Of a stretch of 64,000 bases of DNA, positions 1 to 64,000 are shown in pieces. The stretch comes from Blastopirellula sp. J2-11. Its GTDB lineage: Bacteria; Planctomycetota; Planctomycetia; Pirellulales; Pirellulaceae. The notes under the pieces are model-generated. The model was not told where the DNA came from and ran no database searches. It saw only the letters and a list, made by a program, of their open reading frames with translations. The number at the start of each line of letters is the position of its first letter. Position 1 is the stretch's first letter. Position numbers and translations under genes: made by a program. Location: positions 1,426,001-1,490,000 of the forward strand of contig NZ_CP097384.1 of the NCBI RefSeq assembly GCF_024584705.1. The letters run 5' to 3'.

Positions 1-1076
1 TTGTCTGCTTGATGAGCGTGTTGTTGGCGCTGACGCCTGCCAACAGCACGTATAGTGTTGACGCTTTTTTGCGATGGACGGCCCTGCGCGATCGGACGCC
101 GCAGTGGTCGATCTGGCTCCTCCGATTTCAGGTTGGCGTGGTCTATTTTTTTGGAGGCGTTGCGAAGATCAGCCCCGATTGGGTTCGCGGTTTTCCGATG
201 AGAGAAATGCTGGCCCAACATGAATTTGATTTTTTACTGGGGCACTTCGCACAGCAGGAATGGGCGGTGCAGTTGATCGTTTGGGGCGGCCTATTTTTTG
301 ATTTGCTGATTGTTCCCTGCTTGCTTTGGAAACGAACGCGGATATTCGCGTTTTGCCTGGTGGTCATTTTTCATGGGACGAATTCGATCTTGTTTCCGAT
401 TGGGATCTTTCCCTGGATCATGATCGGTTTGACGACGATTTTTCTCGCACCCAATTGGCCTCGACAATTTTGCTTGGAGAAGGGGATCAACGAACCGGCG
501 GACATCTCCGATGTTAGCGTTTCGCCATGGCTGCGAACGGCTCTATTGACCTTCCTGGCGATTTGGTGCGTTGTTCAAGTGACGTTGCCGCTGCGGCACT
601 GGCTCTATTCAGGCGATGTGAATTGGACCGAACGCGGCCATTATTTCGCCTGGCACATGATGCTGCGCGGCAAGACTTCCGCTGTCCGTTTTCACATCTA
701 CGATGCGGTCACCGGCCGTCACGGCGTCTTCCCTTTGCAGGACGAACTCAAGTCGCATCAATTGGCCAGAATGTCGCGCGATCCACAACTCATTCGGACG
801 TTCTCCAAGCAGATCGAATGGAAGTGTCGAGCCCATGGCTTTGCGGATGTCGAAGTACGCGCTTTTGTTCTCTGCTCGCTCAATGGTCGCAAGCCTCAGC
901 TTTTGATTTCGCCAGAAGTTGATTTAACCGCCGCCGATCTCGATCATCGAATCGATTGGATCCTGCCGCTTGCCGAGCCTTTGCCTAGCAAATCATGGAA
1001 CCAACCAATCGCAACATGGGAGCAACTCGTAATGGCGGATCCATTGAACGAACAGACGAGCTCGCAAAGTAAGTAA
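1..1076 (+). CDS. HTTM-domain (vitamin K-dependent gamma-carboxylase-like) membrane protein, 5' end cut by the window
   Basis: The reading frame is open to the left edge, so the true start lies outside; the first in-window ATG is at 12. The visible part holds several hydrophobic segments, a membrane-embedded motif 'FFGGVAKISPDW' and 'VVIFHGTNSILFPIGIFPW', all characteristic of the HTTM family related to vitamin K-dependent gamma-glutamyl carboxylase. A soluble C-terminal part (about 130 residues from 'GRHGVFPLQDEL') follows the membrane part, as in family members. HTTM proteins are common in planctomycetes; their bacterial substrates are mostly unknown, so enzyme activity is not claimed. The gene is convergent with the lipoprotein gene downstream and separated from it by about 350 bp with strong hairpins. 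Confidence 0.85.
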   Translation, partial: VCLMSVLLALTPANSTYSVDAFLRWTALRDRTPQWSIWLLRFQVGVVYFFGGVAKISPDWVRGFPMREMLAQHEFDFLLGHFAQQEWAVQLIVWGGLFFDLLIVPCLLWKRTRIFAFCLVVIFHGTNSILFPIGIFPWIMIGLTTIFLAPNWPRQFCLEKGINEPADISDVSVSPWLRTALLTFLAIWCVVQVTLPLRHWLYSGDVNWTERGHYFAWHMMLRGKTSAVRFHIYDAVTGRHGVFPLQDELKSHQLARMSRDPQLIRTFSKQIEWKCRAHGFADVEVRAFVLCSLNGRKPQLLISPEVDLTAADLDHRIDWILPLAEPLPSKSWNQPIATWEQLVMADPLNEQTSSQSK

Positions 1077-1361
1077 ATAGATCGTCCTAGAAAATCACGC
1101 GTCTCCCGCTTTGGTCGAGCCCGCACCACGTTTGTGCTGTGACCATTCCAAGTGGCGGCGCACGATTCCGAGCCCCATTTGGCCTTACGGGAATCTGATG
1201 TCATGCAGTGCGATTTTCTAGGCCATTGATCAGCCGAGATAGCATCTTGGCGATTTCCTCCAGCTTGGCCTTCAATTCGTACGGAGAAAACCCGGCATCC
1301 AATTCGCGAAATTTTGAGATCACTGAAATGGTTGTAGGCCGAAGTAAAGTTCAAGCACAAG

Positions 1362-1401
1362 CATGGCCACGTAGACCCGTGGCCATGGCGCTGGCGCCAG
1401 C
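1362..1401. terminator. Two adjacent hairpins between convergent genes; likely transcription end region
   Basis: A perfect 10-bp stem (arms at 1362-1371 and 1378-1387, six-base loop) is followed at once by a 12-base perfect palindrome at 1390-1401. They sit between the converging HTTM and lipoprotein genes, where a two-way terminator is expected. There is no T-run on either side, so this is not a classical intrinsic terminator. The rest of 1077-1427 shows nothing recognisable. Confidence 0.4.
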
Positions 1402-1427
1402 TTGGGGACGCCTGTGCTGATTGAAAT

Positions 1428-1850
1428 TTACTTAGATTTCAGATCAAAATCGACGACATTATCACCATTGGTGATTTTGGCGACAAGTTCCGATTTTTTG
1501 TGATATTTCGCAGGCAATAATTCCGGCGAGGCAGGTCTGTCAGCGTCGGATGGATTATCAAATTCCTGATAGGTGGTGATTATTACCGAATGGTCGCCAA
1601 GTTTGGCTCCTGTGAGATTCAAGTTGTATCTCAGTTTGTATTGACCATCTTTATTGGTGAGTCCGCTGGATGGTCTGCCAACCGCTGGTTGAAAAGTCAG
1701 GGTGGCGTTATTCAGCGGCTTGCCGTCTAGCGTCACCGTACCGGAAACAGGGGCTACCTCTGGGAGGTCCGTTGGTCCAATCGAGCATCCGACCAAGACC
1801 AAACCGCATAGCGTAAGATTCACAATTTTGCACTTTAGAAGCACGTCCAC
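1428..1850 (-). CDS. Small lipoprotein with carboxypeptidase-regulatory-like (transthyretin-like) fold
   Basis: The 140-residue protein begins with a lipoprotein signal peptide: a short basic start, a hydrophobic run and the lipobox 'LVLVGC' near residue 22. The mature part 'VSGTVTLDGKPLNNATLTF...' followed by 'TNKDGQYKL' is the planctomycete pattern of a carboxypeptidase regulatory-like beta-sandwich, predicted to sit on a membrane facing the periplasm. It lies 68 bp downstream of the DUF1559 gene on the same strand; pairs of DUF1559 protein and this kind of lipoprotein are very frequent in planctomycetes. No catalytic residues are visible, so a structural or adhesive role is more likely than an enzymatic one. 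Confidence 0.8.
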   Translation of the reverse strand: MDVLLKCKIVNLTLCGLVLVGCSIGPTDLPEVAPVSGTVTLDGKPLNNATLTFQPAVGRPSSGLTNKDGQYKLRYNLNLTGAKLGDHSVIITTYQEFDNPSDADRPASPELLPAKYHKKSELVAKITNGDNVVDFDLKSK

Positions 1851-1918
1851 ATTGTTATTCCTAGTAGAAAGCCAGATTTTTCAAGTCAACGGACCGAGTG
1901 AGGCTCTTCTTCAAGTGG

Positions 1919-2890
1919 TTAAAACTCGCCGATAACTTCCCCGCCTCGGATCGATTGAAGCGCGTTGATGACGCCGATTTGATCGGCGTTCTCACTCATA
2001 AATCGAACAGAACAGTCGGCCAGGAGGAAATGAACTCCACCCGGATGCAGACTGCCGACTCCATTTCTACCCACGCCTGGATTGGGCGTATCGTCAACAA
2101 TTTGATTGATCCCCTTCTTCAATTCGAGCCAGTAAATATAGGTGTAGGTATTCCAGTAGGGCCCCGTCCATTTCTCCGCTGATTTCTTTTGAAAAGGAGC
2201 TTCCGTCAGAGCGACTGTATTGCTTGTCCCATCGGTAATATCGCGAAAACTTGCAGCTCCATTGGGGCCCCACATTCCCTTGTCCAAAGCCGTGTTTTTG
2301 GCCCAGGTGGTGCTCCAAGCTCCATCACCCTGGTGTGACACCAGTCCGTAACTGGTTCGATAGGCGCCATTGGCGACAGAGAAAGCATGGTTGGCGTCAC
2401 CGCGCTCAGGCCCTGGATCGCTGGGGCATGCGAAAATCGGCAATTGACTGGTCACCAGTGAGAACTGATCTGTTGTCGGAGTAGTTGCTGTGCAATTGCT
2501 ATTGTTGTTGTAGAGAGATTTTCCCGAGGGTAAAGAAAAGTTCATTTGGTTGTGGAGAGCCGATTGTTCCACATACGGCAGAATCATTTGGAATGCCGTG
2601 TGGTTTAAGATCTTCTGATCCGGAGCCACAATGTCGCAGTTTGTTCCTGGGTTGAGCGCTCCCGGGGGAAACGTGTTATGCACATCGTGATAGTTGTGCA
2701 AGGCCAAGCCAATCTGCTTGAGATTGCTTTTGCACTGGAGTCTTCGGGCGGCTTCGCGAGCCTGCTGGACTGCAGGCAGCAACAATGCGATTAGAACGCC
2801 GATGATTGCAATGACGACTAACAGCTCGACTAGCGTAAATCCAGTACGAGAGCGGCCAGGACAGGGGCAGGCAGATGGACTTTGATTCAC
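1919..2890 (-). CDS. DUF1559 (SBP_bac_10-type) pilin-like surface protein
   Basis: A 323-residue protein with a prepilin-type cleavage/methylation signal near residues 17-40 ('[19 protein letters not shown]') followed by '[14 protein letters not shown]', the hallmark of the planctomycete DUF1559 expansion. Near the C-terminus '[16 protein letters not shown]' matches the H-x9-DG processing-associated motif, with Cys in place of the usual Gly. Export by the type II/IV pilin route and assembly into pseudopili or cell-surface structures is inferred from the family. It is divergent from the ECF sigma gene at 3071, and the 180-bp gap should hold both promoters. Confidence 0.93.
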
Positions 2891-3070
2891 GTCGATTTTT
2901 TCCTATGAACGGAGAAAATGGATAGGCATTGATAAATAATTGGTCGCCTCTGGACATAGAAGTGCCCAACAAACGACGTTTGGACACTTTTCCGCGATAT
3001 TTTTAAAAATAATGCCAAGTAACGATGCCCTTTGGGTGTCCGAAATAGCTTCTTAGAGCACTAATTACCT

Positions 3071-3688
3071 ATGACAGGTGGTGAACAACGACGTCCATCG
3101 AGTGGCGATCCTGTAACGGATAATGCCGGCATTGAGCAGTTCATTCAATTATTGGCCGAGAATGAACGTCTGCTGGCGGTATTTGTGATGACGATGGTGC
3201 CCCATTCACCCGATGCGGACGACATCCTCCAAGATACGAAGATCGCGCTTTGGCGCAGCTTCGACCAATTTGAATTGGGAACCGATTTCGGTGCTTGGGC
3301 ACGACGCACGGCGTTTCATCGAATTCTCGCATTTCGCAAACGGAAGGGGCGAGACAAGTTGTGTTGTGGCTTGTCACAAGACTGCTATGCGATGCTTGCG
3401 AAGGATTACGAAGCGGACGTAAGCGGGCGAGTGGACTGGGTTCGACATTTGAAGCGTTGCCTATTGCTGTTACCTGAACAACACCAGCAGATCATCCAGA
3501 TGCGATACGAACAGCAGCTTTCGATCGATCGGATTGCAGTCGCCGTCAATCGCACTCCGGCAGCGACATACCGCGTACTCAGCCGCATTCGACTTGCCCT
3601 GCGAGACTGCATTCGTAGTAGTGATCCGTCGTCATCGCCGGTTTCCGAAACCTACAGAAGTGATAGGCTGCCTGATGAAGGAAAATGA
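3071..3688 (+). CDS. ECF-type sigma-70 factor
   Basis: A 205-residue protein with sigma region 2 around residues 50-95 ('DADDILQDTKIALWRSFDQF', then 'FGAWARRTAFHRI') and region 4 around residues 135-180 ('LLPEQHQQIIQMRYEQQLS', 'RTPAATYRVLSRIRLAL'). The short length and absence of region 1 and 3 place it in the extracytoplasmic-function group, of the type seen in Rhodopirellula and Verrucomicrobia. It overlaps the next gene, a FecR-type protein, by 14 bases. Sigma factor plus FecR-like membrane regulator is a standard cell-surface signalling pair, so the downstream protein probably controls this sigma factor. Confidence 0.92.
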   Translation: MTGGEQRRPSSGDPVTDNAGIEQFIQLLAENERLLAVFVMTMVPHSPDADDILQDTKIALWRSFDQFELGTDFGAWARRTAFHRILAFRKRKGRDKLCCGLSQDCYAMLAKDYEADVSGRVDWVRHLKRCLLLLPEQHQQIIQMRYEQQLSIDRIAVAVNRTPAATYRVLSRIRLALRDCIRSSDPSSSPVSETYRSDRLPDEGK

Positions 3689-5087
3689 AACACGACGATT
3701 TGCCGTAGCGATCGAGCACTTGATCGAAGGAACTTTGCCCGCCGATCAGTTGGACTTTCTCGAGCAAATGCTGGTGGAAGACTCCGAAGCGAGAGCGTTG
3801 TTTCTCGATCTGACGCAAACGCACGCCCATTTGCGTCGGGAGTTTCCCCGTCTACAGGTAGGCGAATACGAGTGGCCGACGACTGTTTCTCGGAAAGAGA
3901 AGCGATCTTCGACTTGGTATTCCGCAATTGTCGCGGCTTGTGTTGTCGTTGCTGCGATGTTTTTCTGGCTTGCTCAAGAACCGCAGGCCGCCGGCCAGCA
4001 AGCTATCGCTGAATTGGTGCGATGCGACGATGCGAAATGGGGAGCAAGCACGTTGGCGACCGAAATTGGTTTACCCCTGGGACCTGGCCGGATGCGTCTG
4101 GAGCAAGGACGGGCGATCCTGCGATTTAAGTCTGGAGCGAAGGTCTTTCTGGGTGGGCAAACGGATCTTGAACTGCGAGACGAATTGACTGCGGTTTTGC
4201 ATTCAGGAACGGTTATCGTAGAAGCCCCTGAGTCGGCGCATGGATTTACCGTCCACACCCCGAGCGCTATTGCGATCGACCACGGCACCAAGTTCGCCGT
4301 CTCGGTCGATCGCGCGCGCGACATCGCCCACCTTCAAGTGCTCGACGGAGAAGTTGAATTAAGGCATCCAAGTTCCGGCAAAGCGACTTGGTTGATCAAG
4401 GGGGAAGCGGTGACTGCGACGCGACTCTCGGTAAGCGAGAAGACCGCGGTTGATATGAGTGAGTTTTATGTTGCTCGACCCGAAGATAATAATGTGCCGC
4501 TCAATTCGATCCGGACCACAACTGCGATGGGCCGTGATGCTACGATCGTCAAGAATAACGCCCCGCAGCTAACCGATCCGGCCTTGATTTTGGTGAAAAA
4601 CTGTCCCAACGACTACCGCCGCAAAGGCTATCTGGCATTCGATCTCAGCTTAGTAAAAGGGCTCAATTTTAATCACGCAAAGTTGATACTGACGCTCCAA
4701 TCCAGTAAGTTTTCTCACCCAACCGAAGAGCCTGACGCTCTGTTTACGGTTTACGGAATCACCGATGAATCCCTGGATGACTGGAGCCAAGATGATCTTC
4801 TTTGGGATAACGCGCCTGCCAATCTCGATGGAGCTGATGAGGTCGATGTAACAGTGACGCAGAAACTAGGCGAGTTCGAAATCCCCGATGGTCGCGACTC
4901 AGGGCAAGTCGTTATGGAAAGTGATGGTTTGACGGACTTCCTGAAATCCGACACAAACGGCATCGTCACTTTGATCATCGTACGGAATAACCCTCAGGTC
5001 TCCCTGTTTTCTTCGCCAACCACTTTTGCAAGTCGTCGTCATCCTACGCAACTGCCGCCCACCCTAGAGTTTGAATTGGGACCATAG
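3675..5087 (+). CDS. FecR-domain membrane protein with C-terminal DNRLRE-type domain
   Basis: I place the start at 3675 (MKENETRR...), inside the sigma gene, because the open frame further upstream is only the sigma gene read in another frame. An N-terminal zinc-less anti-sigma-like segment is followed by one membrane segment around residues 80-100 ('AIVAACVVVAAMFFWLA'), a FecR domain around residues 125-235 ('LHSGTVIVEAPESAHGF', 'DHGTKFAVSV', 'VLDGEVEL'), and a C-terminal beta-sandwich resembling DNRLRE/CBM96 domains ('KGYLAFDLS', 'ALFTVYGITDESLDDW'). It is predicted to be anchored in the membrane with the FecR and DNRLRE parts outside the cytoplasm, binding surface glycans or proteins and signalling to the ECF sigma factor. 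Substrate unknown. Confidence 0.85.
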   Translation: MKENETRRFAVAIEHLIEGTLPADQLDFLEQMLVEDSEARALFLDLTQTHAHLRREFPRLQVGEYEWPTTVSRKEKRSSTWYSAIVAACVVVAAMFFWLAQEPQAAGQQAIAELVRCDDAKWGASTLATEIGLPLGPGRMRLEQGRAILRFKSGAKVFLGGQTDLELRDELTAVLHSGTVIVEAPESAHGFTVHTPSAIAIDHGTKFAVSVDRARDIAHLQVLDGEVELRHPSSGKATWLIKGEAVTATRLSVSEKTAVDMSEFYVARPEDNNVPLNSIRTTTAMGRDATIVKNNAPQLTDPALILVKNCPNDYRRKGYLAFDLSLVKGLNFNHAKLILTLQSSKFSHPTEEPDALFTVYGITDESLDDWSQDDLLWDNAPANLDGADEVDVTVTQKLGEFEIPDGRDSGQVVMESDGLTDFLKSDTNGIVTLIIVRNNPQVSLFSSPTTFASRRHPTQLPPTLEFELGP

Positions 5088-5383
5088 TCTTCTGCAGCAG
5101 TGGTTGTTTGCGTGCTTCCCAAGCCCTGGTCCCTGTGCAAGGAGAGTCTAGAGGTCAATTTTGGCCGAGGAGACTCTGGTGACGAAAAAGCGTAAACGAC
5201 GTAGTCCAGGCTCAGCAGAAACAATCCATCAACGCCGTTCACGAGGACGCGCTCAGAAAAGCGTCATGCCGCGGATCGCGACGTATCTGGGGCGTTCGGA
5301 TCAGGACTTGCCAGTCGCGCTGGCGCTTGCCAGAAATAGCCAAAAGAAAAGTCTCACAAGTCATTGGACTGCAAGGCTTTAAA
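5088..5383. other. Junction between chromosomal genes and the integrated element; no convincing gene
   Basis: A short frame from a GTG at 5179 with an upstream GAGGAGA could encode about 67 basic residues (TKKRKRRSPGS...). It ends just before the tRNA-derived attachment sequence and matches nothing I know; it may be the 5' stump of a host gene cut by integration. Nothing else is recognisable here. Confidence 0.3.
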
Positions 5384-5427
<44 letters not shown>

Positions 5428-5593
5428 ACGAGCTCCGTTGCCGTAAGTCATTATGCTCCAATAGGTTTGGCAAGCGCGTCTGACCAAATTTCGGACCTGC
5501 GCTTGCCAAAAGCGCTTGCCAATTAGAGTACGTTACGTTAGTACCTTGCCAATGGCAGCGCTGAGGCGCGCCAAGCCTCGCGGAGAAAACAAG

Positions 5594-7000
5594 ATGGCTC
5601 ACAATGACCCAATGACCTGGCGTGCGAAGGAACGACGCTGGACGAAGTGGTACCAGGGAAAAACCTACAACGTTTCGCCCGGCAAGCTCATCAAAGAAGG
5701 TTTGCTCGCCGACGGGACCCCGCCCACGAAAGATGCGACTCGCACCGCGATGCGACGATGGTGGGAGCAGACCCAGGCCGCCATCGACGCTAAGCCGGAG
5801 GGCGCGGAACCGCTGCCTCCGGAGAGAGTGCTCCTCTCGGGCGTCGGAATGAATATCGAATATGGCGAGGATGGCACGGTGATCAAGAAGCGTCAAATAA
5901 GTCTTCGCGTCAAACGCCAAGTCACTAGGCCCGGCGACACGGTGCCCGAACCTAATGGAGACATTAGAGAGCACATCGCGAAACTTGTCGCAGATGGAAG
6001 TCGGCGACTCGAAAACATGCATGTTGAGGCCCCCGTTGAACAAACAGTCGGCCCGAACGTGGAGAACTTCATCGCCTTTAAACGCTCACAGGCCGAGGCC
6101 GGAGAGCGAACGGTGGATCGCGTCGATAGTTTGCGGGTCCACCTCGATCGCTTCCAGGAGTGGATAGGAACTGACCAACCCGTTGCCAACATTGGTGAGC
6201 AAACGGTCGATGCCTATTATCAGCACGTCCTCAAGCGGTGCCAAAAGGGGGAAGTAAGCCGCTATTATGCCCGGGACCTGTTCGCTTCATTTCGGCAGTT
6301 TGCGCGGTGGTTGGCGAGCCGTCGACGGATTGCGATGCCTTATAACCTCAGCAGCCGCGACTATGGATTCAAGTTGCGAGGCAAAATCAAGACATTTACC
6401 GATGATGAGGTAAAGCTCCTGCTCGGTGCTGCAAACGATAGAACGAAGCTTTATTTGCTATTGATGCTAAACACGGGCGGAACGCAAATTGACATTGCCG
6501 AGTTACCTAAAACTGCCGTCGATCTTCGACTGGGACTGCTCACCAGGAAGCGATTCAAGACGGAAGATCACGAAAACGTGCCAACAGTGACTTACCCTCT
6601 GTGGCCGGAGACGTTACGGCTTCTGAAAATCCATTTACATAAGGATGATTCCGTTCTCAATCGACACGGTGACCCACTGGCGCTGGTATCGACCGATCGA
6701 AAGCCACTCCTGACGAAGCGTCACAACGCGGAGGGGAAGCTAATTAAGACCGATGCGATCCGTAGCGCGTTCAACCGCGTTATTCGGAAGTTGAAAGAAG
6801 ATGAAGTCGTTATCGATGGGAGCCTTAAGCTCTTCCGCAAGACCGCATCCTCGAAACTTGAAACGCACCCCACCTACGGCAGGTACGTCGTCCACTTCCT
6901 GGGACAGTCACCGGATACGATAGCCGGCCGGCACTATGTGACGCCGAGCCAGGAGCAGTTTTCCGAGGCTGTGAAATGGCTTGAGTGGCATTGGCGATAA
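5594..7000 (+). CDS. Tyrosine recombinase / phage-type integrase with unusual active site
   Basis: A 468-residue protein from the ATG at 5594, chosen for the GGAG eight bases upstream; an in-frame ATG at 5551 is possible. After an N-terminal arm and a core-binding domain ('GERTVDRVDSLRVHLDRFQEW'), the catalytic domain starts near residue 270 ('FTDDEVKLLLGAA'). Box II reads 'LFRKTASSKLE' and the C-terminal box 'HFLGQSPDTIAGRHYV', keeping the box II Arg, a late His and the Tyr nucleophile. The box I Arg of 'TGxR' is not seen: the equivalent is 'NTGGTQIDIAEL'. The same replacement is usual in planctomycete integrases, so the protein may still be active. It abuts the tRNA-Pro attachment remnant and most likely moves the surrounding element. 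Confidence 0.88.
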   Translation: MAHNDPMTWRAKERRWTKWYQGKTYNVSPGKLIKEGLLADGTPPTKDATRTAMRRWWEQTQAAIDAKPEGAEPLPPERVLLSGVGMNIEYGEDGTVIKKRQISLRVKRQVTRPGDTVPEPNGDIREHIAKLVADGSRRLENMHVEAPVEQTVGPNVENFIAFKRSQAEAGERTVDRVDSLRVHLDRFQEWIGTDQPVANIGEQTVDAYYQHVLKRCQKGEVSRYYARDLFASFRQFARWLASRRRIAMPYNLSSRDYGFKLRGKIKTFTDDEVKLLLGAANDRTKLYLLLMLNTGGTQIDIAELPKTAVDLRLGLLTRKRFKTEDHENVPTVTYPLWPETLRLLKIHLHKDDSVLNRHGDPLALVSTDRKPLLTKRHNAEGKLIKTDAIRSAFNRVIRKLKEDEVVIDGSLKLFRKTASSKLETHPTYGRYVVHFLGQSPDTIAGRHYVTPSQEQFSEAVKWLEWHWR

Positions 7001-7625
7001 GTCCCAAGCTGGGCTTCAAAGAATGCCTGCTCCGAGATCGGCTTGGTGCAGGCTGATTACCTGCACGTTAAGTATCGGCCGATTATTGGTAGTGGAGTGT
7101 AGGCGGCGGGAATTATGGAATTCCACCGCACATGGACGCCACATTTCATGACTACAAAGCAACTTACGACGATTCCAGCTTCCCAGGATTTTCTCCTATC
7201 AGACACTTTATCGGGTCCATCGGAAGCCTCGAACAACTTGCAAAATACGAAACTCAGAGCAAGTCATTGCTGGGAATCAAAGCTCCACTCCGATATCTAC
7301 TGAAGACCCTTCGCATGACCGACGTGGGCCGGCAATCAGCTGAGCCAACGGGTGTGAGGCAGTCCGGTACGCCATCATTTTCCCGATGGATGGATTGCTG
7401 GAACTTCCCGGACATCCATCGCCGTTGGCCTACTACATAGCCGGCAGCCTACATCGATGAGGCACCGCACAACCGTGGCCGACACACGCGCGAATCATTC
7501 TGAGGTGGTGACTTATGGTGTGATCGCCGTGCTCTTTGCTCTCACTGCAATCTGACACCACAACTCAGCAATTACATTTTCCCCTGTCGGCTTCGTGAGC
7601 GTCGCGAGTTTTGCTCAGGACCACG
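7001..7625. other. Intergenic region downstream of the integrase; no supported gene
   Basis: A 102-codon frame at 7132-7440 (MDATFHDYKATYDD...) is open but has no ribosome site and no family resemblance; an overlapping frame begins at 7115. An imperfect hairpin lies at about 7105-7131, just ahead of both. The region separates two convergent genes and may include terminators for both. Confidence 0.3.
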
Positions 7626-8726
7626 CTAATCGGCTTCTATATCCGTATCGTACAGACTCGTCTTTAGGAGATAGTCCGTGTGAGAAATAGGATTTTCGTT
7701 GAACGACCGGTCTACAAAATTTTCGTTTCTTAGCAACCTCAGACGAGACCGCCTTTCACCCTCGATTCCCCACACTCCCTTCTCACCGTGTATGGCTACG
7801 CCTATGACGCTTGCGTTAATGTTCTCTTGGCCAATGATTCTCTTGAAATCGTCTAGTCGTCCCGACTTAACCGAAGCGATAATCTGCCAGTCACCCCAAA
7901 ATAGATAGAGGTTCTTGGGATCCAATCCGTGCTGCAACGCTTCCTGATGAACATAGTTTGGTATCTTCTGATCATCCAGCCACAATTCAATCCCAACATT
8001 TGAACGCTCAATGATATTCCACAGGGAACCCATAACACCATCTGAGTTGTCCGTCGCGGAACTTAACACCTTAGCTTTCCGCAATATCTGCATTTCGCGG
8101 ATTTGTGGTACGGGCCTTAAAACGGCATCACGTTCGGAGGCGCTCAATTGACCTAGATCACCTAGTCTGGATGCTTTTAGATAGCTCGATATGAAATAAC
8201 CGTTGCGTCCAATCGAAACAATGCTGTCACCGGGTTGACACGTGCTCCTACCAACCTGTTCAGAATTCGGGATCGTGCCAAAAGCTGTCCCATGACAAGC
8301 AAAACGTGGAGCTACTCGAATGTTCCCTCCAGCGTTCTTCAGCGAAAATGCAGTGCATGCAGCATCCAATCCCTCAAAATACTCTCTGAAATTGCTCACC
8401 AGCATTTCCGCAGGGGCTTCAACCGATGTAGTAAATGCCAGAGGATTGGCCCCAGCAGCAGCGAGGTCACTTGCATTCGCAAGAACCGTGTACCAGCCCC
8501 ACGTTCGATATGACTCATGACCAATCGCCCACACGAGCGGTTTTGGCCCCACATCTGTGGTAACAACAAGCTGCTGCTCTGCCGTATTGAGGCTCAAGAA
8601 TGCACAATCGTCGCCCAACTCCTCGCCTGCGGAACCTCGACGCAAAATTGGCAGGATAAGTTCATTCAAGAGCCTAAATTCACCCCAATCTTTCAGGGTG
8701 TCATCGGAGCGTTCTCGTTTACTCAT
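7626..8726 (-). CDS. ThiL / AIR-synthase-like (PurM superfamily) ATP-binding enzyme
   Basis: A 366-residue protein from the ATG at 8726, which overlaps the stop of the upstream kinase gene by eight bases. The N-terminus 'GEFRLLNEL...ELGDDCAFL' and 'VVTTDVGPKPLVW' follow the thiamine-monophosphate kinase pattern (GEF, Asp-Asp Mg-ATP loop, TTD). 'NASDLAAAGANPLAF' matches the N-x-SD-x-A-M-G-A segment, and 'ATDNSDGVMGSLWNI' the second Asp cluster of the C-terminal half. The family phosphorylates or activates small substrates with ATP. A housekeeping thiamine role is unlikely because the gene is last in an operon with a HIT hydrolase, a dCTP deaminase-like protein and an APH-like kinase on a mobile element. 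The real substrate is unknown; a nucleotide-like molecule is my inference. Confidence 0.75.
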   Translation of the reverse strand: MSKRERSDDTLKDWGEFRLLNELILPILRRGSAGEELGDDCAFLSLNTAEQQLVVTTDVGPKPLVWAIGHESYRTWGWYTVLANASDLAAAGANPLAFTTSVEAPAEMLVSNFREYFEGLDAACTAFSLKNAGGNIRVAPRFACHGTAFGTIPNSEQVGRSTCQPGDSIVSIGRNGYFISSYLKASRLGDLGQLSASERDAVLRPVPQIREMQILRKAKVLSSATDNSDGVMGSLWNIIERSNVGIELWLDDQKIPNYVHQEALQHGLDPKNLYLFWGDWQIIASVKSGRLDDFKRIIGQENINASVIGVAIHGEKGVWGIEGERRSRLRLLRNENFVDRSFNENPISHTDYLLKTSLYDTDIEAD

Positions 8727-9993
8727 TCTTGGTGAGAACCTTATCTGAAATGTATTTTGCCATCTGCAGGACATGCAATTGAGTTGAAACCTGCGAGAAA
8801 AAATCATCGCTGTGTTTTAGCAGCCCCATTGCCACAATAAACATTGGGACAATGTACTCCTCGTCCCACTCCGTCTCTTCAGGAAATGCCTTCCTTGCAC
8901 GGTCCCGCACTTTTGCAATTAGTTGAATACAGCGTTGCATTCCTTCGGTCTCGAGTTGCGGCACTTGGTCACCGAACCCCAACCATTCAGACAATTTCTG
9001 GATCTCTTGATAGGGCATTGCCGCCGGCAAAGTGACGAACCTCAAGTTGCACTCCATAAGTACGAAATCTTTTGCGATGTGTGCATCTCGATCGGCCCAT
9101 CCGAAGTCAATAATTCGTGGTTCGTTTTGTGCAAATACGATGTTTTTGGGATGAAGGTCGCCATGCACACCTCCGCAATACATGCTTATCTTTCGGCCAG
9201 ATAAGCGATTGAGGACATGGAAAGGATTTGGCCATACAGCTCCGAATACCTGCGTAGTGCTCACCGTCTCGTCGCCCCAGCTGTTCCTCCAGTGAGTCGA
9301 CCAGTCTGCCGTGTCGATTTTCCGCAGATACTTCTTGTACTCGTCGAAAACACGCTTCGAGGATGACACTGCAGTACCACCTCGACGATGAAGTGGCCAT
9401 AGATAGTCAAACGCCTTGTCAAGCGCATTGGATAATTCATCGACTGTCTTCGAGTCGTTCCTCAAACCCTTCCAGACATCGTCAATTCGAAGGTTCAACT
9501 TTTGCTGATAGGCTTCGGCTCCCCAAATGCCACCTGCGGACGCAAATGGAGACCAAAGCACAGTGAACGGCTGGGCATCCCCTGCTGAAACGTGGCAAAC
9601 AAGAGGCGTCGCGAATCCGCATGGGGATAAAGCAATGAAGTTGGAGACGCCTTGATAGTCGTCATACTCTTTACGACACGAATCGCGATTAAGCGTCGGC
9701 TCGGCAAACTTCACGATCAACGGATGAGATGGCCATTTTTCGCCACTCGGACGAAAGTAGGCAACAAATACAGTTGCTTTGCTCTTCCCCTCATCACCGC
9801 CCAAACGGTTCAATGGGACCAATCGCAAGACGATATCATTTTTGTCGACTTCTTTAATGGTTGGCCAAATCTGTCTACGGAGAATTTCTTGTTCAGTCAA
9901 TTCACTCAGGAGTTTCAATGCCGACGTACGCACGCTCCGTTCTGCGTCTGGACTAAGTACGTCGAACTCAATATCTTTCATGCCACATCTCAC
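8719..9993 (-). CDS. APH/choline-kinase-like phosphotransferase (possible TCAD9-type)
   Basis: A 424-residue protein whose catalytic core is clear near residues 280-315: 'GGVHGDLHPKNIVF' is the Brenner HGDLHxxN catalytic loop and 'RIIDFGWAD' the metal-binding IDFG/W motif, followed by 'DFVLMECNLRF'. This is the aminoglycoside-phosphotransferase-like kinase fold. The family called ternary-complex-associated domain 9 has similar motifs and sits in predicted conflict systems; I cannot confirm membership. The start at 9993 is a GTG overlapping the previous stop (GTGA); an ATG at 9981 is an alternative. It is the third gene of the HIT/Dcd/kinase/ThiL-like operon. An antibiotic-kinase role is possible from the fold but not supported by the context. 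Confidence 0.72.
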   Translation of the reverse strand: MRCGMKDIEFDVLSPDAERSVRTSALKLLSELTEQEILRRQIWPTIKEVDKNDIVLRLVPLNRLGGDEGKSKATVFVAYFRPSGEKWPSHPLIVKFAEPTLNRDSCRKEYDDYQGVSNFIALSPCGFATPLVCHVSAGDAQPFTVLWSPFASAGGIWGAEAYQQKLNLRIDDVWKGLRNDSKTVDELSNALDKAFDYLWPLHRRGGTAVSSSKRVFDEYKKYLRKIDTADWSTHWRNSWGDETVSTTQVFGAVWPNPFHVLNRLSGRKISMYCGGVHGDLHPKNIVFAQNEPRIIDFGWADRDAHIAKDFVLMECNLRFVTLPAAMPYQEIQKLSEWLGFGDQVPQLETEGMQRCIQLIAKVRDRARKAFPEETEWDEEYIVPMFIVAMGLLKHSDDFFSQVSTQLHVLQMAKYISDKVLTKNE

Positions 9994-10595
9994 TTGCCAC
10001 GCTGCTCATCGACACGCGTAAAGGGTGAAGTACAGGCAAATTCCTCAAACAACGCTGGGCCAAAAGGCGTAGGCAGGTTCTGATAGACGCTATTGGCCAG
10101 TGGAGCCTTACTACTTGTTGCGTCCACATTGGCAATCAATAGGTGGCACACTGGCAAGCCTGCGCGCAATCGGACGGAATTTGGGTTGTGAGAAGTGACT
10201 TCAAACGTCAGTTCACAGGCAGCCTCCTTTCCGAATCCCGGAGAGACGAGATGCGAGTCGGAAGTGACGGATATTCCAAACCGAGAAATATGTGAGAGCG
10301 TCATAATGACGCCTAACAATCCACCGGTAAGGCCGATGCGTTCATTGGAACTGACGAGCAAGAGCTCCCCTCGGTTGATGGTAATTTCAGAAAAAGTTTC
10401 AATCGGACCAAGCAGATCTGCACTGCAATTCGGGGACCATACTTCAACCGGCTCGTCCCTCCTGTTCCAACGACGAACTTTACTGCCAAGCCGCAAGACA
10501 TAACTAGCGGCTTTGAGCAGTTCAGGCTCGAACGGTTCAATCACGAGCGCGGATTCAGACCGCTTGCGAGTAATCTGCTCCGCACTAAGAAACAT
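9990..10595 (-). CDS. dCTP deaminase / dUTPase-superfamily protein
   Basis: A 201-residue protein, close to the usual 190 of Dcd. The pattern 'LIEPFEPELLKAASYVLRLG' style start (here 'VIEPFEPELLKAASYVLRLG'), a beta-rich middle 'ELLLVSSNERIGLTGGLLG', the 'SHISRFGISV' segment corresponding to the phosphate-binding S-x-x-R, 'SHLVSPGFGKEAACELTF' and the late 'LRAGLPVCHLLI' all follow the dCTP deaminase/dUTPase trimer fold. Family members deaminate dCTP or hydrolyse dUTP, and phage-defence dCTP deaminases deplete the pool on infection. It overlaps the HIT gene by 11 bases upstream and the kinase by four bases downstream, showing a translationally coupled operon. Whether the deaminase Glu is intact cannot be settled by eye. 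Confidence 0.75.
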   Translation of the reverse strand: MFLSAEQITRKRSESALVIEPFEPELLKAASYVLRLGSKVRRWNRRDEPVEVWSPNCSADLLGPIETFSEITINRGELLLVSSNERIGLTGGLLGVIMTLSHISRFGISVTSDSHLVSPGFGKEAACELTFEVTSHNPNSVRLRAGLPVCHLLIANVDATSSKAPLANSVYQNLPTPFGPALFEEFACTSPFTRVDEQRGK

Positions 10596-11253
10596 CGGCG
10601 AACCTCAATTCTCTATATGCACTTAGAAGATCTTGTTCAGGCGATTCGTATTCCCGCCAATCCCAGGGTCTCTGGACACCAAATATCTCGACCAGCTTTC
10701 GACGCACATATTGGGAGCCGATGTTGTGCATGGACATTACTTCCTGGCCTATTGACGCTATCTCTCCAAAGGTGTCGCGAAGCACAATATAATTGTTTCC
10801 TTTTTCGTGGAATGACCAAGCGTCTAAGAGAGAGTCATGAGAGTGATAAGCAAATGGAAATAACGAAGCAACCGAAAGTGAATCTGGAACAGGAACGAAA
10901 TGAACGTGGCAGTGATAGATGCCACAACCAGTGCCGCTAAACGCTCTCGCTCCGTGTTCGAACAATAAATAGTTCCCAGGAGTTCCGCAGCCAGCTCTAA
11001 CTCGCTCAGCAATCGATGAGAATTCATCAAGCTCAACAGAGCCAAGGTCAGCAAAGCGTTCCACGTGTCGACGAGGAAGAATCAAAATGCTCTTCGGGAA
11101 AAGCTGACCAATGGTCGGCCAAGCAACCAATGAGTCCGATTCAAAAACGGTTCGATCCAATAGATCCTGACCGTAGATCCTCTGAAATCGCGAATCTGAA
11201 GCCCCAGAAAGCTCATCACAAAACTCGCACGCGACTGTTGGTGTGTTCTGCAT
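10585..11253 (-). CDS. HIT-family nucleotide hydrolase/transferase-like protein
   Basis: A 222-residue protein from the ATG at 11253 (MQNTPTVACEFC...); the open frame runs a further 25 codons upstream but those look non-coding. A Cys pair 'CEFC' near the N-terminus is typical of HIT proteins. The active-site triad 'GIYHCHVHFVPVP' (H-x-H-x-H followed by hydrophobics) lies around residues 120-132, preceded by the core 'GQLFPKSILILPRRHVERF'. HIT proteins cleave nucleoside phosphoramidates or dinucleotides or transfer nucleotidyl groups. As the first gene of a four-gene operon with Dcd-like, kinase and ThiL-like partners, it probably handles a nucleotide intermediate of that system. Confidence 0.85.
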   Translation of the reverse strand: MQNTPTVACEFCDELSGASDSRFQRIYGQDLLDRTVFESDSLVAWPTIGQLFPKSILILPRRHVERFADLGSVELDEFSSIAERVRAGCGTPGNYLLFEHGARAFSGTGCGIYHCHVHFVPVPDSLSVASLFPFAYHSHDSLLDAWSFHEKGNNYIVLRDTFGEIASIGQEVMSMHNIGSQYVRRKLVEIFGVQRPWDWREYESPEQDLLSAYRELRFADVS

Positions 11254-11620
11254 CTTCACTAATTCTGTCCTTACCTCGAGTTGCCCCCAAAAAGCGGCCC
11301 AACGCCGCAAAGCATGGATGGTTTCCAATACGTCAGTACCGAATTATATCCAGTTCTGTTGTCACCTGCGATGTCGATTAAACGAAAACGGTGCGTCGAG
11401 CGGACCATTCAATCCAATTGAAGAATCTTCGATTTTCTTGCGATCCGTTACGGCCACGGGAAATCTGGCTATGTCTCGCCACTGCTGTCAAAAGCGACGA
11501 TAAACGGTTGCTGAGAATATCGCCTCGGCAAATCAATTATGTTGTTCAGTTGTGTAAGGAACGGAGATCACAAAGCAACCCAGCAACGGCTACCTACCGC
11601 TTAACACCCGAGAGGCCCCA

Positions 11621-12874
11621 ATGCCCGAGTCAAGCAAAGAAGTCGTCCTGACCCGAAGAGAACTTTACGACAAGGTCTGGTCCACACCAATGATGCGACT
11701 GGCCGCCGAATACGGCCTGTCGGACGTAGGCCTGGCCAAGATTTGTAAACGTCACAAAATCCCCCGCCCGCCCCGCGGATACTGGGCCAAGCTTGAAAGC
11801 GGCAAAAAGGTTTACCCGCACCCTTTAACGCCGCTGAAAGACGAATCGCTGCAAACCGTCCGACTTTGGCAACCCGATGATCCCGTGCAGCCATTGGCCA
11901 ACAAACGTGACGCGATCGTCGACCCCAAGATCGCCCAATTAATCGAGCAAGAAGCGGACGACGAATTCCGAATCATGCCGTCTGCCGATCTCCGTGCCGC
12001 TCACCCGTTTGTTACCGCGACGCGAGACATGCTGACGGAATGTAAGCCCGACGAATACGGTCGACTACGGCTACCTCGCGAACGATCTACGCTGGCGTTT
12101 GACCTCAACGTATCGAAGGCCAATCTTCGACGCGCTCTGCTGATCGTCGACACGCTGTTGAAGGCCTTCAAAAAACGAGGCTACACGTGTGATTCTAGTA
12201 ACGATAAAAAAGAGCCGGGATTTGCGATATTGGGATGGAATTTCACGATCTCAATGTGGGAGTCGTCGAAACGCTACGCGCGGAAGCGGTCAGAGGGACT
12301 AAACGAAAATGATCTGGACTACTGGTTCTTTCGGGACTACGAGTACAAGCCGACGGGCAACTTAGAACTGAGAATCTACCCGCTGGGAACAATAAGGGAC
12401 ACCAAAACAACACCGCTGGAATCACGCCTACAGGGACTAATGATCCGCATTCTGAGGGAAATTGACGACTGGCAAGTGAGAGCCGAGCAGGCACGAATTG
12501 AAGAAGACAAGAAGCAGGCCCGCAAACTTGCGGCCATCGAGCGCGAGATCGACCGACGCCAAGACGGAGTCCGCGCCGCCAACCTAAGTCAAGCAATCCC
12601 CATTTGGGAAAACGCGATGAAAGTCCGTGGGTATGTCGACGCCGTGCGCGAAGAGGCGGTCCGGCGATACGGCATGGTAGACGAAGCCAGTGAAGTAGGC
12701 CTATGGCTGATCTGGGCTGAGAACTACCTCGCGACAATCGATCCCCTGGGGGCGGACCGCAACCTGCCGGTTTACTCGCTGACCAACAAGGAAGTCGACG
12801 CACTGCGAATACAATGCGAGGAGGATTGGAGTGACTACTCCGAGACGTTTTCGCGCTCCAGATGGCGCACCTAG
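11621..12874 (+). CDS. Hypothetical protein with N-terminal helix-turn-helix-like segment
   Basis: A 417-residue protein preceded by GAGAGG. The N-terminus 'TRRELYDKVWSTPMMRLA' and 'YGLSDVGLAKICKRHKIPRP' reads like a helix-turn-helix followed by the conserved 'PRGYWAKLESGK'; I have seen this arrangement in scattered bacterial accessory genes without assigned function. A charged, probably coiled-coil stretch lies around residues 285-320 ('RAEQARIEEDKKQARKLAA'). It stands alone, convergent with the reverse-transcriptase operon. DNA binding is suggested only by the N-terminal pattern. I do not recognise a named family. Confidence 0.7.
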   Translation: MPESSKEVVLTRRELYDKVWSTPMMRLAAEYGLSDVGLAKICKRHKIPRPPRGYWAKLESGKKVYPHPLTPLKDESLQTVRLWQPDDPVQPLANKRDAIVDPKIAQLIEQEADDEFRIMPSADLRAAHPFVTATRDMLTECKPDEYGRLRLPRERSTLAFDLNVSKANLRRALLIVDTLLKAFKKRGYTCDSSNDKKEPGFAILGWNFTISMWESSKRYARKRSEGLNENDLDYWFFRDYEYKPTGNLELRIYPLGTIRDTKTTPLESRLQGLMIRILREIDDWQVRAEQARIEEDKKQARKLAAIEREIDRRQDGVRAANLSQAIPIWENAMKVRGYVDAVREEAVRRYGMVDEASEVGLWLIWAENYLATIDPLGADRNLPVYSLTNKEVDALRIQCEEDWSDYSETFSRSRWRT

Positions 12875-13047
12875 TCTGTCGCGACGCCAATGTCTAACAG
12901 TTACCTAGGGCAGCCCTGTGCCCCTCAACCTCTCGTCTCATCGGCAATTGAAGGATGAGAAATCGACGTAGCTGACTCTTTCTGAGCAATGCTTTGCAGC
13001 GTTGCTCGCCCCAACCAAGGATTGTCTTGACTTGGTGCGATTAAGAA

Positions 13048-13302
13048 TCATGTAAAGCAGTTCCATGCCATTGTCCCGGTCAAATTCATCCGCGCCCTGA
13101 TGTGGATATGGGTCGCCTCAAGCCCCTTGAATCGCATCACCGTTTCGATGCGGACTTTGTCACGGGGGCTTATTTCGTTTCTGGACCACTCGACGCCCTT
13201 CGGCAATGACTTGGACTCAAGCAGTGAGATATGCCCCTCCGCGCCTTGGATGGGCATGAGAACACAAATATCCCCCGCTTCAACTCCTGGCTTGGCAAGC
13301 AA
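13048..13302 (-). pseudogene. C-terminal remnant of a UvrD/PcrA-like superfamily 1 helicase
   Basis: The open segment contains 'RIETVMRFKGLEATHIHI', matching the helicase motif V/VI region (T-x-H-R-F-K-G-L-E) of UvrD-type superfamily 1 helicases, preceded by a typical linker 'PGVEAGDICVLMPIQGAEG'. The frame continues a few codons further upstream ('HPIDLL') and then is lost, and the C-terminal 'SRAR' motif VI is missing or mutated. No other helicase motifs occur nearby. It is best read as the tail of a decayed helicase gene left between the hypothetical gene and the reverse-transcriptase operon. Confidence 0.5.
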
Positions 13303-13388
13303 ATCTATTGGGTGTGAATGCAGTCTCGCTGCTTGCTTCGCTCTCGTTTCCTAAGCGACACTCGGCAAAGCTGGAATGCCCTGAAAGC

Positions 13389-13427
13389 TAAAAAAAGAAC
13401 CCGCCCCAGCAAGTTGCTGAGACGGGT
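13389..13427 (-). terminator. Intrinsic terminator of the reverse-transcriptase operon
   Basis: On the minus strand a GC-rich hairpin (outer arms ACCCG/CGGGT, inner arms CAGCA/TGCTG, small loop) is followed by TTCTTTTTTT. It lies about 60-100 bases beyond the reverse-transcriptase stop. The stretch between stop and terminator (13428-13487) has further pairing potential (CTGGA/TCCAG), so the transcript ends in a structured 3' region. Confidence 0.75.
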
Positions 13428-13487
13428 ATTGCCTAGGTTCACCAGGCAGCGGTACTGGACGGCGGAGCCTCCAGTTAGAAATGGCCT

Positions 13488-14774
13488 CTATAGCTCATTC
13501 CCATGCTGTAATCGCTGCCAGACCCGTTCCTTAAGGCCTATCCAACGATTCCGTGCCTTATCAGCCCAATCTTCCAACTGCGAATATGTTCCGATTTCTC
13601 GGAAACCTGTATTTACAGCTATCTGACGTATCTGTCTAAGGCTCTGGAGTGCTTCACCGCTCTCAAAGACAGAACCAAGCGATTCAATCCATCCTTGGAT
13701 CACTCTCCTTGCAACTACAGTTGGGTTGGGTTCTTCATGAACTCTTTCCAAGAGTAAAGCAAGCTTATGGTACGACTCCCTGCTTATCGAGAACTCAATG
13801 CATGAACCGTTCCATCTGAGCAACAATCCCAGTATGGGTATTTTGGTTCCCTGACGGAGAAGATTCTGAGGAGAATTTCCGATCCCCTTCAACTCGAATT
13901 GAGCCTCTTGAAGCAAGCAACGCGCCCTGGAGAGTGCTTGATTGCCTTCGGCAGCGCTTCGGGACTGGTAGACGCTATTATCAACGTACCGGTACCAAAA
14001 CGTGTTGTCCGGAACTGCGACCGAAAGTGGCAGGTCCAGACAATAGTGCAATCTCAGAATGAGGGTCGGAGGACTCAGGGGGTCTCCCTGATCCAAACCT
14101 ATGGTCCGAGATTGCTGATCCCCTCGGATTATCACTCCAATCAACTGGAGCAATTGAGGGTCAGCGACATGCCGCGAGTAGTCCTCGACGGCGTGTTCAA
14201 CAAGTACGGAAGGGAAGGCATTTCGGATGTCATCCTGCGTGATGAAAGTACACCCGCAGACTTCTGCGCGATAAGTGACTTCCGCGAGCATCTCCGGAAT
14301 ACTTCGCCCGGGTCGAAACCCGATACACCCATGCAGTAGATGCGGATCAATTCGTTGGATTGTTTCCTTTGCCACCGCTGTTGACAAAATACGTTCCACC
14401 GCACATCGGATGCTCAGGTAGCGATAGCCACCACTATCTTTTGGAATACGATGAATGCGTGCGGGGCGAGGACGCCAAACTCCGCGCTCGATTTGATCCA
14501 CGATACGTTCCGCGATATCACCAAATTCGGTGACGCTGATGTCACGCAGGCGAATTCCGTCGATCCCCGCCCCCTGACCGGCAGAGAACTGCCGATCCTT
14601 AAAGACTTGAACGAGATTCCGGCGATTGACGATGGCGTCACGCGTGTAATCCAGCACCGTACTTCTGGGCCGCGATTGAGGCCTTCGATAACTCAAATCG
14701 TAGAAATAGGCCCCGCCAAGCCCATGGTCTGTAAAGCTATATGGAGTTGGGGCATCCGCCGTTGAAAGAGTCAT
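13488..14774 (-). CDS. Reverse transcriptase of group II-like/unknown-group type, with YVDN in place of YxDD
   Basis: A 428-residue protein from the ATG at 14774, which overlaps the upstream stop as ATGA. RT blocks in order: RT0 'GAGIDGI' (about residue 70), RT1/2 'RPRPARIHRIPK' and 'YRYLSI', RT3 'TFITQDDIRNAFPSV' with the first catalytic Asp (about residue 182), RT4 'GLDQGDPLSP' (about 227-236), RT5 'YRYVDNSVY' (about 261-269), RT7 'LGLLLRWNG'. In RT5 the second Asp of the YxDD box is Asn, so normal two-metal polymerisation is doubtful. No group II intron maturase or HNH domain follows, and no intron RNA is seen. The strict coupling with a helicase-like gene and position on an element suggest a defence or DGR-unrelated RT system rather than a retroelement. 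Confidence 0.85.
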   Translation of the reverse strand: MTLSTADAPTPYSFTDHGLGGAYFYDLSYRRPQSRPRSTVLDYTRDAIVNRRNLVQVFKDRQFSAGQGAGIDGIRLRDISVTEFGDIAERIVDQIERGVWRPRPARIHRIPKDSGGYRYLSIRCAVERILSTAVAKETIQRIDPHLLHGCIGFRPGRSIPEMLAEVTYRAEVCGCTFITQDDIRNAFPSVLVEHAVEDYSRHVADPQLLQLIGVIIRGDQQSRTIGLDQGDPLSPPTLILRLHYCLDLPLSVAVPDNTFWYRYVDNSVYQSRSAAEGNQALSRARCLLQEAQFELKGIGNSPQNLLRQGTKIPILGLLLRWNGSCIEFSISRESYHKLALLLERVHEEPNPTVVARRVIQGWIESLGSVFESGEALQSLRQIRQIAVNTGFREIGTYSQLEDWADKARNRWIGLKERVWQRLQHGNEL

Positions 14775-16267
14775 ACAAATACCTCTTGATTGCGTCTCTC
14801 GAGGAATGCCTGAAAGGCCGCCTGCACGGGACACTCCGCGCCGTCAATCCAGCCGGCATCTAGGCATGCCTTTTGTCGCGCATGGCTCCACCGTCGGAGC
14901 TGGGAATTATGCCTATCTTTAACATCGATTACATAAAGGCTTCGAGGCGAATGACCAGCAGTAGTAAGCTGCGAGGAGGGTATGGGAGGAAGTCCGAGCC
15001 CGCCTCCAGCCCAAAGGATCGCATCAAACGTTCCCGGCTGAATGTTCGCAAGACCTCCCGGGGTGGCGAGCAGCGTTTGCCCATCAACCCAACGCTGGGT
15101 CCCTCGTACCATCAATCGCTGCTTCTCCGCGGGGAGACCAGTGAGATCGACCGAGGCACTAACTCGGATAGGCCATGATTCAATCGTTGTGGCCAGTTGC
15201 GCTAGGTGCTCGATCGAATCCGTCAGCAGAGCGACTCGATGCTGCGCGTTGCAACACAATCCAGTGTTGGTAGCATTCAGGTATCTGGAGACTTTCTCAC
15301 CGTGACCTTCAACAAGACCGCAGGCAAGGCTTGTCAGCATTTGATTGCGATCGTTATTGAACCAAATCCCATTCCGCTTGGCCTGATAAGCCGTTTGCGC
15401 CGCCGTATCTGAAAATCTCTTTCGGATGAATGCCGTTCTCACATCGACTGGCCGGCGACCATGCCTGGGGACAATCGCTTGGCGAAATCCGAAGGTAGAT
15501 GCAAGCAAATCCGATTGTCGCTGCGTCCGATCCGTATCTTGGCCGAGTAGTCCAAAAAGACGACTGCAGACATCGGGTGTCGTCAGGAGCATTTGCCCAT
15601 TCTCTGAAATGGCTTCTAGGGCATCGTAGGCGATAATGACATCGCGTTTTTCAAATTCCACTTCACGAGCTTGTAGCGACCGAAAAAGACCGATCGAACA
15701 CCGGCCGGTTCCTGAGGTTCCCCGTCGCTGGTTCACTTTGTGCGCGTCAATTCCCCATCCTTTTAGCTTGGCTTGAACCCTGTCAGCTTGTTTGTTCGTT
15801 GCGACCATGATGGCGAAGGTCGAACTGGGAAAAGCTCTAGTCAGTTCCGCGATAATCTGCTCACGACCGACGCCTTGGCCAAGATAGATAAGTCCTGAAT
15901 CATGATCATGTACTAGCTCATGCACATGAGAGCTTGGCGGCCAGGAGACGTGTGACGCGACTTGCTCGGGCATCGGCAGTCGATTTCTCGGCCGCGTCAT
16001 TAACCGGCGATGAACCGTCAAATTGTGCTCACGAGCAAGGTATTCGATCAGCTCGATTAAGCCACGATTCGCACGGCGTGGACTTGGTGAAAGCAACGAT
16101 TCTCGAAGCTTGACAACGGCAACTGTCCCATCCGATTTCGCGATCGTTGTCAGCCGCTCCGTCGACAGCAATTCTTCAAAAATGCTGGCATCCGAATCGA
16201 GCGAGATGTACTGGCCGTGGTCTTCCAAGTAGTAATTTGGATGGTTGATGGTTTGGGAGGTGCTCAT
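14771..16267 (-). CDS. Degenerate superfamily 2 helicase-like protein, partner of the reverse transcriptase
   Basis: A 498-residue protein from the ATG at 16267. Its layout follows an SF2 helicase. 'GLIYLGQGVGREQII' stands where Walker A should be (GSGKT replaced by GVGRE). 'RDVIIAYDAL' stands at the DEAH position with only the first Asp-like residue left. 'MLLTTPDVCSRLFG' corresponds to the TATP motif. The second half has 'VALLTDSIEHLAQL', 'GQTLLATPGGLANI' and a final 'QLRRWSHARQKACLDAGW' like motifs IV-VI and the usual tail. ATP hydrolysis is therefore unlikely. The reverse transcriptase starts inside its stop codon, so the two are made together and probably form one complex. No named family is recognised. 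Confidence 0.65.
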   Translation of the reverse strand: MSTSQTINHPNYYLEDHGQYISLDSDASIFEELLSTERLTTIAKSDGTVAVVKLRESLLSPSPRRANRGLIELIEYLAREHNLTVHRRLMTRPRNRLPMPEQVASHVSWPPSSHVHELVHDHDSGLIYLGQGVGREQIIAELTRAFPSSTFAIMVATNKQADRVQAKLKGWGIDAHKVNQRRGTSGTGRCSIGLFRSLQAREVEFEKRDVIIAYDALEAISENGQMLLTTPDVCSRLFGLLGQDTDRTQRQSDLLASTFGFRQAIVPRHGRRPVDVRTAFIRKRFSDTAAQTAYQAKRNGIWFNNDRNQMLTSLACGLVEGHGEKVSRYLNATNTGLCCNAQHRVALLTDSIEHLAQLATTIESWPIRVSASVDLTGLPAEKQRLMVRGTQRWVDGQTLLATPGGLANIQPGTFDAILWAGGGLGLPPIPSSQLTTAGHSPRSLYVIDVKDRHNSQLRRWSHARQKACLDAGWIDGAECPVQAAFQAFLERRNQEVFV

Positions 16268-16728
16268 GATTATCTCGTGTAAGTCAAACTGCAAAATGGA
16301 CTCAACATACGATCATTGCGGGACAGATTGCCCACCTGACGAATGCCAAGTTGGCGAACCCCAAGGCTACCGATGGATTCCTGGCGTAGGCTTCGCTTTC
16401 CGCCGCGCCATCGGGAGAAAGACTCTGCCGCTTCTTCGAGGCCGCTCAATGCCTCGGCTCCCTGGAGCCTGCCCCAATTTGTGGTCATTCGCATTGAGCA
16501 CCGAGAGGCATTGCCTTTGGAAAGCTGCAAATTGGATAGCACGCGGATTCGTTTGCGGCAGTTGCTCGTGTTTTTCGGAATTTGGTTTCTAACTACCGTC
16601 TCAGCTTGGTGTAATTTGCTCGATCGGAATTTGTCGAGACCGAATCGTCCGTAAAAGCTAGACAAGTCACGCGCACATTGTAACAATGTCAATGTCGCTG
16701 TCAAAAGTTTCTGGAGAAGTTACCGAAA
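16268..16728. other. Divergent promoter region between the RT operon and the MerR-like gene, with a perfect dyad
   Basis: About 460 bp separate the two divergent starts. A perfect 7-1-7 inverted repeat, ACATTGT-A-ACAATGT, lies at 16675-16689, about 40 bases before the MerR-like start, and fits an operator. The remaining roughly 380 bp next to the helicase-like start contain only a weak minus-strand frame (16270-16704) without family resemblance. It is long enough to hold a leader or non-coding RNA for the RT operon, but I see no diagnostic structure. Confidence 0.4.
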
Positions 16729-17490
16729 ATGCCGGAAGTTACCTCGAAGGAAATCTTGCTCGCCACCGGCATCGCCAATGGCGTAACGCTGACTCGTTGG
16801 CACCAAATGGAGTTAATTCCGGAACCAACGATCCGAACCCACCCTTCAGGAAAAGGAAAGATCGCCTACTGGCCGGAGTGGGTACTTGAGCGCTGCCTGC
16901 GGATCAAGCAATTCCGAGCGAAGGGCTTTCAACTCGACGCGATAAAAGACATTTTGGGCACCGACTGGGAGATGGAGCCTCAAAAGTATAAGCGCCCTTA
17001 TGTCTTTGCCGAGGATCAATATCGAAGAGAGCTGTACGAAGCCTTGGAGGGCCTAAGGGGAGATATCGGGGAAATCTTAAGTAATTGGAGTCGAGGAACG
17101 AAGCGTTCGGGCTCGCAGCCACCCATCTCGGATATCACAGCAGAAATAGTAGAACACGCGATTAAGCTCGCGGAAGGAGGCTTTAATCCAATCTTGATCA
17201 TCAGCAAAGACGCTCTTGAGGTAACTACTGATTTTGTCCTGGCGGAGTATCTCGCGAATCATCGCGAAATAGACAACGCCCTGATCGTCATTCCGCTGGC
17301 CAAAGAGCTTCGGAAGTATTTTCAGATGACTCGTCGGATTCCTGATATTCCTTCGACACTACCGGTAAATCAAGTCACGATCGCGACAGAGGAAATAACG
17401 GAAGTGCGCGAATTTGTAACAGTCGACGACTGGTCCTTCGAGATCACTGCGAAAAAGCAATCGTCCAAGGGTCGTCGAAAACGGAAGTGA
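16729..17490 (+). CDS. MerR-like HTH regulator with unknown C-terminal part
   Basis: A 253-residue protein preceded by GGAGAAG. The N-terminal 70 residues 'KEILLATGIANGVTLTRWHQ...IPEPTIRTHPSGKGKIAYWPEWVLERC' and 'FRAKGFQLDAIKDIL' follow the MerR winged-helix layout (HTH, wing with GR/GK-x-YW, then helix 3-4). The C-terminal 180 residues are not the usual coiled coil and effector domain; they end in a basic tail 'KKQSSKGRRKRK'. It is divergent from the helicase-like/RT operon and a perfect dyad sits in its own promoter region, so control of both directions is plausible (inference). Start is supported by the ribosome site. Confidence 0.7.
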   Translation: MPEVTSKEILLATGIANGVTLTRWHQMELIPEPTIRTHPSGKGKIAYWPEWVLERCLRIKQFRAKGFQLDAIKDILGTDWEMEPQKYKRPYVFAEDQYRRELYEALEGLRGDIGEILSNWSRGTKRSGSQPPISDITAEIVEHAIKLAEGGFNPILIISKDALEVTTDFVLAEYLANHREIDNALIVIPLAKELRKYFQMTRRIPDIPSTLPVNQVTIATEEITEVREFVTVDDWSFEITAKKQSSKGRRKRK

Positions 17491-17681
17491 GCGCCATTAA
17501 GTGGCAATCCATCCGGACAGGGCAGGCCGAACAGTCCGCAGATAGTTAACCAACGCTGGCTGGCGTAATTGGTGAAGTCCGCGCTAACGAACTTCGCAAG
17601 CAAATCGAACTAACCACATACACGCAAATCGTAATAGATCGAACCCTTCCCAATTCATGACCGAATCCAAGTTGACTAACT

Positions 17682-18527
17682 ATGAATATGGACCATTCAC
17701 CGCCCCTCCACCAAACGACCCCATGGGTCACACCCGATTCACAATGGCTACGGGCAATGAACATTGTGGAACGCGGGGGATATGCCACCGTCAAGCGAGA
17801 TGGTGAACTGGTCCAGCGAACAGTGAGATACGTTCGCCAATTGAATCGCCTCACAACTGCTCGTGGAATGAAGCGGGCGGTTAAGGAGAATCCCGATCTT
17901 TATTTGGCACTGAAACTACTTCAGGAACAATCGAACCGAGTTTTGGAACTCAAGGCTCGGATGCTCGCCGGCCAAACGGATCAGGCCATCGCTCGGGCGA
18001 TTGGCTTTCCCGTCCATGGCGTCGCAACCTTCGCGGCCTTGTACTTCGATGTAAGAGCACGACTCAAAGCTACTTCGTGGATTCGCTGGGTCGCAATTGG
18101 TGTCGATCCCGGGCAGGCAAACAGCCCTGAGACTCTATTCCTTCTTCATGCGTGGAAGCGCGGTCCGATGGTCATTGAGCCTTGGCTCGATTACTTGGGA
18201 TACGAACAGGAGTCACACAACCTAGGGTCGGTTATTGGTCGACAACGAGCATGGATTGCCCATCTGATTGACGTTGCGCAACTCCCAGCCACCAGCAATA
18301 TCTCGAAATCCCTGTGGAAAGCGAGCTATTTCACGCTGGGAAATCCTCCAAAAGCTGTTGAATCGACCTCCATTCGGAACACTGTTTCTCGAAATCGGGC
18401 CACAATCCTTGCGGAATATGCCTGGGAGAAGCCCAAAATGGACCAAGTTGCCGAGGTCGGACGAAGGAACCAGGCCCCAATAAACGCCAAGTCCTTCACA
18501 ATGGGAAGGCTAGTAAAGACTGGGTAG
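17682..18527 (+). CDS. Hypothetical protein of the mobile element
   Basis: A 281-residue protein with no recognised family. Helical pattern dominates; residues 80-125 ('LQEQSNRVLELKARMLAGQ' then 'TDQAIARAIGFPVHGVATF') look like a helix followed by a helix-turn-helix of the type found in phage terminase small subunits or regulators ('AGQTDQAIARAIG'). It follows the MerR-like gene by about 190 bp on the same strand and precedes another unknown gene by 53 bp, so the three may share control. DNA binding is an inference from the one HTH-like stretch. Confidence 0.6.
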   Translation: MNMDHSPPLHQTTPWVTPDSQWLRAMNIVERGGYATVKRDGELVQRTVRYVRQLNRLTTARGMKRAVKENPDLYLALKLLQEQSNRVLELKARMLAGQTDQAIARAIGFPVHGVATFAALYFDVRARLKATSWIRWVAIGVDPGQANSPETLFLLHAWKRGPMVIEPWLDYLGYEQESHNLGSVIGRQRAWIAHLIDVAQLPATSNISKSLWKASYFTLGNPPKAVESTSIRNTVSRNRATILAEYAWEKPKMDQVAEVGRRNQAPINAKSFTMGRLVKTG

Positions 18528-18580
18528 TGTAATTTCGAGCTCTTCCCGGCAACAGCGTCACGCGGCCGCGCGATGACGCA

Positions 18581-19363
18581 ATGTGGAACATGACCATGCC
18601 CAGATCCAACTACGTCTACCGATCAACGCGCGTTGGCTCGGGGGTCGAACGCACTTACCTCGGCACACTTGCCGATCCGGCCGTCCGAGCCGTGGAAAGA
18701 ACCTCGCAGTTGGTACGGGCTTCCCGCCAGGCGGAGCGAGAAGCAGTGACTTCGGCCTTAGGCATTATCGATGTAGTGGATCGCGTTCTGACGACAATCC
18801 ACTGCGAAGCCAATCGGACAATCAGAAACCTCCGAAAGCGGTGGAAGCGTGCAAAAGAGTCGCCTATCCCGAGACCCAAAATGAAACACCAAAACTTGTC
18901 TTATGAAGAGTACACCGACCTAGTGGACGATGCCTCCCGCGGCGACCAGCAAGCCCTTGATAAACTGCGGCAACATTTACGAGGCAAGCCGGAGTTGTGC
19001 AATTTGCTAGGCGACCTGAATCGGCACGTCCAACAGCACCTGATCGATCTCGCGGCGGCTGGATTGACGGATGTCCGGGAATCGATCGCCATTTGCCTCG
19101 CCGACAAACGAGCCCAGCTATTAAAGGAAGGGGATTCGCTGATGGAACAACTACTCGTCGATCAAGTTCTGAGCACCATGCTTGATGCCGCATGTTGTCA
19201 GCTGGGGGCATCGCAAACATATGATCAGGAATCGATCCGAAGCCGCTGGGAGAGTCGACTTGCGCGTGCTCAACAGCGGCATCAGGCAGCGATTGCTTCA
19301 CTTATCGAGTTGAGAAAGATGCTCGAGCCGCACCGAGGTCCGGAAATAGCACTCCATAGCTAA
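18581..19363 (+). CDS. Hypothetical helical protein of the mobile element
   Basis: A 260-residue protein, mostly alpha-helical and rich in charged residues, with 'YVYRSTRVGSGVERTYLG' near its start. That opening motif (R-x-G-S-G-V-x-R-x-Y-L-G) recurs, to my recollection, in hypothetical proteins of planctomycete integrated elements. In-frame ATGs at 18581 and 18596 are both possible starts. No enzymatic motif or membrane segment is visible. It ends the co-directional series that began with the MerR-like gene. Confidence 0.6.
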   Translation: MWNMTMPRSNYVYRSTRVGSGVERTYLGTLADPAVRAVERTSQLVRASRQAEREAVTSALGIIDVVDRVLTTIHCEANRTIRNLRKRWKRAKESPIPRPKMKHQNLSYEEYTDLVDDASRGDQQALDKLRQHLRGKPELCNLLGDLNRHVQQHLIDLAAAGLTDVRESIAICLADKRAQLLKEGDSLMEQLLVDQVLSTMLDAACCQLGASQTYDQESIRSRWESRLARAQQRHQAAIASLIELRKMLEPHRGPEIALHS

Positions 19364-19524
19364 AAGAACTCGACCCAGCCAGCCACGGTCCGGCGAGAAA
19401 TCGGAACAAGCAAGCCTGAAATTCACTTCTCGTTCGTGTTGCGAGACCATGCGTAGCTCAAGCCAATTGGCTGTCACCGCAATGAAACAATGGGCTATCT
19501 TCTTCGCCCCCGTTCTATTGAGTG

Positions 19525-19657
19525 GCACGGCAGTCCGCCTGGCTCGGGCGTGCCCGGACCATCAATGCTCGTCAGCACACAAGAGACGGCTAGCAAAATC
19601 TTGATCGCGCCCGGGCCGACCTTGGTGCCCGCATCAGCTCGCACATGTCACGCCCTC
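19525..19657 (-). pseudogene. Remnant of a small membrane-protein gene, homologous to the one at 31845, interrupted by an IS
   Basis: Read on the minus strand, this segment translates to a stretch ending 'LLAVSCVLTSIDGPGTPEP', closely matching 'WLAVAYVLTSIDGPGTPGT' of the intact small protein at 31845-32048. The upstream part is cut by the IS4-type element at 19658, and beyond the element the rejoined frame meets a TGA, so the copy was probably already broken before the insertion. Confidence 0.5.
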
Positions 19658-21192
19658 GAATGGCACGTAGTTCTCTCGTAACCTGCTCCTCTGAATCGAC
19701 ATAGATCAAAAAGGCCTCGCTTGCGTAGATGGAGTTGTCACACACCCATCTTTGGCAAGGAGGCCTCAGGATGTCATTTTCTAACGATGGACGATTTCGT
19801 CAGCAAGTGCGGTTTCTACAGCAGCAGTTTGCGCAAGACGGTGAGCTGCCATTCACGGATGTGCTGTCTGAGGCAACGATATCACATGCTTTGGAAGCAT
19901 TGGAAATTGTTTGGCTGGATCGGATCTACACGCCGCTGGTGACTCTTTGGGTTTTTCTTGGCCAGGCATTGAGTCAGGACCATTCCTGTCGGGCGGCCGT
20001 GGCCCGCCTGATTGCTCATCGTGTTTCACGCGGCCAACGTCGCTGCTCAGCAGAGACGAGTGCTTACTGCCAAGCCAGGAAACGACTGCCGGAAGAATTC
20101 TTCGCAACGGTCGCTCGGAAGACAGGACAAGCGTTAGATGGCCATGCCGATCAAAGTTGGCTTTGGAAAAACCGCCGCGTCCTGGCCTACGATGGCTCTA
20201 CCGTGTCGATGCCTGATACGGCCGACAATCAACAAGCCTATCCACAACCTCCTCAGCAGGCGGAAGGCCTTGGCTTTCCGCTGGCACGTATCGCGGTCTT
20301 CTTCTCACTCTCCTGTGGAGCCATAATTGAGCTGGCCATCTGCAGCTATTCAGGTAAGGGGCACAGCGAATTAGGAATGCTTCGTAAGTTGTGGGAGGTG
20401 CTGCGTTCAGGCGATATTATGCTTGCAGATCGCTACATGTGTTCTTGGTATGAAATCTTTCAACTTCGGCAGCGCGGGATCCACACGGTGACTCGCCTCC
20501 ATCATTGTCGCAAGGCAGACTTCCGACGAGGGAAACGTTTGGGCAAAGGAGACCATCTCGTCGAATGGCCGAGGCCGCATATTCGCACGATTGACAACCG
20601 GACCCGCAAGGGACTTCCCGATCAACTCACCATGCGCGAAACGCGGGTGCTGATTCAACAGCCGGGGTTCCGCAGCCGCAGCATCATCGTGGTTACAACG
20701 CTGCTGGATGCCGAAGAAGTGACCGCCAGCGATTTAGCGGATCTTTATCGTGCACGATGGAACGCCGAACTCGATCTGCGATCACTGAAGCAAACGCTGC
20801 AGATGGACATCTTGCGATGCAAGACGCCTGAGTTGGTCCGGAAGGAAATCTGGACACACATCCTCGCCTACAACCTCATTCGGACTGTCATGGCCCAGGC
20901 CGCTTCCAAACAGAAGATCAAGCCGCGCACGATAAGCTTCAAAGGCGCTGTGCAAACTCTGGAAGCCTTTCAACCGGTGATCGCTATGCAAGGCCAGCAC
21001 GGCTTGCGCCGAGCAGACCTATACAACCAATTACTCGAAGCGCTCGCAACACATCGCGTGGCCGACCGCCCTGATCGCTTCGAGCCCAGGCAAAGAAAAC
21101 GACGGCAGAAGAAGTACGACCGTATGATGAAGCCCAGGAATGAAGTCAAACGTGAAATCCTGAAACGACTTGGGTAGAACTACGTGCCATTC
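19658..21192 (+). mobile_element. Complete IS4-family element, 1535 bp
   Basis: Perfect 17-bp terminal inverted repeats lie at 19658-19674 (GAATGGCACGTAGTTCT) and 21176-21192. They are flanked by an exact 11-bp target duplication, GTCACGCCCTC, at 19647-19657 and 21193-21203. Intact ends, an intact transposase and an exact target duplication point to a fairly recent insertion. An 11-bp duplication agrees with the IS4 family. Confidence 0.93.
19771..21177 (+). CDS. IS4-family DDE transposase
   Basis: A 468-residue transposase; the ATG at 19771 has a near-perfect AAGGAGG ahead of it, so the open frame further upstream is not used. The DDE catalytic set is visible: first Asp in 'VLAYDGSTVSMPDT' (about residue 145), second in 'IMLADRYMCSWYE' (about 225), and Glu in the Y-x-x-R-W-x-x-E-L box 'YRARWNAELDLRSLKQ' (about 330), followed by the IS4 tail 'HILAYNLIRTVMAQAA'. 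The stop codon runs into the right terminal repeat, usual for compact insertion sequences. Confidence 0.95.
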   Translation: MSFSNDGRFRQQVRFLQQQFAQDGELPFTDVLSEATISHALEALEIVWLDRIYTPLVTLWVFLGQALSQDHSCRAAVARLIAHRVSRGQRRCSAETSAYCQARKRLPEEFFATVARKTGQALDGHADQSWLWKNRRVLAYDGSTVSMPDTADNQQAYPQPPQQAEGLGFPLARIAVFFSLSCGAIIELAICSYSGKGHSELGMLRKLWEVLRSGDIMLADRYMCSWYEIFQLRQRGIHTVTRLHHCRKADFRRGKRLGKGDHLVEWPRPHIRTIDNRTRKGLPDQLTMRETRVLIQQPGFRSRSIIVVTTLLDAEEVTASDLADLYRARWNAELDLRSLKQTLQMDILRCKTPELVRKEIWTHILAYNLIRTVMAQAASKQKIKPRTISFKGAVQTLEAFQPVIAMQGQHGLRRADLYNQLLEALATHRVADRPDRFEPRQRKRRQKKYDRMMKPRNEVKREILKRLG

Positions 21193-21370
21193 GTCACGCC
21201 CTCATGTGCATTTTCTTGCTTCGAACAGGCGTTAGTCTGAAGCAGACCCTGAGCTTGATCCAAATTCGATAGGCAGAAAGAAATACTCGGGGTGACAAGA
21301 TACCGTTAGAACTTTTTTTTGAAAGCGTTGGCAGTTTTGCAGACGCAGCAAAATGCGACGTGATGGCACG

Positions 21371-22832
21371 CAACGCCGGTAACGATTTCACCCCAGCTCA
21401 AACAGTTTCGCATATTTCATTTGCAACTTCGTCGGCGACGTGATCTTCGGCGGACCGCATGATTTAGGCCGTTTTTTGCGGGGATAGTTGCGACTTTTTT
21501 TGCTCGACGTTCGATTGGATTCGTCCGCGAGGACGGCTTGAGTGAGTTCACTGATCAGCAGTGCGGCGGCTCTCGCTTTCAGTGCGACGGATGTCGTGGC
21601 GGCGGCGAAGGCGCGGATGATTTTCACCGGGCTTAAGCGGGTTCGCTTGCCGGGCTGATCACGTTGAACTTGCTTGGCATAGTAAAACGCCGCCCAAACG
21701 CCGATCAGCGTCCAGTGGATTTCGGTGAGTAAGTTTCGCGGCGTGCAGCAGCGGAGTTTGCTTCTCTGGCACGACTGCTTCACGGTGCGAAAGAAAACTT
21801 CGACGCCCCAGCGTTGTTTGTAAAGTTCGCAGGCCGCTTGATCACTCATGTCGAGTTCACTCGACACAAGATAGATCGTTTCTTTACCGGTATGAACTTG
21901 GATCAGACGCAACTTCAACGGCGGCTGCAGTTTCTGCATCGCCGTGGTCGGCCAATAGTAGACGAACCCGTCCCGAATTCGTAGTGATCCAAGGTTCTTC
22001 AGCAGCGAGACATTCGAGCCGACGCGAACCAAAAACGAACGCTTCGAGTCGAGAATCGCCGACCATAACGGGTAACCAACGTACTCGGCGTCAGCGATGA
22101 TTCGCGCGTTGGACGGCAGTTCGTCGAGCATGTCGATTAGCGCATGACGCTCACTCCCTTTCGATCCGTCGATGTGCCAGCGATACGGTAATCCAGCGGT
22201 CAGATGCCAAGCGACGGTCGCCAGCAGTTGGGCACTTTCCGCCTTAGACTGATTCGATTTCGAGGCGTACTGCTTTTCTTTTTTGGAGGCGAATTGCTGC
22301 TGATTCGCGGCGGTGCGCGGAGCGAGAAACTTGGTGCCGTCGACGGCGAAATTCACTTTGCCGCGCTGACTCCAGTCTCCTTTAAGCTCGCGCAACTGGT
22401 CCGCGATGTGCGTGACGACTTGCGGAATGAGCGCTTCGCCATGACGAGCGAGCGCCTTCAATAAACCTTGCCGCGTCGCCGTGAAGTTGAGACGTAACGC
22501 TTCGCAAACCATCGACTGAGCGGTTCGCGTCCGCTGGTCAAGCGTCCCTTGCAACCAACCCCAGCAAGCGATCGCCATCGCCGCTAGCGCCTGCGGCTTT
22601 AGCGAAGCGTTGCCATGCGACTTAGGCAAGTCAAACTGGGCCGGCAAAAGTTCCTGAAAGACGGCTTTCAAAGCCTGTAAATTCGTGCGAATATCGGTGC
22701 TGTCTTGATGCGGCATCCAAGAATCCTTTCTTGGTCGTCAGTGCATACGGTTTTGGTCGACCGCATTGAACTGCTTAACCGCAGGCCGCATCAAGACTTA
22801 TTTCTTGGAAGACGAAATCGTTACCGGCGTTG
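21371..22832 (-). mobile_element. Second complete IS4-type element, about 1462 bp
   Basis: A perfect 19-bp inverted repeat (CAACGCCGGTAACGATTTC at 21371-21389; partner at 22814-22832) encloses an intact minus-strand transposase. The flanks carry GATGGCAC at 21362-21369 and 22833-22840; including one more base, the copies are 9 bp with one mismatch. It sits only about 170 bp from the first IS4-family element but has different ends and a different transposase, so the two inserted independently. Confidence 0.88.
21388..22716 (-). CDS. IS4-type DDE transposase
   Basis: A 442-residue transposase with AAGGA before its ATG. DDE residues: Asp in 'NFAVDGTKFLAPRT' (about residue 126), Asp in 'ARIIADAEYVGYPLW' (about 209), and Glu in 'QRWGVEVFFRTVKQ' (about 310), the Y/R-W-x-x-E box of IS4 and relatives. 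A basic segment near the C-terminus ('SSKKSRNYPRKKRPKSC') is likely to bind DNA. The gene nearly fills the element, and its stop overlaps the inner side of the left repeat. Confidence 0.93.
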   Translation of the reverse strand: MPHQDSTDIRTNLQALKAVFQELLPAQFDLPKSHGNASLKPQALAAMAIACWGWLQGTLDQRTRTAQSMVCEALRLNFTATRQGLLKALARHGEALIPQVVTHIADQLRELKGDWSQRGKVNFAVDGTKFLAPRTAANQQQFASKKEKQYASKSNQSKAESAQLLATVAWHLTAGLPYRWHIDGSKGSERHALIDMLDELPSNARIIADAEYVGYPLWSAILDSKRSFLVRVGSNVSLLKNLGSLRIRDGFVYYWPTTAMQKLQPPLKLRLIQVHTGKETIYLVSSELDMSDQAACELYKQRWGVEVFFRTVKQSCQRSKLRCCTPRNLLTEIHWTLIGVWAAFYYAKQVQRDQPGKRTRLSPVKIIRAFAAATTSVALKARAAALLISELTQAVLADESNRTSSKKSRNYPRKKRPKSCGPPKITSPTKLQMKYAKLFELG

Positions 22833-23029
22833 GATGGCACCCAGGGATTGGAAAGGGGAATCGAACAACTGTTACCCTAATTCTAATATTTAAAACTTCC
22901 ACCAGGTTTTCTTTTTTTTAAACCACAGACCGCTGCCCTATAATAATTTCCATTCCCAACGACCCCGTCGCAACAAACTAACGGCGGATGACTAACAAAT
23001 AAGAAGCCACTGGTAGACTTGGAGGTTCT

Positions 23030-23389
23030 ATGGAAGTTGAATTGAAGGTCGATCCCGCCAGCAAAGAAATTGTTTCAGAAGCGATTGATGCAGTTGAGCC
23101 GAAGCTTTTGATGGGGGCTCCAGAGTCAGAAGAGCACATAGATGGCCAATCGTTGATTGCGATCGGGCTGGATGCTGCACAGCACCTTGACGCTTTATCT
23201 GTTGTCGTTGGATATCTGCTTTCCAAGTATATCAAGATCCACATCGAGGTTAGGGGGATCCCCCTCACGGCAAATACACTCAAGGAGGGCCTTGCTCTAA
23301 TTCGTAATTTAAAAGAACTGCTCGCCGATGATACCGATGCCGCCGAGTTTGACAAGCCAAAGGAGAAGACCGACGACGAAGCCATGTAA
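23030..23389 (+). CDS. Small hypothetical protein upstream of a metallopeptidase
   Basis: A 119-residue acidic protein preceded by GGAGG seven bases before the ATG, which strongly supports translation. It alternates helix and strand patterns: 'EVELKVDPASKEIVSEAID', 'SLIAIGLDAAQHLDALSVV', 'SKYIKIHIEVRGI', 'LKEGLALIRNLKELL'. It is followed after 45 bp by the HEIGH metallopeptidase gene. The pair resembles two-gene conflict modules in which a small adaptor is encoded next to a protease effector; that is inference from order only. Confidence 0.65.
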   Translation: MEVELKVDPASKEIVSEAIDAVEPKLLMGAPESEEHIDGQSLIAIGLDAAQHLDALSVVVGYLLSKYIKIHIEVRGIPLTANTLKEGLALIRNLKELLADDTDAAEFDKPKEKTDDEAM

Positions 23390-23434
23390 AAGAGAGTATG
23401 GTTTCAAAGAAATCTCGGAGACGGAAACAAACCG

Positions 23435-24658
23435 ATGAGTGAGTCGACAGGCTTTACGAGTCTCAGTTCTCGTTATTTCATGAATTACCAGCCGATAGAA
23501 ATCGGTGTCTTGCGTATGTTTTTCGATAACCCAGACGCCTTCATCTCTGAAGGATTTGATCCCCGCGATATTGATTTCGACATCCAGGTAGACCTGAAAC
23601 GACATTCTGTCTGCCGTCGAAAACGACTCATTGTGCTTAATCAGTTGCGAGTCTGCGATGTGAAAATTCTTATGCTCCAGTCCCTCGTCTGGCCGTCCAT
23701 GTATGCTTATGCGGCCCATATTGTTCGGAATGCTGCGGACATACTTATTGCACATAGTCGAATCCAGGGAGCATGGATGCTAGTTGATGCTTTCTTCGAA
23801 ACAGCAGATGACCCTGAGCTACGCGTATCGTTGTCGATGCCAGTGACCGTAAGGCTAAGCGACTTCGAGACTTCGCATCGCAACTTGGAGAACGCCGTTC
23901 AGGTTTTCGTCATCGGGCACGAGATCGGGCACCACTTGGCTCCTTCCGCGCAACGTGAAAGCGTTTCAGGAGATGACGTTGAGTTAGTATGCGACGCCTC
24001 TGGGTTAGAGCTTGCTTGCCGGTTCGATGAGACGGAATTCTTTTGGACAGTCGAAGCCGGATGGGATGGCCCGGAGCCGATGGAGCAATCAGCAATTGGC
24101 GGGGTATGGGGGATATTCGAGCATCTCGTAACAGCCCTCCTTTGGGGCGATGCGATGCTTCGCCGGACCGGCATGCGTTGCAAGGGTGAGTCCCATGACC
24201 CGTTTCCTCTCGCCAAGCGACGTACTGAGGCGATGATCACGAAGTTCCGTTCTTCCGACAGAGGCCGTCGCCACCCTGCATTTGGCGAACTCTTAATCGA
24301 GCCACTTCAATTGGCATTCATGAAAATCGATGCACTCGTTACAAGCACGATCGATCTAGGCGACGACCGCTTTTCAGTACGCGTTACCAGGGATCGCAAC
24401 GCACTTCTAAACGCTCATTATGACCTCGAAGCACACTGGGCTGATCGTCTGCTTTCCCTCGGGTTAAAGAGAAGCATCGGGGGTGTATTAATCCCGCAGG
24501 AAGCAGACCACCCTGGAATGGATAATTGGTCGAGGGTTTATCAGAACAGTGTAATGTCACCACCGGAGCCTTATGGATTCAATCCGAATCTTCCAGGCAA
24601 GGAATTCAGGCATCGCCACTTTGGACGTCGGGACGGTTTCGGTTTTCGATCGCGCTGA
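23435..24658 (+). CDS. Zinc metallopeptidase-like protein (HEXXH) of unknown family
   Basis: A 407-residue protein with a clear zinc-binding motif 'VFVIGHEIGHHLAP' at about residues 158-170 and a possible third ligand in 'DDVELVCDASGLELAC' some 20 residues on (E-x-x-x-D, as in gluzincins such as M48). No signal peptide or certain membrane segment is seen, so it is probably cytoplasmic. The N-terminal 150 residues are unassigned. It follows the 119-residue gene on the same strand and likely forms an operon with it. A defence or stress-triggered protease is plausible given the surroundings. Confidence 0.7.
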   Translation: MSESTGFTSLSSRYFMNYQPIEIGVLRMFFDNPDAFISEGFDPRDIDFDIQVDLKRHSVCRRKRLIVLNQLRVCDVKILMLQSLVWPSMYAYAAHIVRNAADILIAHSRIQGAWMLVDAFFETADDPELRVSLSMPVTVRLSDFETSHRNLENAVQVFVIGHEIGHHLAPSAQRESVSGDDVELVCDASGLELACRFDETEFFWTVEAGWDGPEPMEQSAIGGVWGIFEHLVTALLWGDAMLRRTGMRCKGESHDPFPLAKRRTEAMITKFRSSDRGRRHPAFGELLIEPLQLAFMKIDALVTSTIDLGDDRFSVRVTRDRNALLNAHYDLEAHWADRLLSLGLKRSIGGVLIPQEADHPGMDNWSRVYQNSVMSPPEPYGFNPNLPGKEFRHRHFGRRDGFGFRSR

Positions 24659-24920
24659 CATTGACATTCGCCTCTTCTACGAGACAGCGATCGCAATCCA
24701 CTCAGTTCAATTTGGTCACTTACAAGTCGGGGCGATAAGACGGCTATTGAACTTTTTTCGGGAGGTTTGGGCGACTGGACGCCGCCGCTAATCACGATTG
24801 TACAAGTACTTGCGACGTGAAGGGGAAATGAATCAAACCGACGTGCCCCAGGTCAACAGTCTGTTATCAGGTGGGCAAATTCTAGATGCATGATGCATGA
24901 ACTGAGCGATACTACGGATG
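24659..24920. other. Intergenic stretch between convergent genes; nothing certain
   Basis: No gene is supported. A 12-base stretch at 24724-24735 is identical to the first half of the tRNA-derived attachment core at 5384, but the match stops there and is not tRNA-like, so I do not call it an attachment site. Confidence 0.25.
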
Positions 24921-26810
24921 TCACCAAGTCCATCGAGTCTCCAAGAACACGTCGGGAGGAAGGTCCTCAACTTCCCAGCTAAATCCAAGGCCGAATTCGT
25001 CCTTTCGCAAAATCATCCTCTCAGGTACTGGCAACACGTCATCATCGCCTTCGCGCGTCGCCTGTATGTAAAGGTTTGAAAACGGCTTGCGTGAGGGTAA
25101 GAGAACGGTCAGCACCTTCTTCCCTACCGACGTAGACTCATACGCATCGAAACCAACCCATTCTTCCTTTCCCTGAAATGCGTTCCACGCTGTCGCTTCT
25201 AGGTCGATCGTAAACGGTGAATCGACGGGCGATTTCGACACATCCACGACTAGCTCAAAGTTTTTTAAGAAATTTGGTTGTTTGGAATTAGGGCGTACTC
25301 CAGCGAATCGCATCGAGTATGGGTGGCTGAGACAGCGCGCATCGATACCAATTCCCGACGTACCGTATCGGGCGACAAACTCGGTAGTATCCGCCGATTT
25401 TCGGAGTAAGGTCACCGACCGTTTAAAATTCGCCGGACTATGGCGCGTAGTTGATCGCGACTTTGAGACATCGTTGAGCTGTCGAAGATCAACGAGACGA
25501 GCATCAAGTGTGATGTCAAACCCATTGAGGTCGGGAGTTTTCGCATACTCGCCGATGGGTTTCGGTTCAATCTCGCTTGGCGGCACGATCGTGGTCGCGT
25601 CGAACTTAAATTCCGAGGTAACCTTTGCCGGCACAGTTGGCGGCACTTGTCCGTTGACACGCGTAATCAGCAGCCAGGCCAAGAGTCCTACAATTATTGC
25701 CACGAAGATCCACTGAAGGGGCAGGATTGAGAGCCAACTCAACCAAAGTGGCGAATGCCCTTTGGCATCCGATGAAACGACCTCACCAAACTCAAACCAA
25801 GGCTTCCAGAATTTGCGGATGAATTCTTCACCCGGCTCAAGGCTTGGGTCAGCACCCGGATCTTCAAAGTATCCGCTATGGTAAAGGTCATGGCCTCGGT
25901 CAATCACTTCTGCTTTTCCGAACTTATGCCGACCGGTATCACCGTATCCCCAACTCAGACATTTCGCAAATACCGGCCAAGTGTCGCGTAGTCCATAGTC
26001 ATTAAGAATATTTCTCCGCCCGGAATGGGTGTCATGCGCGGCAATGCGATCACCCAGTGTGTGCCAAGGAAATGTGCGTTGGACTATGGAACCGCAAAGC
26101 ACAAGCCGATGGAGTTTCAAGTCTAACTTAGATGCGAGGATTTGTGTGATTACATATGTTCCATAGCTGTGCGCGATAACCGAGAGTCGGCCGCCAGAGT
26201 ACTTCGAGATAGCAGTCATCGCCTTTTCAAGTTCGAGCCGAACTTCGTCAATTGGTGCCTTGCGAGTAAAGAATGGGCACCAGAATCGGAATACATCGAA
26301 ATACCCGTAATCGGATTCCCAGACCTCGACATTTGGAATCTCTTCAAGAACCCTCTTAACCATCGGCTGCCACCATGCAAACGTTCGAATTCCGTGGATG
26401 AGAAGAATTATCTCCTTTTGCCGTGGGGAGAATGAATCCGCCTTCCATCTTTCCCAGAACGCTTCGGTTGCGGCAACGGCCGGTACATTGATCATTCGTG
26501 CCTTTACCTCGTTCACGCCTCGACGAATCGCCCTGACTTGCTTTTCCTCAAGGATCGTCGTGCTGAGAAGTTGGTCCTTGCAGAAGAGGTAAACAGCCCA
26601 GTCGATAGCAGGCAGCGAATGACCGACAGAATTCAACCGTTCACGAAGTATATCTTGCCTCAATGCGCGTCGTCCATCGGCATCTTGTCCCGCATCCGAC
26701 AATACCGTAGCGAGATCGTGGTAAACGCGATCGATTTCCGCAGCGGACGGACGTGGGAGCGTTGGTTGATTGTCCTCTTTGAATACCACCGTCTGGCCTG
26801 CCTTTTGCAA
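24921..26810 (-). CDS. Membrane-anchored alpha/beta hydrolase with unknown flanking domains
   Basis: A 629-residue protein. The hydrolase domain spans about residues 130-300: oxyanion segment 'EIILLIHGIRTFAWW' and nucleophile elbow 'SVIAHSYGTYV' with Ser near 215. One membrane segment follows near residues 365-390 ('LQWIFVAIIVGLLAWLLI'), and the remaining 240 residues are beta-rich and unassigned. The N-terminal 110 residues are helical and may be an adaptor or effector-associated domain. The start is doubtful: 26810 is a TTG, a GTG lies at 26789, and the frame continues a little upstream in protein-like sequence, so the N-terminus could be truncated. A lipase or esterase effector acting at the membrane is a reasonable guess. 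Confidence 0.7.
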   Translation of the reverse strand: MQKAGQTVVFKEDNQPTLPRPSAAEIDRVYHDLATVLSDAGQDADGRRALRQDILRERLNSVGHSLPAIDWAVYLFCKDQLLSTTILEEKQVRAIRRGVNEVKARMINVPAVAATEAFWERWKADSFSPRQKEIILLIHGIRTFAWWQPMVKRVLEEIPNVEVWESDYGYFDVFRFWCPFFTRKAPIDEVRLELEKAMTAISKYSGGRLSVIAHSYGTYVITQILASKLDLKLHRLVLCGSIVQRTFPWHTLGDRIAAHDTHSGRRNILNDYGLRDTWPVFAKCLSWGYGDTGRHKFGKAEVIDRGHDLYHSGYFEDPGADPSLEPGEEFIRKFWKPWFEFGEVVSSDAKGHSPLWLSWLSILPLQWIFVAIIVGLLAWLLITRVNGQVPPTVPAKVTSEFKFDATTIVPPSEIEPKPIGEYAKTPDLNGFDITLDARLVDLRQLNDVSKSRSTTRHSPANFKRSVTLLRKSADTTEFVARYGTSGIGIDARCLSHPYSMRFAGVRPNSKQPNFLKNFELVVDVSKSPVDSPFTIDLEATAWNAFQGKEEWVGFDAYESTSVGKKVLTVLLPSRKPFSNLYIQATREGDDDVLPVPERMILRKDEFGLGFSWEVEDLPPDVFLETRWTW

Positions 26811-27092
26811 CTCAATACGAAAACGGACCGTTGTGCTTTGTTTCCAGCTTTACGTCTCCCGCAATATGGCTGCAGAACACCCTCCCATCGTACTGTGTTC
26901 GTCCGTTCGCGTCACCTAATCGATGCCATTTGAACTACGGAAAAGTCTCGAGGAAAAGCCGTTGCGACGAATAGTGAAAAGAACTCCTCCGGCGAGCGGG
27001 AAGAATTGAACCAGTCGAGAATAGTTGTAATCCGTTTGATTTCAAGAAGAAGAGCCCACCGCCGAAACCAGCGATGGGCTTTCCGAAAGACC

Positions 27093-27116
27093 AAGACGGG
27101 GTGACGCGATTTGAAC
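27093..27116 (-). repeat. Second, imperfect copy of the tRNA-derived attachment core
   Basis: These 24 bases match the attachment core at 5384-5407 in the same orientation at 21 of 24 positions. On the minus strand they read as a T loop TTCAAAT followed by an acceptor-like CACCCCGT. Beyond it a D-arm-like stretch (about 27135-27165) is present but the T stem does not pair, so it is no working tRNA. It could mark the other end of the element that begins at the integrase, or an older independent insertion scar. Confidence 0.4.
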
Positions 27117-28437
27117 TTGTGGCACGGACCTACGGAATTACCGATACCACTTCGGCTACGTGACACGAGGGCATTTTGCGCATTGCCTAATGACGAACCG
27201 ACCTTGGCACATTAGGGAGCTCTCGTGATCTCAACTGAGCTCTCAAGTATACGAATCCCCAAGTGGTGATCACAAAGACTGCTGAAAGGAAAAAAGTTCG
27301 ATTGCGATTTTCCTAGCCCAGCACCAGCACAAAATGAGGTGGCGTGCGAAATGGAGTCGCCCTCAGAGTTAAAAATGGTTGGTTCAGGAGACCGCCGATG
27401 CGAAGATATAAAAATCTCGATCACGACGTCGCAATACCAGTGAGTTCAAACGCCAATCCGTACAGTTGTGGCTGGAAACGCCGGCAGTTGCAAAGTGGCG
27501 ATCCCGTCGCCGAGGATGGGCCGGAAGTCAAGCATTGCGGCCAGTCTTGCTTTAGGCACGACACGTTATGTTACGCACCACCCATTTTTCGGCGGTCAGG
27601 TGCCTTAGCTCAACTAATGAGAAAAGACGTGGTGGCATTTCCGTCCAAATGTTTTTTCCGCCAGTTGAACACGAGAGGCCTCAGTTCGTGAGTGCAGCGG
27701 GAAGAGCCTTAGTATTATAGTATCGCAATCGCAAGCTCGTGCCGGCGTCTTGCCCAACAACATGCCGGGGAGACAAGGTTTGCTTCGAAACTAATGGAAA
27801 TGAAATCTCAGAAGGGGAAGATTCTATTGACCAAAAGCGTCCGATCTCGTTTTGCATCAGATATGAGTGAGAGCATTCTCCTCGAATGCGGCTGCACAGC
27901 CATCTCTCACAGCCATCTCTCACAGCCGTCTCTCACAGCCGTCTCTCACAGCCGTCTCTCACAGCCGTGTGTTTCTAACCGCGAACTCGGAGTGCTCGCG
28001 ACGCGCGCAAGTGAAAATTCATGTCAATCAAGACGAACCGCAATGCAATTGAGCTAAGAAATTTCAACCGCAAACATTGCCCTCAAAATGGCCCAATTTT
28101 AGCTCCAAAACGCGAAGACGCCTCATTGGTCACAAATCGTCTCGTAGGGCCTTAGGCGGCTAGATAGAGGCCTTCTCGGTCGAGCCAGGCTCGGGGAGCG
28201 GGATGGAATTGCACTCATAACGAAAAATCACACTCATAATGTCAGAATAGGGACGCCTCGCGAAACCGGGAAAGTTGAGCCACTAGGAAGGATGGGCAAT
28301 TAGTTTTTGCGGCTAACGGCAGCCATCTCGAAAGCAGCGCGGACTGATTTGTTTTTTTTCATTTCTTCTTCTCGAAGGGTGGCGACCTTCCTAGGGAGTC
28401 CGCCCTTCGCAGAAGATAGCGTAAGCTAATAACTTAA
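27117..28437. other. Gene-poor stretch between the attachment-like core and the IS1182-type element
   Basis: Open frames here (for example 27344-27691 on plus and 27681-27923 on minus) have no ribosome sites and no protein-like composition that I can defend. The one distinct structure is the 13-bp tandem repeat listed separately. Confidence 0.4.
27897..27969. repeat. 13-bp tandem repeat, five full copies and a partial
   Basis: The unit CAGCCRTCTCTCA repeats head to tail five times (27897-27961) and starts a sixth. The first two copies have A and the last three G at the variable position. The uninterrupted arrangement without spacers indicates slippage. The unit length is not a multiple of three, so it would shift frame in any coding context. 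Confidence 0.9.
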
Positions 28438-29814
28438 CAGGCTGCTGAAAAAGTCGGGTGGTTTGGTACACTACCGCCATCACTCGCAAGGAGCTTTTCA
28501 ATGCGTGGTCGGCCTGATCCTCAGTCGCAGATATTTTTTGTCATTGATGTCGAATCGCGGATTCGACCGAATCATCCGTTGCGCCCCCTGAAGAAGCGGG
28601 TCGATGCGATCCTGCGGTCGATGGACGCTCTTTTTGCCCAGGCGTACGACCGGACCGGGCGGCCGAGCGTTCCGCCGGAGCGGTTGCTCAAAGCGATGTT
28701 GTTGATGGCCCTCTATTCGCTTCGCAGCGAACGCCAATTGTGCGAGCGGATCGACACGGACTTGCTCTTTCGCTGGTTCCTTGACATGTCGCCCGAGGAA
28801 GCGGCGTTTGATCTGACCGTCTTCACCTACAACCGCCCGCGAATGGACCAGTTCGGAATCACCGCCAAGTTTTTCGAGGCCGTTCTAGAGCAGGCCATCG
28901 GCGCCGGCCTCTGCAGCGATGATCACTTCACCGTCGACGGCACGATCATCGATAGCTACGCGTCGATGAAGAGCTTTCGCCCCAAAGATGAAGATCCGAG
29001 CGATGACTCGGACGGTTCCAATTCGTTCAAGCCGCGCAACCCCAGCGTTGATTTTCACGGCAAAAAGCGGAGCAACGAGACGCACGCTTCCCGCACCGAT
29101 CCCGAAGCGAGGCTCTATTGCAAAGGTCGCGGCCAAGCGTCGCGGCTCGCCCACTTGGGTCACGTGCTGAGTGAAAATCGAAACGGTTTGATAGTGGAAA
29201 CCTGCGTGACCGAAGCGAACGGAACGGCCGAGCGAGACGCGGCGATTGCGATGATTCAAGGCTACAAGCAGAAGCATGGTCGCGGCCCCAAGACCGTTGG
29301 CGCTGATGCGGGCTACGACGCCGGCGAGTTCCTGATTCGCTTGGAACAAGAAGACGTGATTCCGCATGTCGCGATGCGATCCAAAGAGCCGACCGATCCA
29401 GCCACTGCCCGCGGCGATCGCAAAGCAGGGATTGAAGCTCGGGTCCGCATGCGAGCTCGTCAACAAACCATCGAGTACGTCGTAAGTCAACGCGTTCGCA
29501 AACGTGTGGAGGAGTGTTTCGGTTGGTGCAAGACAATCGCCGGCCTGGACCGCAGTCACTGGGTGGGGCGTTGGAAACTGCAACAGTACTTCGACGTGGC
29601 CGCTTCCGCTTACAACTTACTGCGACTAACAAAACTGCAGCCCACATCATGATGGAGGAGGAGAAAACCGCGTCCCGAGGGCCGCAAAACGGATCGCAAC
29701 CGCGATCCAACGCCAACCCAAAGCGTCCCAGGACAGCGATTCAGGGTCGTAGATTAAAAAACGACCCACGAAACGCTCTGCCCCAGCTCGTAGAAGCTGT
29801 TTTTCAGCAGCCTG
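28438..29814 (+). mobile_element. Complete IS1182/IS5-type element, 1377 bp
   Basis: Terminal inverted repeats CAGGCTGCTGAAAAA at 28438-28452 and its complement at 29800-29814 enclose one transposase gene. TTAA at 28434-28437 and 29815-29818 flanks both ends and fits a 4-bp palindromic target duplication as in the IS1182 group. The terminal sequence beginning 'GGCTGCTGAAAAA' is common in this family. Confidence 0.9.
28501..29652 (+). CDS. IS1182/IS5-type DDE transposase
   Basis: A 383-residue transposase with AGGAG before the ATG. An N-terminal helical DNA-binding part ('PPERLLKAMLLMALYSLRS') precedes the DDE domain: Asp in 'FTVDGTIIDSYAS' (about residue 142), Asp in 'TVGADAGYDAGEFL' (about 272), and Glu in 'RKRVEECFGWCKT' (about 340), followed by 'YFDVAASAYNLLRL'. 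Length and motifs are normal for the family, and the element ends are intact, so it may be active. Confidence 0.94.
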   Translation: MRGRPDPQSQIFFVIDVESRIRPNHPLRPLKKRVDAILRSMDALFAQAYDRTGRPSVPPERLLKAMLLMALYSLRSERQLCERIDTDLLFRWFLDMSPEEAAFDLTVFTYNRPRMDQFGITAKFFEAVLEQAIGAGLCSDDHFTVDGTIIDSYASMKSFRPKDEDPSDDSDGSNSFKPRNPSVDFHGKKRSNETHASRTDPEARLYCKGRGQASRLAHLGHVLSENRNGLIVETCVTEANGTAERDAAIAMIQGYKQKHGRGPKTVGADAGYDAGEFLIRLEQEDVIPHVAMRSKEPTDPATARGDRKAGIEARVRMRARQQTIEYVVSQRVRKRVEECFGWCKTIAGLDRSHWVGRWKLQQYFDVAASAYNLLRLTKLQPTS

Positions 29815-29847
29815 TTAATCTTTATGTTATAGGGGCCGGTTTTGGGC

Positions 29848-29948
29848 TCCAGAAGCCGTATCCTAAAGATTATGTTATACGCGCCTCAGCGAGCTGAGAG
29901 CAGTGCTTAATTACGTTTTCCCAATAACATAATCTTTAGGTTTCTGGA
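29848..29948. repeat. Long inverted repeat with perfect 17-bp arms, possible recombination site or cruciform
   Basis: Arms CCTAAAGATTATGTTAT at 29862-29878 and its exact complement at 29924-29940 face each other across 45 bases. Outside them a second pair, TCCAGAA at 29848-29854 and TTCTGGA at 29942-29948, is also perfectly inverted. Inside lies a small hairpin (CTCAG/CTGAG, 29885-29898). The IS1182-type element ends just 33 bp away, and the bases right after it (TTAATCTTTATGTTATA) resemble a worn copy of one arm. Confidence 0.7.
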
Positions 29949-31754
29949 CACCAAAAAAGCACTATTTTGAACCCGATTTCGTACACAATATCGCCCCCGA
30001 GAACCATTACGGCTGCTGCCCCAGTCTACCCAGACTGCCATTCTCAAGAAAATCGGCGATCCTTAGCAAGCCAACCAATTCGCTGCAAAACGATCCGGAG
30101 CTAAATCGCCAACTTGAATCGTTTTCACGTTGGAACTTGAATCTGCCTACGAACAAGTCTTCGTTGATCAATCCGACGCGTTCCTCTGAACTTTGACATA
30201 AACTTGGGGGGCATTCCACACTTCCCAACTGGATGATGTACACCAATATTGCCGAAGCTGACTGTTTGTCGCGTGATCCGTGAAATGCTGCGTCCATTGT
30301 CATTGATTACTGATTGGTAGATAGAAACCGATTCGAAACAGCCGCCGCAATACTTAAACTTTCCATCAGTAAACATTTAGAATGATTGCTGCTCAGAGCA
30401 AGACGGCAGCAACACCAATGCCAGCTGGAATGCGACGTCAATCTCAAACGTGACGTAACCTAACTTCGCGAGACAAAGAACACAAATTTGTCCATACGAT
30501 TGCCTCGCCAGATCCGCGTGCGATACCGAGATCCTATGCTCCAAAATGGTCAGATAATGCGTGGGAACAAATGGATGAACCGCCAATTCCAAATTAAGCC
30601 GCGATGAAACTATGCCTCTAAAGACCGAAGTCGCACCGACAGGGTTTCGCCGTAAGACCTGACTGCCAATCAATCTCCAGCGACATTCCACTCACATGGC
30701 TCAAGCAAGCCCGTGACTCACCTGGGTAGATACCAATCACCATGGCCATCCATTTGCCGAGACGCGCGGCTCGACTTAATTGAACTGAGCACTTCATTCT
30801 GATACCCCGCCCTCCTCGAATTGCCGGCATGGATCGATCCGTCGCGTACCGAGCTTGTCGTCATCTGAAAGATGCCAGCCTGATCTCGGTATGCCGTCAC
30901 CAAGACAGTAGCCCGCCGATTCGCCTTCTAATCCCCAGCAAACAGCAGCGGCTAGATAGGCCTTGATTGCGGGGAATGCGACCATGGGAAATGGCATATT
31001 TGAAGGGGCCGTGGTTCGTTGTTTCGGCCAAATCTGTGGCTCGATATGTCGGAACCAGTGCAAGGGTAGGCGCGATAAGGCGGAACGTCGCCTTCCCCTT
31101 CCATCGCGATATACGACGTAGTAATCAAAGGTCTTACCGCTGCGGGCCCTAGCATTTTCGCCAGGGCCTATGTAGTTCCCGAGGCCTGAAGTCTCTCCCA
31201 AAGAGCGAGCGATGATGAATCTCCGACTCGGAACCAAGGAGGGTCATTTTGCTCAAACCTGTGCGGGTACTTTTATCCAAATGACCATTTCGCATCGACG
31301 CAAGTCCGGACAATCTACGCTGTTGAACGGGCAAAGAACGGCTCTCAGGGCTCTGAGAGCCGCTGAACTCGGTTCGATCGTTTCCTCGATTTGGCTTGTA
31401 TGGAGTCGTTTTGCGCTAGCCGGTCTCGGGAGGGATGCGCTACCTATGTGCCTAATGTGCTAGTAATAAATGACTTAGCTCAAAGTTGGCACGGGACGAG
31501 ACTTCTTGCCAACGCTCCATTTTCGTTGAAATTGGTGGTAGCATTCCGCCGCTCGCAAAACCAACCACCACACGCCCAGGGGGTCTTGTTGAAATCGGGT
31601 CACGCAGACGCCAGGTTTTGCCAGTAGGTCGCCGACATCATCCCCTCGCTCGAATTGCGAAGCCCCCTTCGCTTTAGCCATTTGGTCGCCGAAAACTCCA
31701 GCTGGACATCGACAACTTCGACCCGTGATCGCTCCTTCCTCTCCGTTGATAGCT
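29949..31754. other. Long stretch without a supported gene; one strong hairpin
   Basis: About 1.8 kb without a gene I can defend. Minus-strand frames at 30007-30303 and 30125-30376 partly read like protein (for example 'ILVYIIQLGSVECPP') and could be worn coding remnants, but no family is recognisable. A perfect 10-bp stem with a four-base loop stands at 31339-31362 (arms CGGCTCTCAG/CTGAGAGCCG) without a T-run. Confidence 0.35.
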
Positions 31755-31795
31755 AAAAAAAATCGACCGCAGCCCGGCCTCCATCGGGCCGGGCT
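31755..31795 (-). terminator. Intrinsic terminator for the small minus-strand genes
   Basis: On the minus strand a very stable hairpin with arms AGCCCGGCC and GGCCGGGCT (31771-31795) is followed, after a short GC spacer, by eight T's (31755-31762). It lies 50-90 bases beyond the stop at 31845 and should end the transcript of the two small genes. Confidence 0.7.
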
Positions 31796-31844
31796 GTTGA
31801 GATGATCGACGCTTTCAGTGGCCGGCAACAGGCTCTATCAATTC

Positions 31845-32048
31845 TTATTTACGATGCTTGCGGCTCCCGCAACTTCCCGGCTTGCCGCCAGTCCCAGGCG
31901 TGCCGGGGCCATCAATGCTCGTCAACACATAAGCGACGGCTAGCCAAATCATGAACGTCACCGGGCCAGCGTGGATGGCCGCGATCACGCAGGCGACTGC
32001 GAACCAGCCGAGGAACCGATGGATCGCATCTTGGTAATCTGATTCCAT
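31845..32048 (-). CDS. Small two-helix membrane protein of the element backbone
   Basis: A 67-residue protein from the ATG at 32048, supported by GGAG seven bases upstream; the open frame continues upstream but overlaps the neighbour. Two hydrophobic helices ('FLGWFAVACVIAAIHAG' and 'VTFMIWLAVAYVLTSI') are followed by a Gly/Pro-rich and basic tail 'GGKPGSCGSRKHRK'. A broken homologue lies at 19525-19657, so the gene family is carried more than once by these elements. Function unknown. Confidence 0.7.
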   Translation of the reverse strand: MESDYQDAIHRFLGWFAVACVIAAIHAGPVTFMIWLAVAYVLTSIDGPGTPGTGGKPGSCGSRKHRK

Positions 32049-32091
32049 TTGTGCTCCGCGGGGGCTTGGTAGAGCGGTTGGCGAGGGACCT

Positions 32092-32316
32092 TCAATCCGC
32101 TTCGCAAGCAAACAAGTCCGCCAGGGAAACTGCGACCGGAAACGGCTGACCGAGTCCGGCGTCGTCCCAGTCAATGATCTGGGTGGCGACATCATCCGGT
32201 TCGGGATCGAAGTTCACGTCGAAGGGATCCGCGAGTGAAAAGCCGCGGCGGCGGATTTCGGCCAAGTCTTCGCCAGTAGCGCTGGACACGGCTCGTGCGA
32301 TTTCAGTTTGGGTCAT
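32092..32316 (-). CDS. Small acidic hypothetical protein
   Basis: A 74-residue protein preceded by AAGGA. The opening 'MTQTEIARAVSSATGEDLAEIRRRGFSLADP' is of a kind I associate with small hypothetical genes of planctomycete elements; the rest is acidic ('FDPEPDDVATQIIDWDDAG'). It lies 43 bp ahead of the small membrane-protein gene and probably shares its transcript. It may be a helix-turn-helix-like or adaptor protein; no function is known to me. Confidence 0.7.
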   Translation of the reverse strand: MTQTEIARAVSSATGEDLAEIRRRGFSLADPFDVNFDPEPDDVATQIIDWDDAGLGQPFPVAVSLADLFACEAD

Positions 32317-32423
32317 GGGGAACGTATCCTTAAGGAGATAATGAACAGAGCCACTTGCATCGGCGACAGCGATTCAAGCGGTAGCCAGCGACACTCTGTC
32401 GCGTGCATTGGGGGGCACAGAAA

Positions 32424-33041
32424 ATGTTGAAGATCGAAATTACGGGCTCCGCGATCGGCGGAGAAGACGCAAAAGAAGCCCTGTGGGTCGATGAGATCGT
32501 CAGCGCAAGTGATCTAGCCAACGTGTCTTTGACATTCCGACTGGAACCTTATCGAAACGTCGATCTGGACAATCTTGTCCGGCCTGCGATGCGAGCTCTG
32601 AAGAAGTCGGGCTTTTACCAGAGTGGGTTTCCCGAGTTGAACTCGATTACGGCATCGAAACTGGTCGGCCAGCCGATCGGAGTGACCATCGAATCCGGTA
32701 TTCAGTTAATCCCAGAGGGAAAGTTGCTCTCCGTCGAGTCGGACCACATTCCGCCGTCAGACCCAACCTTTGCCTGGAAATCAGAATGGACCGCGGCCAT
32801 TCAAAAAGAATGGGACGTGCCAGTGATCTCCAAACCAATCTGGCTCGCCATCTCCACTACCAGCGTTCGCTCACTCGTCGATCTGATGAAACCGATCATC
32901 GATGGCCTAGAACCAGTGCTGGGACGAGATCCCGATGGTCGGAATAGGTTTTGTCCCAACGATCACTTGGTAAATTGGCTACAGATTCGACGAGTCTCAA
33001 GCGGTGCTGCGGTAAAGCTCGTTGCCGGCATGCTCAGCTAG
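32424..33041 (+). CDS. RusA-like Holliday-junction resolvase superfamily protein (tentative)
   Basis: A 205-residue protein from the ATG at 32424 (MLKIEITG...). The central segment 'YRNVDLDNLVRPAMRALKK' followed by 'FYQSGFPELNSITASKLVG' resembles the RusA core, where a D-x-D-N-L-x-K helix precedes a second acidic site and a Lys-containing strand. The acidic second site is weak here. RusA proteins resolve four-way DNA junctions and are often carried by phages and integrated elements. The C-terminal 110 residues are unassigned. It converges on the 83-residue gene, with stop codons overlapping by four bases. Confidence 0.5.
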   Translation: MLKIEITGSAIGGEDAKEALWVDEIVSASDLANVSLTFRLEPYRNVDLDNLVRPAMRALKKSGFYQSGFPELNSITASKLVGQPIGVTIESGIQLIPEGKLLSVESDHIPPSDPTFAWKSEWTAAIQKEWDVPVISKPIWLAISTTSVRSLVDLMKPIIDGLEPVLGRDPDGRNRFCPNDHLVNWLQIRRVSSGAAVKLVAGMLS

Positions 33042-33289
33042 ATTCGTGAAGCAGCTTCAAGCCAATTCTGACTCAGCCAGGCATGCTCGGCGGCGAGCGC
33101 CGCGATACGAGACTCAAACGGGCCTAACATCGGACCATTTACCGGCGATAGATCCGCTGTCCAATTTCCCTCTTCGGTCGGTTCTACATGCGAGCCACGA
33201 GCAATTGAGACTCGGCCGAGCTCCCGCAGCGGTAACGCCTCGTCGTAAATGCAACGGACATCGCCATTGCATGAGATAAGAAGTTGCAT
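33038..33289 (-). CDS. Small hypothetical protein of the element backbone
   Basis: An 83-residue protein: 'MQLLISCNGDVRCIYDEAL' leads into 'LGRVSIARGSHVEPTEEGNW' and 'DLSPVNGPMLGPFESRIAALAAEHAWL'. This series of motifs is, as far as I recall, conserved among small planctomycete element proteins of unknown function. It follows the 325-codon gene on the same strand by 12 bp, indicating an operon. No catalytic or metal-binding pattern is seen. Confidence 0.65.
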   Translation of the reverse strand: MQLLISCNGDVRCIYDEALPLRELGRVSIARGSHVEPTEEGNWTADLSPVNGPMLGPFESRIAALAAEHAWLSQNWLEAASRI

Positions 33290-33301
33290 CTTCGCGGCTC
33301 C

Positions 33302-34246
33302 TCATCGTGGGCGACGTAAAATATTGCGACGCGGACGATCAACGAGCAGGCCGTCCAGCGACGCCTGGACCGCGCCTAGTTGAGTGGCAACCTGGCTTCG
33401 CAGGGTGTCGTTATCTCGCAGTTGCTGCGGCTCGATTCCTGTGACAATCTGCCGTGCGCGGTCGACCAGTTCATCGAGCTGTGGGTTTGACCGCACATTG
33501 AGCTGGCGGAATCGCTCAAAGAACTCAGTCAGATTGCCGATCGCCGAGTCACGAAAGACTTTCGGCTTTCCATCGCCGTGGCCACTCAGGCGCTCGGCCA
33601 GATGATCGACCAGTCGGGCGATCTCCTCCAGAAAGGCCTGTTCGGCCAATTGAATCGCCTCATCGAATCGAGATTGCATCCGCCGACATTCCTGCTCGTA
33701 GAGCTCGGGATTCAGTTGACGCAGATAGTTCGGAGGCTCCACGCTTGGATAGTCGTGCTCGATGGCGAACATGCCGATCAACGAAGGTGGATAATCATCG
33801 GAATTGTAAAGCTCGCCCAGGCGACTTCGTGCTGCTTGGCGCAGGTCAGCGAAGTGGCGGTCGAGTTCAATCACCGCCTCGTCAAGCTCCTCCTTAAATT
33901 CGGCGATCCGAGTATCGAAATGTGCGATGGCGTCCTGTCGAATCAGACGGATGCCCGGTTCCGGAAAAGGAAGGCTCATTCCCTTCCAGTAATGCAACGC
34001 TTGGCCACGGATCGCCGTGACCGCTTTGAACGCGGGATGGGACGTATCGAGCAGTTTTTTGCCGGCGGAGAGAAACTTTCCCTCCGCGCCGAAGGAGTCC
34101 GCCGCTTGGTCACGTTGGTGCAAGCTGAGCGACTTTCGTACTCCGAGCCAGGTGAAACTGAGCCGGGCGGCTGCCATCGTTGACTGCAACCGTCCTGCGT
34201 GTGACTCCCGCGAGAGATCAACATCGGGATCCAGTATTGTGGTCAT
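33302..34246 (-). CDS. Hypothetical helical protein of the element backbone
   Basis: A 314-residue protein from the ATG at 34246 (MTTILDPDVDLSR...); eleven more codons are open upstream. It is strongly helical with heptad-like stretches ('RIAEFKEELDEAVIELDRHFADLRQAARSR' region, about residues 115-150; 'FDEAIQLAEQAFLEEIARL' near 215), so a coiled-coil structural or DNA-associated protein is likely. Proteins of this length and composition accompany the AAA/DUF1257 genes in other planctomycete elements to my recollection. It precedes the 83-residue gene in an apparent operon. Confidence 0.65.
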   Translation of the reverse strand: MTTILDPDVDLSRESHAGRLQSTMAAARLSFTWLGVRKSLSLHQRDQAADSFGAEGKFLSAGKKLLDTSHPAFKAVTAIRGQALHYWKGMSLPFPEPGIRLIRQDAIAHFDTRIAEFKEELDEAVIELDRHFADLRQAARSRLGELYNSDDYPPSLIGMFAIEHDYPSVEPPNYLRQLNPELYEQECRRMQSRFDEAIQLAEQAFLEEIARLVDHLAERLSGHGDGKPKVFRDSAIGNLTEFFERFRQLNVRSNPQLDELVDRARQIVTGIEPQQLRDNDTLRSQVATQLGAVQASLDGLLVDRPRRNILRRPR

Positions 34247-34375
34247 CCGGGATTCCTTTTCATTCGTGCATTGGGACAAGAAACAAAGGAAGCCGCACCA
34301 CTCTCTTTAAGAATGATGCGGCCGGAAAATTCGAAGCGGATTAACTGAGGCGCTCTCTTGAGTGCTCAATTATGG

Positions 34376-35230
34376 TTAGTTTGATTGCGGCATATCACCA
34401 CCGATGTCAGGCAATGAAAAATCGCGTCCTGGATATCTTTTGATGAGCTTGCTTTGCATCGCGATGACCTCATCCAGTAGGTCCATTTCACTGCGCAACA
34501 TTTCCTGAAAGTCTGCATACCATTGCGTGATTTCTGGCGGAAGCTGCTCTCTGGCTTCCACCGTCGATCTGTCCAGCCAATCCACGACGTCGCTCAGCGT
34601 CTGAATAGAAGACGGAGGTTTTTGTGAAAGAAATACGGAAATCGATCTTTGGAGCACCTTCAGCCTGCGTTCTTCAGATTCCAAAAGTCGCAGCGAAAAG
34701 GCGACGAGCTCCGGTTCAATTTTGGGTCCCGATCGTGATGACCAGTCGACGCCATCGATCTCCTTTTGCATTTCGAGCAAATGGGACTGGTAGTACGGCG
34801 ACTCATCGAAGTCAATGTTCAATGGGCGTCCGAATCGAGAATGATGTCGATTGAACACCGTCAAAGACCAGTAGTACGATTCGTTTACTCCGGCAAGTGA
34901 ATCGACATCCACAAGCGAGTTTGCTGCACTGGAAATTCCTAGCGATGGAGCAACGTGCTCCATAAACCAGCTACATGCCTCGGTTAATTCCATAATAATA
35001 TGGCAAACAATCGCCAAAAAAGCGGCAAGGCAGATGAGCGGAAGAAAGACAACATTCGTCAGCAGGCCGAATGGCCATGCCAAAACGGCTAAGATCAGCA
35101 AACCGATCGTGAACGAAATTCCAGGCGCGCGACTAATCAGATTGTGTATTTTCCACCCCAGACTATTCCAATCGATTGAGAATCTTGAGATTTTTGAATT
35201 TGATGCTGACGAATTGTGACCGAGATTCAT
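34376..35230 (-). CDS. Hypothetical inner-membrane protein with two transmembrane helices
   Basis: A 284-residue protein. After a polar 35-residue start, two hydrophobic helices lie at about residues 38-60 ('ISFTIGLLILAVLAWPFGLL') and 62-85 ('VVFLPLICLAAFLAIVCHII'). The remaining 200 residues are soluble and helical. It is divergent from the XRE-type regulator gene 118 bp away, whose promoter region it shares. No known family. Confidence 0.6.
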   Translation of the reverse strand: MNLGHNSSASNSKISRFSIDWNSLGWKIHNLISRAPGISFTIGLLILAVLAWPFGLLTNVVFLPLICLAAFLAIVCHIIMELTEACSWFMEHVAPSLGISSAANSLVDVDSLAGVNESYYWSLTVFNRHHSRFGRPLNIDFDESPYYQSHLLEMQKEIDGVDWSSRSGPKIEPELVAFSLRLLESEERRLKVLQRSISVFLSQKPPSSIQTLSDVVDWLDRSTVEAREQLPPEITQWYADFQEMLRSEMDLLDEVIAMQSKLIKRYPGRDFSLPDIGGDMPQSN

Positions 35231-35348
35231 GACTTGCTCCTCTGCGACAGGTCTAAATCAAAAAACGCCCACCTAAATCGGGCCAAGCTATGCCAATGAT
35301 ACGCATAGTCCGTGGCTTTATGGTAGTCATTATCGCCAAATTAGCGAC

Positions 35349-35570
35349 ATGGCGAAAAAAGCAGATATTCTGATCAGGTTTGGCGAGCGAGTCCGTGAAC
35401 TGCGTGCCGAACGGGGCTACTCGCAGGAGGCGTTTGCTCATATCTGCGAACTCGACCGCACCTACGTTGGTGGGATCGAGCGTGGGGAGAGAAATCTAGC
35501 GCTTCGTAACATCGAGCGGATTGCAGAATCGCTCGGCGTTTCGATCTCCGAACTGATGAAGGGGCTCTAA
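35349..35570 (+). CDS. XRE-family helix-turn-helix regulator
   Basis: A 73-residue single-domain protein that is almost wholly a Cro/CI-type HTH: '[39 protein letters not shown]' spans helices 1-4, with the recognition helix at '[11 protein letters not shown]' and the conserved tail '[19 protein letters not shown]'. Such short XRE proteins resemble restriction-modification controller (C) proteins and often control mobile elements. A short dyad (TCGC...GCGA) just before the start could be its operator. It is divergent from the membrane protein at 35230. Confidence 0.85.
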
Positions 35571-35601
35571 CCCCAGCTCGGAAGGCCGGTTACGCGCCGG
35601 C

Positions 35602-35892
35602 TCAGTACAACACGACCGCAATTTTGGAGGTCAGCGGCGAGCCCACAATTGGAGGCGGCGCTGCTTGGATTTGGTTTCTAACTACTGTTTGCGTGTCGCC
35701 GTCGAGGACTAGATAGCCGATTTGCAGCGTTTCCAGGTCTCGAATCAGCTCGGCGATTTCCACAGCGTCGAGTGACGCCGCGTCATCCGCACCAAAGTAG
35801 GCCGTGGTTGCCGACGTTCCATGCGGCGTCATCTCTTCACGCCAGTAGCGGAGCGCAGCACGGATTGTGGCTAAATGGCGATGGTCGAGCAT
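35602..35892 (-). CDS. Small hypothetical protein next to the Ycf46-like ATPase
   Basis: A 96-residue protein with two predicted helices ('LATIRAALRYWREEM', 'VEIAELIRDLETLQIGYLVL') and a loose Pro-rich C-terminus. It begins 44 bp after the stop of the AAA ATPase on the same strand, so it is probably the last gene of the DUF1257/DUF2997/AAA operon. No named family is recognised. Confidence 0.6.
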   Translation of the reverse strand: MLDHRHLATIRAALRYWREEMTPHGTSATTAYFGADDAASLDAVEIAELIRDLETLQIGYLVLDGDTQTVVRNQIQAAPPPIVGSPLTSKIAVVLY

Positions 35893-35936
35893 TCGCTGTT
35901 TGCCCTTAGTTCAATTGATCACGGTACAAGGGTCGC

Positions 35937-37421
35937 CTAGTTGTTGGACGGATTGCGTGCGACGCGCCGCCGCCGCGGTTTAGGACTGTTTCCCGAGTAT
36001 TGAAAAAGCCCCGATTTGTTTGCATCTAGGCATCTTCCCGATGCCCATTTCCGAAGTTGCTCGATCGATTCGGCCGAGGTGACGGCCACGGGAACGACAT
36101 ACTGGGCCGCCTGAGCAAGAGGAACATCGAGCAAAGCCGCCAATCGACAGCAGGCTCTAATTTCGGCCCCCGTGAACTGATCGTCGCTTGGACAATCCTG
36201 ATCCGCAGGGATCTCAAACAGCTCGCGATAGATTCCCCAAATTGTTTCTTTCTCTTTGCGGTCAGGCAGGTCGACAAAGAACACACCATCAAAGCGCTCG
36301 CTGCGGCTGAACTCTGGCGGAAGTTTGGCGACGTCGTTGGCGGTGCAGACGACGAAGACATCCGATTCATGGTCGTTCAGCCAGGAAAGGAACGTCCCGA
36401 ACATTCGACTGGCGACGCCGGAATCATTGCTGCCGTTGATCCCAGAGAATGCCTTTTCCACTTCGTCGATCATCAGAATGCAGGGGGCCATCGCGTCCAC
36501 GGTCCGCAGCGCGATCCGCGTCCGCTCCTCGCTCTGACCAACAAGTGAGCCCAATAGACTTCCGACATCCAAGAGCAGCACCGGTCGCCCCACTTCGCTC
36601 CCGAGCGCTTTGCAGAATTGTGATTTTCCACAACCAGGCGGCGAGAGCAGCATCACGCCTCGTGGACGTTTGAGCGGATTGCCTCGGCTCGGTCGCAGAA
36701 GGGCCCGATTGGTAAACGCCTTGAGCGAGTTCAAGCCACCGAGTTGACTGAAGTTATCTCCGCCGCGGTAGAGTTCGAGTAATCCGCTCTTTTTGAGCAT
36801 TTGCGCCTTCTGCTCCCACAGCGTCGCCGCGGTTAGCCGGCCTTCGCGGACCAATGACAAGCTGAATGCCCCTTCGGCCTCGTAGCGGGTTAGGCCTACC
36901 GCCGCATCCAGCACGATTTCCCGCCCCGCTCCTTCGGGAAATTCTCCCTCCTCCGTTGCGATCCCTAGCGCGATCTCACGAAGCTGCGCGCGATCGGGCA
37001 GTTCATGTTCGAGCACGACGAACAGTTTTTCAAGCTCGACCGGAATGGTAACGATCGGCGAGAGAATCACGACGAAGGTGCGATTTTGCTTGCCGGCAAG
37101 CACCTGATGCGCCAAGGCCTGCACGATCTCTGCCGACTGGATAAACCGGTGAAAATTTTGCAGGACCACCAGCGTAGTACCATCGGGCGTAGCAAGCGTG
37201 TTGATTGCACGAATCGCCCTGAGCGGATCACCGGCCGACGATTCGGATTCATTTCCAGCGGTTCGCAGCCCCGATTCCAAATTCCAAGCGGACATCCGCC
37301 AGTTCTCTTCGCGACAAAGCTGCGCGATCGCCACGAGCGCATCCTGATGCTCGTGCGATTCGATCCATATGCCTGTGAAGCACGCGCGCACGTACTCCCC
37401 GAGCTGCTGATTCAATAACAT
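35937..37421 (-). CDS. Ycf46-like AAA ATPase
   Basis: A 494-residue ATPase with GGAGG ten bases before its ATG. The N-terminal 220 residues are a helical regulatory part in which 'VVLQNFHRFIQSAEIVQAL' and 'RYEAEGAFSLSLVREG' are typical of Ycf46-type proteins. The AAA core starts at about residue 225 ('LGGLNSLKAF'), with Walker A 'SPPGCGKSQFCKAL' (about 258-271), Walker B 'CILMIDEVEKAFSG' (about 312-325), sensor 1 'FVVCTAND' and arginine-finger region 'FSRSERFDGVFFVDLP'. Neighbouring DUF2997 and DUF1257 genes are the same partners found beside Ycf46-like ATPases in cyanobacteria and other elements. Probably a remodelling ATPase acting on a complex formed with them; its task is unknown. Confidence 0.85.
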   Translation of the reverse strand: MLLNQQLGEYVRACFTGIWIESHEHQDALVAIAQLCREENWRMSAWNLESGLRTAGNESESSAGDPLRAIRAINTLATPDGTTLVVLQNFHRFIQSAEIVQALAHQVLAGKQNRTFVVILSPIVTIPVELEKLFVVLEHELPDRAQLREIALGIATEEGEFPEGAGREIVLDAAVGLTRYEAEGAFSLSLVREGRLTAATLWEQKAQMLKKSGLLELYRGGDNFSQLGGLNSLKAFTNRALLRPSRGNPLKRPRGVMLLSPPGCGKSQFCKALGSEVGRPVLLLDVGSLLGSLVGQSEERTRIALRTVDAMAPCILMIDEVEKAFSGINGSNDSGVASRMFGTFLSWLNDHESDVFVVCTANDVAKLPPEFSRSERFDGVFFVDLPDRKEKETIWGIYRELFEIPADQDCPSDDQFTGAEIRACCRLAALLDVPLAQAAQYVVPVAVTSAESIEQLRKWASGRCLDANKSGLFQYSGNSPKPRRRRVARNPSNN

Positions 37422-37481
37422 TGAATGCCTCCATGAATGAGAGAGGTGACGTCCAGAAACAAAAGCGACGTCAAGAGACGC

Positions 37482-37676
37482 CTAGCTGCCGGAGCGAATC
37501 TGCTGCTGCACAGATTCAGATTGATGGAAGCCTGGCTTGAGCAGTTCGTCGAGCTGCAGTCCGAGGGCCTGCTCCAAATAACGACTCGCATCTCGGCATT
37601 CAGCGCCAACAAATCCCTTCGTCTCAACGCGGGTCTGGCCGTCCTTGGCGACCGTGATCTCGATGGTTCGATTCAT
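37482..37676 (-). CDS. DUF2997 family small protein
   Basis: A 64-residue protein, 'MNRTIEITVAKDGQTRVETKGFVG' then 'CRDASRYLEQALG', matching the DUF2997 pattern of a short beta-hairpin (I-x-I-x-V-x-x-D-G-x-x) followed by a helix. Its ATG overlaps the DUF1257 stop (ATGA at 37673-37676), and it lies 60 bp ahead of the Ycf46-like ATPase. It is always seen with those partners; role unknown. Confidence 0.8.
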   Translation of the reverse strand: MNRTIEITVAKDGQTRVETKGFVGAECRDASRYLEQALGLQLDELLKPGFHQSESVQQQIRSGS

Positions 37677-38041
37677 GCCTGGCCTCGAACATTGACTGTA
37701 AGTTTGATGGAACCGTCTTCGAGCGACTGCTCAAACACGGAATGCCCTTTTTTGACAGCCTCCAGTTTGGCTTTCTCGACCGCATATCCCTGCAGGAATC
37801 GATCAAGATGACTACGGTCTCCCCAACGGCCGCCGTAGTTGTCAAAGGCGACTTTCGCCGTTGCGACGTCGCAGACGACCGGATAGCGCCAATCCGGCAA
37901 CTTCACAGCCCAGCCTGTCTCGGACCGGCTAAAAAGCTTGGCCTGGCCGAAGACTGGCTCAGGCAGACGAAGTCGATCACACGCCAGCCGAATGGCGGCA
38001 GGATCACGGACTTCGGTTTGAATGGAAACGATGTGTGACAT
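37673..38041 (-). CDS. DUF1257 family protein
   Basis: A 122-residue protein from the ATG at 38041 (MSHIVSIQTEVRDPAAI...), which is preceded by GGAGG; the longer upstream frame is not needed. 'MSHIVSIQTEVRDPAAIRLACDRL', 'FDNYGGRWGDRSHLDRFLQGYAV' and 'QSLEDGSIKLTVNV' follow DUF1257, whose members (including chloroplast Ycf35) pair with DUF2997 and Ycf46-like ATPases. First gene of the DUF1257-DUF2997-AAA-96aa operon. Function unknown even in cyanobacteria. Confidence 0.8.
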   Translation of the reverse strand: MSHIVSIQTEVRDPAAIRLACDRLRLPEPVFGQAKLFSRSETGWAVKLPDWRYPVVCDVATAKVAFDNYGGRWGDRSHLDRFLQGYAVEKAKLEAVKKGHSVFEQSLEDGSIKLTVNVRGQA

Positions 38042-38178
38042 ACGGTCCTCCAGAGCTAGCGAGCCGTCTTTGGGGCCCGCCAAGAAGCGAGAAATCCCTG
38101 CGAGTTCCAAATTCAACCGGAAAACGCAGGGAGACAGGGCAAGCCGCTTGCTTTCCCAAGCTAAGCCAACTGCCACAT

Positions 38179-38223
38179 GTTACTTGACGCGAAAAATCTC
38201 CGGATTTAGTAGGTTCGCGTAAC
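38179..38223 (+). promoter_or_regulatory. Inverted repeat with promoter-like boxes ahead of the defence gene run
   Basis: GTTAC and CGCGAA on the left are mirrored by TTCGCGTAAC on the right, framing a TTGACG and, 17 bases on, a weak TAGTAG. This suits a regulated promoter for the HTH/helicase genes beginning at 38352, about 130 bp away. The -10 match is only three of six bases. Confidence 0.3.
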
Positions 38224-38351
38224 TGGTGACCAGACGTGTCTAGAGAGCTCAGAAAATGAGAGCACCAGCTATCCGTGGGGGTGTAGGGTTTGATAGACTA
38301 CTGCGTTGCTTAGTCGGAGCCAATCCTGCCTTGCATCGAAGGTGCAGCACG

Positions 38352-38588
38352 ATGGAAAAGTTGAGTGATTACGTGAAAACCGCCGAGGCGGCTGAAATCC
38401 TTGGCGTTTCCCAAACCACGCTAAGAAAATATGCCACGATCGGAAAAATCCCGGTGCGCATCAATCCGGCCAATGGCTATCGGCTGTTCCTGAAAACTGA
38501 TTTGAAGAAGTTTTTAAAGGCAGCATCAAAGCCAATCAGCGCACCACGAAGGGGCGAGATGATTGCGAGCGGGCGCAAATATCAATGA
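38352..38588 (+). CDS. MerR/excisionase-type HTH protein heading the defence island
   Basis: A 78-residue protein from the ATG at 38352. 'DYVKTAEAAEILGVSQTTLRKYATIGKIPVRINPANGYRLFLKTDLKKFL' is a complete MerR/Xis-type winged HTH with the typical N-x-x-x-GYR-x-F wing. Its last bases overlap the helicase start as ATGA (38585-38588), so the regulator and helicase are translated together. Single-domain HTH proteins of this kind often head defence operons and repress or gate them. The open frame upstream of 38352 is not protein-like. Confidence 0.85.
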   Translation: MEKLSDYVKTAEAAEILGVSQTTLRKYATIGKIPVRINPANGYRLFLKTDLKKFLKAASKPISAPRRGEMIASGRKYQ

Positions 38589-41500
38589 CAACCGAAAATC
38601 AAATCCGAATCGGCAGCATCGTGACTGGGCCAACATTGCCCGAACCGATCGAAGTGCTGGCCACCGTGCCGATGGGCGCGTCGCTCAAAATCATTGGTCG
38701 TGGCCGAAGCACCGGCATAACGCACGATCCGGTTCTCACGCCTCAACAACTTGGACAGTTGCGAGTTTCTGCCGAGCGCGAGCCATTCAATGGTGACGCC
38801 CGCATGTTTCGCCTGGGTATCGAGGCCCACCGGTTGGGCTTGGCGTACGAGTACGATCCATTCTTTTCATTGTCGATTGCTCGCGTTGATCCGCTGCCCC
38901 ATCAGCTTGAAGCCGTTTACAGCTACTTCTTGAGGCTGCCGCGAATCCGCTTTCTGCTTGCAGACGACCCTGGTGCCGGCAAAACGATCATGGCTGGCCT
39001 GCTGCTCAAGGAACTAAAAGCCCGCGGACTGGTTCGGCGCGTGCTCATCGTGTGCCCGGCAAACTTGACGTTTCAGTGGCAACGGGAAATGTCCGACAAG
39101 TTTCGCGAGAACTTCAAGGTCATTCGTGGATCCGTGCTACGTGAAAACTATGGCCAAAACCCGTGGCAGGAACATGACCAGGTTGTCACTTCCGTTTCCT
39201 GGGTATCCATTGTAGAGGATGCCCGAGAAAGTCTTTTGCGCTCGCGCTGGGATCTCATCATCGTTGACGAGGCCCACAAGATGAGCGCCCGCAGCGAAGA
39301 CCACAAGACCTTCGCCTACCGGCTTGGCGAGTCGCTGTCGAATATGACGGACCACTACCTGTTGATGACCGCAACTCCGCACAAAGGCGATCCCGAACAC
39401 TTCCGGCGTTTTCTCGCTTTGCTCGACCCCGACGTTTACGGCAGCATCCAAAGCCTCGAACAAGCGATGCGAGAACAGGATGCTCCTTTTTACCTGCGAC
39501 GAACCAAGGAAGCCCTTGTCACCTTCCCCGATCCGAAAACTGGCGACGTTCACAAATTGTTTACCAAGCGTGAAGTCCGCAGCGCCGCATTTGAACTGGA
39601 CGGCGAAGAGCTGGAATTCTACGACGACTTGACCCGGTTTGTCGAAGACCAGTCATATGCAGCAGCGCAGGATCAGTCGGCCAGAGGACGCGCAGTTGGG
39701 TTTACAATGGCCATGCTGCAGAGACGGATGGCATCATCCATCTATGCTGTGCGTCGCAGCCTCGAACGCATGAAACTTCGCCGCGAAAAGATCCTGGCCG
39801 ACCCCGAGGCGTTCCGCAAGGAACAAATTCAGCGCCGGATGCCCGACGACTTTGATGATCTCGATGCCGAAGAACAGCAGCAAATCGTCGATCAACTGGA
39901 AAATGAAGTGCTCTCTGTTGATCCGGTCATCCTGCGGGAAGAAATTGCCAGCTTATCCAACTTGGTAGAACAGGCTCTGCAACTCGAAGACCGCGAAGAT
40001 CAAACCAAATTGACAAAACTGCGAGCAGTGCTCAACGAGGAAGGTATTTTTGATGATCCTCAAATGAAGCTGCTGGTTTTCACCGAGCACAAAGACACGC
40101 TCGACTTCCTCGTTGGCGACGGTAAAGACGGGCGACCTCTTGGCAAGCTGGTCGAATGGGGCCTGACCGTCACAAAGATTCATGGCGGCATGAAAATTGG
40201 CGACCGTGACACGCCCGGCACGCGCATCTATGCAGAGCGCGAGTTCAAAGAGAGTTGCCAGATATTGGTGGCCACCGAAGCCGCCGGCGAGGGCATCAAC
40301 TTACAGTTCTGCTGGTTGATGATCAACTTCGATATTCCTTGGAATCCTGTCCGGCTTGAACAACGCGTCGGCCGCATCCATCGCTACGGCCAGGAAAAGG
40401 ACTGTCTCGTCTTTAACTTCGTCGCCCAAAACACTCGCGAAGGACGGGTGCTCCAAAAGCTGCTCGATCGCCTGGCTGAAATCCGCAAAGACCTTGGGTC
40501 GGATCAAGTCTTTGATGTAGTTGGCGAAGTATTTCCCGCCAATCAGCTCGAGGCTATGCTTCGCAAAATGTATGCCCGCCAGACCGATGTCCACAAGATT
40601 GAAGATCGTATCGTTCACGATGTCAGTCCGGAAAAGTTTCGGGTGATCACAGAATCGACACTCGAAGGGCTGGCCAAGAAAGAACTGAACCTTTCGGCGA
40701 TGGTCGGAAAAAGCGCTGAAGCCAAAGAACGACGCCTGGTTCCCGAAGTGATCGAACAGTTCTTTGTTGATGCCGGCCCCCAATGTGGCCTGCGCCCCAG
40801 GCAGACCAGCAAAGACAGCCACATCTATCGCATCGGCAAAACGCCACGTAATTTGCTCCCGATCGGGGACGCTCAGGAAGATCGCTTTGGCCGGCTAGGA
40901 CGGGAATACAAACAGATTGCGTTCGACAAGGAACGACTACGTGAAGATCCGACCTTAGATTGGGTCACCCCAGGGCACCCGCTGTTCGAGGTCGTCCGCC
41001 ACGACATTCTCCACCGCACCGAAGATCACCTTCGCCGCGGCGCAGTCTTTTTCGACCTTCACCGCAACGAACCAGCACTTCTGGATGTTTTCGCCGCGTC
41101 CGTAAGAGATGGCCGAGGGCGAACGCTGCATCGTCGCTTGTTCGCCGTTGAAACGGGACTTAGCGGCGAAATGAAGTTACACGAACCGACCGTCTTGCTC
41201 GACATCGCTGCCGCGCCGCAGGGCACGATCGGTCCTGCCAATGGCGTGACGCTCCCCGATCGTCAAAGCGTCGAGCAATATCTGTATGAGCGCACTTTAG
41301 CACCATGGGGCGAGGCGATTGCAGCCGATCGTTTCGGCGAAGTTCAGCGGATCCAGCGTCATGTAGAGATCAGCCTGAACGCGCTAATCGACCGCGGACA
41401 ATTCCAGCTTGCCGACTACCTGAATCGTCAAATCGATGGTCAGACAGTTCAGGGGCTTGACGGATTAATCGCCCAGGCCGAGCAGCACCTTGACACGCTG

Positions 41501-42025
41501 AACAACCGCCTGGAAAGCCGCCGCCAAGAGCTGGAATTAGAACGCCATAGCTCCATCTCCGACATCAAGCACCTGGGTCGGGCATGGGTTATGCCTCATC
41601 CCGATCGCAGCAACTCTGATTTCGCGCCTATGGTCCGCGATGATGAAATCGAGCGAATCGCTATAGGAGTCGCGACGCGGCACGAAGAGGAACGCGGCTG
41701 GGTCGTCGAAAGCGTCGAGTCGGAGAACCGAGGCTTTGACCTGATTTCCCGACGCCCTCATCCAGAAGATCCTAAGACATTCATCGAAGTCCGATTTATC
41801 GAAGTCAAGGGACGGGCGGGCGTTGGCATCGTAGCGCTGAGTGAAAACGAATACCGGACGGCGGAGCGGATGAATAACGACTACTGGCTCTACGCTGTGT
41901 TCAACTGCGCCGGGACGGCAGAACTTCACATTGTACAGAACCCCGCCCGTCTCGGGTGGCAACCTGTGATGGCTGTCGAACACTATCGCATTGGCCCAGA
42001 ACAGATTTTGGGGGGCAAGGCATGA
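38585..42025 (+). CDS. SNF2-type helicase with C-terminal DUF3883-like domain
   Basis: A 1146-residue SF2 helicase. Walker A 'ADDPGAGKTIMAGLLLKEL' near residue 126, DEAH box 'DLIIVDEAHKMS' near 226, 'LLMTATPHKGDPEHF' (motif III), and C-terminal lobe motifs 'LVATEAAGEGINLQF' and 'VRLEQRVGRIHRYGQ' near 592 are all intact, so it should hydrolyse ATP and translocate on DNA. The last 120 residues ('GWVVESVESENRGFDLISR', 'FIEVKGRAG') match DUF3883/NO-VEIN-type domains, which have a restriction-endonuclease-like core. DISARM DrmD helicases are similar, but no DrmA or DrmB is present. Its stop overlaps the next start (ATGA). Likely a DNA-sensing or processing motor of the DUF1156 system. Confidence 0.9.
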   Translation: MTTENQIRIGSIVTGPTLPEPIEVLATVPMGASLKIIGRGRSTGITHDPVLTPQQLGQLRVSAEREPFNGDARMFRLGIEAHRLGLAYEYDPFFSLSIARVDPLPHQLEAVYSYFLRLPRIRFLLADDPGAGKTIMAGLLLKELKARGLVRRVLIVCPANLTFQWQREMSDKFRENFKVIRGSVLRENYGQNPWQEHDQVVTSVSWVSIVEDARESLLRSRWDLIIVDEAHKMSARSEDHKTFAYRLGESLSNMTDHYLLMTATPHKGDPEHFRRFLALLDPDVYGSIQSLEQAMREQDAPFYLRRTKEALVTFPDPKTGDVHKLFTKREVRSAAFELDGEELEFYDDLTRFVEDQSYAAAQDQSARGRAVGFTMAMLQRRMASSIYAVRRSLERMKLRREKILADPEAFRKEQIQRRMPDDFDDLDAEEQQQIVDQLENEVLSVDPVILREEIASLSNLVEQALQLEDREDQTKLTKLRAVLNEEGIFDDPQMKLLVFTEHKDTLDFLVGDGKDGRPLGKLVEWGLTVTKIHGGMKIGDRDTPGTRIYAEREFKESCQILVATEAAGEGINLQFCWLMINFDIPWNPVRLEQRVGRIHRYGQEKDCLVFNFVAQNTREGRVLQKLLDRLAEIRKDLGSDQVFDVVGEVFPANQLEAMLRKMYARQTDVHKIEDRIVHDVSPEKFRVITESTLEGLAKKELNLSAMVGKSAEAKERRLVPEVIEQFFVDAGPQCGLRPRQTSKDSHIYRIGKTPRNLLPIGDAQEDRFGRLGREYKQIAFDKERLREDPTLDWVTPGHPLFEVVRHDILHRTEDHLRRGAVFFDLHRNEPALLDVFAASVRDGRGRTLHRRLFAVETGLSGEMKLHEPTVLLDIAAAPQGTIGPANGVTLPDRQSVEQYLYERTLAPWGEAIAADRFGEVQRIQRHVEISLNALIDRGQFQLADYLNRQIDGQTVQGLDGLIAQAEQHLDTLNNRLESRRQELELERHSSISDIKHLGRAWVMPHPDRSNSDFAPMVRDDEIERIAIGVATRHEEERGWVVESVESENRGFDLISRRPHPEDPKTFIEVRFIEVKGRAGVGIVALSENEYRTAERMNNDYWLYAVFNCAGTAELHIVQNPARLGWQPVMAVEHYRIGPEQILGGKA

Positions 42026-43500
42026 GCGATGCTCGACGAGAACTTGATGGACGATTTCGCGAGAGCGCTCGCTTTAGCAATTTCGGAAATACGATAAATC
42101 GCATTGTCGTGAAGGGCATTCGTAGCCACCTGGATACGGACGTAGAAATTCGCAGTCCAATTACTGCGTTTTCAGGGCTGAACGGCACAGGCAAAACAAC
42201 GCTGTTACACCTTGCGGCGGCCGTTTACAATTCAGCCAATGGATACGTAATAAGCAGTTTTCTTGCAAAGGGCCCACTCGACACGACTCCATTCATCGAC
42301 GACGCTTCTGTCCAGGTCTTTTTACAGGGGACAAGCAGTCGATCAACCTCGCTTACACTTTCTTACAATCCCAAAAGTCAGCGATGGCAGGGATACCCCC
42401 GGCGACAGCAGAGGGAGGTGTTTTTCTTTGGCGTTGGCTTTTTTCTCCCGCAAAGTGAAAAACGCGACTTCGTATTTCGCAATGCTAGAGCATTAAGCCT
42501 GACTGGCACCACAGATTTGGAACCGGCAGTGCAAACATGGTGCAAGAGAATTCTCTCAAGCGGATACGACGGAATACAATCTGTTACCGTTTCGCACAGG
42601 AATCGACAAGCCGAAGTTTTATATGCAAAACGTGGAGCCCTTTCCTATTCGGAAGCCCACATGGGTTGCGGTGAAGGTCGTATTCACAACCTGCTCCGCA
42701 CTCTTGAAGCGTGCCCGGAGAAGTCACTCGTGTTACTGGAAGAGCCCGAAATCTCGTTGCATCCTAAAGCGGAGTATGAACTCGGAAAGTACCTGATTGA
42801 TCTTGCGAATCGCCGTGGACACCAAATTTTTATCACGACTCACAGCGAACGACTGATGCGTGCTCTGCCTCAAGCCTCGCTTGTCTATCTTTGTCGGCAA
42901 GATGGCGTAGTAAAAGGGCTTCCTGGAATTGCGTCCTACGAGGCGGAAAGCCTTATGTCGGAGGGACATGACAAAGCCCTGACCATTATTGTTGAAGATG
43001 AAGCGGCCAAGATCGTACTGACAGAGTTGCTTCGGCATCACGATTGTCATTTCCTTAAAACAGTCCATATTGCAGTTGCCAGACATCGACGCAACGACGG
43101 ACAAATCGAGGCAAGCGGAAAGGATGCTATTCGGCAGACCATGAAAACGCTGAGTGAGGCGGGAATCAAGATAGCGGCAGTTCTCGACGGCGATGATCAT
43201 GCCGATCACAGGAACTCGATTCACAAACTGCCAGGTACTCGCCCTCCTGAAAAAGAGCTGGTAGCCAGCGTTGCCGTACTCGCCATGATTGAAAAAGCGT
43301 ACGGCTTGCAATCTGATGAAGTAACGAGACTTCTACAGGATGAAGATTGTCATGATTATTTCGACCTGATTGGACGCATCGTATCTTGTGATGCTGATTT
43401 CGTTATGCGAGAGGCGTCGCGAGCATATTCGCACGCCATTGCACCGAGCACGGCCAATCAACTCATCGAACAACTGAAGGAAGACGCTTCCAGACAATGA
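42022..43500 (+). CDS. OLD-family-like ATPase/TOPRIM nuclease
   Basis: A 492-residue protein starting at the ATGA overlap with the helicase. An ABC-type ATPase half carries Walker A 'GLNGTGKTTLLHLA' near residue 52 and Walker B 'SLVLLEEPEISLHPKA' near 238 followed by the H-loop 'IFITTHSERLM'. The C-terminal part from 'ALTIIVEDEAAKIVL' (about 321) to 'IAAVLDGDDHADH' (about 387) fits a TOPRIM nuclease with E and DGDD metal sites. This is the OLD (overcoming lysogenization defect) arrangement, also used by the GajA nuclease of Gabija. It may work with the helicase as a DNA-damage-sensing nuclease (inference). No UvrD-like GajB gene follows. Confidence 0.8.
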   Translation: MSDARRELDGRFRESARFSNFGNTINRIVVKGIRSHLDTDVEIRSPITAFSGLNGTGKTTLLHLAAAVYNSANGYVISSFLAKGPLDTTPFIDDASVQVFLQGTSSRSTSLTLSYNPKSQRWQGYPRRQQREVFFFGVGFFLPQSEKRDFVFRNARALSLTGTTDLEPAVQTWCKRILSSGYDGIQSVTVSHRNRQAEVLYAKRGALSYSEAHMGCGEGRIHNLLRTLEACPEKSLVLLEEPEISLHPKAEYELGKYLIDLANRRGHQIFITTHSERLMRALPQASLVYLCRQDGVVKGLPGIASYEAESLMSEGHDKALTIIVEDEAAKIVLTELLRHHDCHFLKTVHIAVARHRRNDGQIEASGKDAIRQTMKTLSEAGIKIAAVLDGDDHADHRNSIHKLPGTRPPEKELVASVAVLAMIEKAYGLQSDEVTRLLQDEDCHDYFDLIGRIVSCDADFVMREASRAYSHAIAPSTANQLIEQLKEDASRQ

Positions 43501-43530
43501 GAGCTCGAAATCACCTATCGATTTTAATCC

Positions 43531-43737
43531 TTGTATTTCGCACGCTATGGCGCATTTATTCTTAGAGAAGTCGATACGGAATTTACAAATTTCGACGCTG
43601 CATACCTGTCAGGCATTGCAATTGTTGGCACTTTGCCTCGCGACGAGTCATGCGTCGTGGTTGACTGCTCCGACCTTTGTATTGCCCCTATAGGCATTTC
43701 TCATGATGACGGTCGAACAATATTTAAATTCACTTAG
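43531..43737 (+). CDS. Small hypothetical protein (tentative)
   Basis: A 68-residue frame beginning with TTG at 43531, in the gap between the OLD-like gene and the membrane protein. The sequence ('YFARYGAFILREVDTEF', 'IAIVGTLPRDESCVVVDCSD') looks like a real small globular protein but has no ribosome site worth naming and no known family. If translated it is the only unassigned small product of the operon. Confidence 0.35.
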   Translation: MYFARYGAFILREVDTEFTNFDAAYLSGIAIVGTLPRDESCVVVDCSDLCIAPIGISHDDGRTIFKFT

Positions 43738-43767
43738 AGACAATCAAAACAAGAGCAGCGAGTTGCA

Positions 43768-44340
43768 ATGAGAGAACAGTCGGAAAACGCATGGCGGGAT
43801 TCACTGCCTAAAGCTAGTTACTTCGATAAATCTATCGAACTCGTCGCCTCGTTCGATCGCCTTATGGTCACGCTATTTTCGGCCCTTATCGCCGGTATTA
43901 CCGTGATGCTTCTTAAGCAAGAAGTATCTCTTTGGGTCGGCGCTTCCCTATTGCTCGCCCTCGTCTCTTTTTCGCTGGGTATCGGACATACGCTTCTTCA
44001 TGTCACGTTTACCAGCAAAATGCTGTTGCTTGCCGAGACGCTTGCCAACAACACTCAACTTGTCCCCAATGCAATTGAAGGTGGAGAACCCACACCTCAC
44101 GCATTCGCCAGGAATCAAGCCTACGCACAACGATCCTTCACGTCCCAACTCGTCTTTATGATGATTGGGATCTCCTTTGCAGCGATCTCAATTGTCATCC
44201 GCCTTTGGGAGTACGCATGGCGAGCTGGGGTTATCGGGCTGGCAATCCTGGTGGTCATTTTAGTAATCGCTGCCATGATCATCACATGGAACAAGACCCT
44301 TCGTCGCTTCCAGCCATCGACAATGACTCCATCGTCGTGA
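43768..44340 (+). CDS. Four-helix membrane protein of the defence island
   Basis: A 190-residue protein with four hydrophobic helices: about residues 34-52 ('LFSALIAGITVMLL'), 56-78 ('LWVGASLLLALVSFSLGIG'), 128-148 ('LVFMMIGISFAAISIVI') and 156-176 ('VIGLAILVVILVIAAMII'). A soluble loop of about 45 residues separates helices 2 and 3. It lies between the OLD-like nuclease and the Abi-C-type gene. Four-helix proteins next to Abi-type proteins often serve as membrane effectors or anchors in abortive infection; that role here is inferred from position. No signal peptide is seen. Confidence 0.7.
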   Translation: MREQSENAWRDSLPKASYFDKSIELVASFDRLMVTLFSALIAGITVMLLKQEVSLWVGASLLLALVSFSLGIGHTLLHVTFTSKMLLLAETLANNTQLVPNAIEGGEPTPHAFARNQAYAQRSFTSQLVFMMIGISFAAISIVIRLWEYAWRAGVIGLAILVVILVIAAMIITWNKTLRRFQPSTMTPSS

Positions 44341-44417
44341 AGTATTCCAAAATCCCGACACAAGCAGCAACGCCCAATCGCACCTTTTTTCTCAAGCGAC
44401 TCTCTAAGAAGAAATTC

Positions 44418-45347
44418 ATGAGCGAACACGAAGCACTAGAAGCTTTGCAACGCATCGCGTCAGAGCTTTCCGTCAGCGAGTCTGCGCTTCGCCAAAGGCT
44501 TCGCCAACTGTCGAATTCTCTGGCAACAATTTGCCAAGGGATCGATGTTTACGGATCGAGTAAAGATACGAACCTATGGTCATGTGAACCAACTGGTGAT
44601 TTTGTATTCGGGCACTTTTCTTTCAGTCCTGAAGCCGGCATCACCCTATCCTGCCGTGATAACTATGATTGCATAGCGGATGCTGAAAAACCGGATCCTT
44701 GCGGGCCCACATACAGCTCGAAGAATATTGACGCCTCTCCCATCGAGTGGCTTCAACGTGCGGTCGCGGCGGGCCAGCTTGGTGAACTACTGCAAGTCAT
44801 TGGAGCAAGGCTCAACGCTCGTCTCACGGATGTAAGTCACGCCGCTGACCTTGCCTCTCGTTGTCTAGCAAACCCGACTCTTGCAATTGGAGCGACGTTT
44901 TCAGATGTCGCACAACAAATTGGATACGTTTCTGTCGTGCAAGACTGGAAATCAGCCATGGACGACATCGCTACTGATCCAGCGAGCGCTATCGCCCGAG
45001 CTTGTAGCCTCACTGAGTCTGTGTGCAAGCACTTGCTCGATGACTTGGGGATAGATCGCCCCAACGATCAGTCGATTTCTCCTCTCTTCAAGACGACTGC
45101 CTCGGCTCTGGACTTAGATCCAGCAAATCAAGCCGAGGAGGAACTTCGCAAACTTTGCGGAGGATTGGCAAGTGCTGTCCAAAACCTGGGAGCGTTACGA
45201 ACAAAGTTCAGCTTGGCTCACGGTCAAGGCCCTAACGATACTCGGTTGACGGCCGCACACGCCCGCTTGGCAGTCAATGCAGCCGGTAATATCAGCACGT
45301 TCCTCATGGAACAATGGCAATTGAAAAAGCAACTTGAAACTATATGA
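44418..45347 (+). CDS. Abortive-infection C-terminal (Abi-C) type protein
   Basis: A 309-residue protein from the ATG at 44418 (MSEHEALEALQ...), 78 bp after the membrane-protein stop; an in-frame ATG at 44286 would overlap that gene by 55 bases. The C-terminal 100 residues 'DPASAIARACSLTESVCKHLL...LRKLCGGLASAVQNLGALRTKFSLAHGQG' are a good match to the Abi-C domain, including the final R-x-x-x-x-x-AHG, which resembles HEPN nucleases (R-x4-6-H). RNA cleavage leading to growth arrest is thus plausible. Its stop overlaps the methyltransferase start (ATGA at 45344-45347). Confidence 0.78.
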   Translation: MSEHEALEALQRIASELSVSESALRQRLRQLSNSLATICQGIDVYGSSKDTNLWSCEPTGDFVFGHFSFSPEAGITLSCRDNYDCIADAEKPDPCGPTYSSKNIDASPIEWLQRAVAAGQLGELLQVIGARLNARLTDVSHAADLASRCLANPTLAIGATFSDVAQQIGYVSVVQDWKSAMDDIATDPASAIARACSLTESVCKHLLDDLGIDRPNDQSISPLFKTTASALDLDPANQAEEELRKLCGGLASAVQNLGALRTKFSLAHGQGPNDTRLTAAHARLAVNAAGNISTFLMEQWQLKKQLETI

Positions 45348-48300
45348 GCGAACCGGCAAAGTATCCCAAACGACTGATCGAAGTCGATCTCCCTATTGCT
45401 CGCATCTCGGCGCATGCGCGGCGTGAGAAGTCGATTCGACATGGACATATTTCGACGCTGCATATCTGGTGGGCCAGACGGCCGTTGGCGTCCTGTCGGG
45501 CAGTCATTTGTGCGTCCTTGTGGCCTGACCCAGCGGATGAACTCTGTCCGACTGCGTTTCGCGAGGCAGCTGTTGTGCAGATCAAACAGTTTGCTGGCCG
45601 TATATTTCCAAAAAAGATCACCAGTGAAGGAAAACTGCTTGCCAGCGAAAAGCACCTGTCACAAGAAAGCCGAGGGCGATGGGAAGCGATTGCAGCGGGG
45701 AGCTTAACGCTGGATGCGGATGAACCCACCGATATGCCGATGCTGCGGATGTGCCTGCTCGACTTCATTGCCGACTTTGCCAACTGGGATAACAGCGCGG
45801 TGTCCGCATATCTGGAGACGAGCCGGGCACTCACGCAGGCCGCTCACCAAGCCCTGGGAGGCGAACCGGGAACACGCCCGCTGGTGGTCGACCCGTTTGC
45901 CGGGGGCGGGGCCATTCCTCTAGAAGCCTTGCGGGTCGGTGGAGATGCGTTTGCTAGCGATCTAAATCCTGTGGCGGTACTGCTGAATAAGGTCGTTCTA
46001 GAATACATCCCCAAATACGGTAAAAAACTGGCTGATGAGATCCGCAAATGGGGCGACTGGGTTCAAGAACAGGTCCAGCAGGAACTAGCCGATGTCTATC
46101 CCAAGGACCCCGACGGTGCGACGCCAATCGCATACCTTTGGGCACGGACAATTTTGTCTGAAGGGCCTGGTGGAGGAACGCCTATTGAAGTTCCACTACT
46201 CCGATCCATGTGGCTCTGTAAAAAGCGGAATCGGAAAATCGCGTTACGCTGGCTACGAAACAAAGATGGCGCTGTTTTGACGGACAATATCACTGTTCAA
46301 ACCGCAGACGGACAGCATCGCAATGTCCTTCGACCACAACTGGAAATCTTCGTTCCAGATCGTGATACAGAAGTCGAAGCGGGAACGGTTTCTCAAGGAT
46401 CGGCCACATGTCCGGTAACGCATTTCACGACTCCTGTGCAAAGCGTTCGTGATCAGCTCAGCAAGCGTTTTGGTGGCGCGGCCGATTCGCGATTGCTAGC
46501 CATCGCTGTGATTTCCTCAGCAACATCGGGGCGACAATATCGCTTGCCAACCTCGATCGATGATCACGTCGTTTCACAAGCATACGCGAAGCTGAGTCAC
46601 CGAAAAGGCGAGCTTACACAGTCACCGAAAGAGACATTTTCGGGAACCGAACCAAGAAGAATACCTGTTCCGCAATATGGCATCCACGAGTTTAGCCACC
46701 TCTTCCACCCCCGCCAGCTTCTTGCGATGCTTGTTCTCACTGACAAGATCAAATCAATCGGAAATGAAGCCTTCAACGATGCGGAAATGGCGATCGCCGT
46801 ACGCGTGATGCTTACGCTCTCTCTGGGAAAGCATGCAGATTTGGCGAACTCATTGTGCGCGTGGGAACCGATCGCCGAATGCCCGAGACACTTGTTTGGT
46901 AAACAAGCAATCAACATGGTGTGGGACTTTGCGGAGGGCGTCACGACCGGAAAATCGAGCGGCTCCTGGAGCATTCAAATCGACCGGATGGTGCACATAC
47001 TCGAGTCGATCGGTCAAGACTGGCAGGTCGGCACTGTGCAGCAATCATCAGCCACTGAACATCCTCTCCCCAACGATATCGCAGATTGTTTCCTGACAGA
47101 CCCCCCTTACTACTACTCAGTTCCCTATTCCGATCTCTCTGATTTCTTCTATGTGTGGTTTCGCAGATCGCTCAGTGGCGATCTTCCAAAACTATTCTCA
47201 ACTGAGGTGACCCCAAAAAAGGAAGAGTGTGTTCAAAATCTCCCACACGCCGCTGTCAAGCATCGACAGAAGGATCGTGCGTTTTACGAAAAGCAAATGG
47301 AAACAGCACTTGCTGAGGGACGGCGCATTACTAAACCAGCGGGGATTGCAACCATTGTCTTTGCTCATTCGTCTACCGACGCTTGGGAGTCATTGCTCGA
47401 AGCTCTTGTGCGTGCTGGATGGCAGGTAACTGCGTCCTGGCCGATTGATACAGAAATGGCAAGTCGAATCGTCGCCCAACGACAACGAACACTTGCGTCA
47501 TCAGTCCACCTTGTTTGTCGCCCGCGTGAAAAGTCTGATGGCTCATTACGAGAAGAAACGGGTGAATGGAGGGATGTTCTTTCCGAACTCCCCAAGCGAA
47601 TCCACGAATGGATGCCTCGTCTGGCAGCCGAGGGAGTTGTTGGGGCGGATGCGATCTTCGCCTGCCTGGGACCAGCTCTCGAAATATTCAGCCGATACAG
47701 TCGGGTAGAAAAAGCGAGCGGGGAGGCAGTACCGCTGCGTGAATACTTGGAACAGGTCTGGGCGACCGTTTCGACCGAAGCGTTATCGATGATCTTTAAG
47801 GACGCCGACGCAGCCGGACTGGAACCGGATGCTCGCCTGACCGCGATGTGGCTATGGACTCTAGGTGGCATGGAGACCAACGGTAGCAACTCGCAGGGAA
47901 GCAGCGACAGTGATGAGAAAGTGGTGGCCAGCAAAGGCTACACCCTTGAATACGACACCGCCCGCAAAATCGCCCAGGGGCTAGGAATTCATCTGGAACA
48001 AAGCGAATCGATCGTCGAAGTCAAAGGCGACAAGGCCCGCCTGCTCCCGGCCAGCGAACGAACCCGCCACTTGTTCGGCAAAGACGAACCGGGACCGACT
48101 ACCTCCCGTGGTCGTAAGAAGAAAAATGAAACGCAACTCGATCTTTTCAAAATGCTCGACGCACTTGAAGCCGAGGCGGAAGTGAATGTTGCTGGCGAAC
48201 TCAAGCCCCAGGCTGGTGATACCGTCCTCGACCGTGTCCATCAATCCATGATCCTATTCGCGTCCGGTCGAGGTGAGGCCCTCCGCCGTTTTCTCGTCGA

Positions 48301-48430
48301 CGACGGAGCTGGCACCGACGCTCGCTTCTGGAAACTCGCACAATCACTGTCCGCGCTCTACCTGAAAGAAACCGACGAAAAACGGTGGGTGGATGGAGTG
48401 CTGGCGAGAAAGAAAGGGTTGGGACTGTGA
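45344..48430 (+). CDS. DUF1156 DNA amino-methyltransferase (anti-phage associated)
   Basis: A 1028-residue protein. The N-terminus 'RLIEVDLPIARISAHARREKSIR', 'HISTLHIWWARRPLASCRA' is DUF1156. A SAM-binding 'VVDPFAGGGAIPLEALRVG' near residue 184 and the catalytic 'CFLTDPPYYYSVPYSDLSDF' near 586 (DPPY) form an N4-cytosine/N6-adenine methylase with permuted or split motifs, as usual for this family. 'IATIVFAHSSTDAWESLLEAL' follows in the later methylase half. DUF1156 methylases occur with DUF499 ATPases in defence islands, as here. It would mark self DNA. The preceding and following genes overlap it by four bases each. Confidence 0.9.
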   Translation: MSEPAKYPKRLIEVDLPIARISAHARREKSIRHGHISTLHIWWARRPLASCRAVICASLWPDPADELCPTAFREAAVVQIKQFAGRIFPKKITSEGKLLASEKHLSQESRGRWEAIAAGSLTLDADEPTDMPMLRMCLLDFIADFANWDNSAVSAYLETSRALTQAAHQALGGEPGTRPLVVDPFAGGGAIPLEALRVGGDAFASDLNPVAVLLNKVVLEYIPKYGKKLADEIRKWGDWVQEQVQQELADVYPKDPDGATPIAYLWARTILSEGPGGGTPIEVPLLRSMWLCKKRNRKIALRWLRNKDGAVLTDNITVQTADGQHRNVLRPQLEIFVPDRDTEVEAGTVSQGSATCPVTHFTTPVQSVRDQLSKRFGGAADSRLLAIAVISSATSGRQYRLPTSIDDHVVSQAYAKLSHRKGELTQSPKETFSGTEPRRIPVPQYGIHEFSHLFHPRQLLAMLVLTDKIKSIGNEAFNDAEMAIAVRVMLTLSLGKHADLANSLCAWEPIAECPRHLFGKQAINMVWDFAEGVTTGKSSGSWSIQIDRMVHILESIGQDWQVGTVQQSSATEHPLPNDIADCFLTDPPYYYSVPYSDLSDFFYVWFRRSLSGDLPKLFSTEVTPKKEECVQNLPHAAVKHRQKDRAFYEKQMETALAEGRRITKPAGIATIVFAHSSTDAWESLLEALVRAGWQVTASWPIDTEMASRIVAQRQRTLASSVHLVCRPREKSDGSLREETGEWRDVLSELPKRIHEWMPRLAAEGVVGADAIFACLGPALEIFSRYSRVEKASGEAVPLREYLEQVWATVSTEALSMIFKDADAAGLEPDARLTAMWLWTLGGMETNGSNSQGSSDSDEKVVASKGYTLEYDTARKIAQGLGIHLEQSESIVEVKGDKARLLPASERTRHLFGKDEPGPTTSRGRKKKNETQLDLFKMLDALEAEAEVNVAGELKPQAGDTVLDRVHQSMILFASGRGEALRRFLVDDGAGTDARFWKLAQSLSALYLKETDEKRWVDGVLARKKGLGL

Positions 48431-49221
48431 TAAATCCGCAAGAACTTGCTGAGGCCGTATCTCACTGGCTGAGATTTGAACAGCTTTGCAAAAGAAATAT
48501 CCTGTTCAATGAACGCTACATGGCCCATACGATCGGTCAATACCTGATCGGCAGTCATGGTGAGCGTGCCGGCATTGAAGTACCTCACCCAAGTTTACCG
48601 AGAAGAAAGATCGACTTTGCCGTTTATGCGGACGAGAAAAATCTTCTACTCGACGATGTAATTGAAACAAAACTAGTCAGCAGTGGCCGCGACTTCCGTC
48701 AGGAGATTTACGACGATCTTGTTAGACTGGAATTGGCATGCTCGGCGATTCACGCTGGTGGCGCGTGGCTTCTTATTGCAGGCATGGGAGGCGACATCAA
48801 GAAATGGGTCGTCAGCGATGGAAGTGAAGAAGTTTCGGATTCTGGTGACACTAAAGGTAAGCACGCCGATGATTTGCCGATCAAAGGTGATGGGTTTGTG
48901 ATTCTGCCTTCGAGCGAGTCGAAGTCAAACAAACCCAACCAACTCAACTACCCATTCAAAGGAATTCTGGCACCGTTTTCTAGCGATGATCCACAGGCTG
49001 TTGATGTTAAAGGGGCAGAGGGGGAGTCACGCGAGTTCTGGCGCAAATCCTTCGAGAAATGCGATGGAAATGGGCCATCGTCTTTTACAACGCACCTACA
49101 AGGCAGGTGGTTGTTCGATGACGCAATCGACGATGAGCGATGGAACTGCATGGTGTGGCGGATAAGTAGCAGCACTCCCCGTGAGACAATAAATACAGCG
49201 GATCTAACCTCTCATCAGTGA
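48427..49221 (+). CDS. PD-(D/E)XK-nuclease-like protein between methylase and DUF499 ATPase
   Basis: A 264-residue protein; the start is the GTG at 48427 that overlaps the methylase stop (GTGA). The N-terminal 110 residues show the PD-(D/E)XK layout: a Glu-bearing helix 'ILFNERYMAHTIGQYL', then Asp in 'RRKIDFAVYADEK', then the E-x-K strand 'DDVIETKLV', then a helix 'EIYDDLVRLELAC' and a strand 'GGAWLLIAGMG'. This is good evidence for a restriction-like fold but not for a known family; the position is where other DUF1156 systems carry DUF3780, which it does not resemble. It could be the cutting subunit of the system. Confidence 0.65.
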   Translation: MINPQELAEAVSHWLRFEQLCKRNILFNERYMAHTIGQYLIGSHGERAGIEVPHPSLPRRKIDFAVYADEKNLLLDDVIETKLVSSGRDFRQEIYDDLVRLELACSAIHAGGAWLLIAGMGGDIKKWVVSDGSEEVSDSGDTKGKHADDLPIKGDGFVILPSSESKSNKPNQLNYPFKGILAPFSSDDPQAVDVKGAEGESREFWRKSFEKCDGNGPSSFTTHLQGRWLFDDAIDDERWNCMVWRISSSTPRETINTADLTSHQ

Positions 49222-49252
49222 AATGGTTCCCGTTGTGACGGGGGAGAAGATA

Positions 49253-52207
49253 ATGTCAAAGATGAAACCCTGGTACCAAGTGATCACTCCGCGGGAAGAC
49301 TTGCGGGAAAATCGTCCGATGGACGCCTCAGAGTTCGCCGTCCATCTCGATCATATTCGCCAACATCGGGACAACGTGTCGCCGGACTATCTGGACCCGG
49401 CTCGTTTTTTTGAGCGGACATTCCTGACCGCCAGCTTGCTGGATCTCTCTTCGCAGGTAGTGCGTCGGCTCTCCAGCATCAAGGTCGAAACTTCCGCCGT
49501 GTTCAACATGGCGACGCAGTTTGGCGGTGGTAAAACCCATTCGCTGACCACGCTCTGGCATCTTGCGACCTCAGGCGACAATGCAAAGTCCTGGAAGGGG
49601 GTCGACAAGATCCTTGCTAAGGCGCAGACATCGCAGGTGCCACAGGCCCGTGTCGCTGTCTTCGTAGGGACAGAGTTTGACGCGATTCAAGGGCGCGGCG
49701 GCGAAGGCGAACCGTTGCGCAAGACACCCTGGGGAGAAATTGCCTGGCAATTGGCCGGCAAACAGGGATTTGACTTGGTCGCCGAACACGACGCCAAAGG
49801 GATAGCGCCGGGCGGCGATGTTCTGCAAAAACTGCTGGGAACGGAGCCCGCGCTGATTCTGATCGACGAGTTGATGAATTACATCAGCCGAGCACGCAAA
49901 ATGGAGATGCGAGATCAGTTTTTCGTCTTCCTGCAAAGTCTTTGCGAAGAAGCCCGGGCGCACAACAACGTTGTCGTCTGCGTTTCGATTCCTGCCTCCG
50001 AAGACCTGGAGATGTCGCCAGAGGATGTGCGAGATTTTCAATCCCTGAAGAAGCTACTGGATCGGCTCGGCAAAGCGATTATGATGTCCGCCGATGTAGA
50101 GATCGCCGAGATCATTCGTCGTCGACTGTTCGAGTGGGACTTGTTCGACGTGGAGGCCGAGAAGGTCGCCGCAGAATACGCCGAATGGGCGGTGGATCAC
50201 TCCCAGGAACTGAGCGGCATTGATCCTGAGACCGCTCGCGAAACATTTCGCGCGTGCTATCCGTTTCATCCGTCGGTTCTCTCGGTATTTGAAAGAAAAT
50301 GGCAAAGCCTGCCTCGGTTTCAACGCACGCGCGGCATTCTGCGGCTACTTGCTTTGTGGGTAGCTCACGCCTACCAGGATGAACACCGTAAAGCGATGCG
50401 CGAACCATTGATCACACTCGGTTCGGCTCCGCTGGAAGATCCGATTTTCCGCTCAGCCATGTTCGAGCAGCTAGGCTCGAACGAGCTAGAGGTTCCGTTG
50501 ACGACGGATATCGCCGGCAAGAAAGACGCTCACGCGGTGCGTCTGGACCGCGAGTCGTCGGAAGCAATTAAGAAGGCGAACCTGCACCGCAAAGTTGCGT
50601 CCGCCATCTTCTTTGAGTCCAATGGCGGCATGAGCCAGGCGAACGCGGTGGCGACACTACCAGAGATCCGCGCGGCGGTCGGCAACCCCGACCTCAACAT
50701 GGTCGATATCGATAATGTTCTGGAAGGATTGGTCAGCAACTGTTACTACCTCAATTGGGACCGAAACCGCTATCGGTTTGGATTGTCTCCCAACCTGAAT
50801 CAGATCCTCGTCACCCGCCGGGGTGCAGTGCAGCCCAAGGAAATTCATGAGCGGATCAAACAGGAAACGCAGGAGCTATTCAACAAAGGAACGAAGGCTG
50901 TCGACCGTCGCTTCTTCCCAGAACGCAGCAATGATGTGCCGAACCGCGCGGTGCTGACCCTCGCGGTTATGAGCCTGGAATATAAAGCAGGCGACAAATC
51001 GACGGAAAAGCTGCTCGAAACCATCGTGCGCGAGTGCGGAACCTCGGGGCGAACCTACAAGTCCGCCCTGATATTCAGCGTGCCCGATGTAGCCGATGCG
51101 ATCCACGACGCCACTCGCGACGTACTGGCCTGGGAAGCCATCGAAGATGACACCGACACTCGCAAACAGTTGGACGAGGCGCAGGAACGGTTGCTGAAGC
51201 GCAACATGGGGCGGGCCAAGAGCGACCTGAAAGAAGCGATTTGGCGCTCGTACCGGTATCTGTACCTACTTGGTAAGGATAACAAGTTACGGCAGATCGA
51301 CCTCGGGCAAATCACCTCCAGCATGGCCGGCTGCCTCGTCGAGCTGTACGTCAACGAGTTGAGCCGCACCGATGAGATCACGTCCGGTGTTGGCGCAAAC
51401 AAGCTACTCAAGTATTGGCCCCCGGCGCTGACCGAATGGTCGACTAAGGGCGTACGCGATGCGTTCTTTTCGTCACCGCAACTTCCGCGACTATTGGATG
51501 CCGATACTATCAAGCGGACGATTGCGGACGGTGTAAGCCACGGAACGCTGGGCTACGCCATGAAAGAAAGCAGTGGGCAATTCAAGCTGCTTCACTTCAA
51601 CGAAAGCCTGGCCGAGGCGGATGTGGAGATCGCCGATGATGTGTTCATCCTCAAAGCAGAGGAAGCCCAGAAGTTACTCGAACCGCCGCGGCTCGATCGA
51701 CTCGTAATCCGACCATCGGAAGTGACCCTCAAGTCGGGCGAGCAAGCCTCATTTGCGTGCAGCGGCATTGACCAATACGGCCAGCCGTTCGACATCACCT
51801 CGGCGATCTGGTCTTCCACTTGCGGTGAGATTAGTAACGATGGACTTTACAAAGCAGCTAGCGACAGCACAGGCGGCCTATTCACTGTCAAAGCCCAATC
51901 GGCGGGACTGGAAGCAATCGCTGAAATCCGCGTTGTAATACCGCAACAAACTAGTGGCGGTGAGACTGGCGGGGGCAATGACACAGCGACGCAACAGAAA
52001 GCGATCCGCTGGGAAGGAACCGTACCGCCGCAGAAATGGATGAACTTTTACACAAAGGTGCTCAGTCGTTTCGCATCCAGCGAGGGATTGAAGTTGAAGG
52101 TATCGTTTGAGGTGCCGACCGAAGGCGAGCAAGGACAAGCCAAGGCGGATGAAGCGAGATCGGGATTGAAGGAGTTAGGGTTAGATGACAATCTACGGCT
52201 GGGATAA
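49253..52207 (+). CDS. DUF499 AAA ATPase with an embedded bacterial Ig-like domain
   Basis: A 984-residue protein from the ATG at 49253, preferred over 49223 because GGGGGAGAAG precedes it. 'ATQFGGGKTHSLTTLWHLA' (Walker A, near residue 88) and 'ALILIDELMNYI' (Walker B, near 203) with 'VVCVSIPASE' define the DUF499 ATPase, a regular partner of DUF1156 methylases in predicted anti-phage operons. A winged-helix-like middle 'AIFFESNGGMSQANAVATLPEI' follows. Around residues 815-893 there is a beta-rich segment 'RPSEVTLKSGEQASFACSG', 'IWSSTCGEISNDGLYKA', the pattern of a BIG2-type immunoglobulin-like domain, unexpected inside a cytoplasmic ATPase. Confidence 0.85.
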   Translation: MSKMKPWYQVITPREDLRENRPMDASEFAVHLDHIRQHRDNVSPDYLDPARFFERTFLTASLLDLSSQVVRRLSSIKVETSAVFNMATQFGGGKTHSLTTLWHLATSGDNAKSWKGVDKILAKAQTSQVPQARVAVFVGTEFDAIQGRGGEGEPLRKTPWGEIAWQLAGKQGFDLVAEHDAKGIAPGGDVLQKLLGTEPALILIDELMNYISRARKMEMRDQFFVFLQSLCEEARAHNNVVVCVSIPASEDLEMSPEDVRDFQSLKKLLDRLGKAIMMSADVEIAEIIRRRLFEWDLFDVEAEKVAAEYAEWAVDHSQELSGIDPETARETFRACYPFHPSVLSVFERKWQSLPRFQRTRGILRLLALWVAHAYQDEHRKAMREPLITLGSAPLEDPIFRSAMFEQLGSNELEVPLTTDIAGKKDAHAVRLDRESSEAIKKANLHRKVASAIFFESNGGMSQANAVATLPEIRAAVGNPDLNMVDIDNVLEGLVSNCYYLNWDRNRYRFGLSPNLNQILVTRRGAVQPKEIHERIKQETQELFNKGTKAVDRRFFPERSNDVPNRAVLTLAVMSLEYKAGDKSTEKLLETIVRECGTSGRTYKSALIFSVPDVADAIHDATRDVLAWEAIEDDTDTRKQLDEAQERLLKRNMGRAKSDLKEAIWRSYRYLYLLGKDNKLRQIDLGQITSSMAGCLVELYVNELSRTDEITSGVGANKLLKYWPPALTEWSTKGVRDAFFSSPQLPRLLDADTIKRTIADGVSHGTLGYAMKESSGQFKLLHFNESLAEADVEIADDVFILKAEEAQKLLEPPRLDRLVIRPSEVTLKSGEQASFACSGIDQYGQPFDITSAIWSSTCGEISNDGLYKAASDSTGGLFTVKAQSAGLEAIAEIRVVIPQQTSGGETGGGNDTATQQKAIRWEGTVPPQKWMNFYTKVLSRFASSEGLKLKVSFEVPTEGEQGQAKADEARSGLKELGLDDNLRLG

Positions 52208-52220
52208 TCGCTAAGAACTG

Positions 52221-53714
52221 GTGGCCAAACCAGCAAAAACCAACGGGGTTGGCCGCTTTGAGAAACTCATACATGACTTGTCGCGCGAATCGCCGGAATT
52301 CTCCTTGATTCACGTCAGACGAGATTTGGAAGACGAAGCCGTGACTATATTTTGGACGAACAAATCTGTGCAACCTTTCGCCAACGATGGCGATCCAGTC
52401 AATGCACTGATTAACCGCGCGAATGATGTCGTGTTGGATGCGGTCGAAAGCGGCTGGTCAGGCCCGCCCTTCGACACTTTCGAGTTGGCGAATCTTCTGG
52501 GAATCGCCGTTATCCCTTGCGAATCGATTCGCGATGCTAGGCTAATCGCCTTGCCAAATGATCGCTACCGAATCGAATACAGCCCCCTTCAACCTCAGGC
52601 ACGAATCCGATTTTCGATTGCCCATGAGATCGCACACACGTTCTTCCCTGATTGTCGAGAGAGCGTCCGCAACCGTGCGGCGAAACACGAGACGGAAGGA
52701 GACGATTGGCAGCTAGAGATGCTATGCAACGTTGTCGCATCAGAGTTGCTGATGCCGATGGGAAGTTTTCCGGAAGTCGGAAACGCCGTGTTTTCGATCG
52801 ACAGCCTACTTGACCTACGCGCAAGATTCCAGGTTTCCACCGAAGCGATTCTTCTGCGATTCCTAAAGCTATCTAGAATGCCATGCGCAGTGTTCGCAGC
52901 GTCAGGCCAAAAGGGCAGTTCAGCGACATTGAGAATTGACTACATCAGAACCGCTAATGGCTGGAATCTGCCGTTCGGAAGCAGTTGGAGACTGCCATCT
53001 AACAGCGTAGCGAATGAGTGCGCATCCATTGGATTTACATGTAAAGGCCATGAAGTTTGGGACAACGGCGTCGGAGAAATGCGAGTCGAATGTGTTGCGA
53101 TTCCGTCGTACCCTGGTTCGGACCGCCCGAGAGTCGTCGGCCTGTTGGCACCTGTTGATAGTACGGCGGTGAACCTTCCCACCATCCAATACTTAAATGG
53201 TGATGCGACGTCGCCTCGCGGGGACGGAAATCGAATAATTGCTCACGTTGTGAATGACGCCACGCCTAGATGGGGTGGTGGATTTGCCCGCGTGGTCGGC
53301 CAGAAATGGAAGGACGCTCAGCGAGATTTCATTTCTTGGAGCGAACAAGGGAAACGCCCGCTTAGACTTGGCAACCACCGACAATTTCAGCTCGACGAAG
53401 CACTCTGGGTGTTTCATATGGTAGCACAACACGGCTACCGGCAATTATCTCGGCCTGGGATTCGATACCACCATCTTGAATCTTGTCTAGAATCGCTGCG
53501 TGATCTGGCAAACGACCTCACTGCATCAGTACACATGCCACGTATCGGTTGCGGTCAAGCAGGTGGAAACTGGCCGATCGTTGCAGAGTTGATCGATGAC
53601 ATTCTTTGCCGCAATGGGATTGATGTGACGGTTTACACACTTCCTTCTGAACGAGCTCAATGGGAGCAACCTGACCGCCAACGTCCCCTCTTTGGATTGG
53701 CTGACTCAGATTGA
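52221..53714 (+). CDS. ImmA/IrrE-type metallopeptidase fused to a macrodomain
   Basis: A 497-residue protein with a GTG start 14 bp after the DUF499 stop. The first part carries 'RFSIAHEIAHTFFPDCRES' near residue 134 (HEXXH) and the later 'LEMLCNVVASELLMP' third-ligand helix, the ImmA/IrrE gluzincin pattern. From about residue 325 a macrodomain follows: 'NRIIAHVVNDATPRWGGGFARVV', 'PRIGCGQAGGNWPIVAELI', 'IDVTVYTLP', of the ALC1/TARG1/DarG-like group that removes or binds ADP-ribose. The fusion would couple a signal-responsive protease or sensor to ADP-ribose reversal, and a likely ADP-ribosyltransferase is encoded two genes on. It could therefore act as the antitoxin of that gene (inference). 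Confidence 0.8.
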   Translation: MAKPAKTNGVGRFEKLIHDLSRESPEFSLIHVRRDLEDEAVTIFWTNKSVQPFANDGDPVNALINRANDVVLDAVESGWSGPPFDTFELANLLGIAVIPCESIRDARLIALPNDRYRIEYSPLQPQARIRFSIAHEIAHTFFPDCRESVRNRAAKHETEGDDWQLEMLCNVVASELLMPMGSFPEVGNAVFSIDSLLDLRARFQVSTEAILLRFLKLSRMPCAVFAASGQKGSSATLRIDYIRTANGWNLPFGSSWRLPSNSVANECASIGFTCKGHEVWDNGVGEMRVECVAIPSYPGSDRPRVVGLLAPVDSTAVNLPTIQYLNGDATSPRGDGNRIIAHVVNDATPRWGGGFARVVGQKWKDAQRDFISWSEQGKRPLRLGNHRQFQLDEALWVFHMVAQHGYRQLSRPGIRYHHLESCLESLRDLANDLTASVHMPRIGCGQAGGNWPIVAELIDDILCRNGIDVTVYTLPSERAQWEQPDRQRPLFGLADSD

Positions 53715-53730
53715 ACACACGGGGAGTTGC

Positions 53731-55344
53731 ATGGAAAAGTTAATAGTCCTACTCTCCGGGGCCGTCGCCTCCGGTAAGAGTACACTCGCATCGCTTCTTG
53801 AGCGAGAATTCAACTGCCAAGTGATCAAGACTTGGCAGCTGTTACAGGCTATTGACCCCAAAGTAACTCCTGACAGAGGTGCACTTCAAACGCTGGGTGA
53901 AAAACTCGACAAAAAAACGGGCGGCGAATGGGTTATTGAAGAACTCGACAAGGTAATCAGGTCTTTGCCTTCCTACCGCGTATTCGTTGTCGACGCAGTA
54001 CGTATCGATGGTCAAATCGATGCAATCCGCCGTGGCTATGGACGTAACGTCAAACACATTCACTTAGAAGCTCCACTAGAGACACTCGCATCACGATACG
54101 AAGCCCGAAACAGGACATCGATAAAGGAGTTTGAGTCACATGCCGAGGTGCTGAAAGACAAGACTGAACAAGCAGTCCCGGAATTAGCGAAAACGGCCGA
54201 CATCGTAATTGATACCCACCGCAACACGCCAGACGATGTGCTTGTCCGCTCTGGCTGTCATCTTGGTCTATACGGCCGCGGGTACGATCGTCTCGTTGAC
54301 GTTCTAATTGGGGGCCAGTATGGAAGCGAAGGAAAGGGACAGATTGCCGCGTATCTTGCCCCTGAATACGACGTGCTGATCCGTGTTGGCGGTCCCAATG
54401 CCGGTCACAGCGTCTATGAGCATCCGACACCCGATGTTTTTCATTCACTGCCTTCAGGAACCAATCGATCCGCAAACTCCAAGATTGTGATCGGTGCTGG
54501 TGCTGTGGTGAATGTTGACACCCTCTGGAAAGAAATCATCACATGCGAGTTGTCGCCAGATCGCCTTACGATAGATCCTCAAGTGCTGCTGATTAGTGGG
54601 AAGGACATTTCGCGCGAATCAGCTAATGTGAAGAGTATGGGCTCCACTGGCCAGGGAGTTGGCGCGGCAACCGCTCGTCGAATCCTCGATCGGGGCGTGC
54701 GGTCAGTTCCTATGGCGCGAGATGTCGAGAAGTTAAGGCCTTATGTTCGGACCGCTCATGAAGTGATTGAAAACGCCTGCCGAAATGGCAAAAGGGTGCT
54801 GCTTGAGGGCACACAAGGAACTGGATTGAGTCTCTACCATGGCTCCTATCCACATGTAACATCGCGTGACACGACCGTCGCAGGTTGTCTTGCTGAGGCT
54901 GGCATCTCTCCCAGTCGAGTGCGAAAGGTATTGATGGTTTGCCGGACTTACCCAATTCGCGTCCAGAATCCAGAGGCTGAAGGAAAACACTCTGGGCCAA
55001 TGTCACAGGAAATCTCTCTAGATGAAATCGCTCAACGGTCAGGCATTGCGCTTGCAGAGCTACAGAAAACGGAGACGACTACAACAACAAGGCGGCGGAG
55101 ACGTATTTCTGAATTTGACTGGCGGCTTCTCAAAAGAGCCTCCGAACTTAACGCACCGACGGACATCGCGATGACGTTTGTTGACTATCTCGGAGTAGAG
55201 AACCAGAATGCACGGCGTTTTGAGCAACTGACAGATGTTACCCTTCGATTTATTCAAGAAGTCGAGCGAGTCGCGGGAGCTCCGGTTTCGCTAATCGCGA
55301 CTCGCTTTCATCACCGGAGCATTATCGACCGTCGTGGATGGTAG
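53731..55344 (+). CDS. P-loop kinase fused to an adenylosuccinate synthetase-like domain with Asp-to-Ser change
   Basis: A 537-residue protein from the ATG at 53731, preceded by GGGGAG. Residues 1-185 are a nucleoside/nucleotide-kinase-like P-loop domain: 'VLLSGAVASGKSTLASLLE' and the later 'RYEARNRT' lid. From about residue 190 the PurA fold starts: 'VDVLIGGQYGSEGKGQIAA' replaces the usual GxQWGDEGKG, so the catalytic Asp is Ser; 'IRVGGPNAGHSVYEHPT', 'HSLPSGT', 'GAGAVVN', 'TGQGVGAATARR' and 'EGTQGTGLSLYHGSYPHVTS' are kept. The C-terminal substrate loop is replaced by 'TTTTTRRRRRISEFDW'. Not a housekeeping PurA. A GTP-dependent ligase on a modified purine or a sensor is inferred. Confidence 0.82.
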   Translation: MEKLIVLLSGAVASGKSTLASLLEREFNCQVIKTWQLLQAIDPKVTPDRGALQTLGEKLDKKTGGEWVIEELDKVIRSLPSYRVFVVDAVRIDGQIDAIRRGYGRNVKHIHLEAPLETLASRYEARNRTSIKEFESHAEVLKDKTEQAVPELAKTADIVIDTHRNTPDDVLVRSGCHLGLYGRGYDRLVDVLIGGQYGSEGKGQIAAYLAPEYDVLIRVGGPNAGHSVYEHPTPDVFHSLPSGTNRSANSKIVIGAGAVVNVDTLWKEIITCELSPDRLTIDPQVLLISGKDISRESANVKSMGSTGQGVGAATARRILDRGVRSVPMARDVEKLRPYVRTAHEVIENACRNGKRVLLEGTQGTGLSLYHGSYPHVTSRDTTVAGCLAEAGISPSRVRKVLMVCRTYPIRVQNPEAEGKHSGPMSQEISLDEIAQRSGIALAELQKTETTTTTRRRRRISEFDWRLLKRASELNAPTDIAMTFVDYLGVENQNARRFEQLTDVTLRFIQEVERVAGAPVSLIATRFHHRSIIDRRGW

Positions 55345-55355
55345 GTTGAAAAAGC

Positions 55356-55985
55356 ATGGCATTTACAGATATTCATTTCACTCGTACGCGTCCGTATCTC
55401 TATCACCTGACAGACCGCGATAATCTGAATCACATTCGCGCGACGCGGGCAATGTTGAGTGCCGCGGTTCTCCTGCAACAAGCGGGAGATAACGCATACC
55501 TTCGGGCTAAGCGTCAATCCTCGATTCAAGTGAAGATTGGCCAACGTGTTATTAGTATTCGGGACCAGCAACCGCTCCACGCGGGCAACATTACCTTTCA
55601 AGGTGGATATGGATTTGCTGATGTCATTGAGATGCTCAACAAGCGAGTTTTCTTCTGGCCAGGGACGTCGCATGGACCGATTTCTTACGGCGAACGGCAT
55701 TTTCTCCGCTACGAGAATGATCAGCCTGTGATTTTGCGGGTGGCGACCGCTGATTTATTTCAAACCAACAGCGACGTTTCGCCGCTTTATTGCCGATACA
55801 ACTCGGGCTCTCCTCGTTGCACTGGCGGAAAAGGTAGCCCCCGCGGCCCGGTAACATTTGCATTGGCTGAAGATGCAGACTTTACCGCGAGTAACGTGGT
55901 GGAGGTGACCTTCCTGAATCAAGTGACATTGCCGGCACGAGTCGAGGCGAGCGATTCAATTAATGGCCCATGGCGTAAGGTTTAG
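55356..55985 (+). CDS. DUF7002-like putative ADP-ribosyltransferase
   Basis: A 209-residue protein 11 bp after the PurA-like gene. 'RPYLYHLTDRDNLNHIRATRAMLSAAVLLQQ' (residues 11-41) is the typical opening of ART-fold toxins and of DUF7002/DarT-like proteins, where the HLT segment holds the NAD. 'YGFADVIEMLNKRVFFWPG' and 'SYGERHFLRYEND' follow the second half. Its neighbour two genes upstream encodes a macrodomain, the classical eraser of ADP-ribosylation. I therefore read it as a candidate transferase toxin; the catalytic Glu cannot be assigned safely by eye. A 209-bp gap with a short dyad (GTTGA/TCAAC at 56153-56169) separates it from the next gene. Confidence 0.62.
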   Translation: MAFTDIHFTRTRPYLYHLTDRDNLNHIRATRAMLSAAVLLQQAGDNAYLRAKRQSSIQVKIGQRVISIRDQQPLHAGNITFQGGYGFADVIEMLNKRVFFWPGTSHGPISYGERHFLRYENDQPVILRVATADLFQTNSDVSPLYCRYNSGSPRCTGGKGSPRGPVTFALAEDADFTASNVVEVTFLNQVTLPARVEASDSINGPWRKV

Positions 55986-56194
55986 AGGCTTCCAGTCACG
56001 ATAATGCTGCAATATTAGATGCTGATTGCGGGAACGCCGGAAAAAGTGTTGGGGGAATTGGATTTACCGCATCGAAGCTATCTCCATTGATAGCCAAGCG
56101 GATGCCAGCATTCGCTGCACTGCGATCGCAAGGAGACTAGATCGAATAGAGTGTTGATGTTGCGTCAACGCTTTGAGTTGCAAAGGAAACTACG

Positions 56195-57646
56195 GTGTTA
56201 CTTACTGCGCTTCCAATCTCCTCACCCTACGATCCCGTGGAAGATCCGCCGGGCAGTATCGACCCGCTTGGAACCGTGGCGATGGCAGAGCAGTTGGCCG
56301 ATGTTCTGCTGCCTGGCCTAACTGCCCGAATGTGGCGAATACGTCATCTGACCTTCACGGCGTTGGCGGCCCTGCTTGGAGAACGCGCAGCGAGCGCGGA
56401 AGGAAGTAGTGAGGAAATACGTCTAGAGGCTCGACTGGGGTTAGAGCGATTATTCGTTTCCGCCGTCGCATGGAAGGATGAGAAAAAAGAGGACAACTGG
56501 GGAAATGCGGCACGACGCTTGCCAGGCATAGGACTTGCCCGCCGCGCAATCAGATCAGGACACCAGCCATTGGGCAAGCAAAACTTTCTGAAAGGGCAGG
56601 CAATCAACGGCCCGTTTGGCGTCGTCCAACGCCTTGCTCGTAATCTTGACATTATTGATGACGATAACCAACTCAGCCGCAATGGCGAAGCGTTGCTCCT
56701 TGCGTGGTCGGCGGAACGAGGGCTCTGGGGGATTTTCGACGAGAGTAACTCCGATCGTCGGGGAGCCAAATGGCTGCGACGACTTACTCGCGATGTCGTT
56801 AATCATGTGAAACAGGAAAAATGGCCAAATAAGACGTGGTGGGGCTGGTCTGATCTACCTGTTCACCTGCGTCCTGACGAGCCTGGCAAACAGGAAAGTG
56901 AGGTTTTGTTTCAACTTCTCGCTGGCGACGCGAATGTAGTCAGGAAGCGATGTATTAACCTACTGCTCAGTCCAGAAATTCTAAGCAGCTACAGAGTTGT
57001 CGCCGAAACAGGCTCCCGAGGAACCTTAGACCGTATGATACTCGCCCAACAAATGGACGCTCGCGTTCTAGAAGGGGGAGACGAAGTTGACAAGCTAATT
57101 CAATATACAGTCGCCCTAATAGAAGCCTTTGAGCAAGTTAGTGGATACGCGGATTCGGCATTTCGTGGCTTAATGTGGGCGCTCACGCGTCGCGGCGGAC
57201 GCGGCACGCCTAGCCAGCTATTGGGCGATTCTGTACTGGCGCTACACCTAAAGGCAACCCGTCAGAACCTAAGTGGGGTGGCGGAACGATTTCAAACGCT
57301 CATGACGAAAATCCTCGATTACCCGCAGGTAGTCGACGCTGTAAGCCAAGAACGGCTTGATCAATTGATGCACGATGCCTTGGATGGCCTTGCAAGCGAA
57401 CAGATGCTTGTCGATGCGGTCATGGATCGGCACAAACGTGTGCAGCGTCAAAAGCGAAAAGGCGTCTGGATCGAACAGGATCATCCTAACTGGATCTTGA
57501 TGCCAGGTTTTGGAGATAGCTCTGACGCCCCTCCAAATCACAACGGAGCCTACCTTCATCCGTTCCGAGTTTCCAACGCATACAGTTTTTTAAGCGATCT
57601 GGGCAAAGTGGAAGCAATTGAGGTGCCAAATGGCGAGGAAGAGTAA
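56195..57646 (+). CDS. Hypothetical protein, first gene of the Tdp1-like/helicase cassette
   Basis: A 483-residue protein starting at the GTG at 56195, with AAGGAAAC upstream. No known domain is visible. It is helical with an aromatic-rich middle ('WPNKTWWGWSDLPVHLRPDEPG'), followed by 'QESEVLFQLLAGDANVVRKRCINLLLS' and a long helical region, ending in 'GAYLHPFRVSNAYSFLSDLG'. It overlaps the phospholipase-D-like gene by 17 bases and always-together expression is expected. In similar defence cassettes the first gene encodes a large scaffold or sensor; that role is only inferred. Confidence 0.6.
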   Translation: MLLTALPISSPYDPVEDPPGSIDPLGTVAMAEQLADVLLPGLTARMWRIRHLTFTALAALLGERAASAEGSSEEIRLEARLGLERLFVSAVAWKDEKKEDNWGNAARRLPGIGLARRAIRSGHQPLGKQNFLKGQAINGPFGVVQRLARNLDIIDDDNQLSRNGEALLLAWSAERGLWGIFDESNSDRRGAKWLRRLTRDVVNHVKQEKWPNKTWWGWSDLPVHLRPDEPGKQESEVLFQLLAGDANVVRKRCINLLLSPEILSSYRVVAETGSRGTLDRMILAQQMDARVLEGGDEVDKLIQYTVALIEAFEQVSGYADSAFRGLMWALTRRGGRGTPSQLLGDSVLALHLKATRQNLSGVAERFQTLMTKILDYPQVVDAVSQERLDQLMHDALDGLASEQMLVDAVMDRHKRVQRQKRKGVWIEQDHPNWILMPGFGDSSDAPPNHNGAYLHPFRVSNAYSFLSDLGKVEAIEVPNGEEE

Positions 57647-59843
57647 GGTGGCTAGTCAACCGCCGATGTCTCATTTCTGGACGCCGCCGGATTTTGCTGG
57701 CGGTTTGGGCGAACCTTGGGCATGTCTTGCTACCACCTTTGAATTCAACGCTGAGTTTTTTGAGACAGAATTGCTACCTCGATTCCTGGGGCTCCGATTC
57801 GATCAGACAGAGAACGAACCTTCTTTTCTCGTCGAGCGGGAGGAGGCATTGTCACTGGCGAGTGTCACCGTATTGGTCGATCATAGTCGTTTTGACTCGT
57901 CACAAACGACACTACGTTGGGACCAGGTTCAGATTCAGATTCCGGGAGGAGTCCAGCATGCAAAAATTACTGTGCTCGCATGGGAAAACCTCGTTCGCAT
58001 TGTGATCGGATCCGCAAACTTGAATCGAGTCGCATATCGCCGAAATCGCGAGATGTTTGCAGCGCTAGACTTCTGGAACGGCGACGACTCAACTCCAATT
58101 CGACTTCTAAGTGAGACGTTGGATTTGCTAAACCTGATGCTTGGCTGGTCCCGTTCTGCGACAGCATCTGTCGAACGCACGCAAGACACGCTTGAGCGCC
58201 TGCGTCGTCTTGTCCGCAGTTGGCGCGAGGCTCCGGCCGACTTCGCGTTCCACGAGCGGCCAAAGGCAACCTTAGTTGTTACCCATCCACGAGTTGGAAA
58301 TCGTCAAGCTCGCTCGACGCTACGCGAAATGCTTCAAATTTGGGGCAATCGCCGAGCGACGTCTGTCACAGTTGTTTCGCCTTTTGTGGCACCGGCCCCC
58401 GATCCAAGAGTTGGCGACACAGTCGTAAACATGCTCGCCCAGCTATCTTTGACCCGGGAATGCGAAGGCTGGCTTGTCGCTCCCGAGCTACCGAAATCCC
58501 CTGATGACCAACACACGAGATTGCCGTTCCCTGAAGTATTTAGGGACAGTTGGAAGAGTGTGTTCGGACCGCGCGGCGGCGGCCGCGTGTTGTCATTGCC
58601 ACTGTGCGTCGAGGGGACCGAAGACCGTAATCGAGCGTCCCATAGTAAGTGCGTTGTGCTGGAGAATGGCAACGATGACGTGGCGACGATGATGATTGGT
58701 TCTAGTAACTTCACCCCGCGCGGAATGGGGGTCGGAGTTTACAACTTTGAGGCGAATGTAGTATTTGAAGATGCGGGGGCGATTAAACGTAACGGCTTGC
58801 GTTTGATAGAACGGCTAGATTTGCCACGCGATTGGGAAGAGGGCTTGGATGTCGACGATGCGGTCTGGTTAACTCCGACAGATTTGCCGGAAGATGAGCC
58901 CGATTCACGGCCGACGCTTCCCGCATTTTTCGCTTGGGCGACGTTTTCTCAACTTACAGGGGAGATCAAACTGCGGCTTGATCGTTCTCGGACCGAACCG
59001 GAAGGATGGACTATAAATTTACCCGGAAACACCGAGGATGCGCCAACCTTGTTCACGAAACAATTGGAGCCTGGTTTATCCCTGATCGATACGCTTTCCC
59101 ACGTCCTTCCAGATACGATGCGTGCCGCCAACATTGTGGCACTACTTATAGATTGGCACGACGAAAATGGCGCAATGCAACAGGCAAAGCTAGGAGTGAC
59201 GATTGAATGTGCGGATCATCTTTTGCCGCCGGAGCAGTTTCAAAAACTGACCGCTGACGCGATCATCGAATGTCTGATTAGCGGAAAAACTCCGCCTCAA
59301 TGGTTCGATCAGACCAGCAGAAAGGGAAAGTCGACAGGCAAGAATAACGCGGCCATCGAGTCGCTTCACGCCGTCGACACAACGTCGTTTCTACTTTATC
59401 GAGTGCGTCGATTCGGGCGCGCGCTTACCGGCATGTCAATGCGAATTACGCGAACCTTGGCACATCCCGAAGCAATTCGCTACCGACTGGTGAAGGACCC
59501 ATTTGGACCAATCTCCTTGGCGCGATCGGTCGTTACCACCAACCCAAGCGAGGACGTCGACTGGTGCGCGAAACTTGATGACGAACATCGATTGTTTTTA
59601 CTTACCGAAATCCTGCTGATGGTGTTGCACTTGCAATCTCGTGTCGCTCAAAAGACGCGAGGCACGGAGCGCAAGGCGATTAAGTGCGTGTTTGGGGAAA
59701 CGATTGAAGATTTACGATCTTTGGCCGGTAATCTCGCCGAATCGAACTCAATTCCAACGAATCTACGTGACTATTTCGACCGCGTTGACGCCCTCGTCCA
59801 GCCGGTCTTAGCTAGTGCAAAGGAATCGCCGGATGCCAATTGA
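57630..59843 (+). CDS. Tdp1-like phospholipase-D-superfamily protein
   Basis: A 737-residue protein from the ATG at 57630. Two HxK motifs: 'VQHAKITVLAWENLVRIVIGS' followed by 'ANLNRVAYRRNRE' near residue 110, and 'SHSKCVVLENGNDDVATMMIG' region followed by 'SSNFTPRGMGVG' near 338. The Asp of a classical HKD motif is missing in both, and the order H-x-K...(G/T)S-x-N matches tyrosyl-DNA phosphodiesterase 1, as does the 'YNFEANVVFE' strand after motif 2. The C-terminal third is unassigned. The fold acts on phosphodiester or protein-DNA links by a His-phospho intermediate. It overlaps the helicase gene by 11 bases. Confidence 0.75.
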   Translation: MARKSKVASQPPMSHFWTPPDFAGGLGEPWACLATTFEFNAEFFETELLPRFLGLRFDQTENEPSFLVEREEALSLASVTVLVDHSRFDSSQTTLRWDQVQIQIPGGVQHAKITVLAWENLVRIVIGSANLNRVAYRRNREMFAALDFWNGDDSTPIRLLSETLDLLNLMLGWSRSATASVERTQDTLERLRRLVRSWREAPADFAFHERPKATLVVTHPRVGNRQARSTLREMLQIWGNRRATSVTVVSPFVAPAPDPRVGDTVVNMLAQLSLTRECEGWLVAPELPKSPDDQHTRLPFPEVFRDSWKSVFGPRGGGRVLSLPLCVEGTEDRNRASHSKCVVLENGNDDVATMMIGSSNFTPRGMGVGVYNFEANVVFEDAGAIKRNGLRLIERLDLPRDWEEGLDVDDAVWLTPTDLPEDEPDSRPTLPAFFAWATFSQLTGEIKLRLDRSRTEPEGWTINLPGNTEDAPTLFTKQLEPGLSLIDTLSHVLPDTMRAANIVALLIDWHDENGAMQQAKLGVTIECADHLLPPEQFQKLTADAIIECLISGKTPPQWFDQTSRKGKSTGKNNAAIESLHAVDTTSFLLYRVRRFGRALTGMSMRITRTLAHPEAIRYRLVKDPFGPISLARSVVTTNPSEDVDWCAKLDDEHRLFLLTEILLMVLHLQSRVAQKTRGTERKAIKCVFGETIEDLRSLAGNLAESNSIPTNLRDYFDRVDALVQPVLASAKESPDAN

Positions 59844-62796
59844 TTGGACTTTTGCTGAATCGTCCCTGCGGCTTGGCGGCGCTGACAAACAGCGAATACA
59901 GCCTGAAGATGCGGCTCGGCAGTTCAAGACGGCTGCCGCGATACTCCAGGAATTGGTCGATCGGCCAGGCGTGCTGCTCAGCGATGAAGTTGGTATGGGC
60001 AAGACGTATGTCGCTCTCGCAGTGGCTGCCTCAGTGATTATCGCAACTAAAGGCTTGCAAGGTCCAGTCGTGATAATGGTGCCAAGCCGCCTTCGCCGCA
60101 AATGGCAACGCGAGTGGGAGCAATTCAGACGCCATTGTTCGTTTGATGGTTCCTTGGATTGGATTTGCGATACATACGCGCATTCTCCAACCGACTTCTT
60201 TAAGCTGCTCGATGATGACGAGCAACATCGAAACCAGCTTGTATTCACAACGACGGGTTGCTTCTCAAGGGGCTTCAACGACGCCTGGATCAAGTTGGTC
60301 ATGATCCGTCTAGCACGGCAAAAGACTAAATTGACGGCGCAGCAGAAACAGGCCATCTACCGCTGGGCTCCGCAGCTCATTCGGCAAAAATCGAAGCGGA
60401 ATCTGACCGAGGACGTGCTGGAAAAGCTGATTAATGCGGATGTCACGAAATGGAAACCAATCTTGGTTCGTGAATCACTTCTTAGCGATAATGAGGATTC
60501 CCCCGTTCCCGCAATGCTTTTTGCCATCAGGGATAAAATTGACTGGAGCGGCTTGGTCAAAGTGCTTCGGGAATCCCTTCCGAGACGCACGTCGGCAAAT
60601 ATCGACCAGCGAATGCGGGAAGTCCGCCGTGAGTTTAATGTCGCTTGCCAAGGGATTTACAAGCAATGGCTTCGCATCTCTAAATGGTATTCCCCTTTGT
60701 TGATTCTGGACGAGGCTCACCACGCCAAGAATGACCACACACAGCTCGCTGGCCTATTTCGCCAGTCTTCGGCCGACGACGTAGCGCTGTTGCGAGGAAA
60801 GTTTCAGCGAATGCTCTTCCTTACAGCCACGCCGTTTCAACTGGGACATCAAGAGCTGATCCGTGTTATACGCAGCTTTGACGCCGTACGCTGGTCAAGT
60901 CGTCGTGCTCCTGTGAAGACTCGCGAGGAGGTGCAAGCTGAGATACAGTCCCTCGAGGCGTCACTCGATGCGAATCGGTTGGCGGGCCGGCGGCTCGATC
61001 GACTGTGGGGAACGATTGGAACGGATATGCTCGGCAATTATGATGTCGACCAATGGTGGGGCCGTGTCAAGGTAGACCCCAAAGATGCTTGGGAGTGTCG
61101 ACTCATTGAGTGCGTCAACGACTGTCTGGCAACTCGAAATTGTGCACAGGCAATTCTTCGCCCGTGGGTCATTCGGCACAATCGTCCGCGGGAGCTGCCG
61201 TCTGTAGAAAACAAGCCGGCGTGGTTTCGCCGTATAGGAGTATACGGAGCCGCAGTCACCACCGACTCCGTTAGTGTGGATAGCGGTGAAATTGGCTTGC
61301 CGGTGGCAAAAGAGGCGGCATTGCCTTTTCTCTTGACATCCCGCGCCCAAGGGGAGTTAGCACAAACTACCGGCGCGAGAGCTTTTTTTGCTGAAGGGCT
61401 GTCATCATCCTACGAAGCGTTTCACCACACGCGTTCCGCCAGAGGCGAGGCCCGCGACATGGATGACAATGGAGTCGCTGTGCAGAGCTCGGATGACGCA
61501 TTTGAAAACGTCAGAACGATCGTGCCAACGAGTTGGTATGAACAGCAGGTCGCGGAAATCATTCCGTCGCGGGATGCGGCTCGTCAAGATCGACTTCGCC
61601 ATCCTAAGATTTCAGCGACCGTCCGTCGCGCCGTCGAATTGTGGGAAGGTGGCGAAAAAGTCCTTGTCTTTTGTTTTTACCGCGAAACCTGTCGCGCCTT
61701 ATACGAGCAAATCCGAGAAGAAATCGATGATCGCACTCTTCAGATTGCTGGTGAAAAACTTGGGGGAAAATACTTCAATGATCGTGTGAGGACTCAAGAT
61801 TTCTTGAGCCGAATTGCTCGCCGATGCTCAGAGGAGGGAAGGCCGTTCTATGAGGAAGTTCGCCGCATCCTTTCTCAACCTTTTAGGCAGAGCAAGTATC
61901 GCGTGTTTACTGAAGATCAACGGAGCAAATTGATCGAAGTTCTTGCGGCATACTTTCGTGCCCCTTCCTTCTTGGCACGGTACCTGCCATTAGATGACTC
62001 TGCCGTTCAACGCGCCTGGGAACTTAGTGAGGGGCGACGTGAAGTGTTGGAGCCTGGAATTCTAGCGCTGCGCCGAGGCATCGAAGAACATACCGATCGA
62101 TCAAATCAGACGTACCTGAGCCGCGTCGAACAGTTTCTGGATTTTGCCATCGAATTGGCGGAGCGAGCGAGGTACGACAGTAATTCGATTTCCCTGAATG
62201 ATCAAGACGAACCCAATGATCCACTTCGTGAATGCCTTGATTCGGTGTCAGTCTATTCGCGCCCCCGTCGACCAGACAGAGTCGATTCCGAGGAGGACGA
62301 TCCCGATGATGAGGATGATGGGAGCTACCGCGTCGTTCCGCTAGTACGAATCGTTCATGGCGACACGCCATTGGAAACGCGGGAACGGTTGGCATTGGCA
62401 TTCAATAGTCCACTATTTCCCGAGGTTCTTGTTAGCAGCGGCGTCATGGGCGAGGGAATCGATCTTCATCGGTTTTGCCGACATGTGATTCATCACGATG
62501 GATACTGGAATCCCAGCACTTTGGAGCAGCAAACCGGGCGTCTTGATCGCATACGCTGTAAAGCGGAGGTCTGCCGAATGCCGATCCGAGTCTATCAGCC
62601 ATTTATCGCCGGTGGTGCTGACGAGAAGATGTTTCGCGTCGTCCGTGATAGGGAACGCTGGTTCCAAATCGTCATGGGGCAAAAGTTTGAATTCGATGAG
62701 GGGGCAAGTGAGGAGATCGCCGCCCGTGTGCCACTTCCCGATGCACTGGCGCAAGATCTAACTTTTGATTTGGCGCGTTGGTATCAATGTGAATAA
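59833..62796 (+). CDS. SNF2-type helicase, partner of the Tdp1-like protein
   Basis: A 987-residue helicase from the ATG at 59833. Walker A 'LLSDEVGMGKTYVALAVAA' near residue 53, 'VMVPSRLRRKWQREW' (Ia), DEAH box 'PLLILDEAHHAKND' near 291, 'MLFLTATPFQLGHQELIR', then 'VSSGVMGEGIDLHRFCRHVI' and 'STLEQQTGRLDRIR' near 898 are intact SNF2/SF2 motifs. A 250-residue insert and an acidic linker 'DSEEDDPDDEDDGSY' lie between the lobes. It ends the co-directional run that started at 38352. It should remodel or unwind DNA for the upstream Tdp1-like protein; a defence role comes from the neighbourhood. Confidence 0.85.
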   Translation: MPIDWTFAESSLRLGGADKQRIQPEDAARQFKTAAAILQELVDRPGVLLSDEVGMGKTYVALAVAASVIIATKGLQGPVVIMVPSRLRRKWQREWEQFRRHCSFDGSLDWICDTYAHSPTDFFKLLDDDEQHRNQLVFTTTGCFSRGFNDAWIKLVMIRLARQKTKLTAQQKQAIYRWAPQLIRQKSKRNLTEDVLEKLINADVTKWKPILVRESLLSDNEDSPVPAMLFAIRDKIDWSGLVKVLRESLPRRTSANIDQRMREVRREFNVACQGIYKQWLRISKWYSPLLILDEAHHAKNDHTQLAGLFRQSSADDVALLRGKFQRMLFLTATPFQLGHQELIRVIRSFDAVRWSSRRAPVKTREEVQAEIQSLEASLDANRLAGRRLDRLWGTIGTDMLGNYDVDQWWGRVKVDPKDAWECRLIECVNDCLATRNCAQAILRPWVIRHNRPRELPSVENKPAWFRRIGVYGAAVTTDSVSVDSGEIGLPVAKEAALPFLLTSRAQGELAQTTGARAFFAEGLSSSYEAFHHTRSARGEARDMDDNGVAVQSSDDAFENVRTIVPTSWYEQQVAEIIPSRDAARQDRLRHPKISATVRRAVELWEGGEKVLVFCFYRETCRALYEQIREEIDDRTLQIAGEKLGGKYFNDRVRTQDFLSRIARRCSEEGRPFYEEVRRILSQPFRQSKYRVFTEDQRSKLIEVLAAYFRAPSFLARYLPLDDSAVQRAWELSEGRREVLEPGILALRRGIEEHTDRSNQTYLSRVEQFLDFAIELAERARYDSNSISLNDQDEPNDPLRECLDSVSVYSRPRRPDRVDSEEDDPDDEDDGSYRVVPLVRIVHGDTPLETRERLALAFNSPLFPEVLVSSGVMGEGIDLHRFCRHVIHHDGYWNPSTLEQQTGRLDRIRCKAEVCRMPIRVYQPFIAGGADEKMFRVVRDRERWFQIVMGQKFEFDEGASEEIAARVPLPDALAQDLTFDLARWYQCE

Positions 62797-63031
62797 CACG
62801 GTTTTTGACACTGTAGAATTCACAGATGTCGTCAAGCGTCGTGCGCGGGCCCGCAGCGCGATCTAGAAGCTCAAATCTCAGGTCACGCGGTCGAGGAATG
62901 ACAGTGTCCGTAGTGAATCCCGGCGACTGGCTCGATTGTGCATGGCAGCCGTTCGGTCTCTCAAAGGCATGGTGACTTCGGCCAAACCTGGCTCACAGGG
63001 CCTTCCGCAGCCGCTCAGGAAGGAAGTGACC
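62797..63031. other. Gap after the helicase; no gene
   Basis: No gene is supported here. A minus-strand frame (62878-63156) runs through it and the next small frame but has no recognisable content. The end of the long defence run should be terminated in this region, but I find no T-run hairpin. Confidence 0.3.
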
Positions 63032-63238
63032 ATGCCGGCACTTCGAGACGGCTCTGTGAAGGGAAAGGAGATTGGTTTGGGCCGGCTCGCATTGCGTTTG
63101 ACGGTTAAGAATGTCTGGTACCACCAGGAAATGGTCCGTCGGAACATTCTGTCCAATCAAGATCAACGCGAGCGAGTGCGACAGGAAGTCCGGCTAATCG
63201 TGGACGCAGGAAATGCAGTTTGCCGCATCGCAAAATAA
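63032..63238 (+). CDS. Small basic hypothetical protein (tentative)
   Basis: A 68-residue frame from an ATG with AGGAAGGAAG about eight bases upstream, which is better than most short frames in this window. The product is basic ('SVKGKEIGLGRLALRLTVKN', 'LSNQDQRERVRQEVRLIVD') with a possible two-helix shape. No family is known to me. It could be a late member of the defence operon or chance. Confidence 0.3.
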   Translation: MPALRDGSVKGKEIGLGRLALRLTVKNVWYHQEMVRRNILSNQDQRERVRQEVRLIVDAGNAVCRIAK

Positions 63239-63297
63239 TCGACACCACGCTGCAATTCTTATGGCTGGCGTCGGCGTAGTATTGGAAAATGTGGGAG

Positions 63298-64000
63298 CTA
63301 TGCGGTACTGTCGCTGTTGGAATTGCTGCCTGAAAAGTCGCCTAGGTCACTCTCGCTCACCACTTCGTCTAGTACGGAAGGTGGGCTGTGACGCAAAGGA
63401 TCAATCCGATCGGCCTGCTCGAATCCCCAGCGAAGGTATCTAGCAAATTCACTGTCGATTGGGATGGCCATTGATTTGGCTGCATACACGTCGCCTATCG
63501 CTTCAAGGAATTCGCGAATCAGCTTGCTTTTCTCCCATGACTCTGCAAGTTGGAGCAGTTGGTCGACCCGCTTTTGTTCAGCAGCTTGTCGTTTGCCAAG
63601 CTCCTCCTGTGTGCGCTTGATCTCTGCCTCGCGTTCGCATCGGAGTCTTTCCGACTCGCGACGTTCTCGCTCGCGTTCTTGCCAAATTCTTTGAGCAATT
63701 CTTTGTTCTCCTGCCCGCGTAATCAGTTCAATCACCAGATCATCAAGCATCTCCTCGATCTTCTTTTTCCTGGTATCAATTGCCAGGGGCGGATGGTAGC
63801 TTGAGGGGCCGTCATCAAAAAGTAAGATACTCGTAGGAACTAACTCTGTTCGGTTTCGATCCCAATCAAATTTTGCATTCGGATCAGAGATGCGAACCTG
63901 CTTGTTCTTTTCTCGTAGGCGGATTTTGGTGACGTTCTCGCCCTTGATTACCACAACCGTTTCAGCGGCATATTTGCTTTGAGGATTTTGGTCTAAAACG
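63298..64000 (-). CDS. Coiled-coil hypothetical protein, N-terminus beyond the window
   Basis: The minus-strand frame is open to the right edge ('LDQNPQSKYAAETVVVIKGENV' precedes the first in-window start codon), so the gene begins outside. The visible part has a beta-like start, then a highly charged coiled coil around 'QERERERRESERLRCEREAE' and 'KRQAAEQKRVDQLLQLAE', and ends with a Ser/Asn-rich tail. Convergent with the defence run. No named family; a structural or element-associated protein is likely. Confidence 0.55.
   Translation of the reverse strand, partial: VLDQNPQSKYAAETVVVIKGENVTKIRLREKNKQVRISDPNAKFDWDRNRTELVPTSILLFDDGPSSYHPPLAIDTRKKKIEEMLDDLVIELITRAGEQRIAQRIWQERERERRESERLRCEREAEIKRTQEELGKRQAAEQKRVDQLLQLAESWEKSKLIREFLEAIGDVYAAKSMAIPIDSEFARYLRWGFEQADRIDPLRHSPPSVLDEVVSESDLGDFSGSNSNSDSTA

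What the first reader, a model, noticed from the sequence alone, without database searches (positions are those of the whole stretch)
53731..55344. Kinase-adenylosuccinate synthetase-like fusion with the catalytic Asp replaced by Ser
Seen: GGQYGSEGKG stands where PurA has GxQWGDEGKG, the rest of the GTP and IMP loops are recognisable, an N-terminal P-loop kinase is fused, and the C-terminal substrate loop is rewritten. Known: this Asp is the general base of PurA; from memory, phage PurZ enzymes that make the diaminopurine (Z) nucleotide also lose this Asp, with Ser in described cases. Inference: the enzyme may act on a non-IMP purine, or sense purine nucleotides, inside a defence island between macrodomain and ART-like genes.
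Basis: partly seen in the sequence, partly recalled or inferred. Interest (0 to 1): 0.8.

Follow-up and report, generated by a model that had tools for sequence, protein, structure and literature searches.

The report
Kinase–PurZ-like enzyme paired with ADP-ribosyltransferase
A cellular relative of the phage enzyme that makes the unusual DNA base 2-aminoadenine, fused to a nucleotide kinase, sits beside a DarT-like ADP-ribosyltransferase gene in many bacteria and some archaea; it looks like an undescribed antiviral system that works through modified nucleotides, but this is untested.

Summary
ORF 53731-55344 is a P-loop NMP-kinase-like domain fused to an adenylosuccinate-synthetase fold whose catalytic Asp is Ser. 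In a tree the fusion family ("KPA") is one clade (99) inside the Ser-type group (100) that holds the phage Z-genome enzymes PurZ and PurZ0, apart from Asp-type PurA; 12 of 12 KPA genomes tested also carry a normal PurA. The main result is the setting: in 88 of 88 KPA loci examined (window, 8 plasmids, best 79 genome loci) a DUF7002 gene lies within 3 kb, adjacent downstream in 83; its model matches DarT ADP-ribosyltransferases best, distantly. A protease+macro gene is complete in 66 of 88. A minority add genes that a 2-aminoadenine-nucleotide pathway could use: MazG 10, PurB-like lyase 4, deoxynucleoside kinase 4, HD nucleotidase-like 8. I infer a host PurZ-type synthetase acting on dGMP, in an undescribed defence module with a DarT-like effector. 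Activity, ART target and antiviral function are untested. The loci were chosen for similarity; outside that set 5 of 8 viral contigs and 1 of 3 further intact genome fusions lack the ART.

The parts
53731..55344 (+). KPA: P-loop NMP-kinase-like domain (about residues 3-175) fused to a Ser-type (PurZ-clade) adenylosuccinate-synthetase domain (about 189-535); TTG start at 53692 also possible
54325..54327 (+). codon of Ser199 (ATG numbering), in place of the PurA catalytic Asp
   Evidence: position computed from the ATG start
52221..53714 (+). MAC: M78 (ImmA/IrrE, CapP-like) metalloprotease with HExxH + macro-like domain; 16 nt before the KPA ATG
   Evidence: Pfam M78 7.2e-10, Macro 0.0046 (below its cut-off); PADLOC capP 3.6e-22; of 23 family members M78 in 23, Macro in 10 at E 0.01
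55356..55985 (+). ART: DUF7002, DarT-like ADP-ribosyltransferase fold; 11 nt after the KPA stop
   Evidence: PF22531 5e-25; model pLDDT 93; Foldseek best match a DarTG complex chain of M. tuberculosis, prob 0.99, E 1.4e-3
49223..52207 (+). HmaC-like ATPase (DUF499), 13 nt upstream of MAC: the module sits inside an Hma-like operon
   Evidence: PADLOC HmaC 1.1e-118
45344..48430 (+). HmaB-like DNA methylase (DUF1156), flanking
   Evidence: PADLOC HmaB 2.1e-123
57618..62796 (+). PLD-domain protein and SNF2/Helicase_C protein, flanking

Best explanation
KPA is a cell-encoded PurZ-type enzyme. Its C-terminal domain probably joins aspartate to dGMP (or a close guanine deoxynucleotide) to give N6-succino-2-amino-dAMP, which an operon or housekeeping PurB turns into 2-amino-dAMP (dZMP); its N-terminal NMP kinase phosphorylates the substrate or product. 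With the DarT-like ART, and usually an M78-protease/macro protein as regulator or reversal enzyme, it forms an anti-phage (or anti-mobile-element) module in which a modified purine deoxynucleotide and NAD-dependent ADP-ribosylation act together, by poisoning or marking replication. Shown here: fold, clade, residue pattern, gene coupling, accessory genes. Inferred: substrate, product, order of steps, ART target, antiviral role.
For: Tree: KPA one clade (99) within the Ser-type PurZ/PurZ0 clade (100). Pocket in 86 KPA rows (80 of the 88 loci plus 6 others; the 8 loci without a Q-type motif were left out): Ser 86, Asn 86, Thr 86, Gln 86, Arg-Val 86; PurZ-like Thr273 in 58 of 86 (PurA Gly 8 of 8), Phe306 in 84 of 86 (PurZ Phe 3 of 3, PurA Lys 7 of 8). 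A normal PurA in 12 of 12 genomes. ART within 3 kb in 88 of 88 loci, adjacent downstream same strand in 83; full MAC in 66, adjacent upstream in 65. ART fold DarT-like, H17, R53, E183 in 79 of 79. MazG 10, PurB 4, dNK 4, HD 8 of 88 loci (identities). Five viral contigs with KPA and no ART hold, between them, DNA polymerases, nucleoside deoxyribosyltransferases, MazG-like proteins and (one contig) terminase. Type I RM, Gabija and E1-like genes recur nearby. The S-2L Z-genes were toxic in E. coli (PMC8342488, passages).
Against: No activity measured. KPA keeps the PurA-type Asp at the base-donor site (86 of 86), where phage PurZ has Asn/Gln; the phosphate-binding Arg146 column is mostly not Arg in KPA (Arg 11 of 86), alignment slip or real loss (a nearby Arg is conserved in 80 of 88). 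MazG, PurB, HD or dNK are at 22 of 88 loci only, and not in the window. The unfused viral relatives nearest KPA in the tree (L118, L119, L124, L145, L155) have no hit to Z-phage polymerase. Fused KPA without ART: 5 of 8 viral contigs and L257. DUF7002 occurs without KPA: 4 of 6 phylum genomes over the cut-off, 2 of 10 plasmid records. NCBIfam PurZ cut-off not reached.
Confidence: 0.5

Rival explanations
1. Alarm-nucleotide system: phage breakdown of host DNA raises dGMP; KPA turns it into a phosphorylated modified nucleotide that activates the ART (or the protease) as effector, in the manner of Kongming's dITP (recalled).
For: Synthetase and kinase in one chain; ART the steadiest partner (88 of 88); MAC is replaceable: an EAD1-trypsin gene lies upstream in L035, HD plus a 455-aa gene in 8 plasmid loci.
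Against: No ligand-binding domain recognised in ART; viral contigs keep KPA without ART, which fits a metabolic enzyme better.
Confidence: 0.2
2. Nucleotide-depletion defence: KPA drains dGMP/dGTP (with MazG where present), like anti-phage dGTPases and dCTP deaminases (recalled); the product does not matter.
For: Kinase domain weakly resembles the P-loop part of anti-phage dCTP deaminases (NCBIfam 0.015; PADLOC 6.4e-5); MazG in 10 of 88.
Against: Does not explain the ART or the PurB-like lyases; a synthetase using one Asp and one NTP per dGMP is a costly drain.
Confidence: 0.12
3. KPA is the antidote side of a toxin-antitoxin set: ART is the toxin and KPA (with or without MAC) neutralises it, by binding it or by processing an ADP-ribosylated guanine nucleotide.
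For: KPA-ART is the constant pair of the 88 loci; KPA-ART identity matrices correlate, r=0.52 over 79 loci, 0 of 500 permutations as high; some viral contigs carry KPA alone, as antitoxins can be.
Against: DUF7002 genes exist without KPA and without a recognised antitoxin in the annotated stretches; KPA correlates more with MAC (r=0.70, 69 loci). The permutations do not remove shared descent.
Confidence: 0.13
4. Degenerate PurA kept as a scaffold or sensor without catalysis.
For: The general-base Asp is lost.
Against: The other catalytic loops are invariant or nearly so over deep divergence; Ser is the residue found in characterised PurZ (PMC12884076 section 24, PMC8342488 passages).
Confidence: 0.05

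Closest known systems
Phage PurZ / PurZ0 (succino-2-amino-deoxyadenylate synthetase)
   Same: Same clade; Ser for Asp; guanine-pocket residues; MazG or HD genes nearby at some loci, deoxyribosyltransferase and MazG in viral KPA contigs
   Different: Cell-encoded, kinase-fused, beside an ART; keeps the PurA-type Asp at the base-donor site as PurZ0 does; a Z-polymerase was not looked for in cellular loci
DarTG toxin-antitoxin (DarT ART + DarG macro)
   Same: DarT-like ART fold plus, in most loci, a macro-domain protein in one operon
   Different: DUF7002 is not a DarT by sequence model (PADLOC DarT 0.017); macro has WGGGFA where DarG has GKG (recalled); the constant partner is KPA, not the macro protein
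Archaeal short PurA (Pyrococcus 5K7X)
   Same: Best sequence and fold match (TM 0.91 to target)
   Different: Asp retained; outside the Ser clade
CapP / PprI-IrrE metalloproteases
   Same: M78 domain with HExxH in MAC; PADLOC capP 3.6e-22; PprI is ssDNA-activated (PMC10904395, abstract)
   Different: Fused to a macro domain; no CapH-like repressor identified (not searched for specifically)
Anti-phage dCTP deaminase (P-loop + deaminase) and Kongming
   Same: P-loop kinase-like part with a nucleotide-converting enzyme; nucleotide-based immunity (partly recalled)
   Different: Different chemistry; no deaminase

Membership tests
PurZ (succino-amino-deoxyadenylate synthetase) | Ser in place of catalytic Asp13 | tested here: met
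   Ser in 87 of 87 rows with a residue, of 88; window Ser199
PurZ (succino-amino-deoxyadenylate synthetase) | Groups with PurZ/PurZ0 and not with Asp-type PurA in a tree | tested here: met
   73-row Ser clade, SH-aLRT 100; next row out, L227, has Asp
PurZ (succino-amino-deoxyadenylate synthetase) | NCBIfam PurZ model NF038379 above its cut-off (300 bits) | tested here: not met
   201.8 bits
PurZ (succino-amino-deoxyadenylate synthetase) | Turns dGMP + Asp into dSMP | not testable with these tools
   needs an enzyme assay
PurA (adenylosuccinate synthase) | Catalytic Asp13 present; TIGR00184 cut-off 395.55 bits | tested here: not met
   Ser; 203.9 bits
DarTG | Toxin is DarT by sequence model | tested here: not met
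   PADLOC DarT E=0.017; DUF7002 5e-25
DarTG | Toxin has the DarT-type ART fold | tested here: inconclusive
   Foldseek ranks 1-7 are DarT or DarTG chains (prob 0.72-0.99), but no match reaches E 0.001 and TM is 0.34-0.43
DarTG | Antitoxin DarG (NF048014, cut-off 250 bits) | tested here: not met
   19.3 bits over 63 residues
DUF7002 (PF22531) | Above gathering score (27 bits) | tested here: met
   88.7 bits
Z-genome phage cluster (PurZ + MazZ + DatZ + DpoZ) | All parts present at one locus | tested here: not met
   MazG, HD or PurB at 18 of 88 loci, MazG and HD never together; none within 6 kb in the window; polymerase not searched in cellular loci

The most novel reading that the evidence does not exclude
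Bacteria and archaea own an immune system built on the Z base: KPA makes 2-aminoadenine deoxynucleotides from dGMP during infection, and the DarT-like ART attaches ADP-ribose to the 2-amino edge that 2-aminoadenine shares with guanine (characterised DarT1 reads guanine's N2/N3 edge, PMC11543638, passages), so that replicating phage DNA or its nucleotide pool is blocked, while MAC senses or removes the mark. Z-phages would then have taken their PurZ from, or lent it to, this system, and Z-DNA would be part of an old arms race.
Probability: 0.15. Interest if true: 0.95.

Novelty: categorically new. Interest (0 to 1): 0.8.

Why it matters
PurZ is known from phages (and a few archaeal sequences, PMC12884076 section 24) as the enzyme behind Z-genomes. 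A widespread cellular branch, fused to a kinase and tied to an ADP-ribosyltransferase among defence genes, would show that cells use the same chemistry against phages, would give Z-DNA an evolutionary context, and would suggest a function for DUF7002. It makes a direct test possible: does such a bacterium make 2-amino-dAMP when infected? The parts are known folds; it is the combination that matched no described system in the libraries and papers searched.

Tried and rejected
Chance or private mutation of the Asp: rejected, Ser throughout the family. Housekeeping PurA: rejected, a separate normal PurA in 12 of 12 genomes. Nine loci that first seemed to lack ART: an artefact of my greedy ORF calling (for some, antisense ORFs, cluster c25); six-frame profile search found ART in all nine, one cut by a contig end. 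The 'NMPK' profile also matched the PurA part (a second KPA copy in L038 had entered it) and was dropped. The 9-residue insertion after PIRV, as long in the window as in S-2L PurZ, is not diagnostic: phiVC8 PurZ and 5 of 5 PurZ0 rows have 3 residues there and KPA lengths run from 3 to 9. A 7-deazapurine role (R. leguminosarum L008): that PurA has Asp and falls outside the clade. phiVC8 DatZ as query matched none of the 80 viral loci, so the rhizobial HD protein was not linked to DatZ beyond a shared broad Pfam family. First genome-contig scan with the single protein confirmed no relative; the scan with the alignment did. Circularity of viral contig 3300038379_000522: no exact end overlap found, so not claimed.

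No paper describing the module was found: listings (DUF7002: 0 papers); open-access PubMed Central only, no preprints. Seen of papers: PMC12884076 (outline, passages, section 24), PMC8342488 (passages, section 8), PMC9503650, PMC11833690 and PMC11543638 (passages), PMC10904395 (abstract, outline); all others only in listings. Kongming, anti-phage dCTP deaminases and dGTPases, E. coli PurA residue roles, the DarG GKG motif and CapP biology are recalled.

Full report
OBSERVATION. The ORF 53731-55344 (ATG; a TTG start at 53692 is also open) encodes 537 residues. Residues about 3-175 match P-loop NMP kinases (AAA_18 5.5e-8, AAA_33 3.4e-7; phage deoxynucleoside monophosphate kinase 7.6e-7), and residues about 189-535 match adenylosuccinate synthetase (1.9e-54). 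The motif is GGQYGSEGKG: Ser where PurA has Asp. The AlphaFold model (pLDDT 87.5) matches Pyrococcus PurA (TM 0.91 to target), phiVC8 PurZ (6fm1, 0.85) and S-2L PurZ (0.82), and, for the N-terminal part, adenylate-kinase-like folds.

HOMOLOGUES. tblastn on plasmids gave 92 records, 8 of them covering at least 80% of the fusion at 43-46% identity, from rhizobia, agrobacteria and Methylobacterium. A genome scan with their alignment found 415 stretches that encode a relative; the best 80 were kept as 79 loci, by record title from Planctomycetes, Verrucomicrobia, Acidobacteria, Chloroflexi, Proteobacteria, Actinomycetota, Bacteroidota, archaea and others. With the window these make 88 fusion (KPA) loci, the set used below. 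It is the most similar part of the 415, and one of the two scan patterns contained GSEGKG.

CLADE. In a tree of 85 rows (quick IQ-TREE, SH-aLRT support) the Ser-type proteins (KPA, phage PurZ, PurZ0, unfused viral and cellular forms) form one group of 73 rows (100). KPA is one clade of 34 rows (99). Its nearest kin are unfused cellular and viral Ser-type proteins, but those forks are weaker (83 and 86). Asp-type PurA, Pyrococcus PurA and a deazapurine-cluster PurA lie outside; the first row outside, L227, has Asp. Two rows have long branches and 25 of 81 inner branches are open. Of 71 viral contig stretches with an unfused relative (L118-L189 without L146), 27 have a hit to Z-phage DNA polymerase pieces, as Z-phages would; the ones nearest KPA in the tree (L118, L119, L124, L145, L155) do not. 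In print, Ser replaces the Asp in 147 of 147 phage PurZ sequences of one survey, and Ser or Gly in 4 archaeal ones (PMC12884076, section 24).

POCKET. I mapped the S-2L dGMP pocket (PMC8342488) onto 86 KPA rows: 80 of the 88 loci plus 6 others. The 8 loci whose motif lacks the Gln of GxQ (7 with GGEYGSEGKG-like motifs, 1 truncated) were left out. Ser23 86, Asn49 86, Ala50 86, Thr132 86, Gln190 86, Arg240 86, Val241 86. Two positions follow PurZ rather than PurA in most rows: Thr273 (58 of 86; PurA Gly 8 of 8) and Phe306 (84 of 86; PurZ Phe 3 of 3, PurZ0 Met 4 of 5, PurA Lys 7 of 8). Against: at the base-donor site KPA keeps Asp (86 of 86), as PurA and PurZ0 do, so GTP may be the donor; and the Arg146 column is Arg in only 11 of 86, though a neighbouring Arg is conserved in 80 of 88. 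A normal PurA is present in 12 of 12 genomes tested.

PARTNERS. Clustering of neighbours, corrected by six-frame profile search, gives: ART (DUF7002) within 3 kb in 88 of 88, on the same strand and downstream in 86, within 150 bp in 83; a full M78-protease/macro gene (MAC) in 66, directly upstream in 65; a partial MAC in 4 more; none in 18. In the window the order is MAC-KPA-ART with gaps of 16 and 11 nt. DUF7002 is rare: 8 of 392 genomes of the phylum, own included, at E 0.001, 6 over the cut-off, so the coupling is not chance. It is not strict in the other direction: 4 of those 6 genomes show no KPA in the fetched stretch, nor do 2 of 10 plasmid records. Unfused relatives: 0 of 76 stretches had an ART (5 cellular, one of them Asp-type and one truncated, and 71 viral). 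Fused but ART-less: 5 of 8 viral contigs (L110, L111, L114, L116, L117/L146). Profile search of whole genomes without a Ser requirement added three intact fusions in Pseudomonadota: L258 and L259 with ART, HD and the 455-aa gene, L257 without ART. In Acidobacteriota and Actinomycetota samples (247 and 246 genomes) it added no further fusion at 1e-60, only unfused forms.

ART AND MAC. The ART model (pLDDT 93) has DarT or DarTG-complex chains as its seven best PDB matches (M. tuberculosis DarTG prob 0.99, E 1.4e-3; E. coli DarT1 0.93; Thermus DarT 0.90). No match passes E 0.001 and TM scores are 0.34-0.43, so kinship is distant; a profile of the family finds DarT1 in the PDB only at E 0.11. H17, R53, R69, D70, Y119 and E183 are invariant in 79 of 79. 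In the 69 M78-type neighbours first clustered (a few without macro part) HExxH is kept (H 69, E 68, H 69); of 23 MAC proteins scanned, M78 matches 23 and Macro 10.

ACCESSORY GENES. Within 6 kb of KPA: MazG/PRA-PH in 10 of 88, all Actinomycetota by record title; PurB-like lyase in 4 of these (Pfam Lyase_1 6.2e-39; adenylosuccinate lyase structures to 2.5e-87); deoxynucleoside kinase in 4 others (5.1e-33); an HD protein (YfbR-like below Pfam cut-off) plus a 455-aa protein without Pfam match in 8, the 8 plasmid loci, where MAC is missing. Unfused Ser-type genes also sit beside a separate kinase gene (L261, L262) or near a deoxynucleoside kinase (L260, L263); in L260 kinase and synthetase parts share a frame with a stop codon between them. 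The set points to purine deoxynucleotides but covers a minority of loci. In ART-less viral KPA contigs, 15 proteins of one contig (L117/L146) include terminase large and small subunits, DNA polymerase, helicases and a nucleoside deoxyribosyltransferase; 40 proteins of the four others include 2 DNA polymerases, 2 nucleoside 2-deoxyribosyltransferases, 2 MazG-like proteins and 1 dNMP kinase, not attributed by contig in the answer. Two, in L110 and (directly after KPA) L116, look by eye like deoxyribosyltransferase-MazG fusions. A deoxyribosyltransferase (DmtZ) belongs to PurZ0 phages and MazG-type enzymes to PurZ phages (PMC12884076 passages; PMC8342488 passages).

SETTING. The window module lies inside an Hma-like operon (HmaB 2.1e-123, HmaC 1.1e-118). 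Of ten recurrent neighbour clusters tested against PADLOC, seven match strongly or clearly (type I RM methylase, specificity and restriction subunits, Gabija GajA and GajB, two E1-like), one weakly and two not at all. Annotated plasmid loci show further Abi, SIR2 and UvrD genes. No control regions were scored for defence-gene density. Presence is sporadic: 3 of 392 phylum genomes at E 1e-60, own included, one other of them fused (the genome of L026).

MECHANISM. Most likely: KPA = PurZ-type synthesis of a 2-amino-purine deoxynucleotide from dGMP, with a built-in kinase; ART = effector; MAC = switch or reversal. The first step rests on clade, pocket and neighbours. The link from nucleotide to ART is a guess: DarT1-type enzymes read guanine's N2/N3 edge (PMC11543638, passages), which 2-aminoadenine shares. 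Z-cluster genes are toxic in E. coli (PMC8342488, passages), as an effector pathway could be. Rivals (alarm nucleotide, depletion, antidote, dead enzyme) are listed with tests.

NOVELTY. Folds are known; neither KPA as a whole nor the ART matched a PADLOC model convincingly and no paper on the module was found. I file it as a new kind of system whose function is unproven.

Noticed in passing
window 45344-62796: Diverged Hma-like operon (methylase, ATPase, helicase, PLD) with the MAC-KPA-ART genes inserted between HmaC and the downstream genes, tightly spaced.
   Followed up: partly
window 38585-45347: Further defence-like genes: SNF2 helicase with NO VEIN C-terminus (38585-42025), AAA_15/OLD-like ATPase (41956-43500), Abi_C protein (44205-45347).
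   Followed up: no
window 56195-57646: 483-aa ORF with no Pfam, NCBIfam or PADLOC match, between ART and the PLD gene; no homologue found in the first plasmid loci compared.
   Followed up: no
L110:2144-2926, L116:2677-3378: Viral contigs with KPA and, by eye, a nucleoside deoxyribosyltransferase-MazG-like fusion; possible Z-genome phages with a kinase-fused PurZ.
   Followed up: partly
L007 (Sinorhizobium medicae plasmid pMl5): Unfused Ser-type PurZ-like gene beside an HD YfbR-like gene, a dCTP-deaminase-like gene with a C-terminal extension and a ThiF-like gene: perhaps another module.
   Followed up: partly
L035 (Sorangium cellulosum): An EAD1-trypsin protein lies directly upstream of KPA-ART where other loci have MAC.
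   Followed up: partly
L004:13101-14459 and the other plasmid loci, L258, L259: 455-aa family without Pfam match, found with the HD gene in 10 of 10 loci that have it; looks like a PEP-synthase/PPDK N-terminal domain by eye.
   Followed up: no
L037, L041, L042, L047, L051, L053, L054, L061, L088: A 237-349 aa family of unknown function (c4) near KPA-ART in 9 of 88 loci, archaea and Chloroflexi by title; also near unfused PurZ-like L228 and L263.
   Followed up: no
L008:7363-15709 (R. leguminosarum): Asp-type PurA and PurB genes inside a QueC/QueE/FolE/6-carboxytetrahydropterin-synthase 7-deazapurine cluster with a nitrile hydratase subunit.
   Followed up: no
L038 (archaeal MAG, Candidatus Gagatemarchaeum): Two KPA copies on one contig, on opposite strands.
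   Followed up: no
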